In this document: positions 1-45,314 of the stretch, piece by piece | How positions within the stretch are numbered: the first letter of the stretch is position 1 | How the letters are laid out: every line of letters starts with the position of its first letter | IMG/VR virus record: IMGVR_UViG_3300030390_000669 | Coordinates: 1-45,314 of that record | Source: a virus | Length of the DNA stretch: 45,314 bases | Strand: one strand, 5' to 3' | Program-made: the position numbers and the translations under genes | The notes under the pieces: generated by a model | Seen by the model: the letters and a program-made list of their open reading frames with translations, nothing else | The model's database searches: none | What the model was told of the DNA's origin: nothing

Positions 1-2864
1 TAATCTTGTAATTCTTCTAAAGTCCACACTTCAGGAGCATTATTTTCAACTGTAGGCCCATCTTGACTTGTTGTTTGTGTAGATGGTATTGCTGCTGTTA
101 GCTCACCTGTGGTCATTGCAGTCATAAATTGATCTGCATAATTTGTTCTCTGTTTTAAATCAGCTGTGCGTCCAGAACTTGTTGCTGTTTTTCCATACAC
201 AACTTTATATACAGTATCCATGTTGCCAAGATCTTTTTTATACTGTTCCCACCATGGTAAATTAAAGTAGGCGGCACTTGCCGCTGCGGCAATATTTGGA
301 TTCAACATTAGATCTGGATTACCAACAAGATCTACTCCTATCATTTCTCCAACAAGTTTATAATTATCTTTACCAGTTAACTGTATAAAACCTCGACCTC
401 TATACTTATAACCTTCACCTTCGTTACCCATGTCACCACCATATACAGTATCAAAAAAGGCTTTAGGATCTTTTTTTAACTTATCCAGTGCGTCATCGCT
501 AATGTCTTCAGGTAAACGACTACCCATTATTGCTCTAATTCTTTCATTGGATGTTTTTGCATATGATTTTTCTGAAACCATTTTAAATGCTGACTCACCT
601 TGTATCATTCCTAGTATATTGGCTTGAGCTCTAGCATCTGTAATTCCTTGTGCGTTTAACTGTGCTATAACTATACCTTGTAGTGTTGCTCCTTCACCAT
701 ATGCATCAAGTTCATTGCGTTTTCTTGGTGTTGCCTTAGAGGCCATAAATTTTTGTAAATCTACTAGATAATCTGTTTTTTGATTTATTTTCTCACGCAT
801 GGCTGCAAGTTCATCTTCAAGCGGTTTTGTTTCAGCTAATGCGTTGGCTAAATTTGCTTCAGCAATTGCTAATTTAAGTTGTTCATCTTCAAAATTGCCG
901 CCTTTTGTTTGTGCTTTTTCTACTGCCGCCATTGCATCTTCTACAATATCATATAAATTATCTCCAAATAACTTGCCGTTTAAATTTTTGAGCTTTTTTA
1001 ACTTCTTAAGTTTACTTGCAATAGCATATGATTCATCTTGATCTGATTTTATTGATTTTTTTAGATCAACTGTTTCTTTAAAGGTTGTTATTCTTAATTC
1101 TTTTGTAGCTTCTTTTTGTGTTTTGTCATTGTATCCAATTTGGGTTGTTGTGTCAATTTCGCCATAGCCTCCAACATTTATTCCACTGTTACTGTATATT
1201 ATTTTACTTGAATCACCGGTACCGCCTTCTTCTTTCATTATGTCAAATGCAGACTGAGTAGAATGATCAAGTCCGAACATATCTCTCCAGAAGTCTGCAA
1301 ACGTTCCTATTGAACCTTCTAACACTCCCATCACTGATCCCATTGTTTCAAACCCTGGAGTAAATTCGTGTTGGGCTCTTAGAAATGCTTTACTCATTCC
1401 GCCAACAATTTCAATTGCATCGTCGGCTCCGTCTATGCCGTCTTGTGCTGATAATAGTTTGGCTTTTATTTCTGCTTCTGTTCCCATAAAATAAGATTCT
1501 GGTATAAGTTGTATTGATGCTATTAATTGGTTGACTGCTACACTGTCAGGATCAAGTCCTGCTAGTGTTGGCGATTCTTTTATTAATTTTAATAAACCTT
1601 GGAATCTACTGGCAGTTTCTGCTGGTGATTTTAGATCACCTTTTGCACCATCTTCAAAAAAGGTCATAAAACTTTTAAACACTTCTGGATCTAATAGTTG
1701 TAATGTTTTTCTAAGTTGCTCGTCTTGTATATTATTAATTGCTGATTCATCAAACTGAATATCACTAGCTGTTCCAATAAACACATCCATTAACTTTGAT
1801 GTCATTTCTTCGCCTAGTGTGGCACTGCCTAGCATACTGATCCAGTCAGCGGCTTCTCTTACATTTGAAGCTGCACCTTTTCCATATTTCTCTTCTAAGA
1901 ATGCTGTGTTCTGATTCATAGCTAATTGAAAATCATCACTTTCTCTTGCCATGTTTCTTGCTTGTAACATTGCACCTCGTTGCACACCTAATGTATCAGC
2001 AAGATACATACCCATTCTATTTGCTGTTTGAAAACTCTCAATTACTTTATTTTGTTCAAATGAGTTTAGGTCATTGATTTCATTGAGTTTGAGTAACTGT
2101 TCTGTTTCTTCGGCTAACAATCCTGATAACTCTTTTGGTGAGTATCCAAAATTCTTAACTTCTTTAATTCTACGGTCGTCTGTTAAAAACCCATGCATCA
2201 TGCCTTGTCCAGATACCATGTCGCCGCCAATACCTACCATTAGTGTTGCGGTATTTTGTGTCATTGCTGTATAGTCACTTAATGACATACCAGTGTCAAC
2301 AGCATTTCTACGCATGTGTGTATAGTTGGCAGTATCGCCTAATGCCATTCCCATATCAATCATGTTTCTCATTTCTTTTTCCTGAGACGATATTACTTTG
2401 GCTACTATTGCACCTATGCCGGTTAATGCAACTGCACCGCCTGTAAAGTATGAACTAACCCAACCAACTTTTCCAGCTTTTCCGCCCATGTTGGCTAATC
2501 CTTGAGCAGAGGCATGCATTGCTTCTGCACCCGCTCCTGCTAGTTCAACCATTGATTCCAAACCTGTTTGTCCACTATTAGTTAATGATTTTCCCACTGC
2601 TCTTGTATTGCTATCAATGGAATCTATGCGGGCACTTAGTTTTGCTTGTCGTCTATCTAATTCTAGTTTGACTCCTCTAATATTGTGTATTAAGTCTTTT
2701 GCTGCTGTTTGGCTATTCAGTTGAACAATAGCTGTAGCTAGTGCTGTTGATTTTATAGTGCTGGATCTAGATAATTCGGCCATTCTTTCCACAGTTTCTT
2801 CACCTGCCCATGGGTAAGATGAGTAAACTTGGTTCAAAATTCCTTGTATTTCTTCCGGGTCCAT
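1..2864 (-). CDS. Tail tape-measure/hub-like protein with GH19 lysozyme domain (partial)
   Basis: An open frame reads from an ATG at 2864 to the window edge without a stop (at least 954 residues), so the C-terminus is missing. I translated it by hand. The first ~120 residues are helical and polar, followed by a Gly/Ala-rich hydrophobic stretch around residues 115-155, as is common in tape-measure proteins. Residues ~735-880 form a GH19 chitinase/lysozyme-type domain: the pair E757 (in GESAF) and E765 (in SEKSY) lies upstream of the family hallmark YRGRGFIQLTG at ~821-831. The likely role is a tail protein that cleaves peptidoglycan during DNA entry. It sits divergently beside the hub gene gp26 and has its own late promoter. 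A hub protein rather than a tape measure is possible. The domain call is firm, the tail role inferred. Confidence 0.75.
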   Translation of the reverse strand, partial: MDPEEIQGILNQVYSSYPWAGEETVERMAELSRSSTIKSTALATAIVQLNSQTAAKDLIHNIRGVKLELDRRQAKLSARIDSIDSNTRAVGKSLTNSGQTGLESMVELAGAGAEAMHASAQGLANMGGKAGKVGWVSSYFTGGAVALTGIGAIVAKVISSQEKEMRNMIDMGMALGDTANYTHMRRNAVDTGMSLSDYTAMTQNTATLMVGIGGDMVSGQGMMHGFLTDDRRIKEVKNFGYSPKELSGLLAEETEQLLKLNEINDLNSFEQNKVIESFQTANRMGMYLADTLGVQRGAMLQARNMARESDDFQLAMNQNTAFLEEKYGKGAASNVREAADWISMLGSATLGEEMTSKLMDVFIGTASDIQFDESAINNIQDEQLRKTLQLLDPEVFKSFMTFFEDGAKGDLKSPAETASRFQGLLKLIKESPTLAGLDPDSVAVNQLIASIQLIPESYFMGTEAEIKAKLLSAQDGIDGADDAIEIVGGMSKAFLRAQHEFTPGFETMGSVMGVLEGSIGTFADFWRDMFGLDHSTQSAFDIMKEEGGTGDSSKIIYSNSGINVGGYGEIDTTTQIGYNDKTQKEATKELRITTFKETVDLKKSIKSDQDESYAIASKLKKLKKLKNLNGKLFGDNLYDIVEDAMAAVEKAQTKGGNFEDEQLKLAIAEANLANALAETKPLEDELAAMREKINQKTDYLVDLQKFMASKATPRKRNELDAYGEGATLQGIVIAQLNAQGITDARAQANILGMIQGESAFKMVSEKSYAKTSNERIRAIMGSRLPEDISDDALDKLKKDPKAFFDTVYGGDMGNEGEGYKYRGRGFIQLTGKDNYKLVGEMIGVDLVGNPDLMLNPNIAAAASAAYFNLPWWEQYKKDLGNMDTVYKVVYGKTATSSGRTADLKQRTNYADQFMTAMTTGELTAAIPSTQTTSQDGPTVENNAPEVWTLEELQD

Positions 2865-2897
2865 ACTATTTCCTATAATTAACTGGTATTTTAATTA

Positions 2898-2906
2898 GAT
2901 AAATAC
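2898..2906 (+). promoter_or_regulatory. Late promoter (GATAAATAC) for gp26
   Basis: GATAAATAC lies 34 nt upstream of the gp26 ATG, and a GGAG ribosome-binding site at 2930-2933 precedes the start. The same nonamer recurs before gp25 and, on the minus strand, before the gene starting at 41809, which supports it as this phage's late consensus. Confidence 0.65.
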
Positions 2907-2921
2907 ATTTATACTGTAACA

Positions 2922-2930
2922 GTATTTATG
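2922..2930 (-). promoter_or_regulatory. Late promoter (CATAAATAC) for the tape-measure gene
   Basis: On the minus strand CATAAATAC matches the T4 late -10 element TATAAATA in seven of eight positions. It lies about 58 nt upstream of the ATG at 2864, and gp55, which recognises such elements in T4, is encoded in this window. It partly overlaps the inverted repeat ATACTG-TAA-CAGTAT at 2911-2925. Confidence 0.55.
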
Positions 2931-2940
2931 GAGATTAAAT

Positions 2941-3771
2941 ATGACAAATCCACTCATCCAGGCATATAGAAAGCCTGGAATGTATATTGCACTTCCAAGT
3001 GGTGGGAAGTATTACAATACAAAGCCCAAACTTAGTGTAGACGGTGAATTAGCCATTTATAGCATGACTGCTAGAGATGAACTAGTTTCAAAAACACCCG
3101 ATGCATTATTTAATGGCGAAGCCACGTTCAGCTTAATTCAAAGCTGTGCACCGGATATTGGCGATCCACAAGAAATGCCTGTTAACGATCTTATTGTCGT
3201 GCTAATTGCAATACGCATGGCAACATATGGTGACAGCATTGATGTTGATGTAAAATGTCCAGAATGTGATCATACAAACCAATTGGGTGTTAGCACTAAC
3301 GCATTGTTATCTACAATCAAAGAAAATAATGCAAGTGATAAAGTAACACTTGATAATAAATTTGTAATTAAATGTAAGCCTTATAATTTAGCAGACAGAA
3401 CAAAATTACAAATACAACGTATCAAACAACAAAAGTTAATTCAAAACTTGGGTGATGCAGCACTAACCGATGAAGAACGTCAAACTAGATTTGGCGAAAC
3501 GTTTCTTGAGATTGCAGACTTAACTGTAAGTCTTATTGCAAATGCAATCTTACAGGTTCAGCCACCAGAAGGTGAAACTGTTGATGATAGACTTTTGATA
3601 CTTGAATGGTTAAAAAGTATCACAAAAACAGACTACGACAAGATTAGAATATGTGTTGAAGGACTTAGTGACAATGGCGTTGATACTAAGTTTACTGCCG
3701 AGTGTGTTGAATGTAAACATACATGGGAAACTAACATAGATTTAGATATTGCAAATTTTTTCGCGGGTTGA
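2941..3771 (+). CDS. 26: Baseplate hub protein gp26
   Basis: A 276-aa protein resembling T4 gp26 (T4-type baseplate protein family). It opens with a Gly/Tyr-rich segment (LPSGGKYY near residue 20) and has two CxxC pairs, CPECDH around residue 105 and CVECKH near residue 260, that could form zinc knuckles. In T4 gp26 belongs to the hub assembly pathway. The start follows a good GGAG site and a late promoter. The stop overlaps the TTG start of the next gene, so the two are probably translationally coupled. Family assignment is from remembered sequence pattern. Confidence 0.75.
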   Translation: MTNPLIQAYRKPGMYIALPSGGKYYNTKPKLSVDGELAIYSMTARDELVSKTPDALFNGEATFSLIQSCAPDIGDPQEMPVNDLIVVLIAIRMATYGDSIDVDVKCPECDHTNQLGVSTNALLSTIKENNASDKVTLDNKFVIKCKPYNLADRTKLQIQRIKQQKLIQNLGDAALTDEERQTRFGETFLEIADLTVSLIANAILQVQPPEGETVDDRLLILEWLKSITKTDYDKIRICVEGLSDNGVDTKFTAECVECKHTWETNIDLDIANFFAG

Positions 3772-4013
3772 TAGCATCTCGACAGCCCAAAGATATTGCT
3801 GAACTTGTAGAAACCTACAACAAACAGCTAGAAGCAACTGAAGCCAGCTATTTAGATATAATAATCAAATCGGGAGGCTTGCTAACATATAAAGATGTTA
3901 TGACGATGCCTGTTGGCTCGTTAACAAAGTTTGTTGAAAGATATAATGCACACACTGAAGAACAAAATAACCAAATGAAAGCCGCACAGGCTCAGGCTAA
4001 AGGTAGAAGATAA
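3768..4013 (+). CDS. Small protein downstream of gp26 (gp51 position)
   Basis: An 81-aa, mostly helical and charged protein with a TTG start inside the gp26 stop region (4-nt overlap). The central segment GGLLTYKDVMTMPVG is followed by a helix ending in a basic tail (KGRR). In T4 the gene after 26 is 51, which encodes a hub assembly factor, but T4 gp51 is about three times longer and I see no clear motif match. The gp51 link therefore rests on position only. Its stop abuts the stop of the converging gene at 4014 with no intergenic base, leaving no room for a terminator. Confidence 0.6.
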   Translation: MIASRQPKDIAELVETYNKQLEATEASYLDIIIKSGGLLTYKDVMTMPVGSLTKFVERYNAHTEEQNNQMKAAQAQAKGRR

Positions 4014-4457
4014 TTATTGATCTAGCATTATAGATTTATAATACTCTGCAGGCCAACTATCGTAATAAGATGTTTTATGTAATGATGCTCTGCGTCTAAG
4101 TAACTCAGTTCTTATTTGAATTAAAATCACATTAGATATATTTTGAACAAAATGACCAGAAGTCTTAGTGCTTTGTAGATACATTAAGTCTGGATTAAGT
4201 TCTGACATGGTATCTAAATCAATAGTATCTAAATCTACTTCATCACCAAAATAACATACACCTACCATTTTTACTCTAGGATCAAACTCAAGCATAGCAT
4301 CAGGGTTAGGTCCAGTGCAATCTATAAACTGTAGTTTATCTTGAACTCTGGCAGTTTTTGCATAAGGACAAGTAGGATAGCCATCATCTTTGTTGACTTC
4401 TAACTTGGTAATCATCCATTCTGTAAAGTCTTTTTTGAATTGTTCAAATTTGCTCAT
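4014..4457 (-). CDS. Hypothetical protein with CPYA motif
   Basis: A 147-aa soluble protein that I do not recognise. It has an acidic middle (residues ~75-90, rich in Asp and Glu), a PTCPYAKTAR segment near residue 28 and isolated cysteines further on (C47, C68) that could contribute to a metal or redox site. No signal peptide or membrane segment is visible. It is the last gene of the minus-strand block and is separated from the upstream endonuclease gene by ~525 bp of gene-free sequence. GATAAATGA at 4464-4472 (-), only 6 nt from the ATG, could be a weak late promoter giving a nearly leaderless mRNA. Confidence 0.6.
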   Translation of the reverse strand: MSKFEQFKKDFTEWMITKLEVNKDDGYPTCPYAKTARVQDKLQFIDCTGPNPDAMLEFDPRVKMVGVCYFGDEVDLDTIDLDTMSELNPDLMYLQSTKTSGHFVQNISNVILIQIRTELLRRRASLHKTSYYDSWPAEYYKSIMLDQ

Positions 4458-4494
4458 AGCTATTCATTTATCCATTTGATGTTGTTTATATATC

Positions 4495-4537
4495 GATGTC
4501 TTACGACATCATCATTATCGTATTGCTAACGCAATAC
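4495..4537. repeat. Pair of perfect short hairpins
   Basis: Two adjacent perfect inverted repeats: GATGTC-TTAC-GACATC (4495-4510) and GTATTGC-TAAC-GCAATAC (4520-4537). The loops TTAC and TAAC are rotated versions of each other. Neither is followed by a clean U-run on either strand, so they are not typical intrinsic terminators. They lie in the probable 5' leader of the gene starting at 4457 (-). 4538-4637 is AT-rich and I see nothing recognisable in it. Confidence 0.5.
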
Positions 4538-4637
4538 TCAATGTATGTTTTTAACTCTTTATTAATATCTATATATGATAATAACTTATTAACTACTATG
4601 TTATTTATTATGATCTATTTCCTTGATTTTTTATTCA

Positions 4638-4965
4638 CACTTAGCTTGTTACAGCCAAGTGCAAAATAAACTTTAACTATTTCCCGTCAAGAATACCCAC
4701 TCGTTATAGTAAAACCTTATTAGCACAAGGTAGTGGCGGTTAAGCGATACCACTTTACATACTGCTTATTAACGCAGAAACACTCTAAGCCATAACGACG
4801 ACTTTTGAGCTATCCGTAAGTTCCAATTGTCAGGAGAGCTTACTCATTTCGGTTTGTCAAACCAATGCATTGACTAAGGCACACCAGTTCCAGACACTTA
4901 TGTATCTTCAAGGTGAGTCGAGCGTATCCCGACCAATCTGAGCCATGTGAGCCTGTGTTAGAAAT
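4638..4965 (-). ncRNA. Candidate structured RNA in the gene-free gap
   Basis: About 330 bp without a plausible ORF, visibly richer in G+C than its flanks and dense in inverted repeats. Stems include 4638-4646/4653-4661, the GTCGGG/CTCGAC arm at 4918-4934, the tight GGTTTG-CAAACC hairpin near 4851-4863, ACCTT/AAGGT around 4714-4731, and CCACT/AGTGG arms around 4695-4755. In two stems the mismatch seen on the plus strand (A-C) becomes a G-U wobble on the minus strand, pointing to a minus-strand RNA downstream of the endonuclease gene. I cannot match it to tmRNA, RNase P, 6S or a group I intron. Confidence 0.4.
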
Positions 4966-4987
4966 GTGTTAGTTATGTGTTAGTTAT
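4955..4987. repeat. Three tandem 11-bp repeats (GTGTTAG core)
   Basis: GTGTTAGAAAT, GTGTTAGTTAT and GTGTTAGTTAT follow each other exactly at 11-bp spacing. The last copy covers the stop codon of the endonuclease gene (4984-4986), so read on that strand the repeats supply stacked stop codons. One helical turn per unit is compatible with protein binding in phase. Slippage duplication is the simplest alternative. Confidence 0.75.
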
Positions 4988-5529
4988 CTTGGGTCAATGT
5001 TTGCGCCATTGACTGCAAATTTTTCTAGTGTTGAGATGTTCTCTGAGTTGTTTGCAAAATCGTCCCAGAACGTAATTGTCCATGAACCATATTGCTGTGA
5101 GCCATAAGTTACCCTTCGGGCAGTGAATAGAAATCTATCCAACTTCGAAGGAAATGCCAAGTAAATGCCTTTGCGATTAAACTTCATAAACAATATGTCT
5201 AAGTCGTTTTCATCATGTGCGTCTAGTGTTTGTTCGAGCCATTGTTCTAATAGTGGTATTGGTTTTTCTTGTAGTAAATGATGAAAAGGGAAATCTGCAT
5301 AGTTCTTACACTCGCAGTTGAAATAGTTCCAATGATCGGGTGGAATGATGTCCCCTTTAAATGCCTTGATTTGATTTTCCGTAAGTGTGCTCTTACGCAC
5401 AGCGTTTTGGCCGCCAACAAATGCTCCGCTGTGTGGAACACGTTCAAAGTTGTCGTTGTATAATTCAGAAAGGATATTACAAACTTCTCGTTCGAATCCC
5501 TTACCTTTTGTTTTGCTTTTGCTCGCCAA
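4984..5529 (-). CDS. PD-(D/E)XK endonuclease, Holliday-junction-resolvase-like
   Basis: A 181-aa protein with the N-terminal layout of archaeal Hjc-type nucleases: KGKGFEREVCNIL (catalytic-type E near residue 14), RVPHSGA around 31-37, GDI at ~79-81, then ECKNY at ~92-96, giving the E...D...ExK set of the PD-(D/E)XK fold. The likely role is cleavage of branched or damaged DNA, fitting its place just downstream of gp46/gp47. A TTG start is chosen because the conserved KGKGFERE block begins at residue 7. It overlaps the preceding 48-aa ORF. A restriction-like or homing nuclease is possible. The C-terminal ~60 residues are unassigned. Confidence 0.65.
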   Translation of the reverse strand: MASKSKTKGKGFEREVCNILSELYNDNFERVPHSGAFVGGQNAVRKSTLTENQIKAFKGDIIPPDHWNYFNCECKNYADFPFHHLLQEKPIPLLEQWLEQTLDAHDENDLDILFMKFNRKGIYLAFPSKLDRFLFTARRVTYGSQQYGSWTITFWDDFANNSENISTLEKFAVNGANIDPR

Positions 5530-5647
5530 TTTCTGTTTCTTTTTTTAGTTTTTGCAAAATGTCGTGTCCAACTAATTGTTCATTAATTTTATTAGTTGGC
5601 CAAAAATCACTTTGCCATTCTTCGTTTATTTCTGCGTGATCACGCAT
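5501..5647 (-). CDS. 48-aa ORF overlapping the gp46 stop
   Basis: Translated by hand: ATG at 5647, TAA at 5501-5503, a 48-residue charged peptide beginning MRDHAEINEEWQSDFW and ending in a Lys/Gln-rich tail. Its ATG lies within the last codons of gp46 (8-nt overlap) and its 3' end overlaps the endonuclease start by 29 nt. It fills the only gap in an otherwise contiguous operon, which argues for translation. No family recognised. The alternative is a short untranslated linker. Confidence 0.4.
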   Translation of the reverse strand: MRDHAEINEEWQSDFWPTNKINEQLVGHDILQKLKKETEIGEQKQNKR

Positions 5648-7415
5648 CAATAACTTCTAACTCTACGTTAAAAGTAGTAAAGCCGTTTTCTTTAGTAACT
5701 TGTAATACATTATCCACTCTACCTACTAGTTCATCTCTATGACTAATAAGTAAAATATTTTTATGTCTTTCTCGTTCCATCTTCTTTAATACACCTAATG
5801 CACTTTCAACTCCAATTGTATCCATTCCACTATCAACTAATTCATCAATACAAATTAAGTTAATAGGATGATTCATACTTTCGAATACATCACGGAAACT
5901 CCAACTGAGTCCAAGTATAAGTCGATTACGTTCACCTCGGCTTAGATTATCAAAATCTAAATCTTGTCCTAACTGTGTGATAGTTACAGTTAAGTCACTT
6001 TGAAATTGAACCTCATGTGGTAAACCTAATCTAGTGATATAATACTCTAATCGAGTATTTAAGAACTGCAAGTTTTGTTCAATAATCTTCTTACGAACAA
6101 AGCTATCTTTATTAGTAAGTAGCTTTAATAAAAAGTCTTGATGTTCCTTGAGTTCGTTAAGTCTATTTACCTCCGACCAGTCAACTTCCTGCAAACCAGT
6201 GTCTTTTAATGCAATTATTTGATCATCATAAGGATTTACCTCTTCTTTTATACGAACTAGTTCAGAATCTGCTGAACTAAGTTTGTTCTGATGATCATAT
6301 GCTTCTTTGACACTATTATAATGCATTGTTGGTGCTTTGTCAAGTGGTCCTAGATCATTTAGTGCAGTAGTATATTCATTAATTTTAATATTATAATCAT
6401 CTACATGCTCTTGGCTTTCTGCTACTGCCTCAGTTTTTTGTGTTACAATTTCTTCATGTTTCTCATCATGTAGTTCTTGTCCACATGCATAACACTTATG
6501 ATCTAAAGTATCATTAAGGTCTTTTTGTGCTTTATCTAAGCGTTTTTGTTCTCTGTCATTAGTGCTGATTAGTCTTGCTATCTCAACGTTTAAAGTATCT
6601 ATTTGTGACTTTTTTGTATTGAATTCTTCAAACTCTACATGAGCTTTTAGCTCGACATCAATATCAATGTGTCGTAAGTTTAATAGTTCAGTTTCAAGCG
6701 ATTGAATGTCTGTCCCACGCTTACCTTCCCATACATTTTTCCTACGTTCTAGGTCTGCAATACTTTTGCCTATGCGTTCGTTTGCTTCTTCTGTTCCTTT
6801 GATACGATAGGTTTCTTCTGTTATTTTATCTTTGCTTAACTTTGTAAGTTCTTTTAATATTTCAGCCTTCTCACTTAGTTTAGTAATACCAAGTAGCTGT
6901 TCAATCATGTCACGTTGGTCAGTTGCTCGCATACTTAAAAAAGGTTCAGTGTAAGTATTCAACGCAACAATGTGCTTAAACATTGTATGACTCATTCCAA
7001 TTACACGTTCAATTACACGTTGACTTTCACGTCCTTCGCCTTGCATCTCATCAGTAATTTCTCCGTCACTGCCTGCACCATTAACAAGAAATTTAAAAAT
7101 GTTTGGCTTGCGTCCACGCTCTACACGATATTCGGTTCCATTCATTTCAAAGTCAACAGTAACTAACATACCCTTGTTATTTGTTTTGTTAACTAAGTTA
7201 TCTTTCTTAATGTTATATAATGCGTTACCAAACAATGCGTAACTTAATGCATTTATAATTGTTGTCTTACCTGTTCCATTACGTGAACCGTCTCCACCTA
7301 AGTCCATGTTGTTACCCAACACGAGTGTTAGTCCTGCATTATCAAAGTGGACAGCCTGTGTAACATTGCCCACACTCATAAAGTTTCTTACAGTGATATT
7401 CTTAATTCTTAGCAT
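5640..7415 (-). CDS. 46: Recombination endonuclease subunit gp46 (SbcC/Rad50-like ATPase)
   Basis: A 591-aa SMC-like ATPase. The N-terminal lobe has a P-loop variant SRNGTGKTT (44-52). Coiled-coil segments at ~180-300 and ~320-450 flank a zinc-hook CYAC motif at 308-311. The C-terminal lobe has the ABC signature LSRGER (491-496) and Walker B LICIDE (520-525). In T4 gp46 pairs with gp47 as the Mre11/Rad50-type complex that resects DNA ends for recombination-dependent replication and breaks down host DNA. Length and motif order are normal for the phage family. gp47 lies directly upstream with a 7-nt gap. Confidence 0.95.
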   Translation of the reverse strand: MLRIKNITVRNFMSVGNVTQAVHFDNAGLTLVLGNNMDLGGDGSRNGTGKTTIINALSYALFGNALYNIKKDNLVNKTNNKGMLVTVDFEMNGTEYRVERGRKPNIFKFLVNGAGSDGEITDEMQGEGRESQRVIERVIGMSHTMFKHIVALNTYTEPFLSMRATDQRDMIEQLLGITKLSEKAEILKELTKLSKDKITEETYRIKGTEEANERIGKSIADLERRKNVWEGKRGTDIQSLETELLNLRHIDIDVELKAHVEFEEFNTKKSQIDTLNVEIARLISTNDREQKRLDKAQKDLNDTLDHKCYACGQELHDEKHEEIVTQKTEAVAESQEHVDDYNIKINEYTTALNDLGPLDKAPTMHYNSVKEAYDHQNKLSSADSELVRIKEEVNPYDDQIIALKDTGLQEVDWSEVNRLNELKEHQDFLLKLLTNKDSFVRKKIIEQNLQFLNTRLEYYITRLGLPHEVQFQSDLTVTITQLGQDLDFDNLSRGERNRLILGLSWSFRDVFESMNHPINLICIDELVDSGMDTIGVESALGVLKKMERERHKNILLISHRDELVGRVDNVLQVTKENGFTTFNVELEVIDA

Positions 7416-7422
7416 GTTATTC

Positions 7423-8445
7423 CTAGTTGCTTAATCCTTGATAAATGTCAATTAACATTTGTTTCTTGATAGTTTCACTTTGCACAGATTCTAATTGAGA
7501 TAATACAATTGTGTCTACATTCTCTACTTCAATGTCTACGCCTTGTTGCCAATCGTTTGTGTGTTCTTCTTTTTTACTTGGTATCAAACTAATCTCACGC
7601 AAGTCATATTGTTTAGCAAATGTTTCTTTAATAAAGTTTGCTTCTTCATATGTGATACCAACATCTAATGCCACACGGGCATATGTTTTATCTGCTAGAT
7701 ATTTTTCTGGTTCGTCAATAAGTTTACTCAGTGATAACGTTCTATACTTAGGTGCATCAGGCCAAGGTAGATAATCTATCTTACCAGCCCAATCAAGGAA
7801 CATACATCCTCTGTCGTCATCCCATGCATCTGCAAAGTTGTGAGGGAAGCAGTTACCTGGATATATTACATTACCTTTTTTCTGTCGCTTATGAAAATGT
7901 CCGCTAAACACCATTTCTGGTTTTGCTAAATCTTCTGCTTTTAGTCCACCATGGTCTGGCATCTGAACTAATGCATTCATATAAAATTGTGGAAGTTCAA
8001 AGTGGCCAAACATAAATTTACATTTTACGTCTCTAACTTTTTTCCATTCATCATCAACAAGCCAAGGTATAAATGCAACATCATCTTCGATTAACATTTC
8101 ATCATTTACAATGCGTATGTTAGGATATTCTTTACCCATTGGTATACTATGTATCTCACGTTTCTCACGATAGTATAAATCGTGATTACCCATAATCATA
8201 ATAACCTCATCAAAGTTATCATTGAGTCTACGTAAGTTACTTACTGTATAATTTAATGTGCTTACATTAATTGTTGCTCTGTGATGATGCCAATCACCCA
8301 AGAAGAAACATTTTTTAATTCCTCTTTTGTGTGCTTCATCTATCATCCATATAATAAAATCTTCACAGTCTTGATTATGTAAACGTGAATTATTTTTATT
8401 ACCTAAATGGATGTCAGTGAATATTACTGCCTTATCAAATAGCAT
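7423..8445 (-). CDS. 47: Recombination endonuclease subunit gp47 (SbcD/Mre11-like)
   Basis: A 340-aa metallophosphoesterase with the full motif series: D11-I-H13, GD at 50-51, GNHD at 86-89, GH at 147-148 and GHFH at 182-185, the Mn-binding residues of Mre11-type nucleases. The C-terminal third (after ~230) would be the capping and gp46-binding part. An AGAGGT ribosome-binding site precedes the ATG. It is co-transcribed between gp55 and gp46 and acts as the nuclease of the gp46/gp47 complex in DNA-end processing. Confidence 0.95.
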   Translation of the reverse strand: MLFDKAVIFTDIHLGNKNNSRLHNQDCEDFIIWMIDEAHKRGIKKCFFLGDWHHHRATINVSTLNYTVSNLRRLNDNFDEVIMIMGNHDLYYREKREIHSIPMGKEYPNIRIVNDEMLIEDDVAFIPWLVDDEWKKVRDVKCKFMFGHFELPQFYMNALVQMPDHGGLKAEDLAKPEMVFSGHFHKRQKKGNVIYPGNCFPHNFADAWDDDRGCMFLDWAGKIDYLPWPDAPKYRTLSLSKLIDEPEKYLADKTYARVALDVGITYEEANFIKETFAKQYDLREISLIPSKKEEHTNDWQQGVDIEVENVDTIVLSQLESVQSETIKKQMLIDIYQGLSN

Positions 8446-8463
8446 ACTTAGTATTACCTCTGT

Positions 8464-9348
8464 TTATTTGTTAGCTTCTACGTTCTTTGCGTTCATTTGT
8501 CTAATCTTTTCAATCTCAACTTTTTCTTTACTTTCCCATTCAGCATTAAATGTTCTAGTGTGACTAGGATTTAATCCTGCTTCTTCAAGTAAGTCGTCTC
8601 TGATATTTTGACTACGCTTTTCTAAATTTAAAACTCTTGTAAAACTATTGTTGATTGCTGCTGTATAATAAGCAAATGGATTCTGTGATTTAAACTCGTT
8701 AAACTGTAGTCCTATTTGACTAAGTTGAACTAGTGCCTGTCCACGCATCTCATCTACATATGTATATCCACGCCAGTTGCCACGCATACTGTAACGTTCG
8801 CATAATTTAATATACATTCCGCCTAGTGTGTTTGTTGTATTGCCGTGTGTAGTATTAAAGTATCCATTATCCAGTCCGCCTTCCCAATGACTTCTAGCAA
8901 CTTCTTTAAGGTTTCCTTCTTGGTAAGCGTAATGCTTAAATGGAGGGAAGTTACATTTACTATGTAAGTCTGCTTCTGTCTTTGGTTTGTTTTTTCTGTT
9001 TTCTAATGGAACGTGATCAAATGTCATTACCCGGATAACAATGTCTGTATCTAGTATTGTATCTACTTCAACTAAGAAATCTGCAACTCTTGGTTTAGTT
9101 TTCTTGCCTGTTAGTCCTTTTTCCCAACGTTTAACTTCGGCTTCATGTGCTTTCTTTTGTAAACGTGTTGCACGTGATTGTTTTGCCTCTGCTACAGCAT
9201 CGGGTGTAATATCTTCAAATGATTCAACGATTAAGTCATAGTCTGCATACTGATCGTCATTCACATAACAATAGGACATCTTAGATTTATGAATCTCTTT
9301 TAATAACTCTTTGTTTGTTAAATAGAATTGTCTTGGTGCTCTCGCCAT
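8464..9348 (-). CDS. 55: Late-transcription sigma factor gp55
   Basis: A T4 gp55-type sigma factor. A sigma region-2-like helical block (LCERYSMRGNWRGYTYVDEMRGQ onward, ~residues 175-250) is followed by FAYYTAAINNSFTRVLN, matching the core-binding and -10-recognising part. The long frame opens at 9411, but I choose the ATG at 9348 (294 aa): AGAGGA lies just upstream and the protein then begins MARAPRQFYLTNKEL, whereas the earlier frame runs through a sigma70-type promoter. Its targets would be the TATAAATA-like elements listed here. It has an N-terminal charged insertion (~60-110) relative to the smaller T4 protein. Confidence 0.85.
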   Translation of the reverse strand: MARAPRQFYLTNKELLKEIHKSKMSYCYVNDDQYADYDLIVESFEDITPDAVAEAKQSRATRLQKKAHEAEVKRWEKGLTGKKTKPRVADFLVEVDTILDTDIVIRVMTFDHVPLENRKNKPKTEADLHSKCNFPPFKHYAYQEGNLKEVARSHWEGGLDNGYFNTTHGNTTNTLGGMYIKLCERYSMRGNWRGYTYVDEMRGQALVQLSQIGLQFNEFKSQNPFAYYTAAINNSFTRVLNLEKRSQNIRDDLLEEAGLNPSHTRTFNAEWESKEKVEIEKIRQMNAKNVEANK

Positions 9349-9370
9349 AATTGTTCCTCTGTTCTTAACT

Positions 9371-9398
9371 ATTATAACTGATTTGCTAGTAAAGTCAA
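9371..9398 (-). promoter_or_regulatory. Sigma70-type promoter for gp55
   Basis: Reading the minus strand, TTGACT (9398-9393) is separated by 16 bp from a perfect TATAAT (9376-9371), ~25 nt upstream of the gp55 ATG. This would let host RNA polymerase make the late sigma factor early, with the gp47/gp46 genes behind it. Confidence 0.75.
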
Positions 9399-9413
9399 CC
9401 GGTTTTTGCAAGT

Positions 9414-9422
9414 CATAAATAC
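9414..9422 (+). promoter_or_regulatory. Late promoter (CATAAATAC) for the baseplate operon
   Basis: CATAAATAC sits 15 nt upstream of the ATG at 9438, with TGGAG at 9426-9430 as ribosome-binding site. It is back-to-back with the gp55 sigma70 promoter, so early and late transcription diverge from this 90-bp gap. Confidence 0.65.
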
Positions 9423-9437
9423 TAATGGAGAATAGAT

Positions 9438-10046
9438 ATGATTATTAATGAAATTATACAAATTAGAGAAGACGTAGGTAGCATTACAGTATTTTACGGT
9501 GGTCGTTTTCAACCTATGCACCAAGGACACAAAGATGTATATCAACATCTAGTGGGTAAGTTTGGTGCAGACAATGTATTTATCGCTACAACTTTTAGTC
9601 AAAAAGCTACAAAGGCACATGCTGCAGGCAACTACAGTGATGATCCATTTACATTTGATGAAAAGAAAAGCATCATGTCTACAATGTTTGGCATACCAGC
9701 AAACAAGATTGTGAACAGTAATCCATACAGAAGTGAACCAGCTACAGTAGGCAGAGACAATAATACAACAGGTATTGTATTAGTGTTTGGTGCCAAAGAT
9801 GCAGGACGCTTGGGTGGATCAGCTAATGTTCAACCATTACCAGATAATATAAAAGACGTAAAGCCACAAAGTGAAATGATATATTTTTATGAAGCACCAT
9901 TAATGCAAGGCGGCATGAGTGCTAGTGACTTCCGTAAAGCAATGGCAAGTGATGCCACACCGGAAGCAAAACAAAAAGAATTTACAAAGTTTTTTGGCAA
10001 ATTTGACCAAAAGATTTTTAGCTTTATAGAGGATAGATTAACATGA
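9438..10046 (+). CDS. HxGH-motif nucleotidyltransferase
   Basis: A 202-aa protein of the cytidylyltransferase-like / NMN-adenylyltransferase superfamily. GGRFQPMHQGH (residues ~21-31) is the phosphate-binding HxGH motif, and GMSASDFRKAM (~166-176) matches the C-terminal ISxxxxR-type motif that contacts the triphosphate. It should transfer a nucleotidyl group from an NTP to a small phosphorylated substrate (NMN, pantetheine-phosphate, glycerol- or sugar-phosphate); the substrate cannot be told. It leads the baseplate operon and overlaps the next gene (ATGA), so it is expressed late. No nicotinamide phosphoribosyltransferase is present in the window. Confidence 0.75.
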   Translation: MIINEIIQIREDVGSITVFYGGRFQPMHQGHKDVYQHLVGKFGADNVFIATTFSQKATKAHAAGNYSDDPFTFDEKKSIMSTMFGIPANKIVNSNPYRSEPATVGRDNNTTGIVLVFGAKDAGRLGGSANVQPLPDNIKDVKPQSEMIYFYEAPLMQGGMSASDFRKAMASDATPEAKQKEFTKFFGKFDQKIFSFIEDRLT

Positions 10047-10708
10047 GTAAATCAGGAATACCAAATTCATCGTTAGGGTTTAGAAATAGTCCTGGAGCAG
10101 TTGTATCATTAAAACCAAAAGCGGGTAACCCGTTTCCACTTGAAGGTGCCGACGGATTTAGTGTTCGGACTGACTATAACATATTGGGTCCACTAGTTGA
10201 CGATGGTGGGTTAGTATTTCCTTATACACCAACATTACAAGTAGGACACCAAGCCAACTATGGAACATATGATATTACACATACAATATACCAACCACAG
10301 TATTACATATCAACAGCAAATCCTAGTATCAGTATTACAGCAAACTTTACATCAAATGATTTAGCGGAAGCAAGACATACAGCAGCCGCAATACAATTTT
10401 TAAAAACATGCACCAAGTCAGACTTTGGTGAGCAGAACCCATCTACAGCAGGCACACCGCCTCCAATTTTAAATCTCAGAGTATATGGCAAAAATGCTCT
10501 ACACGCCCAAGCAACACCAGTGGTTGTAAGAAGCATGAACTATACAATGCCAGAAGATGTTAATTATGTTGAATGTGAAGCCGGCGTTGTTCCAACTATG
10601 TTATTATTAGCAGTTGAACTTTCCGTTCAGCTATCACCAGCAACAGTTAGAAAGAAATTTAACATCTCTGATTTCTCACAAGGAAACCTACTTGGAGGTT
10701 TTAATTAA
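10043..10708 (+). CDS. 48: Baseplate tail-tube cap, gp48-like
   Basis: A 221-aa structural protein. The middle (residues ~65-140, running from YTPTLQVGHQANYG to LKTCTKSDFG) resembles the T4-type tail-tube cap/tube assembly family, and the C-terminal half repeats the beta-rich pattern of tube-like domains. In T4 gp48 sits on the hub and starts tube polymerisation. It is shorter than T4 gp48, and gp54, a paralogous tube initiator, remains an alternative. ATGA overlap with the upstream gene and TAATG overlap with gp53 point to coupled translation. Confidence 0.6.
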   Translation: MSKSGIPNSSLGFRNSPGAVVSLKPKAGNPFPLEGADGFSVRTDYNILGPLVDDGGLVFPYTPTLQVGHQANYGTYDITHTIYQPQYYISTANPSISITANFTSNDLAEARHTAAAIQFLKTCTKSDFGEQNPSTAGTPPPILNLRVYGKNALHAQATPVVVRSMNYTMPEDVNYVECEAGVVPTMLLLAVELSVQLSPATVRKKFNISDFSQGNLLGGFN

Positions 10709-10995
10709 TGGCTATAGAATTTAGAAGAGATAGTTTATACAGATCAACTCCAATAGAGGAAAAGAAATATCTTGGTATATGGGAACCTACAGTTGCAGAA
10801 ATCTCAGGTCTTACAACAGAACCATACATAATAGAAAATAAATATCATCAGCGTCCAGACACACTAGCAAACAAGCTATATGGCAATGCTAAACTTTGGT
10901 GGGTATTTGCAATGGTAAACCAAGATAAATTAAATGACCCTATTTTTGATTTTGAAGCAGGATTAACTATTCAAGTTCCTACAAGGTTTACGTAA
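10708..10995 (+). CDS. 53: Baseplate wedge protein gp53
   Basis: A 95-aa protein with the gp53 signature: an N-terminal YRSTPIEEKKYLGIWEP, then DTLANKLYGNAKLWWVFAMVN and a closing DPIFDFEAGLTIQVP, the LysM-like fold seen in gp53. In T4 gp53 clamps neighbouring wedges around the hub. T4 gp53 is about twice as long, and short forms like this are usual in marine T4-like phages as I recall. TAATG overlaps both neighbours. Confidence 0.85.
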   Translation: MAIEFRRDSLYRSTPIEEKKYLGIWEPTVAEISGLTTEPYIIENKYHQRPDTLANKLYGNAKLWWVFAMVNQDKLNDPIFDFEAGLTIQVPTRFT

Positions 10996-12896
10996 TGTTA
11001 AAAGATAACTGGCTCAATACAGTATCATCAGGTACCTATAAGTTTACATTTATGATTGTAGACACTGATACTCACAACGCAGCAACTGAAGGAAGTTTCA
11101 ATAAAGAACAAGCACTTTCACAAGGCAAGGCTGTTATTGTTGCCGAAGATGGTGTTGAAAGTGCGTATGCAGTTCAAAATGTAAATATTATTTCCAATAC
11201 AGCATCAATTAAAAATGGACATGCTACAGCTACAAAAGTTACGTTTGATTTAATAGAGCCACTTGGATTTGGATTTTTAGACAGAGCATTAACAGTTGGC
11301 GGTTACTTTGGAATGAACGCAAACATACAACAACTAAAATGGGTATTGCAATTAGATTTCCTAGGCAGAGATCCAATGACTGGCGCAAGTGTAACTAAAT
11401 CTGATCCATTCTTTTATTCTCTTGCATTGCAAGGAATGACAGGAACACTGGGAGAAGCAGGCGCAAAATATTATATGGAATTCACTAACATGGATAGTGA
11501 AGCAATGAAAGATACTGTAACAAAAACAGATATAACAGTTAAGAACGTAACAACAGTAAAAACGTTTGCTGAAGAATTAGAAATAACATTAAACAATGCG
11601 GCAAAGAAATATCAACCAGAGGGAAACCCAACAGATATTAATTATCAAAGAGAAGCAATGGGTATTATACCGCCACCGGTAATTAGTTATAAAGTTAAGT
11701 TAGCTTCATCAACAACTACACAAGCTCAAGATTATTTTGGAATTGCATCATTTAACTTAGCAGAAGCTCCATGGGCAGGAACGGCAAATAGTGCCAACTC
11801 TGGTGGGCAAAGCGAATCTCTTGAATTGTTAGGCACAAGAGAAATAACTATAAACAATGAATCACAGCTATCTGCTGCAGTAAGAGATGAAATAGGTAAA
11901 AATACTCCAACATTTACTGAACACAATAACCTAGCACAGCAAAGTGGAATAACATATGATATAATGTGTAAGCCTACAGCAAAACTTATAAACGAAGTTG
12001 ACAACGTGTTAAATGTTCAACGTAAAGAAATAACTTTAACAATATCAATTGTAACTTCAGGTGAAACAGTTCCACCAAATGGTCCCACAATTGAAAATTT
12101 AAGAAATTCAGCTGCAGCTCAAAATGAAAGATTTAATCGACTCATTGTTCCTAAGCTAGTTAAAAAGTATACATATCAATACACAGGCGAGAACACAGAA
12201 GTAATGGACATTGATTTATCATTGAATTCAACTTTCTACACAGCGTTATCACCTGCAGCAGCAATATATTATGCAGATAATAATAATATGTTTGAAGCTA
12301 ATATAATTCCGCGACCACCAAAGGCAACTGAACAAGTAGATATAGAGCAAGGATTTATAGATGAAGCTGATATTATAACTGAACTACCAGCAAACACAGA
12401 AAAAGATTCAGGAACATCAGCAGTAAAATTTTTAAGTGATGTGCCGTTGCAAAAATATAATATTAATCAAAGTCCAGTATTTGGTGTGCAACCAATGGGA
12501 GCACAAGGACAACAAGTAAATGAGATAACAGACATAGATACAACTGCAAACATGGCAATTATGAACTATGCAGCACGAATTAAAGATACACAAGACTTAA
12601 GAATAGAAGCAAGAGGTGATCCAATATTTCTAGGACAAAATGGAACAAGCATATTTGATGTTAACGAGTCTTCGGTATATATGGCATTTATAAACTTTCA
12701 GCCAAATCCAGAAGACTTATTAATAAATCAACAAAAAGGCCCAATTGATATGCTAACAACTGGAATATATAAAATTAATGAAGTTATAAGTAAGTTTCAA
12801 CAAGGATCATTTACACAAACAGTCTCTACATATAGAGATCAAAACAGTAGCACATTTTTACTACTTGATACATTATTAAATCTGAGGGTGGATTAA
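10995..12896 (+). CDS. Probable baseplate hub protein
   Basis: A 633-aa protein with no membrane segment or signal peptide. The first ~200 residues are beta-rich (TYKFTFMIVDTDTH, then QLKWVLQLDFLGRDP near 115-130), as in tail hub proteins that carry the spike, followed by an alternating helical/linker region to ~330 and a C-terminal part with VYMAFINFQPNPEDLL. Its place between gp53 and the gp5-like spike fits a gp27-type hub function, but I see no diagnostic gp27 motif. Another marine-specific baseplate protein is possible. Coupled to both neighbours by TAATG. Confidence 0.55.
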   Translation: MLKDNWLNTVSSGTYKFTFMIVDTDTHNAATEGSFNKEQALSQGKAVIVAEDGVESAYAVQNVNIISNTASIKNGHATATKVTFDLIEPLGFGFLDRALTVGGYFGMNANIQQLKWVLQLDFLGRDPMTGASVTKSDPFFYSLALQGMTGTLGEAGAKYYMEFTNMDSEAMKDTVTKTDITVKNVTTVKTFAEELEITLNNAAKKYQPEGNPTDINYQREAMGIIPPPVISYKVKLASSTTTQAQDYFGIASFNLAEAPWAGTANSANSGGQSESLELLGTREITINNESQLSAAVRDEIGKNTPTFTEHNNLAQQSGITYDIMCKPTAKLINEVDNVLNVQRKEITLTISIVTSGETVPPNGPTIENLRNSAAAQNERFNRLIVPKLVKKYTYQYTGENTEVMDIDLSLNSTFYTALSPAAAIYYADNNNMFEANIIPRPPKATEQVDIEQGFIDEADIITELPANTEKDSGTSAVKFLSDVPLQKYNINQSPVFGVQPMGAQGQQVNEITDIDTTANMAIMNYAARIKDTQDLRIEARGDPIFLGQNGTSIFDVNESSVYMAFINFQPNPEDLLINQQKGPIDMLTTGIYKINEVISKFQQGSFTQTVSTYRDQNSSTFLLLDTLLNLRVD

Positions 12897-14110
12897 TGAA
12901 AACAACAAAATCAGCAGGTGCAGGTTATCATACATATGGCGTAAATATTGCCAAACGTGCTAATGCATCACAAGGATACAATATTAATACTATCAATGGA
13001 ATATACATTGGTGAAGTAATAAATGATCAGGATGCACAACACAATGGCAGAATAACTGTTAAGATCCCAGAATTTGGTGCAGACTCAGAGCGTATTATAT
13101 TATTAACAACTCCATTTGGTGGTAACACTGAAATTAAAGACGATGCTGATAATGTAGAAATAGAACGTGGCTCAGCAACTACATACGGTATGTGGCCACA
13201 GCCACCCGCAATTGGATCAAATGTTATAGTTGGTTTTACTGGATCAATGGAACAAGGATTTTACTTAGGCTACTTGCCACCCAAAGATAGAAATGCAACA
13301 ATGGGCGGCAACGCAAGCAATGAAGCATATGATGGTGACGGCAATGTTATATTATCACAGACCACTGAAAAGAATTCAACAGATATAAATGATTCAGTAA
13401 CAAAAGCAGCTAAACAAAAACAACTCTTTCAATTACTCGAATCTGGTCTTGCAGTAGACTATGTTAGAGGACATAGTCAAAGTGGTGCAAGAAGAGAAAG
13501 CCCTAGTAAGGTAGTTGGGTGGACATCTAAAATGGGTCATACTATCAGTATGGACGACGAAGAAACTAGTGACAACATAAGAATTAGAACAAGTGGCGGC
13601 AACCAAATTCTATTAGATGATACTAATGGATTTATATTCATTAGCAACAAAGCAGGCAATGGGTGGATAGAAATGGATGCAGACGGTCGTGTTGATGTTT
13701 ATAGTCAAGGCGGTGTTAGCATAGCAACAGATGGAGATTACAATGTTCATGCAAAGGGATCTATTAATATGCAAGCAGAACAAGGAGTTAATATTAAGAG
13801 TAGTGGAGCAGAAGGGCTCAAACTGGAAAGTAGCGTTGGTTCAATTGATATCCATAGTGCTATCAATATTAATAGTGATGCTGATAGAGAAATTAACTTA
13901 ATAGCAACTAACAATTATTATTTACAAGCAGGTCGTGTTGATATAAATGGTCCTGTTCCTTTAGCGGCAGAAAAGGCAGCAGTGCAGGCACAAACAACTA
14001 ACACAAGTGTAACAGCAAGTATTAACAGCAGAGTTCCTGAACACCACCCATGGAAAGGTGTTAGAGGACTTCAAGAAACGCTTAAAACTGGAAAAGGGAA
14101 TGTAGGATAA
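12896..14110 (+). CDS. 5: Baseplate spike, gp5/VgrG-like, without lysozyme domain
   Basis: A 404-aa protein. Residues ~35-140 form an OB-fold domain (GIYIGEVINDQDAQHNGRITVKIPEFG, then PAIGSNVIVGFTG) typical of T4 gp5 and VgrG spikes. Residues ~215-350 carry short beta repeats (DNIRIRTSGGNQILLDD, GWIEMDADGRVDVYSQGGVSI, GSINMQAEQGVNIKSS), the membrane-piercing beta-helix. T4 gp5 has a lysozyme domain between these parts; here only a polar linker (~140-210) is present, and a lysozyme-fold protein is encoded immediately downstream. The spike sits at the tip of the tube and pierces the outer membrane. Confidence 0.8.
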   Translation: MKTTKSAGAGYHTYGVNIAKRANASQGYNINTINGIYIGEVINDQDAQHNGRITVKIPEFGADSERIILLTTPFGGNTEIKDDADNVEIERGSATTYGMWPQPPAIGSNVIVGFTGSMEQGFYLGYLPPKDRNATMGGNASNEAYDGDGNVILSQTTEKNSTDINDSVTKAAKQKQLFQLLESGLAVDYVRGHSQSGARRESPSKVVGWTSKMGHTISMDDEETSDNIRIRTSGGNQILLDDTNGFIFISNKAGNGWIEMDADGRVDVYSQGGVSIATDGDYNVHAKGSINMQAEQGVNIKSSGAEGLKLESSVGSIDIHSAININSDADREINLIATNNYYLQAGRVDINGPVPLAAEKAAVQAQTTNTSVTASINSRVPEHHPWKGVRGLQETLKTGKGNVG

Positions 14111-14832
14111 TGGCAACATATACTTTACCTAATACAATAACAAAGGAAGACTTATTACCTTTTGATTTATTTCCAGTTGCTGATAACACATTAGCAAGGA
14201 CACTTGTGCCTATTAGAAATTTAGAAACTAGTCCAGCAATGATTAACTTAATATTAAGAAACATTGGTTGGAAAGGTTATGCATACAAAGATGTTGACAA
14301 TGTTATAAAAATTGGTTATAATCTAGTTGACGGCGTAGACGGAGAAGGACTTACTGAAGAGTCTGCGTTTAATAAATGGATTAAAGTTTTTAAAGATGCA
14401 GAACGTAGATTCAAAGAAGTTTTTGTCTTAGATTCATTAAGTCAAAGTCAATATGATGGATTAGTAAGTTTGTATTACTTAACAGGTGATTGGACCAGAG
14501 TAGGATCAGAACAACGAACATTTCAATTATATGATTATGTAAAAGATAGAGAATGGCAATATGTAGCAACTGCTATGACTAACAGTGGCACCAATCGTGT
14601 TCAACGACAATTAGAAGCAAAAGTTATTATGCTTGCTGATTATGGAGTATCAAAAGATAGATCTCTAATTAAACGACAAGGCATACAAGAAATAGCAAAC
14701 AAATATCCAACAAGATTATTGGATGACAGAAGTAGAACCCAAGCAGAATATGTTTATTATGCCGAAACCAAACGGTTCCTACCCAATATGGCCGAATCAA
14801 GGCAACGAATTTTATCTTCCAAACTGAATTAA
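14110..14832 (+). CDS. Lysozyme-fold (GH24-like) baseplate protein, catalytic Glu absent
   Basis: A 240-aa protein. Residues ~44-125 align by eye with T4-type lysozyme: NIGWKGYAYKD (51-61) matches the E11-to-D20 segment, then KIGYN (67-71), GLTEESA, and LSQSQYDGLVSLYYLTGDW (the QFDALVSF region). The position of the catalytic Glu is I52, while the Asp20 equivalent D61 remains. The normal GH24 mechanism should therefore not work, and the protein is more likely structural or carbohydrate-binding, or uses another acid. A C-terminal ~90-residue helical tail is extra. It directly follows the gp5-like spike that lacks this domain, so it may be a split-off gp5 part. Confidence 0.6.
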   Translation: MATYTLPNTITKEDLLPFDLFPVADNTLARTLVPIRNLETSPAMINLILRNIGWKGYAYKDVDNVIKIGYNLVDGVDGEGLTEESAFNKWIKVFKDAERRFKEVFVLDSLSQSQYDGLVSLYYLTGDWTRVGSEQRTFQLYDYVKDREWQYVATAMTNSGTNRVQRQLEAKVIMLADYGVSKDRSLIKRQGIQEIANKYPTRLLDDRSRTQAEYVYYAETKRFLPNMAESRQRILSSKLN

Positions 14833-14851
14833 CTTAGTAGATAACGAATTC

Positions 14852-14860
14852 GATAAATAC
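14852..14860 (+). promoter_or_regulatory. Late promoter directly before gp25 (leaderless)
   Basis: GATAAATAC ends only 4 nt before the gp25 ATG. A T4-type late start point lies a few bases downstream of the element, so transcription would begin at or within a base or two of the ATG. No ribosome-binding site fits in between. The intervening ATACTAGTAT is a perfect 10-bp palindrome. Confidence 0.6.
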
Positions 14861-14864
14861 TAGT

Positions 14865-15248
14865 ATGAGTAATATAGTAGGCTACACCACAATAAATCAA
14901 CAAAATGGAAGTTTAAGATTACAAGGTCTAGAACTTGCAAAACAAGATCTGATGAATCATTTTAAAATCCGTAAAGGTGAAAAATGGACCAACCCAAACT
15001 TTGGTAGTAATCTACTTAATTATATTTTCCAACCACTGGATGATAATACAACAGAAGCAATTAATGACGAAGTTTATGAAATTGTATCGTATGATCCACG
15101 CTTTAAGCTAGCCAGCAATGATATCATTGTTGACCAAGAAGCACATTCAGTTACAGTAACAGTTAAATTAATGTATCTACCAACTACAACTGCAACAGAC
15201 TTGCAGATTAAATTTGACAGCGAATCCACAGAACAGGCAGAGTTTTAA
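14865..15248 (+). CDS. 25: Baseplate wedge protein gp25
   Basis: A 127-aa member of the gp25/GpW lysozyme-related wedge family: an N-terminal strand, DLMNHFKIRKGEKWTNPNFGSNL (residues ~27-50), the IFQPLDD helix start, the YDPRFKL pattern and a final VTVTVKLMYLP strand. In contractile tails gp25 is the sheath-initiating core wedge subunit bound to gp6. Length is typical. It begins a new transcription unit and is followed after 2 nt by gp6. Confidence 0.92.
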   Translation: MSNIVGYTTINQQNGSLRLQGLELAKQDLMNHFKIRKGEKWTNPNFGSNLLNYIFQPLDDNTTEAINDEVYEIVSYDPRFKLASNDIIVDQEAHSVTVTVKLMYLPTTTATDLQIKFDSESTEQAEF

Positions 15249-15250
15249 TT

Positions 15251-18200
15251 ATGGCACAGAATATTAGACAATCAAAACTTTTTGCAGCTGAAGATTATGT
15301 AGCAGTATATGAATCTTTTGTCAATGCTAACTTACAAGCATTTGACTACGATACAATACGAACTGCAATGGTCGACTATGTAAGAAGCACATATCCAGAA
15401 AATTATAATGACTGGATCGAAAGTTCAGAGTTCATAGCACTACTTGACGTAGTTGCACAAATGGGACATAACTTAGCGTTTAGAGTTGACTTAAACTCAC
15501 GTAATAACTTCTTAAGCACAGCAGAAAGACAAGAAAGTGTTTATAAACTAGCAGAATTTTTAGGCTATACTCCAAGACGTAATGTGTCAGCGTTTGGTGA
15601 AATGAAAGTAGTCAGTGTAAAAACAAACGAACCTGTAATTGGTAGTGCAGGAACAAGTTTAGGTGGACAAGATATTAAATTTGAATCTACTAGCAACATC
15701 AATAACTTAGATGATTTTATTGCAGTAATGAATGGAGTCTTACAGTTTGGTAATCAATATGGTAGTCCCAAGAAACAAACTTCAGTAGGAAATATAACAC
15801 AACAGTTTTATGAGTTAAACAATACAGCAAATCAAATTAAGTTTGATGTGCCTGGTATTGCTAATGGGCAATCATCCACATATAATATTGTAAGCATAGA
15901 TTCTACAAATAATTTTGTTCATGAGAAATCGCCAAATCCAACAGGCGCATTTGGAATATATTATAAAAATAGTGGACTAGGTTTATCAAACAAAGACACA
16001 GGATTCTTCTTTGGAGTCAAAGAAGGAAACTTACAATTTCAAGATACAAAAATAGACGCATCAATTGATAATCAAACTATTGATGTTAACGTAGATAATA
16101 TTAACTTTAGTGACGTATGGGTGCAAACCATTAATACAAACGGAGCAGTAGTTAAAGAGTGGAGAAATGTAAAGCATATTTCAACATCAGAAGATGCAAT
16201 ATATAATAGTGTTAGTTCAACAGACAGAGATGTATTTTCAGTCAAGACAAGAAAGAATAATCAAATATCAGTTCAGTTTGCAGATAAGGCGTTTGGAAAT
16301 TTACCACAAGGTATTATACGTGTATGGTATCGTGTAAGTAAAAATGAATCATATGTAGTTAGACCAGATGACTTATCAAATAAAAAAGTTACAATTGCAT
16401 ACCAAGGAATTGATGGAAATACCTATTCAGCAATATTTACATTACAATTAAAAACCAGCATAACATCTGCAAGTGCTAACGAAAGTTTAGATAGTATCAA
16501 ACAAAATGCTCCACTGGCATATGCAAGTCAAAATAGATTAGTTACAGCAAACGACTACAATACATTATTCAGTTACCAAACATCAAATGTAGTAAAAGTA
16601 AAAAGTATTAATAGAACATTTAGTGGACACAGTAGATATGTTGACTTTACAGACCCAACTGGTGAATACAGTAACCTAGTAATAAACGGATCAGATGGAC
16701 GCTTATACGAAACCGATAATGTTAAAAGTAAAACTACAATTGTTGGACAAAACAAAGATTATATATTTGAAAAATATGTAAAGCCACAACTATCAGATTT
16801 TGATTTAATTAATCTTTACTATACAAAATACACAACTGCATTCAATGATTTAAAATCTTCATTTAGTTATGCACCAGATGTAGATAAGAGTTCCGCTAAC
16901 TTTGGAAATGGATCATTTGTTTGGCAATCACCGGGCACAAATTTATATAATGCAAACACAGGATCTTTAAGAAACTATTCAAATCAAGCAGTAGTTTCTA
17001 GAGTAGGAAAGTCAACATCAAATTATTTAAATCAATTTAGAGTTGGTGCATTAGTTAAGTTTATTAAAACAGATGGCACATATGTTTGGTCAAAAGTATT
17101 GAACATTTTTGCTTATGGGTTGGGTGTAGATAAAACAGGAATCCAACTTGGCGAAGCAAGTGGATTAAGATCAAATGGACTAGGAGCAATTACACTAGAT
17201 ACATATGTTGAGAGCGGAAGCATAATTGATATTATTGTTCCAGCATTTCCACGTTTATTTAAAACAAAAGAATCAAATATTATTACATCATACTTAGAAT
17301 CAAAAAGAACATTTGCTCTTGCATATGATTATCAAAATCAAAGTTGGGAACTAGACAGCGATCCAGGAACGTATAGTGCAACACCAGGGTCATACGATAA
17401 GACTACGTGGTTGCTCTACTTTAGCTTTGATAGTGGAAGATACAACATCTACACTAGAACAACACAATATGTTTTTGAAAGCAGTAGTGTTGCATTTACA
17501 AATGTTAGTTTAAACAGTGGACTAGATTCACTTACAAAGAAAAAAGCAAAAGATACAATTCAAATGTCATTTGATACTGTTGTTAGAGGTGCTACAGCAT
17601 CTCAAGATAAAGTTACAAAGTATACAGGCAAAATGCATGTTAGTGGAATTGAACAAGATTCAAATGGAGTTATTGATGCTTCGCATGTATTCTTATCATT
17701 AGTAGATGACAACGCCGACCGTAGACCAGATAATCCATTAGTGTTTAGCGAACTGGTTACAGTAGGTGGAACACCAGGATCGGTTATTATAGATAACGTA
17801 GCAAAAACTGGTAGAGAGAATTTAGACTTTGAATGGCGCCATGTTGCAGCAGATAGAGAAATTGTAGATCCTAGTTACACAAACATTATTGATGTTTATG
17901 TATTGGACAAAGCATACGATACAAAATATAGAAATTGGTTGTTAACAAATACAGGTGAAGAACCACTTCCGCCAACAAGTAATGCATTAGCTAACAGTTT
18001 TGCAAATGTTGAAAAACAAAAAGTTACAAGTGATACTATATTATATAAACCAGCAAAATATAAAACAATATTTGGACCAACAGCACATTCATCATTACGT
18101 GCAACATTTAATGTTGTCAAAGTAAAAGGTAGCAATGTAGTTGACAGTGAAATTAGGGTTAACGTAGTTAAAGCAATTAACGAATTCTTTGCAGTAAGCA

Positions 18201-18421
18201 ATTGGGACTTTGGCGAAACTTTTTACTTTACAGAACTTGCAGCATATGTGCATAAAGAATTATCAATGTCAATAAGTAGTTTTACTATTATACCACATGG
18301 TGCTTCAAGTGTGTTTGGCGAATTATTTGAAATCACTCCAAACATTGACGAAATGTTTTTACCAGACGTAAGTATTGACGATATAGATATTGTTAGTAAT
18401 GTTGTTACTAAAACAAATTAG
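15251..18421 (+). CDS. 6: Baseplate wedge protein gp6
   Basis: A 1056-aa protein. The N-terminal ~110 residues (AFDYDTIRTAMVDYVRSTYPENYNDW, then EFIALLDVVAQMGHNLAFRVDLNSRNNFLSTA) match the gp6/BaseplateJ-like wedge family, and the C-terminal part ends with the FFAVSNWDFGETFYFTELAAYVH pattern typical of gp6. gp6 forms the inner ring of wedge dimers that opens on contraction. It is longer than T4 gp6 (about 660 aa), with central beta-rich insertions (~450-800) as in other marine members. It follows gp25 by 2 nt. Confidence 0.9.
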   Translation: MAQNIRQSKLFAAEDYVAVYESFVNANLQAFDYDTIRTAMVDYVRSTYPENYNDWIESSEFIALLDVVAQMGHNLAFRVDLNSRNNFLSTAERQESVYKLAEFLGYTPRRNVSAFGEMKVVSVKTNEPVIGSAGTSLGGQDIKFESTSNINNLDDFIAVMNGVLQFGNQYGSPKKQTSVGNITQQFYELNNTANQIKFDVPGIANGQSSTYNIVSIDSTNNFVHEKSPNPTGAFGIYYKNSGLGLSNKDTGFFFGVKEGNLQFQDTKIDASIDNQTIDVNVDNINFSDVWVQTINTNGAVVKEWRNVKHISTSEDAIYNSVSSTDRDVFSVKTRKNNQISVQFADKAFGNLPQGIIRVWYRVSKNESYVVRPDDLSNKKVTIAYQGIDGNTYSAIFTLQLKTSITSASANESLDSIKQNAPLAYASQNRLVTANDYNTLFSYQTSNVVKVKSINRTFSGHSRYVDFTDPTGEYSNLVINGSDGRLYETDNVKSKTTIVGQNKDYIFEKYVKPQLSDFDLINLYYTKYTTAFNDLKSSFSYAPDVDKSSANFGNGSFVWQSPGTNLYNANTGSLRNYSNQAVVSRVGKSTSNYLNQFRVGALVKFIKTDGTYVWSKVLNIFAYGLGVDKTGIQLGEASGLRSNGLGAITLDTYVESGSIIDIIVPAFPRLFKTKESNIITSYLESKRTFALAYDYQNQSWELDSDPGTYSATPGSYDKTTWLLYFSFDSGRYNIYTRTTQYVFESSSVAFTNVSLNSGLDSLTKKKAKDTIQMSFDTVVRGATASQDKVTKYTGKMHVSGIEQDSNGVIDASHVFLSLVDDNADRRPDNPLVFSELVTVGGTPGSVIIDNVAKTGRENLDFEWRHVAADREIVDPSYTNIIDVYVLDKAYDTKYRNWLLTNTGEEPLPPTSNALANSFANVEKQKVTSDTILYKPAKYKTIFGPTAHSSLRATFNVVKVKGSNVVDSEIRVNVVKAINEFFAVSNWDFGETFYFTELAAYVHKELSMSISSFTIIPHGASSVFGELFEITPNIDEMFLPDVSIDDIDIVSNVVTKTN

Positions 18422-18432
18422 GATAAGATTTA

Positions 18433-21400
18433 ATGGCTAAGAAAAAAGCAGGAAGTTACAAAACTCCAAATACACAAGCATCTAATTTATTGCCATCAGT
18501 TTTTAATACTGATGTAAATAAAAAATGGCTGGACAGCACATTAGATCAAATGATCTCAAAAGGTAATCTGAAGAATGTAGAAGGTTACATAGGCGACAAG
18601 TCAGGCAAGAACAGATTCAAAGAAGATATTTATTTAGACAATACAGACCTAAGTCCGGCAATTGTAGTTACAGACAAAGATAAAAAAGTAACTAATTCAA
18701 TTACAATGAGTGACATTGCAAATGCAATTAACACAAACTTTTCTGAATACAATTATAATACAGCATACGCAACAAAATCGTATAGCTATAGACCTCCAAT
18801 TAACATAGACAAGTTTGTAAATTATACAAACTATGCATGGGTTGATCAGATGCCTACATACGAAAGTATTAGAACTCTTACAGCAGCAACAGTAGGATCA
18901 GTAACATCGGGTTCAAGTTATCCAGCAAGTCCTTCACATGGTGATTATTTTGCACTCAATGATGGAGTAAACACAAAAACTTATCAATGGGATAATGTTG
19001 TTAAGACATGGCAACCAAGCGGAGACACAGGTTCAATTTACAGTAACAATGGAAACAACACAGGCTTTACAACTGTAGTTAATCCAGTTGATTTATCAGC
19101 TAGTCAATTAGCATACACAATTATAGATAACAACAATACATTTAATATAGCAGACCAAATGCTTATTAAGTTTGTTGGCGATGGCTGGCATTCAGATGCA
19201 CATAAGAGAACATATCTTGTAACTGGTACTGGTAGAAATATTAAATTAATAGAAGTATACAGTTGGGCAGACAATAGCACACGTTATCCAGATACAACAA
19301 AAACTACTGTTACAGTAGGTGGTATCTGGGATAAGAGTAAAGTATTTACAATTCAACCTAACAAGCAAAGTAAGATATGGACAACTGCTCAACAATATGG
19401 TGTAGCAGAAATGATTGGGTATTACAATGGAGATGATAATCGTCTACCTATATTTGATGGCTTTATATTTCCATCTGAGGAATCAAACAAATCATCTTGG
19501 ATAACAGACGAACTAATTATGTTTGCCGATGAATGGACTCAACAAAATGGTTCTGCAATGGAAGCCACAGATTACCATAAAATATTTTATACACAGCTTG
19601 ATAGTGTTACTAATGATATTACTATAACAAAATTAGTTGACGCAAGAATTGTTGGAACAAATCAAAAAATACAACAGTTTATTGTGCCAGGCACAAGCGA
19701 ATCAATATTAGCAAAATACAAAGATAGATTATCTGGATTTGATATTTTAAATTGGGATAAGTCAACAGTAGTATTTACTGACAAAGATTACCAAGTTATG
19801 GAAACTGATAGTCCGTATAGAACTGCATGGAGCAGAAATAATAAATGGACAGACACTGATACACTAATAAAGCTCGACGAGCTAATATATGGTGGTATCA
19901 ATTTAAAACAGTTAACTGATACAAGATACATTGCTAAAAGACCAATTATGGAATTTGACGGCAAACTTAATCTTTACAACTGGGCAGACATTGATACAAA
20001 CCTAGGCGACAGTCAATGGGCTGGCGTAATAGATACAATGGTTAAGCCAACTGGAAGTTACATACCAACAGAGTCAGGTGGAACATATTCTTTTAATTTA
20101 GCAGACGTTGAAATTAAAGCAGGACAACGTATTACATTTACAGAAGGCACACTTGCAACTAATATTTGGATCGTTGGGTCAACTGGTGAACTAACTGCTG
20201 ATATTACATTGCAATCAAATTATTGTGCATATGTTAGAGAAGCATTACCAGACACTGAAGATAAAAATTGGAACAACAGTGATGTTTGGTATATGGGCGA
20301 TGCATGGAGCACAGGACAACAACGAACAAAAGTTAATCAAATGCCGTTGTTCAAATTATATACAACTAGTGGACAAAGATTAGAATATTTAGAAGGTGCA
20401 AAGTTTCAAGGTAGTAGAATATTTAACTACAAAATAGGCACAAGCATAGTTGATCCTGAATTAGGTATTGGACTATCATATAAAGATATTAATGGAATTG
20501 GCGAGTATCAGTTTGAAAATTATTTATTTACTGAGCCACATTTCCAAAGTATTACGTCACAGTTTAATAAAGATACAAACTATCATAGACAGATACTAGG
20601 ACAAAACTTATTTAAAGCAAACAATAAATTAACTAATCTATACAAGCAAAGCGAAGAAATTAGTGGAGCAGAAACATTAGTAACACATGATGTAGTAACT
20701 AGCAACGCAGACTTTACAATTAACGTAGGGCATAGTTCATGGAGAACAGATAGACGTGTTGTATTACATCAACAAGATAAAAGATGTGTAGTAACAGAAT
20801 TACAAAATGGTGTTTACTTAGATAAAACAAATGTAGATCATACAAACATATACGTAGGTAAAAATATACCTGTTGTGTTTAACAACTTATTAGAAACTGG
20901 AGATGTTAGATTTAAAACTGTAGCTGGTGTTGATATTGAAACAACTTCACAAGCAGGTGTAACTATAGCACGAAGTGGGAACGATATTACTTTATCACTT
21001 ACTACATACAGTAGCAAAATTATTATTGATCCGGTAGATGGAACATTAGAAAATGACTATACAATCATACCACTTGACAACTATGATAGCATTCAGCATA
21101 CAGTGGAAGTTAATGGTAAGCAGTTAAGTCCTAACAATTATACAATCAATGCAGATACAATTGTTATTCCTGCATCAGTTAGATTACAAAAAGATGATAT
21201 TGTTGATTTAAAATATGCAAGTAATATTAACACAAACAGAACTACTAATTCATCTTTGCCAAATACACTAAAGCATAATGCAAATAATGAAGTAATAAAA
21301 ACATTTACAATGAGCGAAACAATGGCGCATTGGCAAAGTATAATATCTTCTACTCCTGGATTTGAAGGAGATATCTTTGGGGCAAATAATTATGAAGCAC

Positions 21401-24400
21401 TAAACAAACAACATTACTTTGGTGGTGAGATATCTATTCATAACGATTTAAGTATTGTTCATGATGCCTTATATGCCAATGACACAGTAAACGTTACAGA
21501 TGCATTAAGAACATCAGGTGAAGATTGGGATAACTTTAGAAATAGATTTAGAGCTCAGGTAGCCAGATTAAATGAACGCAAGACATATTTAACTGTTAGA
21601 GAATTAGTTGATGATGCGATAGAATCAATTACTATTACTAGATCGGGTGGTGACTTATTTAAAACATCTAACATGGTATACAGAACTCCTATTCGAGTAG
21701 AAGAATTTATTCATGCAGACGGAGATACAGTATTACCTAGAATATTTTTAAAAGATAGCATTCATAGTGATGACAATATTCAAGACCACGTTTATGTTTA
21801 TATCTCAGATAATGTAGCTGGAACACTAACAACTCGACTAGCAATAAAAGATATAGATTATACACAATCAGGAAACCTAATTGAATTTATATATCAGCCA
21901 TTGGCTATGCCAAACAAAGGCTATCCAAAAATTACAGTCTATAAAAGACAAATGGATGATACGTGTTATGTCCCTCCAAGTTTAACAAAACTTAAACTTG
22001 CACCAGGTTGGTCACCAGAAGCAGACTCTACAAACAATATATTAACTGGACATGACGGAACACAGTGGGCATTAAAATCAACAGCAGATTTAGTTAACAT
22101 GACAGATGCAAACTTTGATGTTGTTAATGCATGCCAGTTTGAATTAGAAAAAAGAATTTACACAGGATTAGTTATAAGTGATAAAATTAATACCGATGAT
22201 GAGTCTGTTGAAAGTTTACAATATGGTATGGTTTCAAAGTTCACTCCAAGTGCAACACGTGAAACATGGTATACATTAGAAACACTAAACGATTTACTAG
22301 GTAAATCATTTGCACAGTGGAAAGCAAAGAACAAACTTGTAGATACAGCAATTGTATACTCTCTTGCAGATGTGGACACATGGAATTTTAGTTCAACTTA
22401 TGTAAATGATAGATTTGGAACTAACAAAGTTCCAGGACAATGGAAAGGTGCATACAAAGTTTTATTTGGAACAAGCACTCCAGACAAGACGCCATGGCAC
22501 ATGCTTGGGTATGCATTTAAACCTACATGGTGGGATAACACATACAGTTGGACAAATGCTCCAAAACGTGCAGCACTTATTAAAGCATTAAAACGTGGAC
22601 TAGTAGCAGTAGGTAGACAAGACATAGAGTGGGCAAATCATTTATGGGATTGGGATAATAAATGCCCAGTTACATCAGCAGGTGTATTAGAAACAATTAC
22701 GACTGTGTTGGGAACTCCACAAGACATTGATAAAGCAAAACGTTTTGAGTTTGGTGATCATGCTGGACTTGAAGCTGAGTGGAGAGTAAGTGCATCAGGA
22801 CAAGCATCTATAATAGATGCTATTGTTAAATTAAATCCAACAAAAGCGTCTAGCATATTTTATTCACCATCTGTAAAAGTTAATACTAAAGAAATAGATT
22901 ACTTAGACAAAGACAGTTTAGAAATTTATACAACTTCATCTATACCAACACCAGGCAAAGTTTACGGAAGATCAGTTACTGATGTTGAAGTTACAGCTAT
23001 TGCTTTATTTGATACAAACACATTTGTTAAACTAGTTGGACCAGATGGATCAACAGAAGCAGACATAACATTATCTTTTGATAGTAGACCAGGTGTGTAT
23101 CTTCCAAATGAAACTAGACGACATGTTATTGGTGCAAGTATATCACACAGAGGAAGAAACTTAACGACACTTCCAGCAATATATACTGGGTTTGATAATT
23201 CACAAGTTGTATCATCAACATTTGCATTTAAAACAAAAGAAGTAGAATATGTAGCAAGTGGTATATCACAATCTTTATACAACCAAACATTGCGTAACAA
23301 TTTAGATTACAACATAGACAACTTACATACTAAAATTGATACAAGACTAGGAACACAATTACGTGGATTTAGTAGCAAACATCTTTTAGAATTTAAGACA
23401 CAGACATATGATGAAACAAAACATACACTAGGCGAAAGTGACTTTGAACTATCAATGTATAAAAGCACGCCAATTAATATTGCAATTGCTAGTGAAATTA
23501 CTGTTGAGTATTTGGCGCCAGGTTGGAAGATTAGTGGCAACGGATATGGTAAACAAGAATTTAATTTCTTTGAACCAGATAACACTAACTCAACTTCGTA
23601 TACAAATGTAGAAGTTGAATCAACAGAAGTTAAGAAATATAAAAAGTTTGCACCAACACATAGCATATTAGAGTATAATGCAACACTTAATAAGATACAA
23701 GACACTTATTCATTTATAAGAGGATACTACGCTTATTTAGAATCAATTGGATTTGAATTCCCATACAGCGGAGACAGTGTAGCTGTAGAGTTTGTTAAAT
23801 GGGCATTGACCAATCCAGCAACTACTAAAACATTTGACTTAGGATCTAATTTTAAATTTAGACCAACACATGGTAGTGTTGTAGAATTAAACACAGGTGT
23901 GTTTAAAGAAAATACTGTCACTGATACAAAAGGTATTACAGTTGAATCAGATAATTTATTAGTAAGCAGAACAGAAGATGTATTATCATTGGAAACAAAA
24001 GATAAAACAATAATTGGTTCAGCAGGATTTGTTGTTGTAGAATATGAACATATAGCATTACTAAATGATAAAACAACATTTGGTGTTATTGTGCATGATG
24101 ATATTAAAAATGTAACACAAGACAAAATAGCATTTAGAGGATTAATAACTGATAAGTGGGACGGTAATAAACGTGCACCAGGCTACTTAGTTTTTGATGA
24201 TAAGATTGTTGAAAACTTTGATAGTAGTGTGCAGGCAGTTGATGATTTTTATAAAACAGATAGCATTGACTTTAATCCTACAATTAGAAAACTAGAAGAT
24301 ATAACTATTGGTAATTCAAATAACGAACTTACTATTAGTGAGAATGAGTTTGATTCAATTACCAAACGTAATTACTTTCAAGGGTTGATCAAACAAAGAG

Positions 24401-27400
24401 GAACATCAAGTGCATTTGATAAGATTGAACGTAAATTTATAACTGATAAACTAGACGTTAAAGTTCACGAACAATATATGTTGTCTAGAAGTTACTTTGG
24501 TAACAAAGATAGATTAGATGCAATAGAATTTACATTAGAAAACAATACATTTGAAACATCACCGCAAGCTATTAAGTTTAATAACTTTATAAGTGGCGAA
24601 ACTGTATATAATGATGTATTAGTTTATCCACCAAGCGATAATAGATTTGTTAATCCAGTAAAGACAGTTAACGCAGGATCATTTGCTATTGGTAAAACTT
24701 ACACTATTGCAGTAGCAGGCACAACAGACTTTACATTAATTGGTGCAACAAATAGTTTATCAGGAACAACATTTACAGCAACAGGCTCAGGCACAGGAAC
24801 AGGCACAGCTACAACAGGCACTTCTTTTGCTACTAGACCTATAACAAGTGTTGACGTAAGTAACTTAACAGCAGGTGCTTTATTAGATACAGAAGCAAAA
24901 TATAAAACAAACTTGTTAAATGAAATTGGAAATGTATATAACGAACTAGAAGATTATGCAGTTATAGAAACTTGGGCAAATAATAAAAGTTATAAATTAA
25001 GTAACTTAGTTAGATATCAAGGCGGACTATATCAATGTGCGGTTGATAGCACAACAGTATCTACTGTAACTGACAGCATTAGCATAACTGGTAACGCAAC
25101 ATCACCAGAATTTACATCTGGAACAGTTGTAAGCATTGACGGTGCACTATTTCCTATATCAGATTCAGAAAATCAAACACAACCAATTACAGCTACAGGA
25201 ACAGTTTTAAATCCTGTTGTTGCGGCACCAACAGCAAGCACTACGCTAACAATTGATGGGCAATCAGTAACACTTAGCAACGCAGGAGATGTTACAGTAT
25301 TAACTGGTGTTCCTGCATCAAAAACAGGAAACGTTGTAAGTCCGGTATTTAATTCAAGTAACGGATTTGTTACAGATAAGCAATTAGTTATTAACGGAAC
25401 AACTGTTGACTTTGATATAACACCACCAGACGTAACACAAGCATTTACAGGTAGCAACAACGGAGTTACTCCAAATGATGTAGTAGAAAACATTACAGCT
25501 ACCGCAACCCAAACATATACAATTACTCAAGCACTAAGTGGATCAACATACAGTGTTAGTGGTGTTACAGTTGATGGGACAGCAAACACAGACTTTACAA
25601 TAAGTGGGCAAGACATTACATTTAATACTCCAACATTTGCGGGCGGTGAAGCTATTGTAGTTACAATGACACACGCCACAGTTGTTGATTTAGAAGATAC
25701 ATTTACAATTATACAAGACATTGTTGGTAGTCCATATACAGTTAAATCGGTCACAGTTGGTGGAGTTGCAAAAACTAGCCCAACACATTATTCAATTAGT
25801 GGACAAGATATAGTATTCACTTCTGGTAATGAACCAGCAGACAGTTCTTCAATTGTTGTAACTGTTGAACACACTCCATTGGGTATGACAACCGCAGAAA
25901 TTGTAACAAAAATTAATGACACACTAGTAGCAAATGGTATTAGCATAACTGAACCAACAGGCACACCATATGTTGGTAATGATGCTATACAGGCTGACTT
26001 AGTTGCAAATAGATTGCGTATAAGATATTGGGCTACAAGTCCATCTAGCAATTTAGTGTTAGGCGCTAGTGTTAACGGCACAAACGAAATATTAGGATTA
26101 GAAACAGCACAAGGCACTTACCCGGTAGGAGCAATAATTGAAACACAAGAACAAGATTTAACTTTAAATCAAGTAGTTACAGCAATTACTAATACAGCAA
26201 ACCTTGGACACATCACTGCAACAAACAGTGGTGGATATTTAAAATTAGTAAGTAGTGCAGACATTACTGATTGGACTCAACGAAGAACAACACTGACAGT
26301 AGGTGGAACACAACAATTAATATTAGGATTTCCAGGTGATACTAGTCCATCGGGAATATATGCAGCGGCTCAACCAGCAGTTGTAGTTCCAGTTACATTA
26401 GCTAAAGCAGTAACTCAAATTACAAATGGACTAGCAGATCCAGTAGCAGCAGGTGGATCAGGGACCGCAGTAACAGGAGTAACAGTTTCAAATGCAGGTA
26501 ATGTTTTAAATATTACATCAGCTAATTCAACACTTACACTAGCAGACTCTGGTGATGCATTTTTAACACAAGCAGGTATCACTAGTTCTGGAGTTATAAG
26601 TTTAATATCAGACAGTTCACAATCAAATACATTTATTCCAGCTGAATGGACAAACGTAAGCCACACAGATCCAGCATTATTTAATGTATGGGTTTCCAAT
26701 GATTCAGATTATCAATTAACATCAATTGGTGGAGTTAAAGCTAAACATTTTGATTGGAATGTATTTCAAGTTCAAAACAATGGACTGTATACAGCAGACT
26801 TAGTAAATAACCCAACTGACCCACTTACAAAAGACGAACCGTGTGGAATATGTTCAGGATCAATGACTGCCGACGGCAATGATGCACAAGTAACTGTAAA
26901 TAAAAATCATGGACTAGCAATTGGTGATTATGTAATGTTGTTAAACACAACTACTACACCTAACATTGATGGTATACATAAAGTTACTAAAATTGGATCG
27001 TCAACAGAATTTTATGTTGACAGATATATTGATAAATGTGGATCAGCAAGCTCTGTAATGTTATTACGTCCAACAAGATTTGAAACAATAGAAGATAGAA
27101 ACACAGCATTAAAAAGTATACAATGGAACGTTCCACCAAACACATTAATCTTTACAGACTATGATGAACTAGAAACAAACAGTAGAACAAGATCTATAAA
27201 TGTATTCCAATCAATATATCCAGTTGTAGGTGGATCAACACTTACTGGTTCAGGATACACAAGTGGCTATCTATATAACGAAGCAGTTAGTAATGCTTCA
27301 GTAGTAACAGATTCCATGTCATTGATTAGACATCAAAGTTCTAGAATTGTAAACACAGACTTAGATAATATAACAGTTTATGATTACGACAGCAATACAC

Positions 27401-29910
27401 CTATACTTGATTTAGAGTTATATGATCCACTACGTGGAATTATTCCTGGAGTCGCTGATGCAGAAATTGATATCAAGAGTGTGCATGATACAGCAATATA
27501 TAATACATCTACAGAAGAAACATATGAAGTAGATGACGACAATGCATGGGGCGATGCAGAAGTAGGCAAGAGATGGTGGGATACTGGCAAGGTTAAATAT
27601 TATGATTACGATCAAGGCGATATAAAAGATAAAGCAAGTAACTGGGCAAAGCAATTTGTAGGCAGTGAAGTTGTAGTTTGGGAATGGACAAAAAGTTCTG
27701 TTGCTCCAGATGATTATAATAAAGCTGTTGAAAGCAATAAAGTAATGTATGGAAATGTAGCGTCAGGAACAGCATATGCTGAATTTGATGCAATTAAAAA
27801 TCAAAACGAATATTTCTATACCCTACGCAGCGAATGGAATGCAAGCACTACCAAATATGATAGTGTTTATTATTTCTGGGTGCGTGGCAAAGAAACAATT
27901 GGACACCCAAGCAAAAATATTATTACAAGTGAAGTAGAAAATATTATTACAGATCCAAGTGCAAATGGAATTTATTGGTTCTCAGTAGCTGACAATGATG
28001 CAATTATTGTTTCAGACATATGGGACTTTGTAAATAAAAAAGTTGTCCTACAGTTAAATAAAGTAGTTGATCACAATCACGCACAATGGATATTAGTTGG
28101 CAAAGACACAGATATAATTCCTGACTATTGGTTTACTGGATTAAAAAATAACTTATCACAAATTGATGAGAATACTTTACGTATTCCAGATTATACAAAT
28201 CACCCATATGCAAGATACGGCGATGACAGAGCTAACAGACAAGCATGGTATGATGATATAGTTGCTGCAAGATTAAATGCACTTGATATTATTAATAGAC
28301 TACTAGTATCAGTAAACGTATACAATGACTTTAGAACTAAATTTTTAAAAGCGATTACAGATTCAACTATTCCAAATGATAGTTGGGATTGGACAGACTT
28401 TGTTTCTCCTAAACATAACTATGCTAACACATTTGCAAAAGTTGTAGAGAATATAGACGAATTAAATACATTAGATACAAATGAATATCAAACAGCAAGG
28501 ATTGAAATAATCAATGATGATGATATTGATAGAACTGAATTTTATCTATATCAATACGGTGAGTGGTGCTTAACTAAAAAGAATAACGCAACAATTGAAT
28601 GGAGCAAAGAAAGATTGGCTAAAACTTATACATGGGATATGGAACCATGGGATAGTTTAAATTGGGATAACACAGCCATAGCAGATTGGTGGAAGGCTCT
28701 TGTAACAATGTTAAGAGATACATTGTTCTTAAATGAACACACTGTTAAATTTAATAAATTCTTCTTTGGAATGATTGATTATGCATTGTCTAGAACAAAA
28801 CAAGTTGAGTGGGCAATGAAAACTTCTTATATACGATTAGAAGTTAAGAGTGATTTAGTAGAGAAAAAGAAATACAAAAAAGATATTATGTCCTCAATTG
28901 AAGGATATATAAATGAGATTAAACCTTTCCATGTTAAGGTAAGTGAATCAGCTAGAACCTTTAACAAACAAGAAGATGTGTATTTTGAACTAGAAGAATC
29001 AAATCTCAAAATTATTGAAATTAAACATGAAGAAAAAGGCACAAACTTTAATGAGCTTGTGCTTGATGCTAACAACATAGTTGAAAAAGATATAGTGTTA
29101 GCTAACAACGGAACTACAGTTTATACAATAGATAAAACAGATACAAACATGTTAGAATGGGATCATGTAACAGTTAAAGATGGATCAACAGTATTAACTT
29201 CATCAGTTGATTACTTCTTGATAGATCAAGTTATTAACTTTGTAACAGCACCAACTGGTATAGTAACTGTAACTGTTGCAGTTGAAGATAAAGTAATAGT
29301 ATCAGGTGGCGTTGGCAACACTGTATTTGATGATGACGATGGTGTTAAAGGCTATGCAATAGTATCAGGCGGTAATGGAAGACAACCTGAACTATATTCA
29401 AATACAACATATAGATCAACCGATGCAGATATTAGACCACAAGAAACAGCAATAATTAAAGTGCAAACAAACAGATCAGGATCAACTGATACAACTGAAA
29501 CGAGAACATTTGCATATATGCTTGATATAAACAAATACCAGCATGTATATGGAATGGAAGATGCAAAAACATCTACACTGTCTGCAACGTTAACTATTGG
29601 AGATGCAACACTAACAGTAGCAGATGCAAGTAAATTTACAACAGCAGAATTAGTATTAGTTAACAATGAAATAATACAAGTTCAAAACGTTGGTGGTGTA
29701 ATTTATATTAAAAAACGAGGACTAAACTTAACATTTACAAATACACATGTATCAGGCACAACCATTACTGATGTTACTAATAATGCATTGCATTATGTAA
29801 ATTCCTCAGCAAATAAGAAATTTAATGATGATAATACCACAATATTAGACAGTTCAACTTCAGCAGAAGCTAGTATGTTGAACAATATAGGAAAAGGAAC
29901 TATACTATAG
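18433..29910 (+). CDS. Giant virion structural protein (gp7 position)
   Basis: A single uninterrupted 3825-codon frame, a quarter of the window. The N-terminus (ASNLLPSVFNTDVNKKW, then IDKFVNYTNYAWVDQMPTY) resembles the very large structural proteins found after gp6 in marine T4-like phages; T4 gp7, in the same order, has about 1030 residues. Residues ~400-1900 are Trp/Tyr-rich and acidic. ~2080-2130 is a TTDFTLIGA...GSGTGTGTATT module, ~2250-2720 a run of beta-sandwich-like repeats including two tandem copies at 2360-2421 and 2422-2482, and ~3300-3500 is helical (KPFHVKVSESARTF). The likely role is baseplate wedge plus fibre-like outward structure; the gp7 identity is by synteny. Confidence 0.75.
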   Translation: MAKKKAGSYKTPNTQASNLLPSVFNTDVNKKWLDSTLDQMISKGNLKNVEGYIGDKSGKNRFKEDIYLDNTDLSPAIVVTDKDKKVTNSITMSDIANAINTNFSEYNYNTAYATKSYSYRPPINIDKFVNYTNYAWVDQMPTYESIRTLTAATVGSVTSGSSYPASPSHGDYFALNDGVNTKTYQWDNVVKTWQPSGDTGSIYSNNGNNTGFTTVVNPVDLSASQLAYTIIDNNNTFNIADQMLIKFVGDGWHSDAHKRTYLVTGTGRNIKLIEVYSWADNSTRYPDTTKTTVTVGGIWDKSKVFTIQPNKQSKIWTTAQQYGVAEMIGYYNGDDNRLPIFDGFIFPSEESNKSSWITDELIMFADEWTQQNGSAMEATDYHKIFYTQLDSVTNDITITKLVDARIVGTNQKIQQFIVPGTSESILAKYKDRLSGFDILNWDKSTVVFTDKDYQVMETDSPYRTAWSRNNKWTDTDTLIKLDELIYGGINLKQLTDTRYIAKRPIMEFDGKLNLYNWADIDTNLGDSQWAGVIDTMVKPTGSYIPTESGGTYSFNLADVEIKAGQRITFTEGTLATNIWIVGSTGELTADITLQSNYCAYVREALPDTEDKNWNNSDVWYMGDAWSTGQQRTKVNQMPLFKLYTTSGQRLEYLEGAKFQGSRIFNYKIGTSIVDPELGIGLSYKDINGIGEYQFENYLFTEPHFQSITSQFNKDTNYHRQILGQNLFKANNKLTNLYKQSEEISGAETLVTHDVVTSNADFTINVGHSSWRTDRRVVLHQQDKRCVVTELQNGVYLDKTNVDHTNIYVGKNIPVVFNNLLETGDVRFKTVAGVDIETTSQAGVTIARSGNDITLSLTTYSSKIIIDPVDGTLENDYTIIPLDNYDSIQHTVEVNGKQLSPNNYTINADTIVIPASVRLQKDDIVDLKYASNINTNRTTNSSLPNTLKHNANNEVIKTFTMSETMAHWQSIISSTPGFEGDIFGANNYEALNKQHYFGGEISIHNDLSIVHDALYANDTVNVTDALRTSGEDWDNFRNRFRAQVARLNERKTYLTVRELVDDAIESITITRSGGDLFKTSNMVYRTPIRVEEFIHADGDTVLPRIFLKDSIHSDDNIQDHVYVYISDNVAGTLTTRLAIKDIDYTQSGNLIEFIYQPLAMPNKGYPKITVYKRQMDDTCYVPPSLTKLKLAPGWSPEADSTNNILTGHDGTQWALKSTADLVNMTDANFDVVNACQFELEKRIYTGLVISDKINTDDESVESLQYGMVSKFTPSATRETWYTLETLNDLLGKSFAQWKAKNKLVDTAIVYSLADVDTWNFSSTYVNDRFGTNKVPGQWKGAYKVLFGTSTPDKTPWHMLGYAFKPTWWDNTYSWTNAPKRAALIKALKRGLVAVGRQDIEWANHLWDWDNKCPVTSAGVLETITTVLGTPQDIDKAKRFEFGDHAGLEAEWRVSASGQASIIDAIVKLNPTKASSIFYSPSVKVNTKEIDYLDKDSLEIYTTSSIPTPGKVYGRSVTDVEVTAIALFDTNTFVKLVGPDGSTEADITLSFDSRPGVYLPNETRRHVIGASISHRGRNLTTLPAIYTGFDNSQVVSSTFAFKTKEVEYVASGISQSLYNQTLRNNLDYNIDNLHTKIDTRLGTQLRGFSSKHLLEFKTQTYDETKHTLGESDFELSMYKSTPINIAIASEITVEYLAPGWKISGNGYGKQEFNFFEPDNTNSTSYTNVEVESTEVKKYKKFAPTHSILEYNATLNKIQDTYSFIRGYYAYLESIGFEFPYSGDSVAVEFVKWALTNPATTKTFDLGSNFKFRPTHGSVVELNTGVFKENTVTDTKGITVESDNLLVSRTEDVLSLETKDKTIIGSAGFVVVEYEHIALLNDKTTFGVIVHDDIKNVTQDKIAFRGLITDKWDGNKRAPGYLVFDDKIVENFDSSVQAVDDFYKTDSIDFNPTIRKLEDITIGNSNNELTISENEFDSITKRNYFQGLIKQRGTSSAFDKIERKFITDKLDVKVHEQYMLSRSYFGNKDRLDAIEFTLENNTFETSPQAIKFNNFISGETVYNDVLVYPPSDNRFVNPVKTVNAGSFAIGKTYTIAVAGTTDFTLIGATNSLSGTTFTATGSGTGTGTATTGTSFATRPITSVDVSNLTAGALLDTEAKYKTNLLNEIGNVYNELEDYAVIETWANNKSYKLSNLVRYQGGLYQCAVDSTTVSTVTDSISITGNATSPEFTSGTVVSIDGALFPISDSENQTQPITATGTVLNPVVAAPTASTTLTIDGQSVTLSNAGDVTVLTGVPASKTGNVVSPVFNSSNGFVTDKQLVINGTTVDFDITPPDVTQAFTGSNNGVTPNDVVENITATATQTYTITQALSGSTYSVSGVTVDGTANTDFTISGQDITFNTPTFAGGEAIVVTMTHATVVDLEDTFTIIQDIVGSPYTVKSVTVGGVAKTSPTHYSISGQDIVFTSGNEPADSSSIVVTVEHTPLGMTTAEIVTKINDTLVANGISITEPTGTPYVGNDAIQADLVANRLRIRYWATSPSSNLVLGASVNGTNEILGLETAQGTYPVGAIIETQEQDLTLNQVVTAITNTANLGHITATNSGGYLKLVSSADITDWTQRRTTLTVGGTQQLILGFPGDTSPSGIYAAAQPAVVVPVTLAKAVTQITNGLADPVAAGGSGTAVTGVTVSNAGNVLNITSANSTLTLADSGDAFLTQAGITSSGVISLISDSSQSNTFIPAEWTNVSHTDPALFNVWVSNDSDYQLTSIGGVKAKHFDWNVFQVQNNGLYTADLVNNPTDPLTKDEPCGICSGSMTADGNDAQVTVNKNHGLAIGDYVMLLNTTTTPNIDGIHKVTKIGSSTEFYVDRYIDKCGSASSVMLLRPTRFETIEDRNTALKSIQWNVPPNTLIFTDYDELETNSRTRSINVFQSIYPVVGGSTLTGSGYTSGYLYNEAVSNASVVTDSMSLIRHQSSRIVNTDLDNITVYDYDSNTPILDLELYDPLRGIIPGVADAEIDIKSVHDTAIYNTSTEETYEVDDDNAWGDAEVGKRWWDTGKVKYYDYDQGDIKDKASNWAKQFVGSEVVVWEWTKSSVAPDDYNKAVESNKVMYGNVASGTAYAEFDAIKNQNEYFYTLRSEWNASTTKYDSVYYFWVRGKETIGHPSKNIITSEVENIITDPSANGIYWFSVADNDAIIVSDIWDFVNKKVVLQLNKVVDHNHAQWILVGKDTDIIPDYWFTGLKNNLSQIDENTLRIPDYTNHPYARYGDDRANRQAWYDDIVAARLNALDIINRLLVSVNVYNDFRTKFLKAITDSTIPNDSWDWTDFVSPKHNYANTFAKVVENIDELNTLDTNEYQTARIEIINDDDIDRTEFYLYQYGEWCLTKKNNATIEWSKERLAKTYTWDMEPWDSLNWDNTAIADWWKALVTMLRDTLFLNEHTVKFNKFFFGMIDYALSRTKQVEWAMKTSYIRLEVKSDLVEKKKYKKDIMSSIEGYINEIKPFHVKVSESARTFNKQEDVYFELEESNLKIIEIKHEEKGTNFNELVLDANNIVEKDIVLANNGTTVYTIDKTDTNMLEWDHVTVKDGSTVLTSSVDYFLIDQVINFVTAPTGIVTVTVAVEDKVIVSGGVGNTVFDDDDGVKGYAIVSGGNGRQPELYSNTTYRSTDADIRPQETAIIKVQTNRSGSTDTTETRTFAYMLDINKYQHVYGMEDAKTSTLSATLTIGDATLTVADASKFTTAELVLVNNEIIQVQNVGGVIYIKKRGLNLTFTNTHVSGTTITDVTNNALHYVNSSANKKFNDDNTTILDSSTSAEASMLNNIGKGTIL
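25510..25881 (+). repeat. Tandem protein-domain duplication inside the giant gene
   Basis: Two consecutive ~61-codon units, 25510-25695 and 25696-25878. Each runs from a TYTI/TFTI strand through SVSGVTVDG or TVKSVTVGG and ISGQDI.F to VVTM.H or VVTVEH. They are similar in protein but diverged in DNA, so the duplication is not recent. They sit within the stretch of Ig-like or adhesin-like beta repeats. Confidence 0.7.
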
Positions 29911-29929
29911 AACCAAGAATTCTAATTGG

Positions 29930-29938
29930 CATAAATAG
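29930..29938 (+). promoter_or_regulatory. Late promoter (CATAAATAG) for the fibre genes
   Basis: CATAAATAG is 24 nt upstream of the ATG at 29963, followed by AAGGAG at 29944-29949. It restarts late transcription after the 11.5-kb giant gene. Confidence 0.55.
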
Positions 29939-29962
29939 TATATAAGGAGTAGGCGAACAGCA

Positions 29963-30556
29963 ATGAAAAATAATTATAACGAACAAACAGATATTTCAGT
30001 AGACGGTCATTGTTTAATCAAAGACTTTGACACAGGTGAAGTATTACTAGACAAACATAATGCTATCAACTTTCAAAACTTTGCTTTTGCAGTTGCAAAT
30101 CTATTAGCAAATAAATCTGTAAGCGGTAATCAATTTTTTATTGATAAAATGGCGTTTGGATATGGCGGCACAACTGTTGATGCCAATGGCAACATTACTT
30201 ATAGAAGTCCAAAGGTGGACGGAGTAAATGGTGGATTATATAATCCATTATTACAAGTAGATGGAGTCACTGCATATACAAAAGCAGTATCTAGTATAGA
30301 TTTAGTAGATGCTGAAAGTAACCCATATTCAGATATAACTGTAAAAGTTATCCTTGATTACAATGAACCTACTAACGCACCAGCATTAGATAATGCACAG
30401 AATTTTGAAACTCCAGATAATTGGGTTATTGATGAATTAGCATTAGTAACTGAAACTGGTGACTTTCTAACACATTTGGTTTTCCATCCTATACAAAAAT
30501 CAAAGAATCGTAAAATAGATATTCTGTATTCACTTAGAATCAGAGCAGGAGTATAA
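29963..30556 (+). CDS. Structural protein, probable baseplate/fibre component
   Basis: A 197-aa protein that I place as virion structural by context. It begins with a beta-rich segment (DISVDGHCLIKDFDTGEVLLDKHNAINFQ), has a Gly-rich middle (FGYGGTTVDANGNITYRSP) and ends with KNRKIDILYSLRIRAGV. The end pattern recurs, as I recall, in small tail proteins of marine myoviruses lying between the giant wedge protein and the fibres. An attachment role between baseplate and fibre is plausible. The first gene after a late promoter; the next gene starts 3 nt after its stop. Confidence 0.6.
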   Translation: MKNNYNEQTDISVDGHCLIKDFDTGEVLLDKHNAINFQNFAFAVANLLANKSVSGNQFFIDKMAFGYGGTTVDANGNITYRSPKVDGVNGGLYNPLLQVDGVTAYTKAVSSIDLVDAESNPYSDITVKVILDYNEPTNAPALDNAQNFETPDNWVIDELALVTETGDFLTHLVFHPIQKSKNRKIDILYSLRIRAGV

Positions 30557-30559
30557 AAA

Positions 30560-31456
30560 ATGTCATATACAATTAATAAATTAGGCGCTTCGGATATAAC
30601 AGTAGAATACGGTACCCTTAATACAGAAACCAGCCTACAACTTGTTGGTAAGGATTATTTTGGATACGGTGAAGCAATTGCTCAAAACTTTGTTGATCTA
30701 CTAGAAAATTTTGCAACCGATGATACAGCCAACGGTCCAGCAAGTCCAATTGCAGGTCAGCTATGGTATCATAGCTCAGCAGATACACTTAAAGTGTATG
30801 ATGGAGTTAAATGGAGCGGAACAACTTTTAACCAAGAATCAATTAAAGATAACGGATCAGTAATGCACGATGTATTTGTAGTTAAAGCAAATAACGTTCC
30901 TGTTGCTACATTTAGTAGTGACACTGGATTTATAGTGCATGCAGATGAAACCGAATATCACGGATCAGCACCAGACTACAAATTTCCTAATAATAGAATC
31001 GAAAAAGGATTAACATTAGGCAAAGATATGAAGATGCATGGAACGGCAACTACAGCAGAATATGCCGACCTTGCAGAACTTTACACAAGTGATGCAGAGT
31101 ATGAAGCAGGCACAGTAGTTAAGATTGGTGGCGAAGCTGAAGTAACACAAACAACAATTGAATACTGCCCAGAAGTATTTGGTGTAGTATCCACTAACCC
31201 AGCATACTTAATGAATAGTGCTGCAGAAGGACTAACAGTGCCAGTTGCACTAGAAGGAAGAGTTCCTTGTAAAGTTATGGGCGAAGTTCATAAAGGACAA
31301 CGTCTTATCTCAAGTAACGAGCCAGGTGTAGCTAGAGCAGTATCAGACTACGAAAAAGAAGTTGGCATGGACTGGTTCCGTGTTGTTGGTAGAGCATTAG
31401 AAAATAAAGATACACTAGGTATTGGATTAGTTGAAATTGTAGTTGGAGTAAAGTAA
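30560..31456 (+). CDS. Tail fibre-like protein with marine-type C-terminal domain
   Basis: A 298-aa protein. The N-terminal ~90 residues (KLGASDITVEYGTLNTETSL to GQLWYHSSADTLKVYDG) form an attachment domain often seen in T4-like fibres. Residues ~165-298 carry a compact domain, YADLAELYTSDAEYEAGTVV, then FGVVSTNPAYLMN, LEGRVPCKVMGEVHKGQRL and ending IGLVEIVVGVK, which is common at the ends of cyanophage fibre proteins, where it resembles self-cleaving chaperone-type tails. Cleavage is not shown here. It is likely a trimeric fibre or short spike. Confidence 0.65.
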   Translation: MSYTINKLGASDITVEYGTLNTETSLQLVGKDYFGYGEAIAQNFVDLLENFATDDTANGPASPIAGQLWYHSSADTLKVYDGVKWSGTTFNQESIKDNGSVMHDVFVVKANNVPVATFSSDTGFIVHADETEYHGSAPDYKFPNNRIEKGLTLGKDMKMHGTATTAEYADLAELYTSDAEYEAGTVVKIGGEAEVTQTTIEYCPEVFGVVSTNPAYLMNSAAEGLTVPVALEGRVPCKVMGEVHKGQRLISSNEPGVARAVSDYEKEVGMDWFRVVGRALENKDTLGIGLVEIVVGVK

Positions 31457-31457
31457 T

Positions 31458-32612
31458 ATGCCAATTTACGGCTACGGTAATCCTAACGGAACAGATGCCA
31501 ATACAGGCCTTCCTATTGTAGATACGATTACGGTCGCTCAGTTCACCGCTTTGATAAATGCATACAATGAGTATTGGCAAGGCGGAACATATTCATTTGA
31601 TGCCAATCATGATAGTGATGGAGCTAGAAGAAAAGGTTGGGGACAACCTGTAGTCACCACTGGTGAAACTATAGGTGTAGGAACAGTCATTACAGCAGAA
31701 CACACCAACTATCTAATTTCACAAATAAACGCAGGCTTATGGCACATGTCAGAAGCTTCAGTAAATGACTTAGTAATACATAGAGCACCATCGGCTGCAA
31801 TTGCGGCAACATTATATAACGAACTTGAAACGTTATACAGTACCAAATTTGAAACTAACGTTCAATATCTAAATTGTGACGCCACATCAAAAAGTGTTAC
31901 AACAAATGTAATAAGCGTTACCAATCCTGGTTCATCTACATGGTCAGATGATTTATATTGTGAAAATACATTTACATTTGATACTTACGATGAAGCAAGA
32001 CATTTCTTTAACAGTGGCGGAGAGCTACTAGTTGATATGTCAAGTTCAAGTGGTGGAACAAGCGAACCATCTATAGTATGGCGAACGTTCTTTGATGACA
32101 TGGGTATTATTCGAATAGGTGCCACATCAGCAACAAACGACGGTGACGGTGAAGGCGATTCACCATTTAATAGCCTAGGAGGCAACACCAAAGGATTTTA
32201 CAGCATAAACTTTACTACTGGAAACTATGTGCCAGTATATGATGTAGCGGCAGTTGATAGAGGACAAGGCGGTGGCAGTGCTAACGCAGAATACTCAGAT
32301 TACAATCAGCGTAGATTTAGAATATTACTAAAAGGCGAAGACTTATCACCAATATTTAAAGTGCATTTAAAAATACAACTTATTGAAGATAGTGATGACG
32401 ACAGTACCGGAGCTCCAATTGATACTAACATCATTGCAGAATTTGGATACGCACAACCATTAAACACACCAACTAACTCAGAATCATCAGCCAATGATAG
32501 GTTCTCTCCTAAAGCAGGAATAAATTTTATATTTGCAGAGCGTGAAGTTCCTGGTATTCAAAGCACAGTCGGTTGGACTGCTACAGACACCGGACTACCA
32601 GACGGCGCCTAA
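31458..32612 (+). CDS. Structural/fibre protein
   Basis: A 384-aa acidic protein starting 1 nt after the previous stop. The N-terminus (YGYGNPNGTDANTGLPI) is followed by a helical segment with NYLISQINAGLWHM, a Ser/Gly/Asp-rich middle (SSSSGGTSEP and NDGDGEGDSP near 200-240) and a beta-rich end (FKVHLKIQLIEDSDDD, then AGINFIFAEREVPG). No enzyme motif. Position at the end of the late structural unit suggests a virion protein, perhaps at a fibre tip. Confidence 0.55.
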   Translation: MPIYGYGNPNGTDANTGLPIVDTITVAQFTALINAYNEYWQGGTYSFDANHDSDGARRKGWGQPVVTTGETIGVGTVITAEHTNYLISQINAGLWHMSEASVNDLVIHRAPSAAIAATLYNELETLYSTKFETNVQYLNCDATSKSVTTNVISVTNPGSSTWSDDLYCENTFTFDTYDEARHFFNSGGELLVDMSSSSGGTSEPSIVWRTFFDDMGIIRIGATSATNDGDGEGDSPFNSLGGNTKGFYSINFTTGNYVPVYDVAAVDRGQGGGSANAEYSDYNQRRFRILLKGEDLSPIFKVHLKIQLIEDSDDDSTGAPIDTNIIAEFGYAQPLNTPTNSESSANDRFSPKAGINFIFAEREVPGIQSTVGWTATDTGLPDGA

Positions 32613-32620
32613 AACAAGTA

Positions 32621-32629
32621 TATAAATAC
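32621..32629 (+). promoter_or_regulatory. Late promoter within an inverted repeat
   Basis: TATAAATAC is an exact match to the T4 late element. It lies inside the 7-bp inverted repeat CAAGTAT-ATAA-ATACTTG (32615-32632), which could also act as a weak 3' hairpin for the upstream structural transcript. Confidence 0.65.
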
Positions 32630-32658
32630 TTGACAAAACCCCCAATCTAAAGTATTAT
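32630..32658 (+). promoter_or_regulatory. Sigma70-type promoter for the accessory region
   Basis: TTGACA at 32630-32635, a 17-bp spacer and TATTAT at 32653-32658, with AGGAG at 32671-32675 just before the ATG at 32684. The -35 hexamer begins one base after the late element, so the accessory genes can be read both early by host sigma70 and late by gp55. Confidence 0.7.
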
Positions 32659-32683
32659 AGTATATAAACTAGGAGAATTTTCT

Positions 32684-33034
32684 ATGGACGAACGTCTAGA
32701 AAAGGCGTTAGAGTTTAGCAATTACACTCTAACCCTTAATAACCAGAAGCAAAACATTAAAAATAGAGTAGCACAACTACAACTAGTGCATCATAACGGA
32801 GGTGTGTTTGTAGCAAATCAAGAAACTATTTCGTTTGTAAAGACAATGATTGATCTTGGCAAGACTGTTAATGGTGTTATAATTGATTCAAAAGATAATC
32901 CAATAAGAATAAAAGATTACAAAGAGCTACTTGAGAAGCTTGTTGATGCATATGTTAGTGCTTCACAAGAATATGTAGTTGAATACGATAAGCTACGAAA
33001 GTCTAGAAGCATTAAATCAATTATGGATTGGTAA
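32684..33034 (+). CDS. Conserved-type hypothetical helical protein
   Basis: A 116-aa all-helical, charged protein with no Cys and no membrane segment. The start LEKALEFSNYTLTLNNQKQNIKNR and the pattern HHNGGVFVANQETISFV recall a small protein I have seen in marine T4-like phages, function unknown. It is the first gene behind both promoters of the accessory region and abuts the first glycosyltransferase (stop at 33034, next start at 33035). It could be a regulator or assembly factor; nothing in the sequence decides. Confidence 0.6.
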   Translation: MDERLEKALEFSNYTLTLNNQKQNIKNRVAQLQLVHHNGGVFVANQETISFVKTMIDLGKTVNGVIIDSKDNPIRIKDYKELLEKLVDAYVSASQEYVVEYDKLRKSRSIKSIMDW

Positions 33035-33931
33035 ATGCCTGAATATAAAGATAAACAAGGTGTATGTTTCTTTGTCTACAACAATGAAGAATTAGATTAT
33101 GTAGACTTAGTTATGTTGGCAGCTAGATATGTTAAAGAGTATTTAAAACTTCCTGTATGTATAATTACAGATGAAGGCACACACGCTTGGCTAGAGCAAT
33201 CACAATCACAAGAAGATATTGATACGTTTATTGACTATATAAAAATAACCAATGACGAATTCAAACCAAACATGCGTAGACACTTTGACAGTCCATATAC
33301 AGAATTTAACGCACAATTTAGTAACAGCAACAAGCATAAGATATGGGAATACAGTCCGTTTGAACAAACATTATTACTAGACACAGATTACATTGTAAAA
33401 AATAGTTTCCTATTAAAAAGTTTTGAATATGATGGTGTGGCAATGTTTAATAATGCATTAAGTATTAGAAATGATAAACCACGTAGAAACGAAATACTGT
33501 TATACGAACAAGGAATTAAAATGTGGTGGAGCACCGTTGTATATTTTGATCGCAGTGACTTCAGTAAAATGTTTTTTGACCTATGGGCTCATATAGCAGA
33601 CAACTATCAATTTTATCAATTCCTATATAACTTTCCTGGTAAGTTATTTCGCACAGACTATTGTGTAAGTATAGCAGTGCATATTCTCAATGGTATGGAG
33701 CATTCAAACATTATACATAACTATGATAACCAACCTATGTATTTTGTATCACAAAGAGATAATGTTATTGATACAAATAATATCCAAGATTGGATATGCC
33801 TTGGCAACAGTTCAACTGAAAGCTGGAAGGACATTCTTATAAAACATAGCAACTTAGATTTGCATGTAATGAACAAACGTGCTTTGTTAAGAATAAAGCC
33901 AAAACTTGTGGAGCATTTTAATGCCAGATAA
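33035..33931 (+). CDS. Glycosyltransferase-like protein (GT-A, intact DxD)
   Basis: A 298-aa protein. Residues ~10-47 form a Rossmann-like start (GVCFFVYNNEELDYVDLV, then LPVCIITD), and QTLLLDTDYIV places a DxD motif at D116-T117-D118, where GT-A enzymes bind the metal and nucleotide sugar. Later FRTDYCVSIAVHIL resembles the acceptor-side acidic loop. No membrane anchor. It is followed by a paralogue with 11-nt overlap. Sugar and acceptor cannot be told. Confidence 0.65.
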   Translation: MPEYKDKQGVCFFVYNNEELDYVDLVMLAARYVKEYLKLPVCIITDEGTHAWLEQSQSQEDIDTFIDYIKITNDEFKPNMRRHFDSPYTEFNAQFSNSNKHKIWEYSPFEQTLLLDTDYIVKNSFLLKSFEYDGVAMFNNALSIRNDKPRRNEILLYEQGIKMWWSTVVYFDRSDFSKMFFDLWAHIADNYQFYQFLYNFPGKLFRTDYCVSIAVHILNGMEHSNIIHNYDNQPMYFVSQRDNVIDTNNIQDWICLGNSSTESWKDILIKHSNLDLHVMNKRALLRIKPKLVEHFNAR

Positions 33932-34766
33932 TATTGCACAAAATGGTTATGTGATAATTGCTGTTAACCCAACTGAATATAGACAAGCACAATGTTGTGC
34001 ATTTTCAATTAAAAGTAAAATGCCTGATGCAAGTGTTACACTAATAGTAGGAAAACAAAGTAAAGTTCAGCAAAAGTTTCTTAAAGGGTTTGATGCTATT
34101 ACTGAACTACCATTTACTGTTGCTACAAATTGTAGACAGAACGACTGGCAGTTGTATTGGGCAAGTCCATATGAAAATACAATTGCAATAGATTGTAGAA
34201 GTTTAGTTAAAGTTAATCAAGATAGTGTGTGGGATTATTTAATTGACCATTGCAGTATTGCATTTCCTGATTCAATAAATGACATGCGACAAGATCAAAT
34301 ACATCCATTATATAAAAAACATTTAGAGAAGGATTATAACCTACATGTAATTTATAGTAGCATGTTCTTTTTTAAGAAAGATGATATTACTCTAAGACAT
34401 TTTAAAATGGCAGATATTTATTTTCAATATTGGACAGATGTATGTAGCAAATATTTAAAGCCAGAACATATGCCAGACTTCTTTAATGCAGACATAATGC
34501 ACACACTAGTAGCTGATCACACAGGCGGTGATGTAGTGGCTATACCTAAGTTATTAAGTTATATTGATATGAGAAATAGTGCAGGCAACACATCAAATAA
34601 AATTAACAAATGGACTGATAAACTTACTGTGTGGCCAAGCAACGCAGGAAAGATTAAAATACAAAACTATGCAATCAATGATGTTCTATACTATCACGAA
34701 GAAGAGTTTTTAACACAAGAAATATTCAATGAGCAACAACATTACTATGACACCATTGCAAAATAA
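33921..34766 (+). CDS. Paralogous glycosyltransferase-like protein with altered DxD
   Basis: A 281-aa protein. The frame opens at 33906 but I choose the ATG at 33921, because GGAG lies 7 nt upstream and the overlap with the previous gene is then short. Layout follows the upstream glycosyltransferase: GYVIIAVNPTEYRQ, then PYENTIAIDCRSLV, SSMFFFKKDD and FFNADIMHTLVAD. Where the paralogue has DTD this one reads D91-C92-R93, so the second metal-binding Asp is lost. It may be a non-catalytic partner, or use metal-independent chemistry. Confidence 0.55.
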   Translation: MPDNIAQNGYVIIAVNPTEYRQAQCCAFSIKSKMPDASVTLIVGKQSKVQQKFLKGFDAITELPFTVATNCRQNDWQLYWASPYENTIAIDCRSLVKVNQDSVWDYLIDHCSIAFPDSINDMRQDQIHPLYKKHLEKDYNLHVIYSSMFFFKKDDITLRHFKMADIYFQYWTDVCSKYLKPEHMPDFFNADIMHTLVADHTGGDVVAIPKLLSYIDMRNSAGNTSNKINKWTDKLTVWPSNAGKIKIQNYAINDVLYYHEEEFLTQEIFNEQQHYYDTIAK

Positions 34767-35709
34767 TAAACAATGGAACGTAAGATTTAATGCAGAATCT
34801 GGTCGTATACTCGGTATTAGTCCACAACCATTTAAGCAAGTAAATGATAATGAACAAGTAGTATCAGTTACAAACAATGTATGCGGAGAGCTGATATCTG
34901 GTAAAAAGAATATGAGAAGGTATGCAGTGCATTGGGATTCAATTGATGACCGATGGGATATTGATGTTAAAAGTGATACTCTTGTATTAGAAGTAAAAGG
35001 TAACGAACTAAATCAGTTTACTGAAGGCACACATCCTGCTAACAGTGATGTATATGTGCAAGTCATACGTAAAGAAAACATTTTAAGAATTAAAATTAAC
35101 TTATTAACTATTAGGGATTCTCTTAATCTTGGACAAATTAATTTTATTAAAAATGAAAGTCCTGACATATTAGATTTATATGTATGCAGAAAAAACAATC
35201 CAGATTATTTGGTTGGTATAATACCAATTGATGCACTTGAATTATTTAATAACCGTATACTTCATATTGATGTTCCAAAGAATATTGTTGAGCATATCAA
35301 CTCGTGGGACGATATAAGTATTTTTACAAAGCCTGTTTTTAAAACGTATGGTATAGAATTTACTGACCTGTCAGCAGAGAGTATACAAGATCATAGTAAG
35401 AAGCATCAGATATCAAACTCAACATTAGATGCTCATATAAATATGTATACATTAAATGATAATTTAATTATTGATAATAAGATAGACGAGAACATGATAC
35501 ATTATTTTAATAATAAAAAATATATGCAGTTTCATGTTTCCGATAGTCACATTGATAATTATGTAACCACGCTAAACGTAAGTGTAGCTAATTTACTTTA
35601 TGATGATAAAGTTAGATTAGACTTACCTGCTAACTGGCCTGCAAACCCAGTAATTGCTTTTGCAGAAACCCAACTTGCAGTAAATTATATTATGGAGAAA
35701 GAACAATGA
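34729..35709 (+). CDS. Unknown beta-rich protein in the glycosyltransferase cluster
   Basis: A 326-aa protein that I do not recognise. It has two beta-rich halves (~20-200 and ~225-326) with a hydrophilic joint and no Cys-rich or catalytic motif; one Cys occurs near residue 52. The pattern looks structural or carbohydrate-binding rather than enzymatic. It overlaps the previous gene by 38 nt if the first ATG is used, or by 20 nt from the second ATG at 34747; neither has a convincing ribosome-binding site. It ends in an ATGA overlap with the next glycosyltransferase. Confidence 0.55.
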   Translation: MSNNITMTPLQNNKQWNVRFNAESGRILGISPQPFKQVNDNEQVVSVTNNVCGELISGKKNMRRYAVHWDSIDDRWDIDVKSDTLVLEVKGNELNQFTEGTHPANSDVYVQVIRKENILRIKINLLTIRDSLNLGQINFIKNESPDILDLYVCRKNNPDYLVGIIPIDALELFNNRILHIDVPKNIVEHINSWDDISIFTKPVFKTYGIEFTDLSAESIQDHSKKHQISNSTLDAHINMYTLNDNLIIDNKIDENMIHYFNNKKYMQFHVSDSHIDNYVTTLNVSVANLLYDDKVRLDLPANWPANPVIAFAETQLAVNYIMEKEQ

Positions 35710-36692
35710 GTAAAATGCAAAGCATTAACGAATTTGATATTGTATATATCAGTTATGATGAACCTAATGCTGATGAGAACTACGCAGACTTATTAGATAA
35801 ATGTCCATGGGCTAAACGTAGTCATGGAGTTGAAGGAAGTGATGCAGCACACAAGGCCGCAGCTAACATGGCAGAGACAGATAGGTTTATTACTATTGAT
35901 GCAGACAATATTGTAGACCCAGCGTTCTTCAGTGTTGAAGTTGACATGGAGAAAATTACTGATGTTGATGTTATTAGTTGGGCTGGTAAGAACATTACTA
36001 ATGGACTTGTATATGGCAACGGTGGGATTAAGTGTTGGCCAAAAGATGTTGTTATGAATATGCGAACACATGAAAATGCAGATCCTAAAAACAAAGCTGC
36101 ACAAGTAGACTTCTGTTGGAACATTAACTATGTGCAAATGAATAATATCTATTGCACAGTAATGAACAATGGTAGTCCACTACAAGCCTGGCGTGCAGGT
36201 TTCCGTGAAGGTGTTAAGATGGGATTAGTTGACGGTGATGTTATTGATCCAGCTAACCTAAAGAAGACAGTGCATGACAAAAACTATAAACGTTTGTTAA
36301 CATGGATGACAGTAGGTGATGACAGTGACAATGGAATATGGGCAGTGTATGGTGCACGCCTAGGATGCCATATGACAAACATTGGCAGAGAAGAATGGGA
36401 TTGGAAAAACGTTAGAGACTTTAAATGGCTTACTAATTATTTTAATAAAAATGTATTACCAAAGTTTCAAGACAATCCAGATCAACTATGTAAACGCACA
36501 GGCACACAATGGAATTATAAATCAGTAGAAGATGAAAGTATAAGACTTGGTATTGATTTACGTAAGAGATTAGATTTAGAAATTGCTGACCTGGGCAAAG
36601 AAGGCTCTCGGTTCTTTAAAGAAGTATACATTAACCCAAGTCGTATGGGTGCTCAGATTAGAGAAGACCAGGTTGAAGATACGTTAGAATAA
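35706..36692 (+). CDS. Glycosyltransferase-like protein (GT2-type DAD motif)
   Basis: A 328-aa protein. FDIVYISYDEPNADENY (~10-26) opens a GT-A fold, and RFITIDADNIVDPAFF puts the DxD at D65-A66-D67. PLQAWRAGFREGVKM near 160-175 matches the acceptor/helix region of phage GT2-type proteins. The C-terminal ~100 residues are helical and charged. GGAG precedes the start. The next gene (AcpS) begins 1 nt after its stop, so sugar transfer and carrier activation are in one operon. Confidence 0.65.
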   Translation: MSKMQSINEFDIVYISYDEPNADENYADLLDKCPWAKRSHGVEGSDAAHKAAANMAETDRFITIDADNIVDPAFFSVEVDMEKITDVDVISWAGKNITNGLVYGNGGIKCWPKDVVMNMRTHENADPKNKAAQVDFCWNINYVQMNNIYCTVMNNGSPLQAWRAGFREGVKMGLVDGDVIDPANLKKTVHDKNYKRLLTWMTVGDDSDNGIWAVYGARLGCHMTNIGREEWDWKNVRDFKWLTNYFNKNVLPKFQDNPDQLCKRTGTQWNYKSVEDESIRLGIDLRKRLDLEIADLGKEGSRFFKEVYINPSRMGAQIREDQVEDTLE

Positions 36693-36693
36693 A

Positions 36694-37008
36694 ATGAACA
36701 TAGGTGTTGACATAGTTTCAGTTAATAGAATTAAAAAAATCTATAACAAGTATGGAACACGATTTACTGATCAGTTTTTAACAGAAGAAGAAAAACAAAA
36801 AGAACTAACTCCAGAATATATATCAAAGTGCTGGGCTGTAAAGGAAGCTTCAATAAAGGCAAGCGGTATTACAGATGCTAAACAATTTGCATATGGCAAG
36901 AACGGTAAACAACCTATTGTAGTTACTAAAGTAAAAGGCAATTGGAATCTGAGTGTGTCAGATGAAAAAGAGTATGCAGTAGCAATGGTAATAAAATCAA
37001 ATGAGTAA
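36694..37008 (+). CDS. acpS: Holo-[acyl-carrier-protein] synthase (AcpS-type PPTase)
   Basis: A 104-aa phosphopantetheinyl transferase of the AcpS type: NIGVDIVSVNRIKK (residues 2-15, Mg-binding D6) and the hallmark CWAVKEASIKA (46-56, with E51 and K50), then a YGKNGKQPIV segment. It transfers 4'-phosphopantetheine from CoA to the serine of a carrier protein. It is slightly shorter than bacterial AcpS (about 120-130 aa), with the loss in the C-terminal strands. Its likely partner is the ACP at 43791. The radical SAM gene downstream overlaps it by 8 nt. Confidence 0.9.
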   Translation: MNIGVDIVSVNRIKKIYNKYGTRFTDQFLTEEEKQKELTPEYISKCWAVKEASIKASGITDAKQFAYGKNGKQPIVVTKVKGNWNLSVSDEKEYAVAMVIKSNE

Positions 37009-38575
37009 ACTAACCAAAGACTTTGATTGGGAAATGAATTCTCGAACAAAGGGATTTGATCCTGTTGAAAGAAACAAAAAACATATGAAGGACATGCTAA
37101 ACAGCACTGGTCCTGGATTCTGTTTGGCTAAATGGACACAAGTTACTATGCACTTAGGGAATGGCACAACACATAGTTGTCACCATCCAACTCCACACAA
37201 GATACCACTAGAAGAACTAAAGAACAATCCTAGTGCATTACACAATACCAATTATAAAAAACAACAACGTAAAGCAATGCTTAACGGCAAACGTCCTAAG
37301 GAGTGTGACTTTTGTTGGAGAGTGGAAGACAATGGCCAAACAAGCGACCGTGTTTATAAAAGTTTAGATGAGTATAGTTTTAAGCACCACGATAAGATTG
37401 CAGAGCTAGTAGGCAATGAAGATATATTCCCAACATATGTTGAGGTGAGCTTTGGCAATACATGTAACTTTAAATGTGCTTATTGTGGTCCTGTATACAG
37501 TAGCCAGTGGCAACAAGAAATTAAAAACGGCGGAGCATATGAATTAACTGGCACAACATTTAATTCTATAAAGCAAGATGAAACACATATACCGCAACGT
37601 GAACACAATCCATACATTGAAGCGTTTTGGGAATGGTTCCCAGAAGCATACAAACATATGCACACGTTTCGTATTACAGGAGGCGAGCCTTTATTAATTA
37701 AAGATACAATGAAAGTTATTGACTTCTTGTTAGAGAACCCAAACCCAAAATTATCATTTGCTATAAACAGTAACGGTTGTCCACCGGGCAAGTTGTGGAC
37801 TGAGTTTACTGATAAGGTTAAACGATTAGAAGAAGGAAAGTGTGTTAAAGATTTTGTATTGTTTACTAGTGCTGAAGCAGGCGGAGATAGAAATGATTAT
37901 GTTCGGTATGGAATGGATTACGAACTATGGAAAAAGAATATAGAATACTTTTTAGATAACACATCACACGCAGGTGTTACCTGTATGAGTGCATTTAACT
38001 TACTAAGTATCAGTTCTTTTAAAGAGTTATTGCAATGGATATTAAAACTTAAACAAAATTATAATTGGGCAGGTTGGGACCATTGGTTAGACAGCAAAGG
38101 ACTTAGTCGTCCATTACTTAATAAGAATGCTGTTGGTAAGGATGGTAGACCTATAAAGCCAGCTCGTGTATTAATAGATATTCCATATCTTAGGCATCCT
38201 TCTTTCTTAGATGCAAACATTGCCTCAATGCCACTAATTCAAGATCACTTGATGCCTGCAATTGACTTTATGTATAATAATCTATCCCATGCTGATTGGG
38301 GTGGGAATATAGGGTTTGATGATTGGGAAGCAAACAAGTTACGTAGAACTGTAGTTGGTATTGTTGATAAGGCACAAGAACACACACCAGATCAGATAAC
38401 AACTAATCCAGTTACAAGACAAAACAGAACTAGATTTTATGATTTCATAAATCAATATGACAGTCGTAGAGATACTAATTTCTTAGATACATTCCCAGAG
38501 TATGCAGACTTTTTAGAACTATGTAAACAAGAACACAATATACTACACGAGTTGAAAGCAAAGGACAACGCATGA
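37001..38575 (+). CDS. Radical SAM protein with N-terminal auxiliary Cys cluster (twitch-type)
   Basis: A 524-aa radical SAM enzyme. The SAM-cluster motif CNFKCAYC is at C155/C159/C162, followed by ITGGEPLL (GGEP at 227-230) for SAM binding. Upstream of the core, C41, C60 and C102-x2-C105 look like a twitch-type auxiliary [4Fe-4S] site placed N-terminally, as in the twitch-domain radical SAM family. The C-terminal ~150 residues are helical. It would make a 5'-deoxyadenosyl radical to act on an unknown substrate, plausibly a carrier-bound or peptidyl group. It overlaps AcpS upstream and the next gene by ATGA. Confidence 0.85.
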   Translation: MSKLTKDFDWEMNSRTKGFDPVERNKKHMKDMLNSTGPGFCLAKWTQVTMHLGNGTTHSCHHPTPHKIPLEELKNNPSALHNTNYKKQQRKAMLNGKRPKECDFCWRVEDNGQTSDRVYKSLDEYSFKHHDKIAELVGNEDIFPTYVEVSFGNTCNFKCAYCGPVYSSQWQQEIKNGGAYELTGTTFNSIKQDETHIPQREHNPYIEAFWEWFPEAYKHMHTFRITGGEPLLIKDTMKVIDFLLENPNPKLSFAINSNGCPPGKLWTEFTDKVKRLEEGKCVKDFVLFTSAEAGGDRNDYVRYGMDYELWKKNIEYFLDNTSHAGVTCMSAFNLLSISSFKELLQWILKLKQNYNWAGWDHWLDSKGLSRPLLNKNAVGKDGRPIKPARVLIDIPYLRHPSFLDANIASMPLIQDHLMPAIDFMYNNLSHADWGGNIGFDDWEANKLRRTVVGIVDKAQEHTPDQITTNPVTRQNRTRFYDFINQYDSRRDTNFLDTFPEYADFLELCKQEHNILHELKAKDNA

Positions 38576-39255
38576 AACAACCTGCTGTAAAATCAATACA
38601 CTCTAAAGTAGGTTTATTAAATATATTATTTACACCAGGAGCAAGTGGAACTTTCTTAGCAAGCATGCTTGCTCAAGCAATAAGAGATCCTTGGTGGGAA
38701 GATTATGTTCCTGTCTACCATAATGAATTGTTTAGAGTAACAAACGAATTCCTTAATCCATTTAATCATATTGCAATGACTTGGCACCCAGTTAATTTAA
38801 AAGAACGAACACATGAAGTGTTAAGTCTAAAAGATATTAACTGGATTAACTTAACCATTACTCCTGAAGAAGCTAAGTTCACAAAAGTATTGTGGGCAAT
38901 AAAAAGACAAGATATGAGAGGTGTTACAAAAGAAGATATACTGCATAGACTATCAAGTGACACTGACGATGAATACAAAGGCATGCATTTAAGACAAAAG
39001 CGTATAGCATCACATCTAGCAGTTAATAATAATGTGTTGGATGTAAAGTTTAGTGATGTGTTTGTAGATGGAAACACAGATGTAATACTATCCATATTGA
39101 ATACAGTATACAAAGGAAACTATGTTGCAAAAAATGTAGTGGATAATGTATCAGCTCAATGTATTGCTAAACACAAAGCCGATATTAAACTACATGATGA
39201 ATTGCTTGTTCCTGATGGTGACGGACTTATTGATTATATACTAGCTCAAGTATAA
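38572..39255 (+). CDS. P-loop-like protein, possibly sulfotransferase-related
   Basis: A 227-aa protein. After a short strand (LLNILFTPG) comes GASGTFLASML (residues ~21-31), which resembles the 5'-phosphosulfate-binding loop of sulfotransferases (GxxGTFL type), and LDVKFSDVFVDG (~151-162) resembles the later conserved strand. A true Walker lysine is lacking, so kinase activity is unlikely. If it is a sulfotransferase it would decorate the glycan. Low certainty. Its 3' end overlaps the converging gene by 15 nt. Confidence 0.45.
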   Translation: MKQPAVKSIHSKVGLLNILFTPGASGTFLASMLAQAIRDPWWEDYVPVYHNELFRVTNEFLNPFNHIAMTWHPVNLKERTHEVLSLKDINWINLTITPEEAKFTKVLWAIKRQDMRGVTKEDILHRLSSDTDDEYKGMHLRQKRIASHLAVNNNVLDVKFSDVFVDGNTDVILSILNTVYKGNYVAKNVVDNVSAQCIAKHKADIKLHDELLVPDGDGLIDYILAQV

Positions 39256-40248
39256 ATCAAAGAATCCATTTTTTCTTAGTTCTAAATTTATAAAATGATC
39301 ACCAAACGTATATTCTGTTCTGTCAACACCTGACATACTAAGGTTAGGCAACCTTGAATCTAATAGATCTTTATATAATCTAAAGCCAGTGTCATAGTTA
39401 TGATACCTATATGTAAACTCTGTATCTGGCATAACAGTAGCTATACTATTAATTGTTTGTAGCTCTTCTGGTATATCTTTACAAAATGCTAGGTTACGCA
39501 ATGCTACTTCAAACGGAACTGTAAAGAAATTAGATATTTTATACCTTCCACCCACTGAGGCGTAATAGATATCATTTAATACAACATCTGGATCACACGT
39601 TGTTGTGCCACTTGTTATTAATACTTTAGTAGCATTTAAATAGTAAGCAAGCATACAACTACTGTGTCCATTCTTGCAGTCAGCAATAACAGTATACTCT
39701 GTGTTTGGAATTAACTTCTTGATATAGTCAGCTATCTTTTCTGGACTGTTAAGTTTATCATTGATACCATCATACAAACAACTATCATACAATACTGGAT
39801 TGCGAGAACTTCTTCTAACATCTTCTACTATGCTGATAACATTATAGTCAGTGTAATAATCTAACATCCAACTGTTTTGATGTTCAAGTGAATTCCTAGC
39901 AAGTTGTAGTAACCAACTGCCGCCACTTACTGTTACTATAGTTTTATCTTTGCCTCTGTCTATATACGATACTGTATTGTTTTGATCTTGTATTGAATTG
40001 CTATGATTGTTTTCATACATCAGTGTATCTATGTTTTTTAAATCATTAAAATTATCTACAGCATATTGTCTTTGTTTAGGGGAAAGCTGATCATCATTAT
40101 TACTCATCATATGCTTTACCCAAAATTGATTCATTGCACTATAAAAGTTTATACTTTGAGTTGAATCTTCAAAGTCCCAATCATTGTTGGTTATGTATTC
40201 TATAATAGGACATTGCCATTTTCTTCTGCCCACGTGATAAAATTTCAT
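39241..40248 (-). CDS. Alpha/beta-hydrolase-like protein
   Basis: A 335-aa protein. TIVTVSGGSWLLQLA (~103-117) could supply the oxyanion strand and YTVIADCKNGHSSCMLAYYL (185-204) a nucleophile elbow with S196 in GHSSC, a variant of GxSxG with Cys instead of the last Gly. LITSG near 212 and the His-rich end (H329 region) may hold the remaining triad, but I cannot assign Asp and His. The closest idea is an esterase, acyltransferase or thioesterase acting on an acyl or carrier-bound product. It lies one nt after the glycosyltransferase-like gene. Confidence 0.45.
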   Translation of the reverse strand: MKFYHVGRRKWQCPIIEYITNNDWDFEDSTQSINFYSAMNQFWVKHMMSNNDDQLSPKQRQYAVDNFNDLKNIDTLMYENNHSNSIQDQNNTVSYIDRGKDKTIVTVSGGSWLLQLARNSLEHQNSWMLDYYTDYNVISIVEDVRRSSRNPVLYDSCLYDGINDKLNSPEKIADYIKKLIPNTEYTVIADCKNGHSSCMLAYYLNATKVLITSGTTTCDPDVVLNDIYYASVGGRYKISNFFTVPFEVALRNLAFCKDIPEELQTINSIATVMPDTEFTYRYHNYDTGFRLYKDLLDSRLPNLSMSGVDRTEYTFGDHFINLELRKNGFFDLYLS

Positions 40249-41295
40249 TTATAATCCACTGCTCCATCCAGGAAAGATATGCTTATCATATTCTTTTTCA
40301 AGTTCTTCATTGGTTAGTTTTTCTAGCTGTGGTATAATACCATCTGGCCAATATACTTCTCTTACCGGAAACGGTGCCACTGAGCACATTGGTTCATTTA
40401 GATGTCTTGGGTTTATTGATAACACGTGATTGTATATGTCTGGTAGATACTTAGGCATCATAGGAAACATGCTGCTAGGTATGTTCATTTTAGCAGAAAC
40501 TGAAGCAATCATTTCGTGTGTGTCTATTTGCGGATACCCATTACTAAATTTATGTATTGAAAAATTACTGCTATGCCTACTGGGTATATACTCAAGTGCA
40601 TCGTAAACCCATACATCTAATGCATTGCCAACTCCCATTACCCATAAGTCTTGTCCATTAGGATACATTAGTGTTCCGTTGTATCTTCTAATAATTTCTA
40701 TAGGCTGATATAATATTAAATTTTTATTAGCAGTATTAAACGTATGCCTGTTGTTAATTGGCATGTCTGTTAAACTTTTAACTATTGTTCTAAACGCATG
40801 CTTAGGCCATACCAACACATCATAGCGTTGCATAACAACCAAGTCATATGTTATATCTGCCTCAACTTCATACTGTTGTTTTAACATAACAGCTTCAACC
40901 CAGCCTGCTAATACCTTAGACTGTAATATAGACTTTCTAATATCTTTGAGTTTGTTCTCATAGTCAGTGGTATACACTTTAAACTTTTTTGGTTTGTAAT
41001 GTTCGTGTATCTGTTTGGTTTGATAAACAACTGCATCCTCAGTTAGATGTTGTTGGTCTCTGGCATATTCGTAGTTATATTTTTCTTTGTTATAAACTTC
41101 TCTTGTGTATGTGGTTTCATATTCTTTTAAACTACAAAAGAAATCTACGTTTATACCTTCCATTGCATAAAATTGTTTTATAGATTCTATGCATACATCA
41201 CCAGTGCGATATTGTCCATACATGCATACAGCTACATTTTTAATTTGTATGTTGCTTCGTTGATTCTGTTCACGTGTCCATTTAGAAGTTGCCAT
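40249..41295 (-). CDS. Glycosyltransferase-like protein (phage GT type)
   Basis: A 348-aa protein. NVAVCMYGQYRTGDVCIESI (~20-39) and YDLVVMQRYDVLVW (~150-163) match a family of phage and bacterial proteins with GT-A-like fold, in which the RxD loop replaces the DxD. PNGQDLWVMG (~213-222) fits the acceptor loop. No membrane anchor. Its ATG overlaps the stop of the upstream gene by 14 nt, and the next gene follows directly, so the three minus-strand genes form one unit. Donor and acceptor unknown. Confidence 0.55.
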   Translation of the reverse strand: MATSKWTREQNQRSNIQIKNVAVCMYGQYRTGDVCIESIKQFYAMEGINVDFFCSLKEYETTYTREVYNKEKYNYEYARDQQHLTEDAVVYQTKQIHEHYKPKKFKVYTTDYENKLKDIRKSILQSKVLAGWVEAVMLKQQYEVEADITYDLVVMQRYDVLVWPKHAFRTIVKSLTDMPINNRHTFNTANKNLILYQPIEIIRRYNGTLMYPNGQDLWVMGVGNALDVWVYDALEYIPSRHSSNFSIHKFSNGYPQIDTHEMIASVSAKMNIPSSMFPMMPKYLPDIYNHVLSINPRHLNEPMCSVAPFPVREVYWPDGIIPQLEKLTNEELEKEYDKHIFPGWSSGL

Positions 41296-41809
41296 CTGGT
41301 TCCTCCAATGAAGTCCATTGTATGTTTCGTTGCCATAGTGTTCTTTGTAATAGTTCGCGACTATGATCGTTTTCTAATAGATGCGGTTCGTTTTTAAAAC
41401 TATCAATCCATTTCCATACACTTACTAATTTCATAAAACAACTATAGCTGGTTACAAATGTATTGGGTGTAGGGTATGGCTCAGGGTTGTGGCTGAACAG
41501 TTTAGGATCATCTCGATACATATGATCAAATATAATTGTATTCTTAGGAACTGTATCAAACTTGGCTAATAGCTTGTCAAAGTCGTATGGATCAGTTGTT
41601 GCACAGACTGTAGAGCAATTGTTAGCAAGCTCGTGTTGTCCATACTTGTCATACATGTTTACACCATTTATCCAGTGTGCTTTAAAATTATTATACAGAG
41701 AGTATTCATATTGCGGCCAAGAGGTTACAGTATCATTACGTTTTGTTTTGAATATTTCAAAAGTTGAGTGTGGGAAGCTAGTTGCTCCAGTTACGCTTAG
41801 TAGTATCAA
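41282..41809 (-). CDS. Hypothetical protein opening the inverted island
   Basis: A 175-aa protein with a TTG start at 41809, preceded by GGGAG with 6-nt spacing and a late promoter ~25 nt upstream. MILLSVTGATSFPHS suggests a Rossmann-type first strand, followed by an aromatic-rich middle (WPQYEYSLYNNFKAHWIN) and KNTIIFDHMYRDDP. No Walker lysine and no catalytic set seen. It resembles neighbouring small glycan-cluster proteins in composition, and I cannot assign a function. Confidence 0.55.
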   Translation of the reverse strand: MILLSVTGATSFPHSTFEIFKTKRNDTVTSWPQYEYSLYNNFKAHWINGVNMYDKYGQHELANNCSTVCATTDPYDFDKLLAKFDTVPKNTIIFDHMYRDDPKLFSHNPEPYPTPNTFVTSYSCFMKLVSVWKWIDSFKNEPHLLENDHSRELLQRTLWQRNIQWTSLEEPDGNF

Positions 41810-41833
41810 AGTTGACTCCCTATAATTATGTAT

Positions 41834-41842
41834 GTATTTATC
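41834..41842 (-). promoter_or_regulatory. Late promoter (GATAAATAC) for the inverted island
   Basis: On the minus strand GATAAATAC is identical to the elements before gp26 and gp25, 24 nt upstream of the TTG start. It is back-to-back with the plus-strand element at 41847-41855. Confidence 0.65.
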
Positions 41843-41846
41843 GATA

Positions 41847-41855
41847 GCTAAATAC
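41847..41855 (+). promoter_or_regulatory. Late promoter directly before the aminotransferase gene (leaderless)
   Basis: GCTAAATAC ends 4 nt before the ATG at 41860. The 13-mer AAATACTAGTATG is identical to that at the gp25 start, including the ATACTAGTAT palindrome. No ribosome-binding site is possible on the implied mRNA. Confidence 0.55.
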
Positions 41856-41859
41856 TAGT

Positions 41860-42639
41860 ATGGCGTTCACTAAATTGATAGACACCTTTATACTCCCAGA
41901 GGTTCAAGCTGAATTGGATCAAATAAAACCACAGCTCAATGGAAGGCACCAATACGAAACCGATATCAAGACATGGCTTAAACCTTTAATAGATTTAAAA
42001 GACTTTTATGTATACCCAATGAATGGTATAACTGAATGTATTAACTGGTGGCAACAACATGAAACACGCAACGTTAGAAAAGCCAAAGGCGACTACGAGT
42101 GGGTAGACTATAACAAAGTAATGACACTTGGTAATACAGTTGCTTATGTTAGTTGTCCTAGCAGTATTGATGGAAACTACACAGAGATACCAGATGAGGT
42201 TCCTGTTGTGCTTGATATAGCATATGCTGGGTGTGTTCCTGTTAAACCAATTAAATTACTTGACAATGTAGAAAAAGTATTCTATAGTTTAAGTAAACCA
42301 TTTGGTATAGGCAACATAAGAACAGGTTGGTATTTTACTAGACGACCGGACGCAAAACTACATCTACTAAGCATAGAAGCAGCATATTATAACCATTGTG
42401 CTAGCCAGTATGCAGAACATGTTATAAATACATACAGTATAGATTATATATACAAAGAATTAAAGGATATACAACACAGCGTTTGTGCTGAACATAACTT
42501 AACACCAAGCGATTGTGTTTGGTTAGCTACTAGCACAGATGAACAATACAAAGACTTTAGACGTCATGATCAAACTGACGTTGCGAGAATTTGCATCACA
42601 GACTTAATTAAGGAACAACATGGAAACCAATCCAAGTAA
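41860..42639 (+). CDS. Compact PLP-dependent aminotransferase (class I/II fold)
   Basis: A 259-aa protein with the core of fold-type I aminotransferases: NGITECINWW (55-64) as the cofactor-phosphate/substrate loop, VVLDIAYAG with D119 (pyridine N) and Y122, FYSLSKPFG with the Schiff-base lysine K146, and NIRTGW with R154. The usual length is near 400; here the start of the large domain and much of the C-terminal small domain are absent or reduced. It may still be active as a dimer. Its proximity to an ACP suggests transfer of an amino group to a carrier- or sugar-bound keto group. The next radical SAM gene overlaps by 20 nt. Confidence 0.75.
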   Translation: MAFTKLIDTFILPEVQAELDQIKPQLNGRHQYETDIKTWLKPLIDLKDFYVYPMNGITECINWWQQHETRNVRKAKGDYEWVDYNKVMTLGNTVAYVSCPSSIDGNYTEIPDEVPVVLDIAYAGCVPVKPIKLLDNVEKVFYSLSKPFGIGNIRTGWYFTRRPDAKLHLLSIEAAYYNHCASQYAEHVINTYSIDYIYKELKDIQHSVCAEHNLTPSDCVWLATSTDEQYKDFRRHDQTDVARICITDLIKEQHGNQSK

Positions 42640-43780
42640 AAATGTATCAGCAGCAGAACGTGTAGAGTTCAAGCCAACTGAAGAAATGAACGCTCCTATG
42701 ACGGGTGACCCAACCAAGGATAATATTACTATCCTTGATGACAAGCCACCTATCTTTCATAGCTTGCCAGAGTATGATATTGAACGTAACCCGTTTAGTT
42801 TTTTATACGTTGACATGACATATGATTGTAACATGGAGTGCGAGTTCTGTTATAACCCAGTTAGAACATACAGCACATTGGATATTGAATGGTTTGAAGA
42901 TGTATGTGCTAGACTGCCACACCCTGTTAACTTTAGATTGTTGGGTGGAGAGCCAACACTGTATCCACACTTGGATAGAGCATTAGATGCCGCAACCAAA
43001 CATGGACACCAAGCAGCAATTGTTACCAATGGATTGCGTTTGGCCAGTATGAGTTATGCTAAGAAACTTAAAAAGGTTTTAGATCGTAACCCTACAGTAA
43101 ACGTTAGCTTGAGCATGAACGGTGGTATGCATCACGATGATTGGTATATAGACATTGATGGTGAGAGCAGACGCAAGAAGAAAGTCAAAGCACTAGAGAA
43201 CATGTTGGAACTTGGCTATCGTAGACTTTGTATTAACGCTATTATTGTTAGAGGACTAAACGAAGGACTAGTAAAAGAATTTTACGACAAAGCATTACAG
43301 CACCCAGGACAAATAACAAACATACGTTTCCGCACAGCAGCCAAGCAAGGTCGTTGGAATGATGAAATTGATGCGTTTGATAATGATGAACACGATCAAA
43401 CCAGTTACACAGGATTACAACTGGATGAATACATTAAAACTATAATACCAGAAGCACGTAGCCCTATTAAAGTAATACGTGATGGTTATCACCCTAGCAC
43501 AGGTTCAGGAGTTAGACTCAATGTTCCAGGCTTAAAGTGTAACCAATGTTGCTTTATGTATTATATAAGACCACAACTATGGGTTGCCACAGTTGAATTT
43601 GGATCACATAACAGTGCGTTATGCTGGAGACGAGGACAATTGGTGCAGGGTAACGGTGTTATACAACCATTCCATCACTATATGGATGAACTAAGTAGAT
43701 ACATTCAAACTTATCAACCCGGTGGAATGAGAGATACTGCCTCACAAAAAGCAATAAAAAGTATACCTATTCAGGAATAA
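42620..43780 (+). CDS. Radical SAM protein with C-terminal Cys cluster
   Basis: A 386-aa radical SAM enzyme. CNMECEFC gives C70/C74/C77 for the SAM cluster, LLGGEPTLYPHL (GGEP at 109-112) the SAM-binding strand, and C307, C310, C311 and C335 could hold an auxiliary cluster (SPASM/twitch-like, incomplete by eye). The N-terminal 50 residues are disordered and polar. The substrate is unknown; location between the aminotransferase and the ACP makes a carrier-bound amino acid or acyl group a natural guess. It ends 10 nt before the ACP gene. Confidence 0.85.
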   Translation: METNPSKNVSAAERVEFKPTEEMNAPMTGDPTKDNITILDDKPPIFHSLPEYDIERNPFSFLYVDMTYDCNMECEFCYNPVRTYSTLDIEWFEDVCARLPHPVNFRLLGGEPTLYPHLDRALDAATKHGHQAAIVTNGLRLASMSYAKKLKKVLDRNPTVNVSLSMNGGMHHDDWYIDIDGESRRKKKVKALENMLELGYRRLCINAIIVRGLNEGLVKEFYDKALQHPGQITNIRFRTAAKQGRWNDEIDAFDNDEHDQTSYTGLQLDEYIKTIIPEARSPIKVIRDGYHPSTGSGVRLNVPGLKCNQCCFMYYIRPQLWVATVEFGSHNSALCWRRGQLVQGNGVIQPFHHYMDELSRYIQTYQPGGMRDTASQKAIKSIPIQE

Positions 43781-43790
43781 AGGAAAAACT

Positions 43791-44036
43791 ATGAACAAAG
43801 ATGAAACAAAACAAGCAATACAAGATGTATTGACTGCCGGCTTATTCCTCAAAGAGGATACAGCGTTCGACTGGAACACAACATTTGGTGAAGACCTAGG
43901 ACTAGATAGCCTAGATAAGATTGAATGTAAGATGACAATTGAAGATGGACTAAGCGTAACACTGCCAGAAGATAGCTTTGCAGGTGATGTAGACACTGTA
44001 GAAGATGCTGTTAACTTGGTAATGGAACATGCATAG
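43791..44036 (+). CDS. Acyl/peptidyl carrier protein
   Basis: An 81-aa acidic four-helix carrier protein. LGLDSLDKIECKMTIED carries the phosphopantetheine serine S40 in the DSL motif, followed by the helix II acceptor surface with IECKMTIED and a helix III/IV end FAGDVDTVEDAVNLVM. Length and charge are those of ACP. It holds growing or activated acyl or aminoacyl groups as thioesters and would need the AcpS encoded at 36694 (or the host's). An AAAGGA ribosome-binding site precedes the ATG. Whether it serves fatty-acyl, amino-acyl or other cargo is unknown. Confidence 0.9.
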   Translation: MNKDETKQAIQDVLTAGLFLKEDTAFDWNTTFGEDLGLDSLDKIECKMTIEDGLSVTLPEDSFAGDVDTVEDAVNLVMEHA

Positions 44037-44062
44037 CTACAATATACCTTTGGCTGTGAACA

Positions 44063-44938
44063 ATGAAATTAATATTTGATGGCGACAGCTGGACATTTGG
44101 AAGTGAAATTGTAGATCCCAAGTTAGCTGCACAATACAATGATGATGTTCACCCCGGTGCTTACGATCATTTACAAGACAATGACTGGTATAGAGTTCCC
44201 AAACTGTATGCACACAAAATGGCAGAACTGTTGGACTGTGACTATGTAAATTTAAGTTGTCCTGCAGATGATAATAAAACCATACTAGATCGCACTATGG
44301 CTTACATAGCCAGTGAGTATATAAGTCAAAACAAGCCAACTGATGAACTATTTGTAATAATAGGATGGAGCAGTCCTGAACGAAATAGCTTTTGGTGGAC
44401 AGAACTAGAAAGTGATGAACCACCTTATAGGTTTAGGTTATTGCCACACAATGGTCATACTCTAAAAGATCGCGAACTAAAACTATGGGAAATGTATGTA
44501 GAGCATCTGTGGAACCCAGAAGAATACATAACTCGTCACGTATCAACAGTATTAGCATTCCAAAACTTTTGTAAGGCACACAACATTAAATGGTTGTGTT
44601 ACAATGCATTTTATCAACTTCCAACAGTATTGGATACACGACCTAGCAGTTGGGCAGACTTAGATATGAACACTCAGTTAAACAACGTCGACCTATGCGG
44701 CTACACCTATAGTCAAAACGGGCAGAGATGTGGTAGGAAACTGGAGTTCAACAGCTTGTGGGACACTGTGGACCCAGTGAGATTTTATAAAAAGAATCAA
44801 CAGAACAATACATTTAAAAGTTTTATGACAGCTAACCTCGATGATCCTTGGGTAGGTTGGCATCCCAACAGTGACGCACACAGTATATGGGCAAAAGAAT
44901 TAGTAGAATATATCCACTCGCATCAATTATACACTTAG
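44063..44938 (+). CDS. SGNH/GDSL-type hydrolase
   Basis: A 291-aa protein with the SGNH blocks: FDGDSWTFG (nucleophile S9), LSCPADDNKT (N71, block II-like), VIIGWSSPERN (G101, block III-like) and a C-terminal HPNSDAHSIWAKEL (D271 and H273, block V-like; the spacing DxH is unusual). No signal peptide, so it should act in the cytoplasm. Possible roles are release of acyl groups from the ACP (thioesterase) or O-acyl transfer to or from a glycan. The ribosome-binding site is weak; it starts 26 nt after the ACP stop. Confidence 0.75.
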   Translation: MKLIFDGDSWTFGSEIVDPKLAAQYNDDVHPGAYDHLQDNDWYRVPKLYAHKMAELLDCDYVNLSCPADDNKTILDRTMAYIASEYISQNKPTDELFVIIGWSSPERNSFWWTELESDEPPYRFRLLPHNGHTLKDRELKLWEMYVEHLWNPEEYITRHVSTVLAFQNFCKAHNIKWLCYNAFYQLPTVLDTRPSSWADLDMNTQLNNVDLCGYTYSQNGQRCGRKLEFNSLWDTVDPVRFYKKNQQNNTFKSFMTANLDDPWVGWHPNSDAHSIWAKELVEYIHSHQLYT

Positions 44939-44940
44939 GC

Positions 44941-44999
44941 GAGCTTAGACTACAACACCCAAATGCATTGCGGCGAAGCCGCTTTAGCTCAATTTTTTT
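44941..44999 (+). terminator. Candidate terminator after the SGNH gene
   Basis: An outer GAGCT/AGCTC pairing (44941-44945 with 44986-44990) encloses a strong GCGGC-GAA-GCCGC hairpin (44970-44982), followed after two bases by seven Ts (44993-44999). It follows the last plus-strand gene directly and lies in the gap to the converging gene. Confidence 0.6.
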
Positions 45000-45006
45000 A
45001 AAGGTA

Positions 45007-45022
45007 TTAAGTATATACTTAA
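45007..45022. repeat. Perfect 16-bp palindrome
   Basis: TTAAGTATATACTTAA is its own reverse complement. It lies in the convergent gap after the terminator-like hairpin and could be an operator-like site or a helper hairpin for termination of either strand. Confidence 0.6.
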
Positions 45023-45079
45023 CCACCAAAGAGTATAGTGCAGCAAAGGCTAAAACTCAGTGCGTAAAATTTTTTATAG

Positions 45080-45314
45080 CTATAACCGTGAACGATTTTC
45101 TAAAGCTGCTACCCAGTCCGTGATTGATATTATATCTTCAACAGGAGTATACAGGCTTTTATAATAGTAACTGTTTGGATCACCTGCCAAACCTGCTTGA
45201 GTCCAATTCCAATCAGTTAGTTGAATCTCTAGTAATGCCTCGGGTGTAAGATCTGTTAGCGGAAGATAAATCTCATCTTTTAATCTATCTATACCAAAGT
45301 CACTGTATATAGCG
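45080..45314 (-). CDS. C-terminal end of an unidentified protein (partial)
   Basis: A minus-strand frame enters at the window edge and stops with TAG at 45080-45082, giving 77 residues: YSDFGIDRLKDEIYLPL, an EALLEIQLTDWNWTQAGL helix, a Tyr-rich SYYYKSLYTP and a final TDWVAALENRSRL. The composition looks like a soluble enzyme or structural protein. No motif is complete enough to name it. The start lies outside the window. Confidence 0.65.
   Translation of the reverse strand, partial: AIYSDFGIDRLKDEIYLPLTDLTPEALLEIQLTDWNWTQAGLAGDPNSYYYKSLYTPVEDIISITDWVAALENRSRL

What the first reader, a model, noticed from the sequence alone, without database searches (positions are those of the whole stretch)
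32684..44938. Phage cassette pairing an acyl carrier protein and its PPTase with radical SAM, PLP, SGNH and glycosyltransferase genes
Seen: AcpS hallmarks (GVDIVS, WAVKEASIKA), an ACP with DSL serine, two CX3CX2C radical SAM proteins, an aminotransferase core with lysine K146, an SGNH hydrolase and four GT-like proteins, all in one 12-kb region behind the fibre genes. Known: carrier proteins tether intermediates as thioesters for tailoring enzymes, and AcpS activates them. Inference: the phage makes a carrier-bound amino/acyl building block and attaches it to a glycan on its fibres or on the host surface. Having both the carrier and its activator argues for a self-contained pathway rather than hijacking host lipid synthesis.
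Basis: partly seen in the sequence, partly recalled or inferred. Interest (0 to 1): 0.88.

Follow-up and report, generated by a model that had tools for sequence, protein, structure and literature searches.

The report
Phage carrier-protein gene cassette beside fibres
A group of giant marine phages keeps, just behind its tail-fibre genes, a conserved set of enzyme genes that includes an acyl carrier protein, the enzyme that switches such carriers on, a radical SAM enzyme and a small aminotransferase; other phages carry the same last two enzymes with different thioester-making enzymes, which suggests an undescribed viral biosynthetic pathway.

Summary
The cassette is real. AcpS (36694-37008), ACP (43791-44036), two radical SAM proteins and a compact fold-type I PLP enzyme are supported by profiles, intact catalytic residues and purifying selection (omega 0.05-0.19). 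The block is syntenic behind the fibre genes in related jumbo-phage contigs. In three or four lineages the pair sits with ACP and AcpS. In five others it sits with a thiolase and an ANL-type acyl ligase. A third, larger PLP context (pelagiphage Mosig and relatives) has a fatty-acid desaturase and no rSAM2. So rSAM2 and PLP occur with thioester-forming enzymes in every locus found. Best reading: a carrier-bound amino/acyl tailoring module inside a fibre-adjacent glycan-type island, as in pelagimyophage "host recognition clusters". Not supported: "four glycosyltransferases" (no profile hits; two have a DxD motif) and "self-contained" (no loading enzyme recognised). The SGNH gene is variable. Product and target are unknown. 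The island type is known; the ACP+AcpS+rSAM2+PLP module and its CoA-ligase/thiolase counterpart look new in the sources searched.

The parts
32621..32628 (+). TATAAATA, T4-type late-promoter-like octamer between fibre gene f3 and the cassette
   Evidence: 3 in the window against 8 expected by chance, so position only; a late sigma factor gene is at 8464-9411
32684..33034 (+). g01, small protein, unknown; 65-70% identical in relatives
   Evidence: no family hit above cut-off
33035..33931 (+). g02, possible GT-A-like protein (LLLDTDYIV motif)
   Evidence: motif; no Pfam hit; homologue in L029
33906..34766 (+). g03, unknown, GT-like by eye only; TTG start as listed, an in-frame ATG lies at 33921
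   Evidence: no family hit above cut-off
34729..35709 (+). g04, unknown, fast evolving (28-32% identity in relatives)
35706..36692 (+). g05, conserved protein with invariant D-x-D (DADN/DGDN), putative GT-A-like
   Evidence: no Pfam hit above cut-off
36694..37008 (+). AcpS, compact 104-aa holo-ACP synthase
   Evidence: omega 0.063
37001..38575 (+). rSAM1, twitch-domain radical SAM protein
   Evidence: NF033640 305 bits; C155-X3-C-X2-C
38572..39255 (+). g08, unknown, glycine-rich loop GASGTFLA
   Evidence: not matched to sulfotransferase by hhalign
39241..40248 (-). g09, unknown, GHSSC motif that could be an alpha/beta-hydrolase nucleophile elbow
   Evidence: motif invariant in 4 sequences; AF2 model poor, pLDDT 41
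40249..41295 (-). g10, phrog_13607-like, unknown; weak motif similarity to a putative GT beside the PLP gene in type B loci
41282..41809 (-). g11, unknown
41860..42639 (+). PLP enzyme, compact fold-type I aminotransferase/lyase-like (K146)
42620..43780 (+). rSAM2, radical SAM protein with an extra C-terminal Cys motif CNQCC...C
   Evidence: omega 0.047
43791..44036 (+). ACP, acyl carrier protein (Ser40)
   Evidence: omega 0.094
44063..44938 (+). g15, DUF6071/GDSL-like hydrolase; variable flank, not core
   Evidence: a different DUF6071 protein sits there in L001; not found in L004

Best explanation
The core of the cassette (AcpS, ACP, rSAM2, PLP enzyme) is one biosynthetic module that works on a thioester-bound intermediate. 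Proposed course: AcpS puts phosphopantetheine on ACP Ser40; an acyl or aminoacyl group is loaded on the carrier by an enzyme not recognised in the block (a host ligase, or one of g08, g09, g11); the PLP enzyme supplies or processes the amino-acid-derived part; rSAM2 makes a radical change on it; the finished group is handed to a sugar by the glycan-type enzymes of the surrounding fibre-adjacent island, and the result decorates the host surface or, less likely, the virion. In other phages the same rSAM2+PLP pair is served by CoA chemistry (ANL ligase plus thiolase) instead of an ACP. Shown by computation: gene identities, catalytic residues, fold of the PLP enzyme, synteny, selection, and association of rSAM2+PLP with thioester enzymes. 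Inferred: every reaction step, the order, the loader, the product and the target.
For: AcpS and ACP profile hits with intact catalytic/attachment residues. Tight gene packing: g05-AcpS-rSAM1-g08 and PLP-rSAM2-ACP touch or nearly touch. Gene-for-gene conservation in L001-L003, L004 and L021, and in L019/L020 as far as those contigs reach. Constraint: rSAM2, AcpS, ACP and PLP omega 0.047, 0.063, 0.094 and 0.19; rSAM2 and AcpS are 85-86% and 78-90% identical in phages whose gp6 is 48-50% identical. rSAM2 was found in about nine lineages, always near PLP: four with ACP+AcpS, five with thiolase and ANL ligase (Pfam check of two members). Sugar nucleotidyltransferase or sulfotransferase genes occur next to the module in L004, L001 and L045. 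Precedents: ACP-bound AHBA is glycosylated by MitB with CoA ligase MitE, and a radical SAM enzyme is proposed in the pathway (PMC8621148); SPT, a PLP enzyme, uses a dedicated ACP and ligase (PMC9386255); pelagimyophage host recognition clusters hold fibres, GTs and radical SAM cassettes (PMC7029224).
Against: No recognisable loader in the block. The PLP enzyme occurs without ACP or AcpS in 30 other records, so direct use of a carrier-bound substrate by it is not implied. GT-like genes hit no GT family. rSAM2 has no characterised close relative: the only solved hit is tetraether lipid synthase at E 6e-9, TrsS- and MoaA-like otherwise. One AcpS stands alone on a 91-kb fragment. The number of independent lineages is small, and the contigs are fragments.
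Confidence: 0.45

Rival explanations
1. Loose cargo: the fibre-adjacent hypervariable island collects unrelated enzyme genes, and ACP/AcpS, the radical SAM proteins and the PLP enzyme do not share a pathway.
For: Such islands are known to be variable (PMC7029224). PLP occurs in three different contexts. AcpS stands alone in L022. In L029 the same place holds g05 directly followed by twitch radical SAM genes, with no ACP.
Against: Strict synteny across diverged lineages; rSAM2 always with PLP and with thioester enzymes; strong purifying selection.
Confidence: 0.22
2. Host lipid hijack: ACP and AcpS divert or boost host fatty-acid synthesis, and the neighbours are independent.
For: Phage ACPs are reported singly in other phages (PMC10152775). 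Desaturase genes sit beside the PLP gene in type C loci.
Against: The ACP is below the curated cut-off for housekeeping ACP (TIGR00517, 44 bits against 70). It is in one operon-like run with PLP and rSAM2 and has its own PPTase, while no fatty-acid synthesis enzyme is recognised in the block.
Confidence: 0.15
3. Amino-lipid synthesis of the serine-palmitoyltransferase kind: the PLP enzyme condenses an amino acid with acyl-ACP (type A) or acyl-CoA (type B), and the product is an aminoketone lipid or signal.
For: Rhodobacterial SPT co-occurs with a dedicated ACP and acyl-ACP synthetase (PMC9386255). Acyl-active enzymes lie beside the PLP gene in all three contexts.
Against: The motif is LSKxFGxxNxRxGW/Y, and the nearest folds are Trp aminotransferase, alliinase, threonine-phosphate decarboxylase and HisC, not alpha-oxoamine synthases. 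The enzyme has 259 residues, far below a typical alpha-oxoamine synthase (about 400, general knowledge).
Confidence: 0.1
4. DNA-base hypermodification pathway using radical SAM and PLP enzymes.
For: Radical SAM and PLP enzymes occur in known thymidine hypermodification pathways (general knowledge); QueC-like genes lie near the module in L044 (by inspection).
Against: No base kinase, transferase or deazaguanine gene recognised in the window block; position behind fibre genes; a carrier protein is not expected.
Confidence: 0.03

Closest known systems
Host recognition cluster (HRC) of pelagimyophages (PMC7029224) and Mosig EXVC030M (MT647606)
   Same: Fibre genes next to a variable island with GTs, radical SAM cassettes and surface-type enzymes; Mosig carries a 44% identical PLP enzyme there
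   Different: No ACP or AcpS in Mosig and no rSAM2 near its PLP gene; its PLP neighbours are a desaturase, FMN reductase, TauD-like dioxygenase, methyltransferase and GNAT
Mitomycin MitE/MmcB/MitB/MitD pathway (PMC8621148)
   Same: ACP, ACP-dependent tailoring including a glycosyltransferase, and a radical SAM enzyme in one pathway
   Different: No CoA ligase in the phage type A block; GTs unproven; no sequence relation tested
Dedicated AcpR/AasR/serine palmitoyltransferase system (PMC9386255)
   Same: PLP enzyme co-occurring with a specialised ACP (and a ligase; in type B phages an ANL ligase)
   Different: The phage PLP enzyme is aminotransferase/lyase-like, not alpha-oxoamine-synthase-like; the phage module also has a radical SAM enzyme and a PPTase
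Single phage ACP genes (e.g. Vibrio phage R16F, PMC10152775; Brevundimonas phage Bajun; Xanthomonas phage phiXF1; phrog_5934)
   Same: Phage-encoded acyl carrier proteins
   Different: Here with a dedicated AcpS and a syntenic enzyme block; the window's ACP has no match in 50,697 phage records

Membership tests
AcpS / PPTase superfamily (PF01648) | Profile score above the curated cut-off | tested here: met
   40.5 bits against 25; TIGR00556 48 against 45.35
AcpS / PPTase superfamily (PF01648) | Catalytic Asp and Glu, and the KEAxxKA motif | tested here: met
   D6, E51, K55 invariant in 7 sequences
AcpS / PPTase superfamily (PF01648) | AcpS equivalog cut-off (TIGR00516) | tested here: not met
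   49.9 bits against 59.8: a diverged, compact AcpS-type PPTase
AcpS / PPTase superfamily (PF01648) | Phosphopantetheinylates the cognate ACP | not testable with these tools
   needs an in vitro assay
Acyl carrier protein (PF00550) | Profile above cut-off with DSL serine | tested here: met
   28.2 bits against 20.8; D39-S40-L41 invariant
Acyl carrier protein (PF00550) | Housekeeping fatty-acid ACP equivalog (TIGR00517) | tested here: not met
   44.3 bits against 70.45
Twitch-domain radical SAM (NF033640), rSAM1 | Score above the curated cut-off | tested here: met
   304.9 bits against 170
Known radical SAM equivalogs (MoaA, TrsS, Tes and others), rSAM2 | Score above any equivalog cut-off | tested here: not met
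   best TrsS 55.6 bits against 490, MoaA 52.7 against 325
Fold-type I PLP enzymes | Fold, catalytic Lys, Asp to the pyridine N, phosphate and carboxylate Arg | tested here: met
   model pLDDT 90, PDB matches to E 3.5e-10; K146, D119, R154, R243 invariant
Alpha-oxoamine synthases (SPT/BioF/AlaS) | Nearest fold relation | tested here: not met
   top PDB matches are TAA1, alliinase, CobD and HisC types
Glycosyltransferases (g02, g03, g05, g10) | Match to a GT profile | tested here: not met
   no GT hit for g02, g05, g10 or their homologues, nor for g03
Glycosyltransferases (g02, g03, g05, g10) | GT-A fold | not tested
Pelagimyophage-type host recognition cluster | Variable island next to fibre genes with glycan-type and radical SAM genes | tested here: met
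   position behind f0-f3 in all cassette contigs that reach it; variable 3' end; glycan role itself not shown

The most novel reading that the evidence does not exclude
Marine phages encode a previously undescribed family of carrier-tethered biosynthetic pathways built on a phage-specialised rSAM2+PLP pair, in interchangeable ACP/AcpS and CoA-ligase/thiolase forms, that make a new amino/acyl substituent and install it on a surface glycan during infection.
Probability: 0.25. Interest if true: 0.88.

Novelty: new variant of a known kind. Interest (0 to 1): 0.66.

Why it matters
Phages are known to carry single ACP genes and fibre-adjacent glycan islands, but I found no described phage that brings its own PPTase with its ACP in one block with tailoring enzymes. 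If the module acts as proposed, a virus runs thioester-template biosynthesis of the kind known from antibiotics and dedicated lipid pathways. The recurrence of one radical SAM plus PLP pair with two unlike thioester systems gives a handle for finding the product, and the proteins are small and easy to test in E. coli.

Tried and rejected
Phage-record searches with ACP, AcpS, g05 and g09 gave nothing. AF2 of g09 from 4 sequences was too poor to use (pLDDT 41); the hydrolase idea rests on the GHSSC motif only. g08 as a sulfotransferase: hhalign against the type B sulfotransferase failed. g02 against g05 as one GT family: no relation. g10 against the type B GT-like protein: only a 20-column motif, E 3e-4, probability 42%. 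I considered the ~77-100 aa protein after rSAM2 in type B as a hidden ACP: it is DUF6356 or SET-like in the members scanned and PF00550 finds no ACP in those records. I considered recent horizontal transfer as the reason for high identity: dS of core genes is similar to gp6 dS in the close pair, so constraint explains rSAM2; AcpS in window against L018 has lower dS (0.56 against 1.24 for gp6), so recombination is possible there. Bacterial origin: the only genome-contig hit of the PLP enzyme is an 8.6-kb MAG contig with the pelagiphage-type gene order, probably a phage fragment; no bacterial source was found, with one scan only. Late-promoter octamers are fewer than chance and carry little weight. 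Literature searches for a phage AcpS/PPTase found none, within an open-access library only.
Full report
WHAT WAS CHECKED. The window is a 45,314-base virus record. Its gp6-like baseplate protein (15251-18421) is about 33-37% identical to that of jumbo myoviruses such as PBECO4/RaK2-like phages, SCTP-2 and Phosso, so the record is probably a fragment of a large T4-related phage genome. A 3825-aa fibre-region protein (18433-29910) and three smaller fibre-type proteins precede the cassette.

THE GENES. From 32684 to 44938 there are 15 genes. Eight run forward (g01-g05, AcpS, rSAM1, g08), three run in reverse (g09-g11), and four run forward (PLP enzyme, rSAM2, ACP, g15). Many neighbours touch or overlap by a few bases. 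AcpS: PF01648 3e-10 and solved AcpS chains up to 2.8e-9; it is compact (104 aa) and falls below the strict AcpS equivalog cut-off. ACP: PF00550 2e-6, phrog_5934 1e-9, acidic (20 acidic, 5 basic residues), below the housekeeping-ACP cut-off. rSAM1 belongs to the twitch-domain radical SAM subfamily. rSAM2 belongs to no characterised subfamily. The PLP enzyme scores just under the Pfam class I/II aminotransferase cut-off, but a model built from 26 relatives has pLDDT 90 and matches fold-type I enzymes: Trp aminotransferase, alliinase, threonine-phosphate decarboxylase, HisC. All expected cofactor and carboxylate residues are invariant. The claimed four glycosyltransferases have no profile support; g05 and g02 have a strand-end DxD motif.

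CONSERVATION. The block is present gene for gene in L001-L003 (about 76-98% identity), L004 and L021 (gene by gene from about 30% for g04 to 80-90% for AcpS, g05 and rSAM2), and up to the contig ends in L019 and L020. ACP is found by profile in all three larger contigs tested. In a more distant phage (L029) the same fibre genes, g02, g05 and twitch radical SAM genes occur, but g05 is followed directly by the radical SAM gene and there is no ACP; AcpS thus sits at a defined junction that can be without it. Between the window and L001, omega is 0.047 for rSAM2, 0.063 for AcpS, 0.094 for ACP and 0.19 for PLP, against 0.17 for gp6 and 0.17-0.28 for the fibre proteins. GC content of the block (33-39%) does not stand out from the rest (34-38%). 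The SGNH-like g15 is not core: L001 has another DUF6071 protein in that place, and L004 has a HAD phosphatase, a sugar nucleotidyltransferase and a second twitch radical SAM protein instead.

THE WIDER PATTERN. Scans of viral contigs with the PLP enzyme gave 33 loci, against one in 84,980 bacterial and archaeal genomes, which looks like a misbinned phage fragment. Twenty-eight virus records, the MAG genome and Mosig lack both ACP and AcpS. Clustering their genes shows three contexts. Type A: PLP-rSAM2-ACP with AcpS (window, L001-L003, L004, L021). Type B: rSAM2, a thiolase, PLP, a sulfotransferase or GT-like protein, and an ANL ligase (L043/L044, L045; then L072/L073, L076, L078). Pfam confirms thiolase and AMP-binding domains far above cut-off in the two members scanned. 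Type C: desaturase, PLP, TauD-like dioxygenase, methyltransferase, GNAT, Asp/Arg hydroxylase, as in Pelagibacter phage Mosig. rSAM2 is about 60% identical between types A and B and was never found without PLP and thioester enzymes. This is the strongest evidence that the ACP and AcpS belong to the same pathway as rSAM2 and PLP: two unlike thioester systems serve the same pair.

MECHANISM. I propose a carrier-bound (type A) or CoA-bound (type B) intermediate worked on by the PLP enzyme and rSAM2 and delivered to a glycan by enzymes of the fibre-adjacent island. The chemical precedents are mitomycin, where an ACP-bound acid is glycosylated and a radical SAM enzyme is proposed in the pathway (PMC8621148), and rhodobacterial sphingolipids, where a PLP enzyme uses a dedicated ACP and ligase (PMC9386255). 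The biological precedent is the host recognition cluster of pelagimyophages, whose authors favour O-chain modification that prevents co-infection (PMC7029224). The reactions, loader, product and target are inference.

LIMITS. All relatives are contig fragments; type A has four lineages with ACP seen (the window and L001 are close to each other). One AcpS (L022) lies beside thymidylate synthase and DHFR-like genes on a 91-kb fragment whose thymidylate synthase is closest to that of a jumbo phage also found by the gp6 search; no ACP, rSAM2 or gp6 match was found on that fragment, which does not show absence from the genome. Several genes of the block (g01, g03, g04, g08, g09, g11) have no assigned function.

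VERDICT. Observation mostly right; interpretation right in kind but overstated in 'self-contained' and in the glycosyltransferase count. The ACP+AcpS+rSAM2+PLP module and its CoA-ligase/thiolase counterpart are, in the sources searched, undescribed.

Noticed in passing
L043/L044, L045, L072/L073, L076, L078: Phage modules with rSAM2, thiolase, PLP enzyme and an ANL acyl ligase, plus oxygenase- and GNAT-like genes; a phage-encoded CoA-thioester pathway that deserves its own study.
   Followed up: partly
L040 (MT647606 54701-60954) and about 25 viral loci: Conserved pelagiphage-type module: desaturase, compact PLP enzyme, TauD-like dioxygenase, methyltransferase, GNAT, Asp/Arg hydroxylase, sometimes FMN reductase and peroxiredoxin.
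   Followed up: partly
L029 9971-20576: Run of six radical SAM proteins similar to rSAM1 behind fibre genes in a related phage, interspersed with SGNH-like and unknown genes.
   Followed up: no
L044 14289-16785: Two QueC-like proteins (by inspection) next to a radical SAM protein in a type B phage.
   Followed up: no
L022 4133-13252: AcpS beside thymidylate synthase, DHFR-like and several radical SAM genes on a 91-kb jumbo-phage fragment without a detected ACP.
   Followed up: partly
L042 (JABAAK010000084.1): Contig filed under a Patescibacteria MAG has the pelagiphage-type PLP gene order; likely a misbinned phage fragment.
   Followed up: no
18433-29910: 3825-aa fibre-region protein with a weak carbohydrate-binding module match (CBM_5_12, E 2e-4).
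   Followed up: no
8464-9411: Late sigma factor (gp55-like) gene; TATAAATA lies at 32621 just before the cassette, but such octamers are fewer than chance in the window.
   Followed up: partly
39241-40248: Reverse-strand gene g09 with an invariant GHSSC motif; could be an alpha/beta-hydrolase (thioesterase-like) and so an offloading enzyme, untested.
   Followed up: partly
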